Shown piece after piece: positions 1 through 33,616 of a stretch of 33,616 nucleotides of DNA. Source of the stretch: a virus; the IMG/VR virus record IMGVR_UViG_3300031787_000485, positions 1-33,616 of that record. The stretch is one strand, 5' to 3'. Each line of letters opens with the position of its first letter. Positions within the stretch are counted from its first letter, which is position 1. Both the position numbers and the translations under genes were made by a program. The notes under the pieces are model-generated. The model did not search any database and was not told the origin of the DNA. It saw nothing but the letters and a program-made list of their open reading frames with translations.

Positions 1-8
1 GAGTTTTC

Positions 9-332
9 ATGGATATAAACACCGAAAAATTATCTCCAAAAGAATTAAAGTGGGAAATAATGAAGATTGCTGAACAGTATCCGTCAGATCTTATGGATGC
101 CATCAACGATCCTGAATTAGAGTTAGATGATATCGCAACTCGTGCAATCAGAGATGGATATGTAGGACTTCGAAATGGAGATCGTGATATCTACTACAAC
201 ATGAAAGATAACAAACGTAAATTAATGACTGTACCACTAGGAGAATCGCCAGCTTCAGCACTAGCAGCGTTCCTTCAGTCAGACGATGGTCTTGACTTCT
301 ACAAGTACCTTCAGTCACAGTACGAAGACTAA
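9..332 (+). CDS. Hypothetical 107-aa acidic protein, end of the head operon
   Basis: I do not recognise a family. The protein is acidic and looks mostly helical, with a dense acidic stretch around residues 33-42 and a C-terminal part (about 75-107) rich in Ala, Asp and Tyr. It has no signal peptide, membrane segment or cysteine. The ATG at 9 is the first possible start in the window and only eight bases lie upstream, so the ribosome-binding region cannot be fully judged. The gene is followed after 6 nt by a strong intrinsic terminator, so it is the last gene of a transcription unit entering from the left. Since virion genes follow, that unit is probably the head operon (inference). It could be a small capsid-associated or scaffold-related protein, but nothing in the sequence proves this. 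Confidence 0.75.
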   Translation: MDINTEKLSPKELKWEIMKIAEQYPSDLMDAINDPELELDDIATRAIRDGYVGLRNGDRDIYYNMKDNKRKLMTVPLGESPASALAAFLQSDDGLDFYKYLQSQYED

Positions 333-338
333 TACAAT

Positions 339-363
339 AGCCGACTTAACTGTCGGCTTTTTT
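339..363 (+). terminator. Intrinsic terminator after the head operon
   Basis: A perfect 7-bp stem (AGCCGAC / GTCGGCT) with a 6-nt loop is followed directly by six T residues. It ends transcription of the gene at 9-332. The T-tract is only 3 nt from the next -7 promoter element, so terminator and promoter are fused back to back. Confidence 0.9.
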
Positions 364-366
364 GCT

Positions 367-374
367 TATCTTTG
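367..374 (+). promoter_or_regulatory. Bacteroidota-type promoter, -7 element TATCTTTG
   Basis: TATCTTTG matches the Bacteroidota -7 consensus TAnnTTTG. No TTTG is visible at the usual -33 distance, because that position falls inside the terminator stem. It should start a transcript with a leader of roughly 25-30 nt before the ATG at 407. The identical octamer occurs at three other + strand gene starts in this window. Confidence 0.7.
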
Positions 375-380
375 TATCTA

Positions 381-390
381 TTATTAACCC
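381..390 (+). promoter_or_regulatory. Leader element TTATTAACCC, copy 1
   Basis: This 10-mer lies in the 5' leader of the gene at 407 and is followed by ATTAAAA. The same 10-mer followed by TTAAA lies in the leader of the - strand gene that starts at 31917. It may help ribosome binding in place of a Shine-Dalgarno sequence. That role is inference from position and repetition only. Confidence 0.35.
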
Positions 391-406
391 ATTAAAAGTT
401 TTAAGA

Positions 407-691
407 ATGGCAAAGTTTATCAAATTAACTGTCAATAGTGTTGACAGAATCTTCTCTGCGGAGAACGTAATCACAACTGAGCGTACAGCAGCTACGACTA
501 CGGTAATCACTTACAATAATATTGCAGGTTACGATACTTGTACTTTCACGCATGCATCAGATGCTTCAACTGACAAAGTTGTGGATGCAATTAATGACGC
601 AATTATCGCAGCACATGGAAACTCAAAGCGCCCAGATGTTGTTATCGATGTGGTTCTTCCAGTAGCCGTTTCAGGAGTTGTATTCTCTTAA
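407..691 (+). CDS. Small virion protein, possible head decoration protein (paralogue of next gene)
   Basis: This 94-aa protein starts with MAKFIKL. The frame is open further upstream to a TTG at 362, but that TTG lies before the promoter element and inside the terminator T-tract, so ATG 407 is the real start. The protein looks rich in beta strands, Thr and Val, without cysteine-rich or membrane segments apart from a single Cys. Its residues from about 15 on align with the C-terminal half of the next protein: both have an FSxEN(V/I)I block, a TFTHxSDA block and a VVDxxN block. The two genes form a small operon with its own promoter and terminator, placed between head and tail genes. A highly expressed capsid decoration, auxiliary head or head-fibre protein fits this position. 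This is inference; no family was recognised. Confidence 0.75.
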   Translation: MAKFIKLTVNSVDRIFSAENVITTERTAATTTVITYNNIAGYDTCTFTHASDASTDKVVDAINDAIIAAHGNSKRPDVVIDVVLPVAVSGVVFS

Positions 692-703
692 TAAATAGAA
701 GAC

Positions 704-1210
704 ATGGCAAGATTTTTTAAAGCAAAACTGTACAACACGTCCGTTGATTCAGGAACAACAGATGCAGCGGTAGCAGACAAATTGACTGACTCAACTCAAA
801 CCAACTTTCTAGCTACCGTTAGTATTGGAGATTATGTTGTAGCAGCAGGAGTAGTTTACACTGTTACAGCTGTAGATAGTAATACAGCTTTATCTGTAAC
901 AGGAGGAGGCGTGCCAGATGCTACGGCATATACTATTTATGCTGGAGACGCGTACACAGAAAGAATGTTCTCTACAGAGAATATTATCTACACGGTTAGA
1001 ACTGATGAGTATAACACTGACTTAGTTTATAAGCACGAAGCAGCTAATAATCTACTTACATTTACACATCCATCAGATGCTACATCTGAGTATGTTGTAG
1101 ACACGTTAAACAACCTTCTTAGCGACATTCATTCAGGAAAGACGTACCCTAACGTGGTGTCTAATTTCGTACCTGAAGTAGTTCTTGTTAAGGGAGTTCT
1201 TTCAACCTAA
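704..1210 (+). CDS. Virion protein, possible head decoration or fibre (paralogue of previous gene)
   Basis: This 168-aa protein has two parts. Residues 1-80 form an added N-terminal beta-rich domain (valine, glycine and threonine rich). Residues 85-168 repeat the fold of the preceding 94-aa protein, with the shared FSTENII, TFTHPSDAT and VVDTLNN blocks. Both proteins also begin with a short similar strand (MAKFIK / MARFFKAKL), so the extra domain seems to be inserted after it. The gene follows its paralogue by 12 nt and is closed by an intrinsic terminator. Tandem duplication followed by domain gain explains the pair. Assignment to head decoration rests on position between head and tail genes and on separate transcription; it could instead be a connector accessory protein. 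Confidence 0.75.
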   Translation: MARFFKAKLYNTSVDSGTTDAAVADKLTDSTQTNFLATVSIGDYVVAAGVVYTVTAVDSNTALSVTGGGVPDATAYTIYAGDAYTERMFSTENIIYTVRTDEYNTDLVYKHEAANNLLTFTHPSDATSEYVVDTLNNLLSDIHSGKTYPNVVSNFVPEVVLVKGVLST

Positions 1211-1233
1211 CTAGATTACCAATAACTATCAAG

Positions 1234-1262
1234 AAGGGCATTCATATCGAGTGCCCTTTTTT
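1234..1262 (+). terminator. Intrinsic terminator of the two-gene decoration operon
   Basis: A 7-bp stem (AAGGGCA / TGCCCTT) with an 11-nt loop runs into a tract of six T residues ending at 1262. As at 339-363, a TATCTTTG promoter element begins within 3 nt of the T-tract. Confidence 0.85.
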
Positions 1263-1264
1263 AC

Positions 1265-1272
1265 TATCTTTG
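1265..1272 (+). promoter_or_regulatory. Tail operon promoter, TATCTTTG, near-leaderless
   Basis: TATCTTTG is followed by only four bases (CATT) before the ATG at 1277. In Bacteroidota, transcription starts a few bases after this element, so the mRNA should begin at or next to the start codon. The 15-mer from the element through the ATG is identical to that at 10585-10599. No TTTG is visible at the -33 distance. Confidence 0.75.
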
Positions 1273-1276
1273 CATT

Positions 1277-2023
1277 ATGATTAATACTATCAGAAATACA
1301 GTCTTAGCGATAGTAAGTAAAGACAATCGTGGATACATAACGCCTGAAGAATTCAACCTATTTGCACGTCAAACTCAGTTGGATTTATTCGGTCAGTACA
1401 TGTATGACTACAGTAATGCTATAAACAAGCAGAACGCTCGACTTCACAACTCCGGATATTCAGACGTACCTGAGCTGCTACATGAAATCATAGATAAGTT
1501 CTTGATCGATGACGTACTTGTGTACAACGGCACGTCAGATAAGTTCTATGTACCGGGCGATAATCCGTTACAACCTGAAGAAGCAAAGCCATACAAGATT
1601 ATAAGACTTACCTACAACAACTTAGTTGAGATTGAGAAAGTAAGTCCAACAAAGGTGATGAACTTACTGTCATCAAATATGGTGGCGCCTACGACATCTT
1701 ACCCGGTATATGTACTGAATGAGTACGGAACGGGTTCAGATATTCAAGGAATCCAAGTATACCCAACAACAATAACGTCAAACGTTACTATCAGCTACCT
1801 AAGATATCCATACGACCCTAAGTGGACGTATACATCACTTACAGGAGGTGAGCCGGTATTTAATCAGTCTGCAACAGACTTCCAAGACTTCGAGCTTCCA
1901 TACACTGACGCACCAAGACTTGTTGTTGGAATCTGCAAACTAGCAGGCGTATCTATCCAAGAGGCAGAGGTGGTTCAGTTAATGCAGAACGAAGAAGTAA
2001 ATGACAACCAACAGAAGGCATGA
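1277..2023 (+). CDS. Putative ring/connector-type tail protein (248 aa)
   Basis: It is the first gene of the tail operon. From memory, the N-terminal phrase (NRGYITPEEFNLFARQ, about residues 17-32) recurs in structural proteins of crAss-like and other Bacteroidota podoviruses, which form rings between portal and nozzle; no database check was possible. The N-terminal third is helical; the middle (about 95-195) is beta-rich with many Tyr, Pro and Thr; the C-terminal 40 residues are helical and end in a polar tail. The phrase also resembles an EF-hand loop, but the first and fifth ligand positions are not acidic. Its stop overlaps the next start by 4 nt (ATGA), so the two are translationally coupled. 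A head-to-tail adaptor is the best guess from gene order. Confidence 0.6.
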   Translation: MINTIRNTVLAIVSKDNRGYITPEEFNLFARQTQLDLFGQYMYDYSNAINKQNARLHNSGYSDVPELLHEIIDKFLIDDVLVYNGTSDKFYVPGDNPLQPEEAKPYKIIRLTYNNLVEIEKVSPTKVMNLLSSNMVAPTTSYPVYVLNEYGTGSDIQGIQVYPTTITSNVTISYLRYPYDPKWTYTSLTGGEPVFNQSATDFQDFELPYTDAPRLVVGICKLAGVSIQEAEVVQLMQNEEVNDNQQKA

Positions 2024-2898
2024 CAGATCAGCAGTATTACGAAAATGAGGAGAATTGGGGTAGCTATCAGTACGTTAGCCTTTCTGATATTGTCAACAAC
2101 TACATGCTTATTCATGTAGGAAATGACAAGCTAGTAAACAACGTGCGGAGATACGACGTCCTATTCTTCGCAAAAGAAGCGGTGAAAGAGTTAAGTTTCG
2201 ACGCATCAAGAGAAGTAAAAGCAATTGAGTACATAGTAGGAAGTGACTTGAATATGATCCTTCCGCATGACTATGTGAACTACGTCAGACTTTCATTGGA
2301 GGTTGACGGTGTTCTATTCCCTATGTCAGAGAATCTGTCTGAGATATCAGCCAGAGCATATATTCAGGATGGAAACAACGACCTAACTTTCGATATCAAT
2401 GGTAATGTTATTACGGGTGAATCAGAGCTTGATATCAGACGTCTTGACCAGTCTGTATACACAGGACCCGGAGCGTATAATGGTTGCTCAGGCTGGTGTC
2501 TCGATGGTAATTGGTATTTCGGATATCAGATTGGGAGTCGTTATGGACTTGAAACAGACAGAGCGAATTCAAATGGAACCTTTAGGATCAACAAAAAGAC
2601 AGGAGTAATTAACTTCGCAAGCAATATTGTCGGTCAGCGCGTAGTGCTTGAGTACATCACAGATGGACTTGAGGAAGGAGACGCAGGAACGGAGATACAT
2701 AAGATGGCTGAGAAGTATGTATACTCGTACATCACTTGGTGTATCTTAGACAACAAGATAGGCGTTCAGGAATACATCGTTCGTAGAGCTAGAGAAAAGA
2801 AGTCAGCACTTCTAAGAAACCTTAAGATCAGACTAAGTAAGATCAAGGCAGGCGAGCTACTTATGGTAATGAGAGGAAAAGACAAACGAATTAAGTAA
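2020..2898 (+). CDS. Tail tubular protein A-like ring protein (292 aa)
   Basis: It is likely a T7 gp11-like or crAss ring protein that joins the portal complex to the nozzle. The N-terminal part (SYQYVSLSDIVNNYM, about residues 15-29) and a following helix with FFAKEAVKEL resemble the helical half of gp11-type adaptors. The middle is beta-rich, with an aromatic and glycine-rich loop near residues 148-175. The C-terminal helices (about 225-292) are strongly basic and end in KDKRIK, as expected for a face near DNA. It overlaps the previous gene by 4 nt and the next by 1 nt (TAATG), directly upstream of a gp12/nozzle-type gene, the classic A-then-B order in podoviruses. Function is inferred from order and fold-like features; residue-level identity is weak. 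Confidence 0.6.
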   Translation: MTDQQYYENEENWGSYQYVSLSDIVNNYMLIHVGNDKLVNNVRRYDVLFFAKEAVKELSFDASREVKAIEYIVGSDLNMILPHDYVNYVRLSLEVDGVLFPMSENLSEISARAYIQDGNNDLTFDINGNVITGESELDIRRLDQSVYTGPGAYNGCSGWCLDGNWYFGYQIGSRYGLETDRANSNGTFRINKKTGVINFASNIVGQRVVLEYITDGLEEGDAGTEIHKMAEKYVYSYITWCILDNKIGVQEYIVRRAREKKSALLRNLKIRLSKIKAGELLMVMRGKDKRIK

Positions 2899-5800
2899 TG
2901 GCAGATCTTAAGAATACTTTCATACAGGGTGTAATGAACAAAGACCTTGACGAGCGTTTGGTGCCTCAAGGTCAATATCGTGATGCTCAAAATATTACCG
3001 TTGAGACTTCTGAAGGATCAAACGTTGGTGCAGCACAAAATGCGTTAGGTAATACCTTATCAGCTAATATAGCGACTGTATCAGGTAGACAGGTAATGAA
3101 CGCAAGAACGATTGGATCCGTTGCTTACGAGGCTGCAGGTCTTTTATATTGGTTCGTTGCTAGTGACTACTTTGATGGTATATATGAGTACGACGAGACG
3201 ACTGGCACAACTGTTCGAGTTCTTCAGTCGAATAAAGCTAATCCAAATACTCCATCAAAACTTAACTTCAGACATGACTACCTTATAACTGGAGTCAATC
3301 ATATCATAGGTCCTGACGGGAATACATTTCTTTACTGGACGGATAACTATAATCCACCAAGAAGGGTAAATATAAAGAGGGTAAAGTCAAGTACCAACGG
3401 AATAGGTGGCTATGCAATCGATGATGACCGTATTGACATCGACATTGACGTGATACTTGAGCCACCAATGTATGCGCCACATATTGAGCCGTTCTCTGAT
3501 GGTTCCGAAGCTAACAACATGAGTGAGAAGTTTTTATACTTCGCATATAGATATCTGTACGTTGACGATCAATATAGCTCATTATCTCCATTTTCAGGTG
3601 TAGCATTTAAACCTGACGAGTATAACTTCGATTACGGTGTAGGAAACAACAAATCGATGACTAATATTTACAACGCATGTAAGGTTTCATTTGAGACCGG
3701 AAATGAGTTCGTTAAAGCAGTACAGTTGGTTGTTAGAGACACAAGAAGCTTGAATGTAGGTATTGTAGATACATACGACAAGGATGAATTGAATGCATTA
3801 AGCCAGATATCGAACTCGGCTACAGTTGTATTCAATAATAACAAAGTACTTGCTGCACTTCCGACTGATCAGGTTACAAGACTTTTTGATAATGTACCAC
3901 TACTTGCTAAGGCTCAGGATGTTATAGGTAACAGACTGTCATACGGAAACTATGTGCAGTTCAGAGATATAGAGGACTGCAACGGTGATGATATTGATAT
4001 TAATTTTAGTTTAGAGGTAAAACAGCCTCCACTTGAGCCTACGACATCAAATCCATTGTCTACATGGCGTTCAGACAGAGATCTTGAGTTTGCGTTACTA
4101 TACTCGGACGACTACGGGCGACTTACTACTGCGCTTACTTGCGACACTAACTCTATATATATTCCACCTGCTAACTCAACTACTGCCAATCAATTAGTTC
4201 TTACAATTAGACATCAAGCACCATGTTGGGCTACTCACTACCGTATTGCAGTAAAGCAGGGTAAAAGTAAGGTATACAATGTATTCCCAATACTTTACTA
4301 TGCAAGTGGGTCATATAGGTACTTTCTAATTAATGAGTCTGATGTTGACAAGGTTAAGGTTGGAGAGTACTTGATATTTAAATCAGATACAGATGGCGCT
4401 ACTGAGTCAAATAAAAAGTATAAAATACTTGAAATAGATAGTAAAAGTGCAAATTTCTTGGGTGGAAGTCAGATATCAGGAGTTTACATTAAAATAAAGG
4501 TTGACACAATATCAGAGTTCCCTATATCTGGGATAACTACATTTTCATTAGAAAGCACTGGTTATGGTGCTGGAGCTAACGCTCAATTTCCAGTTCTTTC
4601 AACTTTTGGATTTGTTGAACAGCCAATACACTATGGATCTGGTGATCCGCAAGGACTTATTATAACATCACAAACTCCTATAAGTAATACATCAGATGTT
4701 AGATTTACAATAGAAATTGTAGATCAAAGTACATTCAAGTATACATCAGATATAGATGCTGCAGGAGGTTGGACATCTGTATCATTAGTTCAGGGGGCAA
4801 CTAACGTATTATCAAAGTTTGGATTTGATATATGCTCAATTCAATTTACACAAAGCCAGTATACTATTGGTGATAGATGGAAGGTGAATGTTAGAAGCGG
4901 AGGTAACTTACTAGGTAACTACTTTGGCGGTGTTGGTATACCAAACGGTTCGTCTACATGGAACCCCGGAGACTATGGCGGTGCCATCATAGCAAATAAA
5001 GGATTTACTGATCCAATATTAGCTGGGGCAGTAATAACAATGGAATTATTAGAGGATTCATTAAACCCTTCTGAACTTGCTCCAGCACAACAATTTCCAC
5101 CATCACCTTCTAATTTTGAAAACATAGAGGAATGGTTTATTGAATCTGGAGCATACCTTGAATACGATCAGTATAATAAAGATGGTGTAAATATAAAATC
5201 TCAAGGAATAACATTTAGAAGGGGGTCTGCATTTGTTCAGAACACTTCATACACTAATCCACAAGATCAAATAATACAAGGTGCTGCAAATCAGCCTATG
5301 TATATGATAGTTCAGGGTTTTGGATTTCAAGGTCAGGACATAAATACTGTTAGATTTAAATTATCAGTAGTACAATCAAACGACTTACTACTTTGTGAAA
5401 CTGCACCGAAGGATACAGACGCTGAAATATTCCACGAGTTATCTCAGACATATCCAATTGATGGAAGTGGTAATCACTTAGTTAAGTGGCAGTATGAGGA
5501 CTTTCAATACTATGCAGACGCAAACGGTACATACACAAAGTTGGTACTCCTAGATAAGAGCAGACCTCACTACTTCACTGTAGGAGATGTAATTACAGTT
5601 GAATCGGATGACGATATTAATTTCCCTTCAGGAGACTACACTGTACTATATACACCTGACAGATACACTGTAGTTCTTGACACACCTTGGGTTGGATCAG
5701 GACCTACTACTGGAGGTTATATTAAGCTATCTGGATCATTAAATGAAGATCAAGCTTCTGGAGTATTTACTCCTGCGATCATTGAGTTAAATACTCCAGC

Positions 5801-6800
5801 AAATCCAAACTGTGACTACAACGCATGGACATGGGGTAATGGACTTGAGTCAGACCGTATTTACGATGACTTTAACGAGACAACTATCGAGTACTCTCCA
5901 AGAGCTACAACTGTAATTGACAATTATAAGCAGATACGAAATGATGCATCTATTTGTTACAGTGGTATTTATAATGAGAACACTCAGTACAACAGACTGA
6001 ATGAATTCAATTTAAGCCTTGCGAACTTCAAATACTTAGATCGTGAGTTTGGAAGTATTCAGAAGTTACATGCAAGAGATACTGACCTTACCGTATTCCA
6101 AGAGAAAAAGGTGTCAAGGGTTTTATATGGAAAGAATGTATTGTTTGATTCTGCAGGTGGCGGTCAGGTTGCATCTATTCCAGAGGTACTTGGTACTCAA
6201 ATACCTAAGCCTTACGAGTATGGCATAAGTAGAGCACCTGAGTCATTTGCTACTTGGGGAGATCTTATTTGGTTTGCAGATCCAAGAAATGGTGTTGTGA
6301 TACAAATGGAGGGAGACACAATGGTCGAAGTATCGTCATTAGGTATGAAAGACTACTTCAGAGACTTAATGCGCGACAATCCATTCACTCAAAAGTTAGG
6401 TGCTTACGATCCGTACAACCATATGTACTTCATAAGCAACAACTCAGAGAGGTCAATTCCTTGTAACTTATCAATAAGTAGAGAGGTACTAAAAGTTCCA
6501 AAGGACGCTGCAGGATATCTCTTCTTCTCAATTGAATCTGATACCTCATGGACTATATCGTTAGTAAATACTGGAGATGGAACAAACTGGGTAAATGGAT
6601 TTCAAGCTATAGGAAATGGGTCTCAGAATATATTTGGAAATGTATCTCAGAATTTGACTGCATCAAATAGAAGTGTTAATTTTGTGGTTACATATTGTGA
6701 TGGACAGACTGAGACATTTACATTATCCCAAGCTAAAGGAAGAAAGGGCGTACTGGTAACACTGGTATATAGTAATCAAATAGTTAGACAAGACAGGTAA
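2898..6800 (+). CDS. Tail nozzle / tail tubular protein B-like with C-terminal BACON-like domain (1300 aa)
   Basis: The N-terminus has FIQGVMNKDLDERLVPQGQY (residues 8-27), then YRDAQN and an EGSNVGAAQN block. This is the typical opening of podoviral nozzle proteins (T7 gp12, P22 gp10, crAss muzzle/stabilization type). A long beta-rich body follows. A second recognisable nozzle section lies at about 1010-1160, with LANFKYLDREFGSIQKLHA, TDLTVFQEKKVSRVL and YDPYNHMYFIS, propeller-like repeats seen in this family. The last ~110 residues (about 1189-1285) look like a BACON domain: SDTSWTISL, then a Gly-rich linker, N-ASNRSVNFVV and a closing FTLSQA strand. BACON domains are thought to bind carbohydrate or mucin in Bacteroidota proteins and are known in crAss-like phages. 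Residues about 490-780 are AT-richer in DNA and may be an acquired insertion (visual impression). The next gene starts 1 nt after the stop. Confidence 0.8.
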   Translation: MADLKNTFIQGVMNKDLDERLVPQGQYRDAQNITVETSEGSNVGAAQNALGNTLSANIATVSGRQVMNARTIGSVAYEAAGLLYWFVASDYFDGIYEYDETTGTTVRVLQSNKANPNTPSKLNFRHDYLITGVNHIIGPDGNTFLYWTDNYNPPRRVNIKRVKSSTNGIGGYAIDDDRIDIDIDVILEPPMYAPHIEPFSDGSEANNMSEKFLYFAYRYLYVDDQYSSLSPFSGVAFKPDEYNFDYGVGNNKSMTNIYNACKVSFETGNEFVKAVQLVVRDTRSLNVGIVDTYDKDELNALSQISNSATVVFNNNKVLAALPTDQVTRLFDNVPLLAKAQDVIGNRLSYGNYVQFRDIEDCNGDDIDINFSLEVKQPPLEPTTSNPLSTWRSDRDLEFALLYSDDYGRLTTALTCDTNSIYIPPANSTTANQLVLTIRHQAPCWATHYRIAVKQGKSKVYNVFPILYYASGSYRYFLINESDVDKVKVGEYLIFKSDTDGATESNKKYKILEIDSKSANFLGGSQISGVYIKIKVDTISEFPISGITTFSLESTGYGAGANAQFPVLSTFGFVEQPIHYGSGDPQGLIITSQTPISNTSDVRFTIEIVDQSTFKYTSDIDAAGGWTSVSLVQGATNVLSKFGFDICSIQFTQSQYTIGDRWKVNVRSGGNLLGNYFGGVGIPNGSSTWNPGDYGGAIIANKGFTDPILAGAVITMELLEDSLNPSELAPAQQFPPSPSNFENIEEWFIESGAYLEYDQYNKDGVNIKSQGITFRRGSAFVQNTSYTNPQDQIIQGAANQPMYMIVQGFGFQGQDINTVRFKLSVVQSNDLLLCETAPKDTDAEIFHELSQTYPIDGSGNHLVKWQYEDFQYYADANGTYTKLVLLDKSRPHYFTVGDVITVESDDDINFPSGDYTVLYTPDRYTVVLDTPWVGSGPTTGGYIKLSGSLNEDQASGVFTPAIIELNTPANPNCDYNAWTWGNGLESDRIYDDFNETTIEYSPRATTVIDNYKQIRNDASICYSGIYNENTQYNRLNEFNLSLANFKYLDREFGSIQKLHARDTDLTVFQEKKVSRVLYGKNVLFDSAGGGQVASIPEVLGTQIPKPYEYGISRAPESFATWGDLIWFADPRNGVVIQMEGDTMVEVSSLGMKDYFRDLMRDNPFTQKLGAYDPYNHMYFISNNSERSIPCNLSISREVLKVPKDAAGYLFFSIESDTSWTISLVNTGDGTNWVNGFQAIGNGSQNIFGNVSQNLTASNRSVNFVVTYCDGQTETFTLSQAKGRKGVLVTLVYSNQIVRQDR

Positions 6801-6801
6801 T

Positions 6802-9675
6802 ATGATAGCAAATCAATCATTCTCTACAGATGGCGTAACGTACTATGATATAAATAATATCAACTTAACAGAAAGCGGAGTAGCATTATTCGATGCTAAG
6901 ACAGGTATAGGTGGTATTGATTATATGCCTGCAGATGGAGACACTGTGTATGTGTTAGCAGGATCTGGAACTACTAAGGAAGATAGGAAATTTCAGCCTG
7001 GGTTAAACAACAAGGCGTACTACCTTGTTTCTGATATAGAGTACGGTCAGTCAGATAGAGATTCTATTATAGATCAAGCTGTAGAGATTCCCCTTGTGTA
7101 TAACGCTATATCTGGAGGTAGGTATGAAGGGTCTTTTGTATTCTCTAATCCAGACGACCTACCATACCTATACCTGATATGGGATTACTCAGATAATATG
7201 GATAGCGGAACTGTGTCATATACTGGAAATGAAACAGAGAGAATTATAGACTGCGATTTTGGGAGTACACTTGGGAGGGCAGGTCTTAATTATATAGTTG
7301 CTAGTAAGCCAGTAAGGATACAATTAAAGTGGAATGACGTTATTGTAGGCGATACTGGATATGTTGGATTAAACTCAGCAGCCAACTATAACGCTCTTAT
7401 TGCAGCTGGAGTAGATCCTGACGATATAAATTTATCATTTCCATATAACGGTCTTGTAAACAACGGGTCTGGTCAAATAAGATTCAGTAAGTACTTATCA
7501 ACAGCAAATGCTAAGGTATTTGTATCAGCACCATTAAGCAGTAGTATATTTATTATTGAAAGGATAGACGCTGAAAGAACATCCTTTTATCTTGACTCAG
7601 CAGACGGAACTTTATCTAACGTTTGTTCTCAGGTTGCTGACGAGCAGTTTTATCACGATGGAACAGGCACATTGCCAATTAAAGGTGATCGTGTATACGA
7701 GTTCGATGGTGTAAATTATGTCTTGTGGAATGGAAATAACTCGTATCATCAAACAAGTACTACGTCATTAGTAGTACCGCCAGTAAGCGGTGGTACATAT
7801 ATGGCTGTTGATACTAACGGTACAGTATACGATACAGGAGGATGTGACTGCACCGAATTCGCACCACCATTTATTTATCAGGAAGATATAACACTTCAGG
7901 TAGGAAAAAGAACAAGCATCAATTTACTTGCTACAGGTAATCCTACATCATGGGCAATTGTAAATGCCACATGTAATGACTACACTATTACAGGTGGTGA
8001 TAATGGTACAATATACAGCTACACGTCATGTGACGGGCTATCTAAGCGAGTTACCGTGAGTGCTAGCGGAACAGAGACTGTATCAGCAGCAGCTACACCA
8101 ACTGTAATTGGAGGTGGTGGGTCGGCTACATTAGTCGGACCGTCACAGCAGAACATACTTCCTGCAGGAATTACAATAAGTGATACTGGAGTACTATCAG
8201 GAACACCTACAGACTCTTGTAGTTTTACGTTTGATATAGAGTGCGATAACTGCTTTGGTACATCCGTAACTAAGACATTGTCTATATCTGTAAATACAAA
8301 CATACAGTTAAAGCCATTCTTAATCGACCTTGAGAACTTTACAGATACAGGAGATGCAGCATGTGTTGTAAGTTCACCTCTTTACTCTATCATGTATCAT
8401 GACGGGGCAGGGTACATTCCAACTGAAGGAGATCATATCTACAAAGACGACAAAGGAACTGAGGTATTAATGGGCGGAAGTGTATGGTATAATATCGACC
8501 CATCTACTTACTCTATCAAAATCGACGAGTTAGGAAAGGTATGTAGTAAGAATGAGTGCCCTACATCTACAACTACGACAACGACTACTACTACTACAAC
8601 TACAACGACAACACTACCTACTGGCGACTATTTCATTGGCGAGTCGTGCATTAATCCTTTAGTGACTGCGGTAATATTCGATTCCACAACATCAGGTCTT
8701 ATTGTTACAGACACAGTGAAGACTACAGATGGCAACTGTTGGACTATTACATCAACCACTACAGCAACATATCCATACCTATCAATAGAGAATCCAACTG
8801 TTGTTTACGCAGATTGCGACACATGTCTAAATGTTACAACAACTACCACAACGACAACGACAACTACAGCCACTCCAATCACTTCATTTAGTATGGACTC
8901 TGATGGTTTTAGTTCATTTGCCTTAGCATGTGACAACGGAGCAGCACCTTGGACTACATACTACCATAACGGTGTAGGAGCAGTGCCTGCCGTATCTGAC
9001 TTTGTATTTACAAATGCAGGTGGTACAATAATATTTAATGGAGGATCTAAGTGGTATAAAGTATCAACAGGCATAGTAATTCAGATAGGTATTCTCGGTC
9101 AGGTATTAAGTGTTGTTGACTGCTCGACAACTACCACAACAACTACCACTACTGTACCTACATGGTACTACAACTGTATTGAGTGTGGGACTGTATCACC
9201 TACGGTTATATTAAGCCAACAGGCGTTAACTCAGTTAGCATTAGGTACAGTAGTGAAGGCAGTAAATGGAACATGCTATACGATAGACACATACGCAGGT
9301 GGAGGTCCGGCTGTATCAACCATATTATTTACATACGACAACTGTGTAGACTGTCAGGGTATCACAACTACTACTACGACCACAACTACAACTACTAGTA
9401 CTACCACGACAACAACTACTACAACTACAACGACGACGGCAGCGCCTTTAACGAAGGTTTTAGCTAGGTATGGGACTACAAACGTCAATGTATGCTCTGG
9501 AACAATAGGTGAGTACTGGATAGACGGACCGATGGGAGTGTCAGGCAACAATATATATGACGACGCAGCAGGCACATCACTTGCAACAGCTGGGTGGTAT
9601 ATAAAGACCAATCAGTCAACATCGCATGAGTGGGACGGTGCAGACTGGACTGAAATATCAGGTACATGCAGTTAA
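6802..9675 (+). CDS. Modular tail fibre with poly-threonine linkers (957 aa)
   Basis: Residues 1-260 form an N-terminal region that probably attaches to the nozzle encoded just upstream. Residues 262-350 are a first copy of a module with YHDGTGTLPIKGDRVY. Residues about 355-500 are an Ig-like He_PIG-type domain (LQVGKRTSINLLATG, LPAGITISDTGVLSGTPT) interrupted by a ~65-residue insert with paired cysteines. Then follow module A (505-589), 15 Thr, module B (605-678), 11 Thr, module A (690-775), 9 Thr, module B (785-854), 25 residues of Thr with one Ser, and a last A-like module to the end. A modules share YH(D/N)G.G..P...D and GGS.WY; B modules share T..VK..(D/N)G.C(W/Y)TI and a closing DC..C. 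This beads-on-a-string plan suits a receptor-binding fibre. The C-terminus overlaps the glycosyltransferase-like gene by 10 nt. Confidence 0.8.
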   Translation: MIANQSFSTDGVTYYDINNINLTESGVALFDAKTGIGGIDYMPADGDTVYVLAGSGTTKEDRKFQPGLNNKAYYLVSDIEYGQSDRDSIIDQAVEIPLVYNAISGGRYEGSFVFSNPDDLPYLYLIWDYSDNMDSGTVSYTGNETERIIDCDFGSTLGRAGLNYIVASKPVRIQLKWNDVIVGDTGYVGLNSAANYNALIAAGVDPDDINLSFPYNGLVNNGSGQIRFSKYLSTANAKVFVSAPLSSSIFIIERIDAERTSFYLDSADGTLSNVCSQVADEQFYHDGTGTLPIKGDRVYEFDGVNYVLWNGNNSYHQTSTTSLVVPPVSGGTYMAVDTNGTVYDTGGCDCTEFAPPFIYQEDITLQVGKRTSINLLATGNPTSWAIVNATCNDYTITGGDNGTIYSYTSCDGLSKRVTVSASGTETVSAAATPTVIGGGGSATLVGPSQQNILPAGITISDTGVLSGTPTDSCSFTFDIECDNCFGTSVTKTLSISVNTNIQLKPFLIDLENFTDTGDAACVVSSPLYSIMYHDGAGYIPTEGDHIYKDDKGTEVLMGGSVWYNIDPSTYSIKIDELGKVCSKNECPTSTTTTTTTTTTTTTTTLPTGDYFIGESCINPLVTAVIFDSTTSGLIVTDTVKTTDGNCWTITSTTTATYPYLSIENPTVVYADCDTCLNVTTTTTTTTTTTATPITSFSMDSDGFSSFALACDNGAAPWTTYYHNGVGAVPAVSDFVFTNAGGTIIFNGGSKWYKVSTGIVIQIGILGQVLSVVDCSTTTTTTTTTVPTWYYNCIECGTVSPTVILSQQALTQLALGTVVKAVNGTCYTIDTYAGGGPAVSTILFTYDNCVDCQGITTTTTTTTTTTSTTTTTTTTTTTTTAAPLTKVLARYGTTNVNVCSGTIGEYWIDGPMGVSGNNIYDDAAGTSLATAGWYIKTNQSTSHEWDGADWTEISGTCS
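8569..8613 (+). repeat. Poly-Thr linker 1 (15 codons)
   Basis: Fifteen consecutive ACN codons using ACA, ACT and ACG in mixed order join module A to module B of the fibre. The mixed codons show the repeat is kept at protein level, not as a pure DNA microsatellite. Confidence 0.9.
8836..8868 (+). repeat. Poly-Thr linker 2 (11 codons)
   Basis: Eleven consecutive Thr codons in the fibre gene, with ACA, ACT, ACC and ACG mixed, between module B and the second module A. Confidence 0.9.
9127..9153 (+). repeat. Poly-Thr linker 3 (9 codons)
   Basis: Nine consecutive Thr codons (ACA, ACT, ACC) after the cysteine-serine that closes the second A module of the fibre. Confidence 0.9.
9364..9438 (+). repeat. 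Poly-Thr linker 4 (24 Thr with one Ser)
   Basis: Eleven Thr codons, one Ser codon (AGT) and thirteen more Thr codons before the final fibre module. It is the longest linker, and all four ACN codons appear. The complementary strand reads as a long poly-valine frame, which is not a gene. Confidence 0.9.
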
Positions 9676-10583
9676 AACATATAAGTGCTCAACCTGCTAC
9701 GCAATACTACGCATGGCAGGTTGAGGTTTACTTAACTCAACTCATCCGTTTGGGATACGATCCCAAGGATATTATCGTACTTGGCGGACATACCGCCACA
9801 TCTGGAATAGATGCATCTTGGATATCATTGAAGCTTGCATTCCCGGATGTCGATATAAACTTTTACAGGTATGATGATTGTGAATATGCGCCTGCCATGC
9901 AGAGTGCAATTTTAGCACAACACTTCGAGTCACGTCCTGAATTATCGGATTGTGCCATCTTCTTCCATGATGCAGACTTCTTGTTAACTCGTTACTTCGA
10001 CTTCAAGCCATTCCTTCAGGACGACACTTGGTATTTCAGTGACACCATAAGTTACATCGGATCCGAGTACATTAAAAGCAAAAGTCCGTCAATACTTGAC
10101 ATGATGTGTCAGACAGTTGGTATTGACCGGTCGTTAGTAGAATCAAACGAGAAGAATTCAGGGGGCGCACAGAAGTTAATGAAGAACGTAAATGCAGCCT
10201 ACTGGAGAGAAGTAAACGCACATTCGGTAAATCTATATCAACTACTAAAGAAAGTCGCTCACATCAAACCGGAAGGGCATCAGTACGGAATACAGATATG
10301 GACGGCATCCATGTGGGCTGAACTTTGGACTGCATGGAAGCATGGACGTAAGGTCGAGTGCCCGAAAGAATTTAATTTCAGCTGGGCTACCTGCCATACA
10401 GACAGGTGGGAAGAAAATGCGTTCTTCCATAACGCAGGAGTGGCTGCACCGAACAGAGGTATGTTCTTCAAGGCTGACTACATTGACAAACTTCCTTACG
10501 GAGTTCAGTTGGATCTGTCCGACATGCACTGCTCAAAGAAATACTTTGATATCGTACAGTCAGTTGACTCTTGTTTAATTTAG
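9666..10583 (+). CDS. Glycosyltransferase-like protein (GT-A type, DxD) coupled to the fibre gene (305 aa)
   Basis: The N-terminus has a strand and a YYAWQVEVYL helix (residues 14-23), then a strand at about 35-41. A strand ends in FFHDADFLL (residues 99-107), so D102 and D104 form a DxD motif that would bind metal and nucleotide-sugar. NSGGAQ follows at 164-169, an IQIWTASMWAEL helix at about 209-220, and DRWEENAFFHNAGV at about 246-259. From memory, the YxxWQ opening and the W...Y..S...A.L helix recall the plant HPAT/SERGT O-glycosyltransferases, a tentative likeness. There is no signal peptide or membrane anchor, so it acts in the host cytoplasm or travels in the virion. Its start lies inside the end of the fibre gene (10-nt overlap), which suggests co-translation and makes the Thr-rich fibre a candidate acceptor. 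It could instead modify cell surface glycans. Confidence 0.6.
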   Translation: MQLKHISAQPATQYYAWQVEVYLTQLIRLGYDPKDIIVLGGHTATSGIDASWISLKLAFPDVDINFYRYDDCEYAPAMQSAILAQHFESRPELSDCAIFFHDADFLLTRYFDFKPFLQDDTWYFSDTISYIGSEYIKSKSPSILDMMCQTVGIDRSLVESNEKNSGGAQKLMKNVNAAYWREVNAHSVNLYQLLKKVAHIKPEGHQYGIQIWTASMWAELWTAWKHGRKVECPKEFNFSWATCHTDRWEENAFFHNAGVAAPNRGMFFKADYIDKLPYGVQLDLSDMHCSKKYFDIVQSVDSCLI

Positions 10584-10592
10584 TTATCTTTG
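10564..10592 (+). promoter_or_regulatory. Promoter TTG-N18-TATCTTTG, near-leaderless
   Basis: Inside the 3' end of the glycosyltransferase-like gene, TTG at 10564-10566 lies 18 nt before TATCTTTG at 10585-10592. The element is followed by CATT and the ATG at 10597, the same arrangement as at 1265-1279. The stretch before it (TAATTTAG) is shared with the promoter at 11341. Confidence 0.7.
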
Positions 10593-10596
10593 CATT

Positions 10597-11322
10597 ATGG
10601 CAGACAAGACAATATCATACTCACCCACAGGTAACGGATGGACGTCCTTTTGGTCTTTTATTCCCGACTGGATGGCTGGAATGAATAACACCTTCTACAC
10701 ATGGAAGGATGGAAGTCTGTATAAACATGACACAAATACTGCAAGAAATCAGTTCTACGGCACTAACTATAGCTCTGAGATAACTACCATCTTCAATCAG
10801 GATCCTACCACACTTAAGATGTTCAAGACCGTATCTCTTGAGAGTAATGACACATGGAGTCTCACGTCAACGACTGACTTGAATACAGGAATAATTGACG
10901 ACAGTTGGTTTGTCGATAAGGAAGGGCATTGGTTTGCATTCATCCGTAGAAATACAGGTGATGCTGACCACAAGGCTATATCCACTCAAGGGATTGGTCA
11001 AGTACAGACGTATGCAGCGAACGTAATTACTTTTGTATTTAATATTGGTACATCGATCAGTCAGGGGGATGTTGTTTACAAAGTATCTGGCGGTGCATTA
11101 GTTTTAGTTGGAACAGTAGCGTCTCACGACACGAACTCCATAACACTCGTCTCGGAAATCAGCGCGCCAGCTCCAACTGACATGATCGTGTACGTTAAGT
11201 CTTCTCAGGCTGAGTCTTACGGAGTCCGTGGAGCTTGGATGGAGGTAACAATTACCAACGACAATACGGACGAGGTTGAAATATTTGAAATTAGTTCAAA
11301 TGTTTTTAAATCAAATCCTTGA
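10597..11322 (+). CDS. Structural protein of unknown role (241 aa)
   Basis: The N-terminal part (about 1-60) is rich in Trp, Tyr, Asn and Thr, with TGNGWTSFWSFIPDWM and YTWKDGSLYKHD. I recall similar openings in virion proteins of crAss-like and other Bacteroidota phages, without an assigned role. Residues about 70-115 contain repeated beta strands (SLESNDTWSL, SWFVDKEGHWFAF). Residues about 125-205 look like a small beta barrel with ISQGDVVYKV and DMIVYVKSS. The last 40 residues include a strand pair close to the start of the next promoter. It has no cysteines and no membrane segment. It has its own near-leaderless promoter inside the preceding gene. A tail accessory or hub protein is possible; the role is open. 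Confidence 0.65.
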   Translation: MADKTISYSPTGNGWTSFWSFIPDWMAGMNNTFYTWKDGSLYKHDTNTARNQFYGTNYSSEITTIFNQDPTTLKMFKTVSLESNDTWSLTSTTDLNTGIIDDSWFVDKEGHWFAFIRRNTGDADHKAISTQGIGQVQTYAANVITFVFNIGTSISQGDVVYKVSGGALVLVGTVASHDTNSITLVSEISAPAPTDMIVYVKSSQAESYGVRGAWMEVTITNDNTDEVEIFEISSNVFKSNP

Positions 11323-11348
11323 TTGTAAGCTATAATTTAGTATCTTTG
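11319..11348 (+). promoter_or_regulatory. Promoter TTG-N19-TATCTTTG for the ejection protein operon
   Basis: TTG at 11319-11321 and TATCTTTG at 11341-11348 are separated by 19 nt, which fits the Bacteroidota -33/-7 arrangement. The leader to the ATG at 11366 is 17 nt. It overlaps the stop of the preceding gene and should drive the three ejection-protein genes to 22676. Confidence 0.75.
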
Positions 11349-11365
11349 CGATAAAATCAATCGCT

Positions 11366-12082
11366 ATGTTCGGACTTATTTCAGCAGGTATCTCATTAGC
11401 AGGATTAGGCATGAGCGCTGTTCAAGCTGTCAAAGAGGGCAGACGTATGAAAGAGGCTCAGGCAAAATCAAACGCAGCACTTCAGGGATACAAAAATATA
11501 CAGGAGCAGAACGCACTCGCGTCACTACAAGCTCCAGACATCTCATCACTACAGTATGATAGAACTCAAAGGGCAATGTCTCAAGGAATTGACGCATTAG
11601 CTCAGACAGGTGCTGAGGGTGCTATTGGTGGTGTAGGTAACGCATTACAAGCTGGTCGAGAGGCTGATCTTGAGACTTCAATGCAGCAAGGTCAACTTAA
11701 TGCAGATACTCAGTTGCTTAAAAAAAGAGAACAGGCTAGGATTAATGAGGCTGCTGTTGGTCGTCAAGCAGATGTTTACGGGTATCAACTTGGTAATGCA
11801 ACACAGCAATATAACGATGCTCAAGCAAATCAGACTGCAGCTATATCGGGTATGGTTGGTCAGTTAGGGTCAGCTGTTGGATTTGCTAAAGAAGATTTCG
11901 ATCCGGCTACAGGAATGTATAAATACAAGAAGACTGGTAATGGCTCAGGTGTAAATAAAGATTCATTCTCGTCTGTATATGGAGCACCTAAACCTAATTA
12001 TACTGGTAGTGTTTCAGGGAACTATGGAACTCCAGTAAATATGGAAGGGTTATCTGGCGGATATAATTGGGGGGGACTTTAA
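11366..12082 (+). CDS. Internal virion / DNA-ejection protein, T7 gp14-like (238 aa)
   Basis: The protein opens with a hydrophobic, glycine-rich helix (MFGLISAGISLAGLGM, residues 1-16) that could insert in a membrane. It continues with long Ala/Gln-rich amphipathic helices (about 25-175), including many Gln and Asn and almost no aromatic residues. The last 50 residues are Gly/Ser/Tyr-rich and disordered-looking. This pattern, the length and the place before two larger internal proteins match the gp14 class, which forms the outer-membrane part of the ejection channel in podoviruses. It is the first gene of the 11366-22676 unit and ends 2 nt before the next start. The assignment comes from composition and order; sequence identity to gp14 is not claimed. 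Confidence 0.65.
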   Translation: MFGLISAGISLAGLGMSAVQAVKEGRRMKEAQAKSNAALQGYKNIQEQNALASLQAPDISSLQYDRTQRAMSQGIDALAQTGAEGAIGGVGNALQAGREADLETSMQQGQLNADTQLLKKREQARINEAAVGRQADVYGYQLGNATQQYNDAQANQTAAISGMVGQLGSAVGFAKEDFDPATGMYKYKKTGNGSGVNKDSFSSVYGAPKPNYTGSVSGNYGTPVNMEGLSGGYNWGGL

Positions 12083-12084
12083 TT

Positions 12085-13626
12085 ATGGCAATACAAGACC
12101 CATTTAGAAACGTAGACTACCAAAGACGTACTGCTGTAGATTGGAACGCCTTAACAGATAAGTTGGGCGCAACTGTAGCTCAAATAGGTACTGACAGAGA
12201 GAAGGCAAGAGAAGAACTTGAGCAGGTATATACTGACACTGTAACTAAATTACAGAAGCCATTAAATCTTGAGAAGCAGTCGCTTGAGTCTCTAGTTATT
12301 GCAGGATCAAATGAGGTGAAGAATAAGTTACTTGACCTTAAGAAGAGAATGTACAACAAGGAGATATCTCCTGCTGACTATAAGAGAGCTGCATCCGGAT
12401 ATCAAGAACATTGGGCAAACTTAGCTGAACAAGTAAAGACAGCCGACGATAGATTTAAGTTATACCAAGACCGTTCGACAATGAATGCAGACGGTATTAT
12501 TGAAGGGTCTGACGCTGAGTCTCACTTGATGAATGAGTACCTAAAGATGGCTGACCTTAATAACAAGAAGGTGGTTGTAGGTAATGACGGATCAATGTAC
12601 TTACAGCAGGTAGGAGAGGATGGTCAACCGGTAGGCGAACTTATTGACTACCGTGATTTTGCACGTCCGGAAAACATGACGATCAATCGAGTGAATCTTG
12701 GTGATACAGTTGACGGAGTTATTGGTAACTGGAAGGAGGTAGATAAATACAGAATGCTTGGACGTGGTGGCGAAGAAACTATCACATCGATCAAGAATCA
12801 GCCTGACTATAAGTTGATGAAGATTAATGCAGCAGAGGCAATAACATCGAATCCACGAATGGCTGTAAGTGTACTTGTTGACAACGGAGTAATTAACGCA
12901 CCTACTTACTACTCATCTGAATCTGAGAAGGACGCAATGTTATCTCAAGCATTAGGAACGGCTAAAGCACAGTTCGCTGCTGCAGGAAAGCAATTCACTG
13001 ATGCTGACAAGAAAGCTATCGAGCTATCATTCGTTAAGTTTGAGAAGACTCCTGCAGGAATACTTGAGCCAATTCTTACGAAAGAACAAATGGTTGCAGC
13101 GAAAGAAAGAGTTGAGCAAGAGATTGATATGCAGATTGAAACTAAGATTCAGGCTAATCCACCTCAGCAGTGGTCAAGTGGTGGTGGTGGAAATAGTGGC
13201 GGTGCCGGTTCTGGAATGGAGAATGACTACAGTAGATACAATGAGATACGCGAAGCTTGGAACACTGGAAACATGGATATCCTAAATAACATGAATCCAA
13301 AATATCGATTCAAGTGGGACTCCAAAAGTAAAAGAGTAAATGTATACAGTATAAACGAGGTTCCGGGTAAAGAGAAGGATGATCCATCAACTTATCAAGA
13401 GGTACCAATAGGTTCAGCTAGTGAGGCAAAAAACCTAGCTCCATACCTGTATAAGTCAACGTCAAAACTAACTCCAGAAGAGTTATTTGAAATAGAAAGA
13501 CAGCAATACAATAAGAAAAATAAATCTACCGACAATTCAGACAAACCTAAAAAGGGGGATGTTGTTAGTGGGTATGTATTTTTAGGAGGGGATCCGTCAA
13601 ATCAAAATAACTGGAAGAAAAAATAA
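12085..13626 (+). CDS. Internal virion / ejection protein, gp15-like position (513 aa)
   Basis: The ATG at 12085 (MAIQDPFRNVDYQ) is chosen over a TTG at 12067 that would overlap the previous gene. Residues 1-125 are long charged helices with coiled-coil character. A beta-containing middle (about 150-225) and more helices follow to about 355. A glycine-rich hinge (SSGGGGNSGGAGSG, about 364-377) separates a C-terminal region (about 380-513) with a polar, Lys/Asn/Ser-rich tail. There are no membrane segments or cysteines. The gene lies between the gp14-like gene and the giant protein gene and is separated from the latter by 5 nt. It probably forms part of the internal core or ejection tunnel (inference from order and helix content). 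Confidence 0.6.
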   Translation: MAIQDPFRNVDYQRRTAVDWNALTDKLGATVAQIGTDREKAREELEQVYTDTVTKLQKPLNLEKQSLESLVIAGSNEVKNKLLDLKKRMYNKEISPADYKRAASGYQEHWANLAEQVKTADDRFKLYQDRSTMNADGIIEGSDAESHLMNEYLKMADLNNKKVVVGNDGSMYLQQVGEDGQPVGELIDYRDFARPENMTINRVNLGDTVDGVIGNWKEVDKYRMLGRGGEETITSIKNQPDYKLMKINAAEAITSNPRMAVSVLVDNGVINAPTYYSSESEKDAMLSQALGTAKAQFAAAGKQFTDADKKAIELSFVKFEKTPAGILEPILTKEQMVAAKERVEQEIDMQIETKIQANPPQQWSSGGGGNSGGAGSGMENDYSRYNEIREAWNTGNMDILNNMNPKYRFKWDSKSKRVNVYSINEVPGKEKDDPSTYQEVPIGSASEAKNLAPYLYKSTSKLTPEELFEIERQQYNKKNKSTDNSDKPKKGDVVSGYVFLGGDPSNQNNWKKK

Positions 13627-13631
13627 TCAGT

Positions 13632-16600
13632 ATGTCAGAAGATAAAAAGCCTTGGGAACAATACAAAAGTGAATCACAAGATAAAAAGCCTTGGGAGCAA
13701 TATAGTGACGTAAAAAAAAAAGAGTCTACGGTATCAAATTCAGGCTCGGATCCAAAAAAATCTTTATCGGCTACTCAACCCAAGAAAGCGTCTGGGCAAT
13801 CGGGATCTTCGTCAAAGCCTGACGGGATATATGTATTCTCAGGTAGAAAGGATGCTACATACAAGAAGCAAGACGGAAATTGGTTCATTGACTTAAATGG
13901 ATCAGGTAAGTTTATTCCTATTGAAAAGAATAAGGAAGAAAGAATAAACATCCTTGAGAAATCATCTGAGCGCATATACAACTCTCCTTTTGAGGAGGTG
14001 AATGCTGAATATAAAAAAGCACCGGTTAAAACTGTAACAGCAAAACCTACAGACGAACAAACAGTTCAACAGAAAGCATTCAGTGAAGACTTCGTAGCAT
14101 TAGATAAGAATGATCCAATAGTTCTTGAGAAGGAAGCTAGAGATGAGCGTCTTGAAAAGACACTGTCTACCTTCAACGAGGAAGTTGTAGGTGCATTAAA
14201 TGAGACCGATTTCAAGAACAATATCAAGAAGGTTCTTCAAGAGAATCCGGAGACAGCTGATATGTTTGATATCGAAGAAACTGGAGTAGGATATAATGCC
14301 ATTCGAGTTCGCAATAAGTACACAGGTGAATTTAAGGATATTAACCTTAACAACTGGTCTGCTGAAAGAGATAAGGACGAGACTGAATTACTTAAGGCTT
14401 TCATTAAGGTAAACTCCAAGTTTTCTGATCTTAGTAAGATGAAGTCCAAGCTCTCCAATTTACAGCAGGAAAGAAAAGATATGTCCGGCATGGATGCTAT
14501 TGATGCTGACAAAGAGATCGCAAGACTGCGTGATGGTATCAAATTAGAGACAAAGCTTAGAAACAACTATGCCCTTGGCGACAAGTATATGGCAGCTGCA
14601 GTTTACGATGAGAACTCCATTAAGAACATGAATGCCAAGATCGGTAGAATCCAAGTTGACTCGATCGACATAAGAGAGCAACAAAAGAGTCTTGATGAGT
14701 GGAAGAATAAAGCTATGGAAGCTGTGGCTTCAGGTAAAATGTCTAAAGAGCAATTCGATACTGAATACTTACCTAGCATAGAGGCAGAACAGGACGCGAT
14801 CACTAAGAAAGCTTCAGGGATGATGAGTGAGATAAATACTGTCATGTCTGACTTTGATGATGCAGAGACTATTGCAGGATTAAATACTTTAACTCAGTCA
14901 GAGAGAGGTAACGTACTTACTGGTGCAGGGAAGTCTTTCATGCAAGGTGTTGAGTCTGTTGTTAGATATACATTCGAGAATACTTCAGGGCTCGATCCTA
15001 TAGAGAAGGGAACTATTGCAGATCAGCTATCAGCTGGTATTGTTACTGATGAGTACTTATCGTCAGCTGACAGAAACTCATTTGAGAGCGCGATATTTGG
15101 AATTACAAATAGTCTTGGATCTGCAGCAGCTGGGACACTTCTTGTCAGAAATCCAACTGCAGGACTATTTGCTTCTTCTTATATGAACATGAAGGATCAA
15201 ATGGTTGGACCTGAGTGGAATGATGTTCCTGAGTACGAGAAAATCTTGCTATCATCAACATATGGTATAGCGATATCTGCACTTGAGAAGTTCGGTTTAG
15301 ATCGAATGTTCTCTAAGACTCCAATAGGAAAGAATGCGATGAATTGGATTATGGCTAACACATTTAAGTCATTGCCAAAAGGTGCAACAAAAGAAGTTCT
15401 TGAAGGTACTATAAATGAGAATATAAAGTTAGCGATCAGCAGAGGTATACTTAATACTGCTGGAGGTATGTTGGTTGAGGGTGGAACTGAAGGACTTCAA
15501 GAGGCTGCTGACTACACAATTAAAGGTGTATATAACGAGATTAAAGGAAAGGATTTATTTGATACGCCAAAAACAATCGGTGAAGCTCTAAGTGGTATTG
15601 GTGAGGCGTCAAAACTCGGAATGATTGGAGGTGGAATGATGACTGGTATTACTCAAGCAGTAAACGTTCCGAAAGACATGATGACATCACAGCAGTTTGA
15701 TGTTGCCGTGAATGCTATTACTAATCAGAACTTAAAAGACATATTCAAGACTACATTAAAAGGTAAGGTTCTTTCAGGGGAAATAACAAAAGACGATGCG
15801 CTTAAGCAAGTTAATGCAATGCGATCTATGGAAGGAACTCTTGATAAGATACCTGACTTTATAGCTGCTGAGAAGAAGTATGACGCATTTAAATTAATTA
15901 GCGAAAGAGATCGTCTTGAGTCAGAGATTACTGGATACGAGCCTGAATTAGTTGTCGCACAGAAAGAAAGAATCAAAGAAATAAATACAGAACTACAAAA
16001 TATCAGTAAGAATGCCATTCAAGAGCAAACAACAAGTGAAGTACCTGTACAGCCAGAAGCCGGAGTTGGCGAAGAAGTGGTCGAAGGAGAATCCAAAGCA
16101 GAACCTCAAGTCGTTACCGAAGAAGGTCAAGAAGAAGTAGTTATTGATAAACCAACTATTGCGAAAAATGCAACGGTTGAACTTGACAGAGTTAAGGCTG
16201 TAGACCTTGAATCTGAGGACGGTGCTACATTTAATTTGGATGGAACTAAGTATGAAGGCGGTGGACTTATTGTTCCAGTCGCGAGCACTAATACAACTAT
16301 TGAAGAGGTAACTACTGAAATGATTGCTGACTTCGTTGAAGCTAACTCAAGTAAAATTGGAGACAAGAATACAGTTAAAGTTGGAATCTATAAGTTTCCT
16401 AATAGCAACAAGGTATCGATTGATCTAAATGTGGTAGCTCCAGAGTCATCTCGTGAGCAGGCTATTGAGTTCGGAAAGATGGCAGATCAGGAGTCATTAT
16501 TTGACTTATCTACATTTGAGAACGTAAAGACTGGTGGTACCGGATCAAATCCTACTACATTTACGGATGCACAATTTAAAGAGATTGCAAAAGCATTAAA

Positions 16601-19600
16601 TGAAGGACGTGTACCTAACGTATTTACGCAACAGGCTGTTACGCAAAACGAAGTAACGTTAGAAAACTTTACTGAACTTGAGGCTCAGGCAGCGCAGGAT
16701 AACAACAGTGAGCGCATCAAGACGTTAAGAGCTGCTCGAATGGTTACGAAAGCACTTAAGGGAGTAAAGGTATTCATCCATAACTCACCTGAAGAGTACC
16801 AGCAGGCATTAGCTAACGCATCAGGCGACTCAATTGATACTATCACGGCAGAGGAAACAGAAGGACGTTCGGCAGGTCAGTACGTCAATGGTGAAATCCA
16901 TATAGACGGTACGATCGGATCTGCTCGTACAGTATACCATGAAGCCTTCCATGACGCAATCCTTAAATCCGGGCTTGCTGTCGATATGGCTAAAGGTCTG
17001 TCTAAAATTATTTCAGATAAGAACTTGCGTTCTCAAATCAATGAGTTTATCAATCGTTACGATAACGCTGAACAGAATGAGGAGATGATTGCCGAACTTG
17101 GTGCGATCATGGCTGAAGCAGAGGTTGAACTGACGACTACTAAACTACAGCAATTCAAGCAGTTAATTAATAAGTTAGCTCAGAAGTTAGGTCTTCCAGC
17201 AATCCTTCCTGCAGCAGCAGACCGTCAGCAAGTTGTTGACTTTATTAACAGCATGTCTAAGAATTTACGGACAGGTAAAGCTGTTACTGAAGGCGTAACT
17301 ACCACAATAAAACCAGTAGGGCGTAAGTCAAGAAAAGTTTCCTTTAAAGGAAACTACGATCTATCTTTTGTACAAGAGTCTGATATTATTGATTTCAATT
17401 CATTAGTTGATGATATTGTAGCTAAAGATCAGAAGGTTTGGTTTTGGGTTGCAGATCAGCTTGGTAGAGGTTATTACTTTGATGAAATGCTAAACGGACA
17501 GCATTATTTGGATGCAGGACCGTCATACGCACTTGATCCTGAGAATAGATCTAAAGGTATTATCTGGGCTTCAGGTATGGCTAAAAAGTCTATCGAGAAG
17601 AATATAGCTAACAGTGATTACATCTTCATTATTTCAGGAAGCCCAGACAAGTCAAAGTTATTCAATAAATCTGTTACAGGACTAGTTAAGAATAGAATTG
17701 AGAAGAATATAACGTTCAAGAAATTCAAATCATCACTATTAAAAGCAAATCCACCAAAGGGATTAAGAGAGATACTTGAGGCGTACAATAGTTTTGAAGA
17801 TCTACTTATGGGTCCGGACAGAAAGAATTTCATGAATGAAGTAAACGTTCAGAGATCCAAAAAAGGAACTGAGGCTAGAGCATTACTTGAGAAATATGGT
17901 GCATTCATTAATGAGCAAGACTTAAGAGATGGATTCTTTGCTGATAACGGATTCGAGCAAGGAGATGTTATGTTGGTATTGAAGCCAACTGAGGTTGGTG
18001 GCAAGTCAGCTCACTCTACTTATGAGAGCGATATTCTTGGAGAAGTGGTTGGTGTTCCAGACATAGTTGTTAATTCATATGACTTAATGCCTGACGAGGT
18101 TGCTTCTAAGTTTAAGAACGAAATGAATAGAGCGCAACAGTCTCAGATTGTGGCACCTTACGGCTCAGGAGTAAAGAGTATTAAAAGACAAAAACAACTA
18201 TCACCTAAAGTAGCATCAAAACTTACTGAAGATGGTAACGGTAACTATGTATTCCAACATTGGAGTTCAGAGAAACGTGATGTAATCAAGCCCGGAACAG
18301 GTCAGAACAGGATTACTGGAAGAGATGAAGCAGCAGCATTAAGTGCTGTCGGTGGCATCGCTCAGTATTACACAATGAAGGATCAATCTGAAACTGGTAC
18401 TGGAAACGTGTTACATACCGTACTTATTCCAATGGATAAGGTATACGATGCGAATGAAGATCCGATGAACTTCGAATCAGAAGCTCGTAAGTTATTTGAC
18501 GAAGTACGTCCGGGTCAGGCATTCAATGAGGACTACAGAGTTGCATTTATAACTAAGGTAGCTAATCAGAACGGTTACGACATGACGGTAACTCCTTGGA
18601 GAAATACTGAACTGCGCGCTCAAACTACTTTGGAACTTACTCCTGAAAAGAAGAATGTAGATTTTAAGGAAAGACAGAAAGAAGGTTATAGCGTAGGTGA
18701 TGACGTAATTGTTTACGGATCAGAGGCTAAGATCACTGAAGTTGATGGTAATGTGCTTACATTTAAGGGTAGTAGTATGTCTGGATCGATTGACGTATCT
18801 AAGCAAGGACGGCTTATCCGTAAGAAACAAAAGTCTACAAGCAATCAAGCCGTAATTAAAGCCAAGGAGAAGTACGACCTGTCGATCAAGCGTGGTAACA
18901 GCACTGCTCAGGCAAGAGAGTCTGCGATCAATGACCTAAAGAAGAGTGACTGGTACAAGAATGCTGACGATATAAGCAGAGAGGATGCTGTAAGGGATTT
19001 AAGAAGTAAGTTAGGTCTTAAGGAAAAGAAGGCACCGTCTGTAGCTAAAATTACAGGTAAGCCTAAAGACAAGAAGGTGATTGTGAACGAACGTACTGCA
19101 AGAAATACTCAGCTTAGACTTGAGGCTAAAGCTGCTCGTGATTCACAGATGGACTTAAAGCAGAAGCAGCGCGCGTTAGTTGTGGCTATCAATCAGATGA
19201 AGCGTGGTGGACTTATAACAGCAAATCAGGCAGCAGCACTTGCAAAAAGACTGGCATACGTTAATGTAGACAACCCGATCATGGTTGAGCGATTCTTACA
19301 GTACGCAGACCGACTATTCGCTGATGCTGAGTACTACGCCAAACTGAATAACGCCCGGTCATTACAACGTAAGATAAAGGGTGCTATAAAAAATAATAAA
19401 CTTCAGGCAACAACTGTATCTACAGCGAAGGCATTCTCGAAGATCAACCCATCACTTGTTGAGAGCATTGATGAGTACATCGAGATGGCTGACAAAGTAA
19501 TGAACGCAGTTAAGCCTTCAAGACAGACGTCAGATTTAGCAGGTGATTTGAAGACTGCAATGGACTTCAATGAGGTTGGTGAGTACACTGACAGAGCTAT

Positions 19601-22600
19601 TGAGTTCGAGAATGAGTACAGAAAGAATGAATTACTGTCTATCTACAACGACTTAGCTGATGCAAAGGTCATCACTAAAGACATGACGATCGAGCAAATG
19701 AAAGACATTATTGCCGGACTTGATACTGATACTGACGCTAAGACTAAAATGACTCCGGAACAAAAGAAGGAGTTTATTATGAACTGGTTGAATGAGACAG
19801 TAAATACATACCGTCCTATCATTCAGTCAATACTAAAGGGTGTGGATCCGTTCACAGGTGAGTCAGTTACACTGACCGACAAGAAGCAGGAGATCATGCG
19901 CGAGTTCTTGAAGCTTGATGTTACACAGATGGACGTTCGTGACGCAATGGCTGTAGTTGAGGCTATGGATAACTTCATTACGAATAAAGTAACAGACGGA
20001 CTTGAGCCAATCATAAAGGATTATGTAGGTAAGCAAAATGTCAAGGCATTGAAAGACTCAGGGTTCACTACTAAGTCAATGCATACGTTCGGTAAAGAAA
20101 ATGCTAAAATGAACTTCGGTAAGTACTGGGTTAGGCAAATGATGTCATTAAAGACTGCTACTGACTTGGTATTTAGAGGCGTAAAGAACGCACAGAAGAT
20201 AACAAAGGATATGGGTCTTACTGCGTATGAGAATGGAGTTGCTCTTGCAAATAGACTATGGAATAACGACATCGATACATACTACAGTCTATTTGGAAAA
20301 CTAAAGGCAAACGGTGAAAACTTTATGACAGCTAAAAATATCTACGAGAGAGGTATGTACGCTGCATTAAAAAGAACCGTTGCAGGGGATCAGGAGGCTC
20401 AAGATGCTGAGCTTAAGCGAAAGATTAAGTTGATTAACGACAGTATTGCTACGTTGCTGGAGGGAGATTACAAGCAGAAGGAGATGGCTAAAATGTACAC
20501 CGAGGTGGCAGAGAAGTTAGGCATCAACGAGGAGGGAGTTACAATGCTTGACATTGACTCAAGAGTTGATCCTAATAATAGAAAGGCTGTTAATTGGTGG
20601 GTTCAGAAATGGGCTGACAACTATAACGAACTTGCGGACGTAAGTCAGAACGTGTATAACACCATCCTTGAGAGAGATATGTTCTATACGCCAGACAAGT
20701 TCTCTACTGTAACACAATCAAAAGAATCAGTTCAAGACGTTGTAGAGAACAACACCGGTGCGTTCGGGCAGTTTCTAGAGTACACATATAACAAGAAGTC
20801 AGGTGTACTAATGGCATCCAATAAAACGTCATCAATGGCTGAAGGTAGATTTATTGACCTTAACTTCGACATGAATAACTCCAAGTCACTGAAGGCTGCA
20901 TTTGTGGATATGAAGACTGCATCCGCTATCCGTCAGATTAGTGGGTTCCTAAAATCGAAAGATTGGAAGTCGGTAATGACAGATCGTAACGAAAGAGAAG
21001 TATTCCAAACTAAGGTGAATAACTACATCCTTCGAAGTAGAGGTAAGGCAACTGGTACAATAGAGAATGACTACTTCCAAGCCTTAGAAAAGGCTGGGCG
21101 TATTTGGGCTTCAATGGGTGCATCTAAGGTATTAGGTAGTCCACTGCAAGCTGCCAAGCAGACTATACCGGTAATGATTAACACCATCATAAATGCAGGA
21201 CGATTTGATGTTATTACTAGCAGAGAACAGAATGATTGGGTATCTAAGATTGGTAGAGGAATATCAAACAGAGGTCTTGAGTCTCAGTCAGGATTTGAGG
21301 ATGCTAACAAATTGTTAGAAGAAGCAGTAAATAGCAATAAAGCTGTTAAGATTTTAACATGGATCGATACACAAAATACAAGGGTTCTTAAGACATTCTT
21401 AGCTAAACCCGATGTATTTGTAGCTAGATCATCCTTTATCTCGTACTACAAGCAGTACATGAGTCAGGAAGGATTATCGACAGATATTGACTTCAGCCGT
21501 CCAGAAGATGCAAACCAAGACGCGTTAGACTATGCGCAGCGAATGGTTGACCGTCAGCAGAACGTATCTGATAACGACATGGCTGGTGAATTCATGGCAT
21601 CAAAGGATCCGCTTAGAAAATTAGTAAAGAACGTCGTGTTTCCATTTGCTTCATTTGCTATTAATCAGAAGTCTAGGATGTTTACTGACTTAGCTACACT
21701 AAGAAGAGAGGCGTCGTTAGAAGATAAGGTAGTTGCAATTAGATCTCTTGGCGGACTTCTCACTGAGATGATTACGTTTAGTCTTATCGCTTGGGGTATC
21801 AAGGCTGGAATTGTAGCTATAGCTGGTTCAATTGCTCCTGCAGCTCCTGCAGATGAAGAGGAAGAAGAAAAGCAATTCGACCGTCAACTTGGATATGTGT
21901 TTGGTAGATTCGCAACGGACGTATTGTCTCCTGCACCGATAGCTGACGAGTTGGTAGTTCCTGCAATAGATATGTTATGGGAGGAAATAAACTACAAAAT
22001 GAAGTCATCATCTAGCGAAATTGAGGATGCATTATCTGCCTATAATGAAGCTAGAGAAGAAAAAGGTCAGAGAGCTATTACTGGCAAGGAGGCTGAAAGA
22101 TGGAAAGATGCTAAGATTGAAGAGAAGAGATTTAAAATACTTAAGTATGACGCTGATGGAGTAGGAGGTGGTGTGTATGGAATAACGCTACAGAAGCTAA
22201 TAGAGTTAGGAGAATCTTACGACGTAGCATTCAATGGTGAGTACACTCAAGATTTCAATGGTAAGGAGCAAACAAAATACTTACTACCGGAAGACAGACA
22301 AATATTAAAGTCGTTATGGTATGGAAATGCAATGTATACATTCCTATGGGCACCGCCAGAGGTACCATCACTCAACAGACGAATAGAGAACAACATCAAG
22401 AAGTCAAGCTCTATATCCGAGAAGAAGTACGACACATATAACGAGGTGAAGGCTGAGAAGGGTAGAAATCTAAATAAGGTGGAAACGTTCTTGGTAAAGG
22501 AAATGGGAGGCACAAGATCGCAGTCTGGAACCGAGAGAGTACTTGAGGAGATCGAATGGATCGAAAAGAACGGAGGTCTACAAAATCAAAAACAGATGGA

Positions 22601-22676
22601 TAAATACATCGAGATATTTGAGAGAGACGGAAGTGTAGGAATGAGTGACCTACAGAAGATCCAAAAGTTGAAGTAA
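13632..22676 (+). CDS. Giant polyvalent internal virion protein with zinc metallopeptidase motif (3014 aa)
   Basis: It holds the gp16-like place, last and largest in the ejection operon. Visible parts in order: DKKPWEQY twice (residues 4-11, 17-24); coiled helices (about 110-420); Gly/Ala-rich hydrophobic helices (about 425-680) that may cross a membrane; an acidic Glu-rich linker (about 790-840); a zincin domain with YHEAFH (H1103, E1104, H1107) and NEEMIAE (1149-1155), where E1151 or E1155 may be the third zinc ligand; an unassigned block with WFWVADQLGRG and GPSYALDPENRSKG (about 1265-1310); a block starting FQHWSS (H1543) with YYTMKD near 1580 that may be an ADP-ribosyltransferase-like domain; long charged helices (about 1740-2500); a PLQAAKQ and FPFASFAINQK region (about 2503-2680); and a hydrophobic helix (about 2705-2735). 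It may be ejected to open the envelope or alter host proteins. I saw no DxDGD RNA polymerase motif and no lysozyme motif. Confidence 0.75.
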   Translation: MSEDKKPWEQYKSESQDKKPWEQYSDVKKKESTVSNSGSDPKKSLSATQPKKASGQSGSSSKPDGIYVFSGRKDATYKKQDGNWFIDLNGSGKFIPIEKNKEERINILEKSSERIYNSPFEEVNAEYKKAPVKTVTAKPTDEQTVQQKAFSEDFVALDKNDPIVLEKEARDERLEKTLSTFNEEVVGALNETDFKNNIKKVLQENPETADMFDIEETGVGYNAIRVRNKYTGEFKDINLNNWSAERDKDETELLKAFIKVNSKFSDLSKMKSKLSNLQQERKDMSGMDAIDADKEIARLRDGIKLETKLRNNYALGDKYMAAAVYDENSIKNMNAKIGRIQVDSIDIREQQKSLDEWKNKAMEAVASGKMSKEQFDTEYLPSIEAEQDAITKKASGMMSEINTVMSDFDDAETIAGLNTLTQSERGNVLTGAGKSFMQGVESVVRYTFENTSGLDPIEKGTIADQLSAGIVTDEYLSSADRNSFESAIFGITNSLGSAAAGTLLVRNPTAGLFASSYMNMKDQMVGPEWNDVPEYEKILLSSTYGIAISALEKFGLDRMFSKTPIGKNAMNWIMANTFKSLPKGATKEVLEGTINENIKLAISRGILNTAGGMLVEGGTEGLQEAADYTIKGVYNEIKGKDLFDTPKTIGEALSGIGEASKLGMIGGGMMTGITQAVNVPKDMMTSQQFDVAVNAITNQNLKDIFKTTLKGKVLSGEITKDDALKQVNAMRSMEGTLDKIPDFIAAEKKYDAFKLISERDRLESEITGYEPELVVAQKERIKEINTELQNISKNAIQEQTTSEVPVQPEAGVGEEVVEGESKAEPQVVTEEGQEEVVIDKPTIAKNATVELDRVKAVDLESEDGATFNLDGTKYEGGGLIVPVASTNTTIEEVTTEMIADFVEANSSKIGDKNTVKVGIYKFPNSNKVSIDLNVVAPESSREQAIEFGKMADQESLFDLSTFENVKTGGTGSNPTTFTDAQFKEIAKALNEGRVPNVFTQQAVTQNEVTLENFTELEAQAAQDNNSERIKTLRAARMVTKALKGVKVFIHNSPEEYQQALANASGDSIDTITAEETEGRSAGQYVNGEIHIDGTIGSARTVYHEAFHDAILKSGLAVDMAKGLSKIISDKNLRSQINEFINRYDNAEQNEEMIAELGAIMAEAEVELTTTKLQQFKQLINKLAQKLGLPAILPAAADRQQVVDFINSMSKNLRTGKAVTEGVTTTIKPVGRKSRKVSFKGNYDLSFVQESDIIDFNSLVDDIVAKDQKVWFWVADQLGRGYYFDEMLNGQHYLDAGPSYALDPENRSKGIIWASGMAKKSIEKNIANSDYIFIISGSPDKSKLFNKSVTGLVKNRIEKNITFKKFKSSLLKANPPKGLREILEAYNSFEDLLMGPDRKNFMNEVNVQRSKKGTEARALLEKYGAFINEQDLRDGFFADNGFEQGDVMLVLKPTEVGGKSAHSTYESDILGEVVGVPDIVVNSYDLMPDEVASKFKNEMNRAQQSQIVAPYGSGVKSIKRQKQLSPKVASKLTEDGNGNYVFQHWSSEKRDVIKPGTGQNRITGRDEAAALSAVGGIAQYYTMKDQSETGTGNVLHTVLIPMDKVYDANEDPMNFESEARKLFDEVRPGQAFNEDYRVAFITKVANQNGYDMTVTPWRNTELRAQTTLELTPEKKNVDFKERQKEGYSVGDDVIVYGSEAKITEVDGNVLTFKGSSMSGSIDVSKQGRLIRKKQKSTSNQAVIKAKEKYDLSIKRGNSTAQARESAINDLKKSDWYKNADDISREDAVRDLRSKLGLKEKKAPSVAKITGKPKDKKVIVNERTARNTQLRLEAKAARDSQMDLKQKQRALVVAINQMKRGGLITANQAAALAKRLAYVNVDNPIMVERFLQYADRLFADAEYYAKLNNARSLQRKIKGAIKNNKLQATTVSTAKAFSKINPSLVESIDEYIEMADKVMNAVKPSRQTSDLAGDLKTAMDFNEVGEYTDRAIEFENEYRKNELLSIYNDLADAKVITKDMTIEQMKDIIAGLDTDTDAKTKMTPEQKKEFIMNWLNETVNTYRPIIQSILKGVDPFTGESVTLTDKKQEIMREFLKLDVTQMDVRDAMAVVEAMDNFITNKVTDGLEPIIKDYVGKQNVKALKDSGFTTKSMHTFGKENAKMNFGKYWVRQMMSLKTATDLVFRGVKNAQKITKDMGLTAYENGVALANRLWNNDIDTYYSLFGKLKANGENFMTAKNIYERGMYAALKRTVAGDQEAQDAELKRKIKLINDSIATLLEGDYKQKEMAKMYTEVAEKLGINEEGVTMLDIDSRVDPNNRKAVNWWVQKWADNYNELADVSQNVYNTILERDMFYTPDKFSTVTQSKESVQDVVENNTGAFGQFLEYTYNKKSGVLMASNKTSSMAEGRFIDLNFDMNNSKSLKAAFVDMKTASAIRQISGFLKSKDWKSVMTDRNEREVFQTKVNNYILRSRGKATGTIENDYFQALEKAGRIWASMGASKVLGSPLQAAKQTIPVMINTIINAGRFDVITSREQNDWVSKIGRGISNRGLESQSGFEDANKLLEEAVNSNKAVKILTWIDTQNTRVLKTFLAKPDVFVARSSFISYYKQYMSQEGLSTDIDFSRPEDANQDALDYAQRMVDRQQNVSDNDMAGEFMASKDPLRKLVKNVVFPFASFAINQKSRMFTDLATLRREASLEDKVVAIRSLGGLLTEMITFSLIAWGIKAGIVAIAGSIAPAAPADEEEEEKQFDRQLGYVFGRFATDVLSPAPIADELVVPAIDMLWEEINYKMKSSSSEIEDALSAYNEAREEKGQRAITGKEAERWKDAKIEEKRFKILKYDADGVGGGVYGITLQKLIELGESYDVAFNGEYTQDFNGKEQTKYLLPEDRQILKSLWYGNAMYTFLWAPPEVPSLNRRIENNIKKSSSISEKKYDTYNEVKAEKGRNLNKVETFLVKEMGGTRSQSGTERVLEEIEWIEKNGGLQNQKQMDKYIEIFERDGSVGMSDLQKIQKLK
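13639..13703 (+). repeat. 39-nt tandem repeat encoding DKKPWEQY twice
   Basis: AAGATAAAAAGCCTTGGGA occurs at 13639-13657 and again at 13678-13696, a period of 39 nt or 13 codons at the very start of the giant gene. The shared reading continues to the codons for QY, with one synonymous change. Confidence 0.85.
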
Positions 22677-22683
22677 AAAATAA

Positions 22684-22705
22684 ACCCCAGATGGCAGTCT
22701 GGGGT
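22684..22705. terminator. Bidirectional terminator between convergent operons
   Basis: A perfect 8-bp stem (ACCCCAGA / TCTGGGGT) with a 6-nt loop lies between the stops of the giant + strand gene and the - strand endonuclease gene. Toward the - strand it runs into a good T-rich tract (complement of 22675-22683); toward the + strand the tail is a weaker TTCTTCATTT. It can stop both transcription units. Confidence 0.8.
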
Positions 22706-22736
22706 TCTTCATTTGATAACGTATGGTAAACGTTAA

Positions 22737-23444
22737 TTATGCAAATATGAATTTTGTTTTATTTTTTATATTACCAACAAGCATTGCCCTTAAATTGTTT
22801 GGGTTTACGTTGTTATATATTGACGCATCATTTACGTTGTAATAGAATATACCAGATTCAATATCTAAAACAATTCTAGACCTAGTATTATTAAATCCAG
22901 AGAATTTTTCAATTAAGGAATTCTTGAGCATGAGCTTAGTCTCATCAGACATCTTTCTTCCATGTTTATGTTTCCCTGACTTTATTTTTGATTCATTTAT
23001 TTTAGCGATCCATTCTGACGTAAAAACTCTTCCTTTCATTTTTTTAGACATATACACCTTCTCTTCATCTGTCTTACTTACCCCATACATAGGATTCTTA
23101 GATCCTATTTTGGATTCGGATAATTTTTTAGACGTTTCCTTAGAGATAATTCTCGGTGTTTTATCTGTCTCTGTCAGCATTGAATTTAAACCATTTGGAG
23201 CTAATGAACTATAATAATCCTGCCAGTACCTTTCTCTTACGTTCATGTCTTCAAATCGGCATTCTTCTATAATTTCAAATAAGTGATTGTCTACGCCATA
23301 TTTTTTGAGTGAATTCAACAATACTAATTGTGTTTGACAACTCATTCTCTTGTACTGTTTTAGTCTCTTGTCGAAATTCCTACTCTGACCAATATATATT
23401 TTATTGGACGGTGATTTTATCATATATATAACACACTTATGCAT
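22737..23444 (-). CDS. GIY-YIG homing endonuclease with NUMOD-type DNA-binding repeats (235 aa)
   Basis: The N-terminal nuclease domain (1-90) has the GIY equivalent VIY (5-7), YIG (17-19), a conserved Arg at R27 and the catalytic Glu candidate E71 in RERYWQDYY. Two NUMOD3-like repeats follow (about 103-122 with SKIGSKNPMYG, and about 130-165 with KKMKGR, SKIKSGKHKHGRKMSDETK). An IENR1/NUMOD1-like segment (about 188-235) has SGIFYYNVNDAS. This is the usual plan of free-standing T4 Seg-like and intron-type GIY-YIG enzymes: cleave DNA near a target gene and spread by repair. It sits at the very end of the replication unit, 2 nt after the stop of the phosphoesterase gene, and is visibly more AT-rich than its neighbours, which fits recent insertion. 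No intron or interon boundary is visible in the neighbouring gene, so it looks free-standing. Confidence 0.85.
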   Translation of the reverse strand: MHKCVIYMIKSPSNKIYIGQSRNFDKRLKQYKRMSCQTQLVLLNSLKKYGVDNHLFEIIEECRFEDMNVRERYWQDYYSSLAPNGLNSMLTETDKTPRIISKETSKKLSESKIGSKNPMYGVSKTDEEKVYMSKKMKGRVFTSEWIAKINESKIKSGKHKHGRKMSDETKLMLKNSLIEKFSGFNNTRSRIVLDIESGIFYYNVNDASIYNNVNPNNLRAMLVGNIKNKTKFIFA

Positions 23445-23446
23445 TA

Positions 23447-24631
23447 TTAGTTACTAAAATAATAAGGGTGTAACGATCGATTATTCGTGTGGTACTCATA
23501 CACCTCAAACTGGAATCCTGAACGTCCTTTCTTGAAGTTTGTTTGAACCCACTCTGATGAAGGACTGAATGCCATGTAGTTAAAGTAATAGAAGTCATCA
23601 GACGAACACATATCAAGAAGTGCTTGATGGCTGTCTCCCTTACAGAAGGTGATATATTTACCTTCACTATAAAGTGAGTTGTACTTCAAGAACTGATCTA
23701 TCTTCTCAATTGACTGAGGTGTTAACTGCGGACGGAATCCAAACTTCAAATTCCTTGAATCCTTTCCGTGAGTAATTACGAATACATGATCTCCAACCTT
23801 ATACCAGTTGATAAACTTCTTGTAGTTATTAACTTCTACGTTCTTGTATAGGCAGTCAACTACATTCTTAAAAGCTGAATTTAATACATATCCAAATGCG
23901 CCTGAGTGATTGTCTTCACAAATATTGTTAACAACAATCTCATTGTAATGAGGTGCGAGCAGTTGTGTTAGATAAAGTTTTGCTTTAAGTCCACAGTCGA
24001 AAGACTCTTCGTTCGTCATGTTCTGCGGTAGCTTATGACCTTTTCTTACAGTCTCACCATCCCATCCGTCCATATAGTCACCAAGCTCGTCGATAATAAG
24101 CAGATCAGATGACTTCTTACTTAAAACGAAGTTAGCCATCTCGACCACTCGTTGCATCAACATATCTTCATTCCAATCAACTGGATATAAAGCTAAACCT
24201 CCACGAGATGCATCCATGCCAACGTGAACATCAGTCCATACCAAACGGTCGAACGTCTTTCCTGACTTCTTGAGCGTAAATTCATTCTTTTTGATTGGCT
24301 TATAGTCTGACATACATTCAGAAATAACCTTGTCAAAGTCAATCTCTTTAGCCTCAAATGTTGGATTTTTAACAAATAAAGATGCTTCCTTAGTTTTAAG
24401 CCATAAGTACGGCACATTCTTGTAGTCTACCTCTACAGATTGAGATGCCTCTCGGATCCCATTATCTACTTTCCTACCAAACTTCTTATTGATTGCACGA
24501 CTTGATGCCAGTCGTATAGATGTGAAGTCATCACTATTTAATTCCTTCGCTATAATACGAGCGATTTCAGATTTGTTAGTGATGCCTGTAGTGTAAAGCT
24601 CAATAGCTCTACTCTTTACATGTTTATTCAT
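23447..24631 (-). CDS. Calcineurin-like metallophosphoesterase with N-terminal HTH-like region (394 aa)
   Basis: The metallophosphoesterase motifs appear in order: TDVHVG (D134, H136), GDYMDG (D185, D188), EDNHSG (N241, H242; the GNHD variant), ITHGKD (H288) and GDSHQ (H335; the GHxH variant). These would bind two metals and hydrolyse phosphodiesters or phosphomonoesters. Residues 1-55 (GITNKSEIARIIAKEL) look like a helix-turn-helix, with a basic helix to about 54, so the enzyme may be brought to DNA. This combination is seen in phages of Bacteroidota. It overlaps the upstream 55-aa gene by 8 nt. The substrate is unknown: SbcD/Mre11-like DNA nuclease, DNA end phosphatase and nucleotide phosphatase are all possible. 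I favour a nucleic acid substrate because of the N-terminal region and the replication context. Confidence 0.8.
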   Translation of the reverse strand: MNKHVKSRAIELYTTGITNKSEIARIIAKELNSDDFTSIRLASSRAINKKFGRKVDNGIREASQSVEVDYKNVPYLWLKTKEASLFVKNPTFEAKEIDFDKVISECMSDYKPIKKNEFTLKKSGKTFDRLVWTDVHVGMDASRGGLALYPVDWNEDMLMQRVVEMANFVLSKKSSDLLIIDELGDYMDGWDGETVRKGHKLPQNMTNEESFDCGLKAKLYLTQLLAPHYNEIVVNNICEDNHSGAFGYVLNSAFKNVVDCLYKNVEVNNYKKFINWYKVGDHVFVITHGKDSRNLKFGFRPQLTPQSIEKIDQFLKYNSLYSEGKYITFCKGDSHQALLDMCSSDDFYYFNYMAFSPSSEWVQTNFKKGRSGFQFEVYEYHTNNRSLHPYYFSN

Positions 24632-24791
24632 CCTTGATTGATTTTCGAACGTCCAATAGGACTTTGTTCAGTTTCTTAATAGCAGACTCTACCTCATCAT
24701 GACTTCCGTCAATTAGGGCTTCATACAGCTCTCGATTTAAGTCGTCAATCTCATCCATTGTTGAGTTGACCCATTGAACATTTCGAATCAT
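24624..24791 (-). CDS. Small acidic helical protein, leaderless (55 aa)
   Basis: The start is placed at the ATG at 24791 (MIRNVQWVNS). The frame is open to a codon at 24827, but a well-formed promoter lies in that stretch and ends 5 nt before ATG 24791. A further ATG inside (MDEIDDLNRE) is an alternative. The protein is almost entirely helical and acidic, with heptad-like Leu/Ile/Val spacing from about residue 15 to 50, so it may form a coiled coil or a small dimer. It overlaps the phosphoesterase gene by 8 nt and may be its partner or regulator. No family was recognised. Confidence 0.6.
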   Translation of the reverse strand: MIRNVQWVNSTMDEIDDLNRELYEALIDGSHDEVESAIKKLNKVLLDVRKSIKDE

Positions 24792-24796
24792 GCCAA

Positions 24797-24828
24797 CAAA
24801 AATATGACATTGATTTGATATGCACAAA
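24797..24828 (-). promoter_or_regulatory. Strong Bacteroidota promoter TTTG-N20-TATTTTTG, leaderless start
   Basis: On the - strand TTTG (24828-24825) is followed after 20 nt by TATTTTTG (24804-24797), the best full match to the Bacteroidota -33/-7 consensus in the window. Only five bases (TTGGC) separate it from ATG 24791, so the transcript should be leaderless or nearly so. It allows separate expression of the 55-aa protein, the phosphoesterase and the endonuclease. Confidence 0.75.
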
Positions 24829-24834
24829 TAAAAA

Positions 24835-25272
24835 TTACAAATTGTCTATAAAACTATCGAAATTACTTCCTCGCTTTATTTTTGGTATTCTGCTCTTATA
24901 CTTCTTGTATCCTGGAATAAGGTCGTCAGGTCCTGACAGTTCGTACTCCATCCATCTAATCTCAACTGGAGTATGTTGTTGCTTATAGATAGATCGAGGA
25001 TAAAGTTCGTTTTCAATCCACTCCCACAAAAATTCATTAATTGCCTCTCTACAGTCTTCTCTTGGTGTCATCCTTTCATAGTGAATTGGCATGGTACCAC
25101 TAACATTTAGTAGTTTAGCTATTCTGTGTTGAGTCAGTCCCTGTTTTTTAAGCTGAAGCGATAACTGACGTCTCATCTCGACTACATAATCACTGTATCT
25201 AACTCGCTCCAATCTCTTGAAGTACTCATACATCTTCTTGATGCGATCTTCTGTTATTTCGACCATTGACAT
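24835..25272 (-). CDS. Small HTH protein, possibly DnaA domain IV-like (145 aa)
   Basis: Residues 30-70 read as a helix pair and a helix-turn-helix: MRRQLSLQLKKQGLTQHRIA followed by KLLNVSGTMPIHYERM. The arrangement resembles the C-terminal DNA-binding domain of DnaA, where a basic helix is followed by an Ig..l...DHstvih loop. Here the DH of that loop is not kept. The rest (about 75-145) is polar with many aromatic residues and a basic C-terminal segment (PGYKKYKSRIPKIKRG). Its start overlaps the upstream gene by 19 nt; a second Met two codons in is an alternative start. A DNA-binding role in replication initiation or early gene control is likely, but the exact family is not settled. Confidence 0.65.
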   Translation of the reverse strand: MSMVEITEDRIKKMYEYFKRLERVRYSDYVVEMRRQLSLQLKKQGLTQHRIAKLLNVSGTMPIHYERMTPREDCREAINEFLWEWIENELYPRSIYKQQHTPVEIRWMEYELSGPDDLIPGYKKYKSRIPKIKRGSNFDSFIDNL

Positions 25273-25502
25273 TTTGTTGAAAATTTTAAATTACTTACTT
25301 CATACGTTACATTATACAGGCTTAAGTCCCTGTCTTTAAAATACCTATTGATTGCCCTCATCATTACCTCATGATTCACAATCATGTTTTCGTCACACAC
25401 TAACGGATACCGTTCAAGCTTCTTAAAGATCGGACGTAATCTCGACCGTGCCTTCGCTGGTATCATGCGGATGTTTATATCACCGATGTATACTGAGTTC
25501 AT
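25254..25502 (-). CDS. Hypothetical protein (82 aa)
   Basis: I do not recognise it. It is basic, with an Arg/Lys-rich segment (AKARSRLRPIFKKLERYP, about residues 16-33) and a predicted helix with MMRAINRYFKDRD (about 47-59), followed by two strands. It overlaps the upstream gene by 4 nt and the downstream HTH gene by 19 nt, so it is part of the tightly packed replication unit. The basic charge suits nucleic acid contact, but nothing specific can be said. Confidence 0.6.
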   Translation of the reverse strand: MNSVYIGDINIRMIPAKARSRLRPIFKKLERYPLVCDENMIVNHEVMMRAINRYFKDRDLSLYNVTYEVSNLKFSTKCQWSK

Positions 25503-25741
25503 AATAGATTAATTTCGTTTTTTACTTGCTCCCAATATGTCCAACTTGAACCATAATCTGTTGATGTACTTTTAATTGTTTTCAATATCTCATCAACTGC
25601 AATTAAGGAGCATTGTTTGGCTTCACGAATTCCTAATTGTGTGCAACCCTCATCACAGTATGGCACTTTACATCCTTTGCAATTAAAGTCAGCGTTAATA
25701 TATTTTTTGACTAACTCTTCTGCTTTCTCTTTCGGTGTCAT
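25499..25741 (-). CDS. Hypothetical small protein with clustered cysteines (80 aa)
   Basis: Six cysteines lie between residues 20 and 43: CKGCKVPYCDEGC (about 20-32) and one near 42 (KQCSL). The spacing CxxC...CxxxC could bind zinc or an iron-sulfur cluster, but it matches no family I know. The flanks are helical: a charged N-terminal helix (MTPKEKAEELVKKYI) and a C-terminal helix with WTYWEQVKNEI. Starts of this type (KEKAEELVKKY) are common in small Bacteroidota phage proteins. It overlaps both neighbours by 4 nt. Confidence 0.6.
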   Translation of the reverse strand: MTPKEKAEELVKKYINADFNCKGCKVPYCDEGCTQLGIREAKQCSLIAVDEILKTIKSTSTDYGSSWTYWEQVKNEINLL

Positions 25742-25968
25742 AACTTCTTAAATATTACATTACATTCAGGCAGAAAGTCTACCAACTTCGACAGGTTAGC
25801 CTCACGCAATGGTTGAAGCTCGTCATCCAGTACGGACGCATGTTTGATAATTAGTTTGCCATCCTCTACTGAATACACATCGATCAGGATGTTGTACATC
25901 TTTGGTAGCGTCAGGTCGAACTGATTTACTAACGATTGGACGTTAGGGTTTGTTAGTATTGGTTTCAT
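25738..25968 (-). CDS. Hypothetical protein (76 aa)
   Basis: The start at ATG 25968 (MKPILTNPNVQ) is chosen because it limits overlap with the VRR-NUC gene to 26 nt; ATGs at 25995 and 25992 in the same frame are alternatives that would overlap it by about 50 nt. The protein has a helix at the N-terminus, two or three beta strands (NILIDVYSVEDGKLIIKHAS) and a C-terminal helix and strand. One cysteine, no membrane segment, no known motif. It overlaps the next gene by 4 nt. Role unknown. Confidence 0.5.
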   Translation of the reverse strand: MKPILTNPNVQSLVNQFDLTLPKMYNILIDVYSVEDGKLIIKHASVLDDELQPLREANLSKLVDFLPECNVIFKKL

Positions 25969-26221
25969 CTTCAAATAGTTTAGTTTCTCCATCATGCACG
26001 AAGCACTTGACGTACTTCGACAGTTCTTTCATTCTGTACTTCTGTAGCTCTCTTGGCTGTTTGCCAGGCTGTTTTACCTCATAGAACTCAGCTATGCCGT
26101 TGGGTCGTATGCATATAAGGTCAGGTATTCCAGTCTTGTTTGTTACCGACAACTTAATTACATAGCAACCCTCTGACTCTAGCTGCTTAATTAGTTTTGA
26201 TTGGATCTTTGACTCACTCAT
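25943..26221 (-). CDS. VRR-NUC domain nuclease (92 aa)
   Basis: This is a stand-alone VRR-NUC enzyme of the PD-(D/E)XK superfamily. The motif GIPD (residues 31-34) provides the Asp, FYEVK (46-50) provides E48 and K50, and a Gln/Glu-rich helix follows (PRELQKYRM). An N-terminal helix with SESKIQSKLIKQLE gives the usual upstream polar residues. The length matches phage single-domain members, which dimerise and act as structure-specific endonucleases, for example on branched DNA. It overlaps the SF2 helicase gene by 4 nt (ATGA). VRR-NUC next to an SF2 helicase is a recurrent pair in phage replication modules and suggests joint work on replication forks or recombination intermediates. Confidence 0.85.
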   Translation of the reverse strand: MSESKIQSKLIKQLESEGCYVIKLSVTNKTGIPDLICIRPNGIAEFYEVKQPGKQPRELQKYRMKELSKYVKCFVHDGETKLFEDETNTNKP

Positions 26222-27444
26222 TTATAGTCCTTCTTAAAGATGTTAACTGTGTACTTCTTCTTTGACTTAACGACCTTGTATATCTTCTCCTCAATTCCAC
26301 CCTCTGCAAATATCCAGTATACATTATTCTCAAGTCTATCCATGGTGGTCATACGGTCAATTGCTTGCAGGTATGATACTGCTGAGTGTTGGATATTCAT
26401 GAACACCAAACAGTCAGCCTCCTTTAGTGATATACCCTCCCTTGAGCTGACTACCTGACCTGCAAAATGCTTATCTGTAGTTTGAAACTCATGTAAGTCA
26501 GTCGTTATCTCGTCACCGAATACAGACAAAAGTAAGTCAAGTTCTTTTTTAAAACAATAAAAAATGCCTATTTTTTTACCTGCAAAGTGTTCTTTAATGA
26601 ATTCAGCCTTAGTTCTGTCAATAATAACAGCAAGTCCACTCTCTAATTTACAAGTCCCTGAGTACAATTGCATGAGCTTCTGCATCAGTTTAGCAGGAGT
26701 GTCGGCAAGTATAACGTCTGACTCACCCTCAAACACAAGATCCTTTATTAGCTTATCGCATATCTTGTACGTTACTGGCTTCATCTTAACATACAGAACC
26801 TTCTCATTGATCTTTGACTTGAATCCTGACTGCTCCTGAGTATGTGTTATCATGTACGGCTGTATGTCGTGCATGATCTTAGCCTCAATTCCAGCAGAGT
26901 AGTCGTTAATAGTTAAGCTGTTTATCTTACGCTGCCTGATATTAACGTAGTCATGCGCCCACTTGTAGAAGTTTCGGTAGTGTGACCAAGGAGAGTAGTA
27001 GGATATCCAGAACTGATGGTACACCTGAGAGAAGGACTCAGGTGACATCGTTCCTGACAACATGATGATCGGCTTATTGTAAAACCGTTCGCGCATACGT
27101 TTAGCTAACTGTCCTGGCTTTGGTAGTCCTGCAGCTTTGTGTGCCTCGTCAAAAATAATAACATCAAACGAGTCGTGATCTTGTAGCTTATGTAGTGACT
27201 CATGGTTTGTTACTACTATCTCGAACTTATATCCGAACTCATTGTAGTCCTCAAGTATGCTTGACACAGCCTTCTTACGGGTCAGGAACAGTACCTTCTT
27301 GGCTCCATACTTCTCAGCTACCATCATTGACGTTGCAGTCTTACCAGTCCTAACCTCCATCGCAAGATACAGCAGCTTGAGTTTGTTAAGAATTTCACAT
27401 CCTCTTACTGCTATATCTAACTGATAGTCTCTTAACTGCTTCAT
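26218..27444 (-). CDS. SF2 DEAH-box helicase, SNF2/phage type (408 aa)
   Basis: Helicase motifs appear in order: a Q-motif-like LRDYQLD (4-10), Walker A MEVRTGKTA (G34, K35, T36), motif Ia near FLTRK, DEAH (99-102), and motif III LSGTMSP (129-135). In the second domain, SSREGISLKEAD corresponds to motif V and QAIDRM (from Q360) to motif VI. Motif VI differs from the usual QxxGRxxR: Gly is replaced by Asp and the second Arg is not at its place. The 408-aa length suits a minimal two-RecA-fold phage enzyme. It likely unwinds or remodels replication and recombination intermediates with the VRR-NUC protein encoded next to it. It overlaps both neighbouring genes by 4 nt. Confidence 0.85.
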   Translation of the reverse strand: MKQLRDYQLDIAVRGCEILNKLKLLYLAMEVRTGKTATSMMVAEKYGAKKVLFLTRKKAVSSILEDYNEFGYKFEIVVTNHESLHKLQDHDSFDVIIFDEAHKAAGLPKPGQLAKRMRERFYNKPIIMLSGTMSPESFSQVYHQFWISYYSPWSHYRNFYKWAHDYVNIRQRKINSLTINDYSAGIEAKIMHDIQPYMITHTQEQSGFKSKINEKVLYVKMKPVTYKICDKLIKDLVFEGESDVILADTPAKLMQKLMQLYSGTCKLESGLAVIIDRTKAEFIKEHFAGKKIGIFYCFKKELDLLLSVFGDEITTDLHEFQTTDKHFAGQVVSSREGISLKEADCLVFMNIQHSAVSYLQAIDRMTTMDRLENNVYWIFAEGGIEEKIYKVVKSKKKYTVNIFKKDYK

Positions 27445-27836
27445 GGCAAATCATCAAATCCTAACTCACTTCTTACTGGATCCACCACTCGCTCCCATCG
27501 TTCTGGAGCTATGTGGTTACATACGATCAAGGTGTTAGACCAATGCTTTATCCATACGTTAAACAGGTCGTACTCCTGTTTGTTAAGGTATCCTAAAGCA
27601 ATGTTCTTAATATGCTTCTTCGTTCTTAACAAGTTCTCGATGGTGTAGTCGTCGTGGTTGTGGAAGTTATGAAACATTCCGCAAAACCAGATCAGATCCC
27701 TGCCTTTTTTCTTTAGTGCCGTATGTACAGCATCAACGAAGTCAATTCCTCCGTCATATACTCCAAACCTACTGTAAAGGAACTCCATCGAGTCCTCAGT
27801 ATGTTTAACTTCTCTCCATTCATTTATCAAATTCAT
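27441..27836 (-). CDS. Hypothetical protein (131 aa)
   Basis: I do not recognise a family. The protein is mostly helical, with an aromatic and His-rich centre (GMFHNFHNHDD, about residues 53-63) that might bind metal, a basic helix (LLRTKKHIKNIALGYL, about 69-84) and a Trp/His-rich segment (FNVWIKHWSNTLIVCNHIAP, about 92-111). It overlaps the primase-helicase gene by 17 nt and the SF2 helicase gene by 4 nt. The position suggests a replication accessory protein, for example a loader, but sequence evidence is lacking. Confidence 0.6.
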   Translation of the reverse strand: MNLINEWREVKHTEDSMEFLYSRFGVYDGGIDFVDAVHTALKKKGRDLIWFCGMFHNFHNHDDYTIENLLRTKKHIKNIALGYLNKQEYDLFNVWIKHWSNTLIVCNHIAPERWERVVDPVRSELGFDDLP

Positions 27837-30192
27837 CGATCTTTAGTTGTTTATTTTGTTCAACAAATGTTATCGTCTTACCAAGCTCTCCTTTACGCTC
27901 TCTTGGAAGCTCTCCATACTTAATTAACGCGAACTCCTTTATCCAGTTATAGAACGTTCGGTGTGCAAGCTTCATCTTACCTGTATTACTGTAGTCAGGG
28001 TATTGGGTAGTAAAGTCGTTCATTAGGTCAGCACCAAGGTAGTCAACGTTGGGTTTCAGTGGGAATGACTTGTCGTCTCCCGTTACCCACTCGAAGAACT
28101 CAGGTGATGTCTTAGCGAACAACTGTCTGTTACCAAGGTTCTTAAATCTTGCTTCCTTCAATCCCTTCTGCATGAACAGCTGTAAGTTAGACAGCATAAA
28201 GCTATCGAACCGCGACCATTCGTCAGCGTCCCAGTCATCGAAGAGTCTTCTTCCTAGCTCGTCTTTAGGCGTGTACGTCTTCTTGTAGTACTGATGAAAC
28301 TCCACCTCCCATCTACGTCTGTCGTGCGAGTTACCTCCACCACGGATAGCCCAGTTGGTAGTGATAATCATCTTAGGTACATACTCAAACGGGATGAAGA
28401 TCTCCTTACTGTTCTTGATCTCTATAGACATTCCGTCCGTGATCATGGAGAACAGTGTCTGAAAATGAAACCCCTTGTCTGCGTCATTGAAGCAGATCAT
28501 TTGAGTATCAGGAGATACACGTTGGTAAGTAAACCTTCCCTTCAGGTCTATCTTCTGTGCATCAAGTATGACAGCATGTCTGATCTTCGATATGGAGTTC
28601 ACAAATAATCCCTTACCTGTACCACCTTCAGGCTTGTCTGTTATCGACTCGTCGTTAAGGATGACCACTGGATTGTATGCTGGGTCGTTATAACGGTGTA
28701 GCATGTATCCTAGCGTTGTTCTCATCGTAAGGAATCGGTCGTCCTGCTGTCCTGCAATGGTGAAGATGAATCGCTCGAAGTCACATCCAGTATGATCTAA
28801 CGGTCGGTAGTCCCTATCTAAGATCGTCTTCTCCCAAACTAGTCCGTCCAAGTCGTCGTAGTCTATGGTGTATACCTCTCTTGGCGTCACCTTAACTGCA
28901 CAGTTGCGATAGAAGATGTATGACTCCTTCTCTTTGTCGAACAGGAATCTGTGGTTAATGGACGGAAGGAACGACAGGAAGTCTTCCTTTTGTAACTTAA
29001 GGTTGCCAACATACGCATTGTAGATCGACTTGTCATCCAGCTCAAAAAGCCACTCACACACAAAGTCCTTAATGTGGTCGTCCAGGACTTCCCTAATGAT
29101 ATTCTTCCGTAAGTGAACAAATACAAACGTACCTTCCTTTGATGCATAGTACTTGAAGAATCCGTTCTCAGTAAGGAACTCTCGGTACTTGTGGTTGATA
29201 AAGTCAACAGCTCCAGTCTTTGGATTCTTCATCCAGAACTCAACCTCGCTAACCTCTATCTCCTCAATTACTTCAGGAGTTACCTGTGGGACGATCCTCT
29301 TTATTTCCTCTGCTGGCACACCTTGAGCCTTCATCTCAGTTACCTTCTGTACGGCTGACTGATCTTCCCACTGCTTGGTACCATGCACGTCCGTTCGTTC
29401 GTATGCAGACTGAACCGTTCTTGATATCTCTGCTTCAGTAAAGTCTGACTGTACGAACTGAAGGCAGGTCTGAAGTGCTTCCTGTTGTTGTATACCGTAC
29501 TCATTTAAGGCAGACGCAAGCACATACATATTATGGTTACGCTGTCCTGACACAAGTCCGTAGTTCTTATTCCACCATGACAGTATTCCGACTACTATCT
29601 TATTCGTATCGTTGGTTGGTATCAATACCTTTCTTTGCTCTCTCTCAGGCTCAACGAACATCTCTGTCCATACTGACGCCTGATCGTTGGTGAAGACATA
29701 CGGATCGTATGACTCATAGGTTATACGGCTGATGTCACTGCACGCCTTATCGAACTCTTCACAATCATAGTAACGTTCGATCGCCTTGAAGTACTGCTTG
29801 TATTGCTTATGGTCGCACGTTGGTATTCTCACTAGTACCTTCAGACCATCTCCAGACGGTGAGGTAAAGAGTGCGAACGTATAGTCGTCCATCTCAAGCT
29901 CAAACCTTTTAGTCTCAAGTGCTGTCTGTGACTCAAAGTTATCGAAGTCGATAGACATAAATCCAGACGACTCTATCAGTCCATCGATCGAACGGCTTGA
30001 GAACTTACCGCCAAAACATACGGCTGGCAGTTTCTTCTTTAGTTCGTTACGTTGTGACTTATCAAGTCCGTTACCTCGTATCTGCTCGCAAAGATCTTTT
30101 GATTTACCACTCCTTATCCGATCGATAGCACTGACTACCGATATGTAGTGAGGGCTATTAGTCTCATTTAGATTTTTAAATATAGTTACCAT
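27820..30192 (-). CDS. Primase-helicase: BT4734/VirE-N-type primase domain fused to SF3 helicase (790 aa)
   Basis: The N-terminal domain (about 1-180) has SIDFDN (D82, D84), SPSGDGLKVLVRI (111-123) and CSDISRITYE (D153, R156), the three motif regions of archaeo-eukaryotic-type primases in their BT4734/VirE-N form, typical for Bacteroidota mobile elements. Residues about 196-268 look like a primase C-terminal helical domain, with EAEISRTVQSAYE. The C-terminal part is a D5/SF3-like ATPase: Walker A PEGGTGKG (521-528), Walker B MICFNDAD (565-572), the sensor Asn in IITTNW (N613) and an arginine-finger candidate DRRRWEVE (624-631). The protein would make primers and unwind DNA at the phage fork. 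Its start lies just after an attenuator-like hairpin, so its level may be set separately from the ssDNA-binding protein gene upstream. Confidence 0.85.
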   Translation of the reverse strand: MVTIFKNLNETNSPHYISVVSAIDRIRSGKSKDLCEQIRGNGLDKSQRNELKKKLPAVCFGGKFSSRSIDGLIESSGFMSIDFDNFESQTALETKRFELEMDDYTFALFTSPSGDGLKVLVRIPTCDHKQYKQYFKAIERYYDCEEFDKACSDISRITYESYDPYVFTNDQASVWTEMFVEPEREQRKVLIPTNDTNKIVVGILSWWNKNYGLVSGQRNHNMYVLASALNEYGIQQQEALQTCLQFVQSDFTEAEISRTVQSAYERTDVHGTKQWEDQSAVQKVTEMKAQGVPAEEIKRIVPQVTPEVIEEIEVSEVEFWMKNPKTGAVDFINHKYREFLTENGFFKYYASKEGTFVFVHLRKNIIREVLDDHIKDFVCEWLFELDDKSIYNAYVGNLKLQKEDFLSFLPSINHRFLFDKEKESYIFYRNCAVKVTPREVYTIDYDDLDGLVWEKTILDRDYRPLDHTGCDFERFIFTIAGQQDDRFLTMRTTLGYMLHRYNDPAYNPVVILNDESITDKPEGGTGKGLFVNSISKIRHAVILDAQKIDLKGRFTYQRVSPDTQMICFNDADKGFHFQTLFSMITDGMSIEIKNSKEIFIPFEYVPKMIITTNWAIRGGGNSHDRRRWEVEFHQYYKKTYTPKDELGRRLFDDWDADEWSRFDSFMLSNLQLFMQKGLKEARFKNLGNRQLFAKTSPEFFEWVTGDDKSFPLKPNVDYLGADLMNDFTTQYPDYSNTGKMKLAHRTFYNWIKEFALIKYGELPRERKGELGKTITFVEQNKQLKIDEFDK

Positions 30193-30206
30193 AATTTATA
30201 TCGGAT

Positions 30207-30238
30207 AAAAATACGGCAGGTAGTGCTCGCTACCTGCC
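30207..30238 (-). terminator. Hairpin with T-tract between SSB-like and primase-helicase genes
   Basis: A perfect 9-bp stem (GGCAGGTAG / CTACCTGCC) with a 6-nt loop is followed on the - strand by GTA and five T residues. It can act as a partial terminator or attenuator. The stretch TATTTTTA just after it resembles a degraded -7 element and could restart transcription 14-15 nt before ATG 30192. Confidence 0.65.
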
Positions 30239-30264
30239 TTAATTACTTGACTTTCAACCTATTA

Positions 30265-30615
30265 TCAAAATGGCGGTTCTTCATCCGCTTCTACTGATAA
30301 TGATGCTGCAGGCTGTGCGGATGGTTGAGGTGTAGATCCTACGTTCTCAATTCTCCATGCGTCAAGTGTGTTGAAGTATCTAACCTCTCCAGTTGGAGAA
30401 ACCCATTCCCTCCCTCTAAGATTGAACGACACCTCTACCTCTTGTCCCTCCATAAATGCGTTAATAATGTCGCACTTATCCTTTGCAAGCTCGAATAAGA
30501 TGTCTTGCGGATACATTCCTGATGAGTCAGTTACAACGAATTCACGTTTCTTGAATTTCTCTGATACTTGAACTTCATCCTTGATTACTTTAATTACTCC
30601 TGTTAGTTTAAACAT
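30265..30615 (-). CDS. ssb: DUF3127-type ssDNA-binding protein (116 aa)
   Basis: Residues 1-88 match the DUF3127 pattern of Bacteroidota and their phages: an opening strand (KLTGVIKVI), KFKKREFVVTD, then QDILFELAKDKCDII and a strand pair with VEVSFNLRGREW. This domain is an OB-fold. A flexible Pro/Ala/Ser linker (about 93-106) leads to an acidic tip ending in EADEEPPF, which copies the protein-binding tail of SSB (acidic residues then PF). The protein therefore probably coats single-stranded DNA and recruits partners such as the primase-helicase. It starts 1 nt after the exonuclease stop and is followed by the 30215-30238 hairpin. The SSB role is inferred from fold and tail. Confidence 0.8.
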   Translation of the reverse strand: MFKLTGVIKVIKDEVQVSEKFKKREFVVTDSSGMYPQDILFELAKDKCDIINAFMEGQEVEVSFNLRGREWVSPTGEVRYFNTLDAWRIENVGSTPQPSAQPAASLSVEADEEPPF

Positions 30616-30616
30616 A

Positions 30617-31420
30617 CTACTTGTTTTTATTGATTAATTGATTAAAATACTCCTTTGCGTACTTGAGTGCTGCCTGCTCACGTCTCTCGATATGTGTGAT
30701 GTCAGCGTCCGTAAGTTCGAACTCAATGTACGTCACCCTTAAGTTAGGGTCTAAGTCATCTACATAGTGTAGGTCATCTCCTTCCCATTCAGGAATCAAT
30801 CCTTCAGGTGTGGACATCAGTACATAACACAGCCTTGCACGTCTCCACTCCTTGCCAGTCATCTTTGACTTCATGTAGCAGTAAAGCTTCAACTGCCACT
30901 CGTATGTGCTGTTGCTTATGTCTTTCGGTAGTGCAGGAAACGTGTCCTTCGACCAGGAACACTTGATGTCGGTGATCATCAGATCTATCTCATCCTCAAG
31001 GTCTGGGTGTCCAGTAAACGCTCCGTAAGAAAGTGCTGACGTTGACTTCTTAAGATCCAAAAGAAAGAAGGAATTAAGGAAGTCAATCGCGTCGTCCTCT
31101 ACTGTTGTCCCTTTCTCCGTTTCTTTACTTCCGAATGGCTTCTTGTACTTATAGACGGTCTGCTTTACTAGCGTCTCTACATACGTCTTACCTCCTGCAC
31201 TCAACTCCACTATTCCGTTCTCAAAGTCCGTCTTTATCTGATGAAGCTTCTCATACTCAGCCTTCATCTTGTCTGTTAACTTCTTCTTTGGATCTGTTAC
31301 GGATAGTAGTGCGCGCTCTCGGTAGTCGTCGTATGTCTTCTGCTGTGACTCAGACAGACCGTCATCTCCTGCAAACAGTGGCGCTGCACCGCTTGCTCGG
31401 AATCTTAAGTCCTCTATCAT
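30617..31420 (-). CDS. PD-(D/E)XK exonuclease, RecB/Cas4/lambda-exo type (267 aa)
   Basis: The N-terminus (LRFRASG, then a long charged linker) is like phage enzymes of the Cas4/RecB nuclease group. The core has a motif-I region KGTTVEDDAI (103-112, E108), GHPDLE (137-142, D140), MITDIKCSW (148-156, D151 and K153) and YEWQLKLYCYM (173-183, Q176 and Y180). The usual Glu of ExK is Asp here (DIK), which is allowed in the superfamily. There is no iron-sulfur cysteine set. It overlaps the upstream 166-aa gene by 4 nt, and the SSB-like gene follows after 1 nt, a layout seen in phage recombination modules, where a 5'-3' exonuclease works with an annealing or ssDNA-binding protein. Confidence 0.8.
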   Translation of the reverse strand: MIEDLRFRASGAAPLFAGDDGLSESQQKTYDDYRERALLSVTDPKKKLTDKMKAEYEKLHQIKTDFENGIVELSAGGKTYVETLVKQTVYKYKKPFGSKETEKGTTVEDDAIDFLNSFFLLDLKKSTSALSYGAFTGHPDLEDEIDLMITDIKCSWSKDTFPALPKDISNSTYEWQLKLYCYMKSKMTGKEWRRARLCYVLMSTPEGLIPEWEGDDLHYVDDLDPNLRVTYIEFELTDADITHIERREQAALKYAKEYFNQLINKNK

Positions 31421-31917
31421 TTACCGATGGATAGAAGTTCGTTCTTCTGTTCAGGCGTAAGTTTTCTCAGTGCCTCTAACTTCTCGATCGAAGTCTTGCC
31501 TGCCTCAACGTTAGCCTTAGCTTTTGCAAACTCTACGTCAGTCATTATCGGAAGCTCCTTCTTCGGTAGCGGACGAGTTGAGAAACGAAGGCAGTCAACC
31601 ATCTCCTTGTCTGTGGCTGAGAATGTCTTCTCTACTGTAAGTACGACTGGCTTGCCGACATACTCCTCATAATTCTCTGTACCGAATACCTTCTTTAGTC
31701 GTTTCATGTTTTCCTTATTCACGACCATTGGCTTCTTATACCCAGCGATGTTAGCGAAGACCTTCATCTCCTTACCTCCTGCGGTGTTATACTCGCCTAC
31801 ATAAAACTTCTCGATCACTACCTCCTTGGGTTCGAATTTGCCGTTTACTTCAAGGTCCCAATGACCTAAGTACGGCTGCTGTCCTGCCTGTTCGAACAGG
31901 GTTCTCCAGTTACTCAT
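31417..31917 (-). CDS. Putative OB-fold recombination/replication accessory protein (166 aa)
   Basis: Residues about 1-115 look like a single beta-barrel domain: WDLEVNGKFEPKEVVIEKFY, a strand with EMKVFANIAG, a helix with NKENMKRLKKVFG and strands with GKPVVLTVEKTF and DCLRFSTRP. Residues about 120-166 are a separate helical tail, with FAKAKANVEAG and EKLEALRKLTPEQ. A similar shape occurs in small Bacteroidota phage proteins encoded next to the exonuclease. It may bind ssDNA or help annealing as partner of the exonuclease, with which it overlaps by 4 nt. The gene has its own promoter in the end of the gene upstream and a leader with the TTATTAACCC element. The function is inference. Confidence 0.6.
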   Translation of the reverse strand: MSNWRTLFEQAGQQPYLGHWDLEVNGKFEPKEVVIEKFYVGEYNTAGGKEMKVFANIAGYKKPMVVNKENMKRLKKVFGTENYEEYVGKPVVLTVEKTFSATDKEMVDCLRFSTRPLPKKELPIMTDVEFAKAKANVEAGKTSIEKLEALRKLTPEQKNELLSIGK

Positions 31918-31930
31918 AATTAATATTTAA

Positions 31931-31940
31931 GGGTTAATAA
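31931..31940 (-). promoter_or_regulatory. Leader element TTATTAACCC, copy 2
   Basis: Read on the - strand, TTATTAACCC followed by TTAAA lies 13 nt upstream of the ATG at 31917. The same 10-mer sits upstream of the ATG at 407. Both follow TATCTTTG promoters and both precede a start codon without a Shine-Dalgarno sequence. Confidence 0.35.
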
Positions 31941-31941
31941 A

Positions 31942-32355
31942 TTACTGTTTGTCGGGTGCAAAGATATTCAATCTTTCATTCAATTCCAAGTATCTCTGTA
32001 ATTTTGTTGATAACTTGCCTTTACGCTCCATCAGTTCGTCCATCCGTATGTCATGCTTCTCGATCGATATCAGGTAGTTAACCTTCTCAAGTCTGTTAAT
32101 ACATACGTCAATACATACCTCATAACATCCAGCAAGCCATCCAAGTTCAGCGAACGTGTTGTACTGATCGTCTGTAACGTTGACATAATGTTCGTCTGAC
32201 ATCTGTGCGTTCTTTACGTCTATACGTCCGGACTCAACGTCTTTACTGATGCGTACTCCGTGATCGATGTAGTAGTACTGTGTGGGTGCCCGTTCGTCAC
32301 CATACCACCACAGACTAACATTAGGATCACTCTCTAGTTCTTCCCATGCTTTCAT
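31942..32355 (-). CDS. Hypothetical protein (137 aa)
   Basis: I do not recognise it. The N-terminal two-thirds (1-85) is mixed alpha/beta with many Trp, Tyr and Asp (VSLWWYGD, YYYIDHG), and includes an AGCYEVCIDVC segment with three cysteines at about 75-85. The C-terminal third is a charged coiled-coil-like helix (about 95-130), with MDELMERKGKLSTKLQRY. The end of the gene contains the promoter for the next gene. Its start overlaps the upstream gene by 4 nt. Confidence 0.6.
   Translation of the reverse strand: MKAWEELESDPNVSLWWYGDERAPTQYYYIDHGVRISKDVESGRIDVKNAQMSDEHYVNVTDDQYNTFAELGWLAGCYEVCIDVCINRLEKVNYLISIEKHDIRMDELMERKGKLSTKLQRYLELNERLNIFAPDKQ
31959..31989 (-). promoter_or_regulatory. Promoter TTG-N20-TATCTTTG (- strand)
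   Basis: On the - strand TTG (31989-31987) is 20 nt before TATCTTTG (31966-31959). It lies in the 3' end of the 137-aa gene and gives a leader of about 35 nt to ATG 31917. It should raise expression of the 166-aa protein, exonuclease and SSB-like protein relative to the small genes upstream. Confidence 0.65.
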
Positions 32356-32585
32356 GCTTCTACACGTTTTAAAATATTAACTGGTTGCTTACCTACCTCT
32401 ATTAATTTTAGGTCTACACATTTGGCTGCATCTCTTATGTCTTTACATACCTTGAGCCATTTTAATGATGTGATTGATGCTAGATACATTGTTTCATCAT
32501 CATATAAATATTCAGACACATACTTATACTGAGTCTTGCCAACTCGTACCTTCTTCTTTTTAAATTTTACTTTTTGATGCTCCAT
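32352..32585 (-). CDS. Hypothetical basic protein (77 aa)
   Basis: Unrecognised. The N-terminus is strongly basic (KVKFKKKKVRVGKTQYKYV, about residues 5-23), followed by a short acidic patch (YLYDDETMYL) and a helix with two cysteines (WLKVCKDIRDAAKCVDL). The basic start suggests nucleic acid or ribosome contact, but this is a guess. It overlaps its downstream neighbour by 4 nt and its upstream neighbour by 19 nt, which supports its being a real gene in the packed early operon. Confidence 0.5.
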   Translation of the reverse strand: MEHQKVKFKKKKVRVGKTQYKYVSEYLYDDETMYLASITSLKWLKVCKDIRDAAKCVDLKLIEVGKQPVNILKRVEA

Positions 32586-32755
32586 TCTATTGGTCTTACA
32601 ATTTGATTCATTATTAACTGATCTACTGGTATATTTGTATTCATTATAAATACACCTCCCGGAAGGTCAAATGTTATCCTAGGCATTACTTCATCATACT
32701 TTAATTCACACATGTACTTATGAAGTATGCCCCATAATTCTACTCCTACCCTCAT
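32567..32755 (-). CDS. Hypothetical protein (62 aa)
   Basis: Unrecognised. The ATG at 32755 is directly preceded by GGAGGA, one of the few Shine-Dalgarno-like sequences in the window, but with almost no spacing, so it may be chance. The protein has a helix, a strand pair (PRITFDLPGGVFIMNTNI) and a short C-terminal helix. It overlaps the next gene by 19 nt. It could also be an enzyme fragment too short to identify. Confidence 0.45.
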   Translation of the reverse strand: MRVGVELWGILHKYMCELKYDEVMPRITFDLPGGVFIMNTNIPVDQLIMNQIVRPIEWSIKK

Positions 32756-32795
32756 TCCTCCGGATTTAAATAATGAATAATATCACCTTTCTTCT

Positions 32796-33008
32796 TCAGT
32801 CTTCTGTTCGTTCGATAAGCCCTGAGACTTGATTCTTTACTGACTCTACTGCGTTTACTACTGACCATGTTTCCTTAAGTATTTCTTGAAATAAATCGTA
32901 ACTAACTTCCTTTAATGACTGATTGCTTACAGATATATTTATGTCTGTAATTTCATCTACAATATCAACTTGGTTTAAGTTCTTCTGCTGTGATCGTCCT
33001 AGTGTCAT
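32796..33008 (-). CDS. Hypothetical protein (70 aa)
   Basis: Unrecognised small protein, acidic, mainly helical in its second half (SYDLFQEILKETWSVVNAVE, about residues 36-55), with a Ser/Asn/Ile-rich first half. The only Met is the start. The upstream sequence (AGTTAGAA) is A/G-rich without a clear ribosome site. It overlaps the upstream 64-aa frame by 44 nt, which is large for this region and lowers confidence in one of the two. Confidence 0.4.
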   Translation of the reverse strand: MTLGRSQQKNLNQVDIVDEITDINISVSNQSLKEVSYDLFQEILKETWSVVNAVESVKNQVSGLIERTED

Positions 33009-33159
33009 TTCTAACTGAATTTATTGATTGACTGACTCCATTATACACAATAAGTACATTTGATTTGATAGTTAAAATTTTATAGTGAACATATGGATCA
33101 TATCTTATATTGCTTAACGATTTATACAGAGGAAGAAGTTTATGACTACCTATCTTCAT
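32965..33159 (-). CDS. Hypothetical basic protein (64 aa)
   Basis: The start is set at ATG 33159 (MKIGSHKLLPLY), which has GGTG two bases upstream and begins 1 nt after the stop of the membrane-protein gene. The same frame is open to 33279, but that part overlaps the membrane protein on the same strand and is probably not translated. The protein is basic, with alternating strands (YKILTIKSNVLIVYNG, about residues 27-42) and a polar tail. No family was recognised. Confidence 0.4.
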   Translation of the reverse strand: MKIGSHKLLPLYKSLSNIRYDPYVHYKILTIKSNVLIVYNGVSQSINSVRNDTRTITAEELKPS

Positions 33160-33160
33160 A

Positions 33161-33346
33161 TCACCAATAATTAAAAATAAAATAAGCCGTTCCAAATACC
33201 ACAATAGATCCGATTGGAATAAGTATAAATAATAAGCAGCTAATCCAAAACAATTCTCTGTCATTTTTCCATTTTTCAAGCATTGAAAAGAATATTAGTA
33301 CTAAGAACAAACCTAGCGCTAACCATCTACCGTATCCTTCCATCAT
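33161..33346 (-). CDS. Small membrane protein with two predicted TM helices (61 aa)
   Basis: Two hydrophobic segments are visible: LALGLFLVLIFFSML (about residues 9-23) and FWISCLLFILIPIGSIVVFG (about 33-52), joined by a short charged loop (EKWKNDREL). A short N-terminal MMEGYGRW precedes the first. Size and layout would fit a class II holin, but the gene lies in the early/replication operon far from any lysis gene, so a superinfection-exclusion or host membrane role is equally possible. It overlaps the upstream DUF3310-type gene by 4 nt (ATGA). Confidence 0.6.
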   Translation of the reverse strand: MMEGYGRWLALGLFLVLIFFSMLEKWKNDRELFWISCLLFILIPIGSIVVFGTAYFIFNYW

Positions 33347-33616
33347 CTTAAACTGTTAGCCATGTTTAAATACCACTCAGCCTTCTCAAGATCACGTTCG
33401 ACCGGCTGATCAGGCTTCTCTCCTGCACGAAGTTTGTACTTGAATGCACACATCTCGCAGTGCTTTATGTAAGCCTCAACTCCCCATATGTCGATCATCA
33501 TTTCATACGTCTCCTTCTCGAATTTCTTATAGTGTGACGGGTTGACAAAATCGTATCCTTCCTTCTCCAGCTCAATTACAGTAGGCTGCTCACATACCAA
33601 TTCACAATCACGCTCG
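33343..33616 (-). CDS. DUF3310-type protein, 5' end cut by window edge
   Basis: The protein has the DUF3310 core: NPSHYKKF (near the start), a helix with WGVEAYIKHCEMCAFKYKLR, and then KPDQPVERDLEKAEWYLN. The family is widespread in phages, is often annotated as a putative nucleotide kinase, and has no proven function. The reading frame stays open to the right edge. The only start codon within the window is a TTG at 33600 without a ribosome site, so the true start probably lies outside and the entry is given as partial. It is the first visible gene of the leftward early unit. Confidence 0.75.
   Translation of the reverse strand, partial: ERDCELVCEQPTVIELEKEGYDFVNPSHYKKFEKETYEMMIDIWGVEAYIKHCEMCAFKYKLRAGEKPDQPVERDLEKAEWYLNMANSLR

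Follow-up and report, generated by a model that had tools for sequence, protein, structure and literature searches.

The window analysed here is a linear IMG/VR virus record (IMGVR_UViG_3300031787_000485) of 33,616 bases, for the first 25 kb of which we found no close DNA-level relative in the phage collection. At positions 13632-22676 of its plus strand, a genuine open reading frame that starts with ATG encodes a protein of 3014 residues with no cysteine and nine histidines. The motifs pointed out in the initial annotation all lie at the residues quoted there: YHEAFH at 1102-1107, NEEMIAE from 1149, WFWVADQ from 1270, FQHWSS from 1541 and YYTMKD from 1579. With so few histidines, the number of HExxH motifs expected by chance in this protein is about 0.002. 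Pfam, PHROG and PDB sequence searches with the whole protein and with its domains returned nothing significant. The plus-strand genes upstream match PHROG virion structural proteins. Downstream, on the minus strand, lie among others genes for exonucleases, a helicase, a primase, a single-strand-binding protein and, directly after the giant gene, a GIY-YIG/NUMOD3 homing endonuclease (22737-23444). We found no experiments on this phage in the literature. Flavobacterium, Cellulophaga, Maribacter and Tenacibaculum are the hosts of its nearest relatives in culture, which makes a Bacteroidota host probable.

The giant gene is the last one in a late virion operon that is syntenic with that of Cellulophaga phage phi18:3, in whose record gp112-115, gp120, gp121 and gp123 are annotated as structural from MS/MS. 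By blastp, and in the third case also by a match to PHROG 14478, the plus-strand genes at 1277-2023 (248 aa), 2020-2898 (292 aa) and 2898-6800 (1300 aa) encode virion structural proteins homologous to gp112, gp113 and gp114, and the 241-aa product of 10597-11322 (plus strand) is homologous to gp115 (34%, 2.6e-46). They are followed on the same strand by genes for a 238-aa protein (11366-12082) and a 519-aa protein (12067-13626), both without cysteine, which by position correspond to gp120 and gp121 and are probably the small, gp14-like and the gp15-like ejection partners of the giant protein; the latter takes the position of gp123. A 957-aa late protein encoded at 6802-9675 (plus strand), possibly a tail fibre, has 25 cysteines, in contrast to the cysteine-free proteins after it. 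The MS/MS identification of gp123 is no direct proof that the giant is packaged, because gp123 has no HExxH and resembles the giant family marginally at best (13 bits). A homologue of the giant, elemovirus gp21, is annotated as structural; our literature search found no virion proteomics for elemoviruses.

The absence of cysteine extends to the relatives of the giant. In 63 complete giants we counted 0.076 cysteines per 1000 residues, with none at all in 52, against 7.5 per 1000 in the remaining plus-strand ORFs of these loci, a depletion of about 100-fold. Known ejected proteins of other phages gave the same picture, although the Poisson probabilities attached to such counts treat sites as independent and are indicative only: two cysteines against 31 expected in T7 gp14/15/16/6.7, none against 16 in the P22 ejected proteins, none against 30 in N4 gp50-52, and one against 22 and three against 23 in the crAss001 cargo proteins gp47 and gp50, respectively. 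P1 DarB was depleted more weakly (nine against 26), and among the non-ejected proteins of at least 400 aa from these phages, 4/34 were cysteine-free. In N4-like virion RNA polymerases, the lack of cysteine has been tied to passage through the tail and periplasm (PMC2784036, PMC3715699, PMC3915230), and the earlier mentions that we found in the literature concern only virion RNA polymerases and internal proteins of Zobellviridae. We note that cysteine is almost absent from the ejected proteins of T7, P22, N4, crAss001 and Flavobacteriia phages, and not only from N4-like polymerases (window 11366-22676; L104, L105, L107-L112).

Synteny with virion proteins identified by MS/MS, together with the total lack of cysteine, indirectly supports packaging and ejection of the 3014-aa protein, which we consider likely. 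In the initial annotation the protein was placed where podoviruses have gp16 and described as over twice as long. The length comparison is correct for T7 gp16 (1318 aa), and the operon position and composition are indeed gp16-like, but homology was not found, the profile scores against T7 gp16 being at chance level. More broadly, the T7 gp14/gp15/gp16 and P22 gp7/gp20/gp16 sets resemble the window set in consisting of three consecutive, (almost) cysteine-free late-operon proteins, and differ from it in that they have no detectable homology to the window proteins and in that Pfam and PHROGs gave no lytic transglycosylase match for the window protein.

To describe the family, we used four queries, namely the complete protein, its WFWVADQ block, its ADP-ribosyltransferase (ART) region and its C-terminal region, in scans of viral contigs, which gave loci L001-L005 and L008-L102; after joining loci by domain profiles, 84 distinct proteins or fragments were obtained, among which domain proportions reflect the queries used. 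The complete zincin-bearing giants have 2155-3694 aa (median 2920). The zincin is present in 75 of the 84 and the WFWVADQ block in most, whereas the ART domain may follow the zincin, precede it or be absent, and most relatives are without it. Modules swapped in among relatives include RadC, a C39 peptidase, LPD14, LPD23, DUF3293, DUF7178 and a transglycosylase-like domain (L003 6878-13600; relatives). In 84,980 prokaryote genomes the WFWVADQ block and this ART domain gave pattern matches but no relatives, which fits virulent phages. The giants form a phage-only family, absent from Pfam and PHROGs and new with respect to the libraries searched, with a zincin core and shuffled neighbours. Elemovirus gp21 (Flavobacterium phage elemoA_7-9A, YP_010108907, 3694 aa; L006 10885-21969) shares with the window giant the zincin, the synteny, the complete lack of cysteine and an ART region that is 60% identical over 194 residues; it differs in having a divergent region in place of the WFWVADQ block, with DUF3293 annotated in it. 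It also has a second ART-like looking motif (YRGTS...) upstream of the zincin.

The zincin domain, of the gluzincin type, covers residues 1031-1215 (16722-17276, plus strand). The initial annotation had proposed a gluzincin-like site made of YHEAFH, here the HEAFH motif (residues 1103-1107, 16938-16952), and NEEMIAE about 45 residues later. This stands, with a correction of the glutamate, as the third ligand is E1151, 48 residues after H1103, with E1155 four residues further (E1151 to E1155, 17082-17096). H1103, E1104, H1107 and E1151 are identical in 75/75 distinct relatives and E1155 in 73/75. Structure models of the giant were made for residues 1026-1520 (zincin and WFWVADQ block) and 1520-1735 (ART and barrel). 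The former, with a mean pLDDT of 85, shows in order an N-terminal helix, three strands, the HExxH helix (1098-1112) and the helix with the glutamate (1150-1166), and this matches the published description of metallopeptidases (MPTases) of polyvalent proteins, with an N-terminal helix, beta-strands, the HExxH helix and then a downstream Glu helix (PMC5512222), and so supports the assignment. Sub-threshold matches to Pfam metallopeptidase families (M78 at 9e-4, DUF5700, SprT-like, M91) were seen in several members of the family. Foldseek of the two-domain model against the PDB returned no significant match, structural comparison of the same model gave zincin rows only at Z 3.3-4.9, a weak backing from solved structures, and profile comparison with the zincins of N4 gp50 and P1 DdrB was at chance level in hhalign, with weak hmmsearch matches at HExxH. 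The predicted topology and the invariant ligands make a zincin fold in this region very probable. Apart from this, the MS-identified crAss001 cargo protein gp47 (L111 26120-33145) has the same YHEAFH motif as the window protein near its residue 2157, with a weak zincin-profile match there.

As to what such a zincin would cut, both self-processing and action on the host have been proposed for polyvalent MPTases (PMC5512222). The zincin may be an effector whose substrates lie in the host, in its envelope or among its proteins, and not a self-processing protease, and the N4 virion RNA polymerase, which is packaged uncut (PMC5512222), would agree with such a role. Yet the near-universal presence of the zincin as a hub (75/84 distinct proteins) whose neighbours are swapped fits a generic processing role better, and we regard a host-directed zincin as rather unlikely; the giant itself may well be the substrate.

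The ART-fold domain was found where the initial annotation had suggested it, at residues 1535-1674 (18234-18653, plus strand), and the fold can be assigned there with high confidence from the model and its structural matches. The model of residues 1520-1735, built from 33 sequences, has a mean pLDDT of 90 and a pTM of 0.78, and its best PDB match was 6kyf (Foldseek E 4.4e-3, probability 0.97; VIA Z 7.5, rmsd 3.9, 120 residues aligned, model residues 16-155). A structural Z below 8 was taken as not enough alone; this match was accepted because it was the only row covering the domain among the matches listed (the first tens) and because the protein, AcrIF11, is itself an ADP-ribosyltransferase, as predicted for the domain; its activity is abolished by D115A (PMC12421852). 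In the BFVD, the model matched phage proteins with a large polyvalent-associated (LPD) annotation (E 3e-8) and, at E 3e-3, a protein of phage Mutine that is annotated as ART-PolyVal-like. The C-terminal part of the same model, residues 1682-1735 (18675-18836, plus strand), is predicted from the model and structural comparison to be a small SH3/Tudor/KOW-like barrel.

H1543 and Y1580 are identical in 33/33 sequences and lie in modelled strands 1 (1538-1545) and 2 (1577-1580), as do the characteristic His and Tyr of the Tox-ART-HYD2 clade; they are invariant candidate counterparts of the active-site His and Tyr of the AcrIF11 family. In an AcrIF11 homologue, mutation of H20/Y46 or of D146/E147 abolishes activity (PMC12421852). 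Membership in the HYD2 clade fails one defining feature, since the strand-5 Asp is not conserved: several relatives have Pro, Gly, Lys or Leu in place of D1650, and Q1664 in the strand after it is Gln in 29/32, Glu in 2/32 and His in 1/32. In this the domain also differs from AcrIF11, a small stand-alone protein of ~15% identity, whose D115 has no conserved counterpart in the giant. Without a conserved third catalytic acid, activity is less certain than the fold, and we lean only slightly towards a catalytically active ART.

The atypical third ART residue bears on a further possibility, namely that the giant, as an analogue of gp16, serves chiefly for structure or as a conduit in ejection. The zincin would then do no more than mature the polyprotein while the virion is assembled, and the ART fold would be a degenerate remnant kept for binding. 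That most relatives do without this ART agrees with this, as does the example of P1 DdrB, which is cleaved prior to its packaging (PMC5512222). The C-terminal part also has one strongly hydrophobic segment, the only one detected in the giant by a hydropathy scan (approximately residues 2713-2736, 21768-21839, plus strand), for which membrane insertion is possible. However, E1566, E1587, D1610 and R1662, like H1543 and Y1580, are invariant or nearly so down to 28% identity, which suggests retained chemistry, and the ART occurs at several architectural places, as expected of an active module. We consider the mainly structural role a serious alternative, though clearly the less probable one compared with a polyvalent protein carrying effector modules.

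Between the zincin and the ART lies the WFWVADQ block (residues 1236-1515, 17337-18176, plus strand), a phage-only domain and the most conserved part of the giant, with more than 30 near-invariant residues in 59 sequences. Conservation of this degree would suggest that the block binds something specific or acts as an enzyme. No library match was found for the block. In structural comparison, the best rows were YTH and ASCH domains at Z of 6.6 or less, which is below the trusted level, with YTH making up nine of the best 11; profile-profile comparison with YTH sequences, checked letter by letter against PDB chains, was negative, and the EVE family was not found in the window. That the block is a phage-only relative of the YTH/EVE/ASCH modified-base-binding domains seems improbable to us; if it were true, protease, ADP-ribosyltransferase and recognition of modified nucleic acid would be united in one entering molecule. 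A similarity to RavD (38 residues, E 0.018) was judged to be at chance level. Comparison of the elemovirus-type region after the zincin with the block profile gave no support for a relation. Where giants have no recognisable block (L074, L075, L076, L079, L089, L092, L097 and L100), WAS[ST] or a similar motif is often seen about 100 residues after the zincin, as in the block.

Large size, lack of cysteine, a zincin and sometimes an ART would also be expected of an N4-type virion RNA polymerase that has diverged beyond recognition. N4-like polymerases of this kind are ~3500 aa, cysteine-free and carry HExxH (PMC12633501, PMC2784036), and the StenR_269 enzyme was called from size and cysteine absence (PMC10747016). 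N4 gp50 in particular is, like the window protein, a giant without cysteine and with an HExxH domain, and it is ejected. Nevertheless, an RNA polymerase Pfam match was found in none of 21 giants and an RNA polymerase PHROG in none of the 16 scanned; motif B was not matched, though by a simple pattern that does not recover N4 gp50 either, and the sole T/DxxGR match falls in the WFWVADQ block. These sequence scans thus found no polymerase motifs in place in the window protein, which has no significant sequence similarity to gp50, and profile similarity to the polymerase part of gp50 or to crAss001 gp49/gp50 did not go beyond chance. A diverged polymerase therefore appears very unlikely.

Among known classes, the 3014-aa protein fits best with the polyvalent proteins (Iyer et al. 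2017, PMC5512222), where it and its relatives make up a new family, and it should not be classed as a T7 gp16 homologue. It combines a zincin, an ART fold and an SH3-like barrel in one polypeptide encoded among late virion genes, and in being multidomain and late-operon it is like the polyvalent proteins with MPTase and Tox-ART-HYD2 domains, for example the virion RNA polymerase of Roseovarius Plymouth podovirus 1. The zincin topology, the placing of the ART His and Tyr in the first and second strands, and the presence of LPD14 and LPD23 in other family members are also shared, whereas the giant differs in that no RNA polymerase module was found, in its ART without the conserved strand-5 Asp and in having the WFWVADQ domain. 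The 'multi-effector first strike' suggested in the initial annotation corresponds to the published polyvalent-protein concept.

Taken together, the giant is probably a polyvalent ejection protein, with zincin and ART-fold modules, of a lytic and probably short-tailed Bacteroidota phage. It would be packaged in the head with its 238- and 519-aa partners and would be threaded, as a mostly unfolded chain, through portal and tail and then over the periplasm, which we propose as the reason for its lack of cysteine, and it would then refold in or at the host cell. The zincin would most likely cut the polyprotein itself, or host proteins, and so free the modules, while the ART-fold domain would most likely use NAD+ to modify a host protein or other target; the remaining modules, the WFWVADQ block included, would vary between phages.

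Our results suggest that lack of cysteine marks podovirus-type ejection proteins in general, which would offer a cheap way to find them. They also bring to light a large unannotated family of probable entry effectors in Bacteroidota phages, whose takeover strategies are little known, and cultured relatives of the family (Elemovirus) exist, giving a test system.
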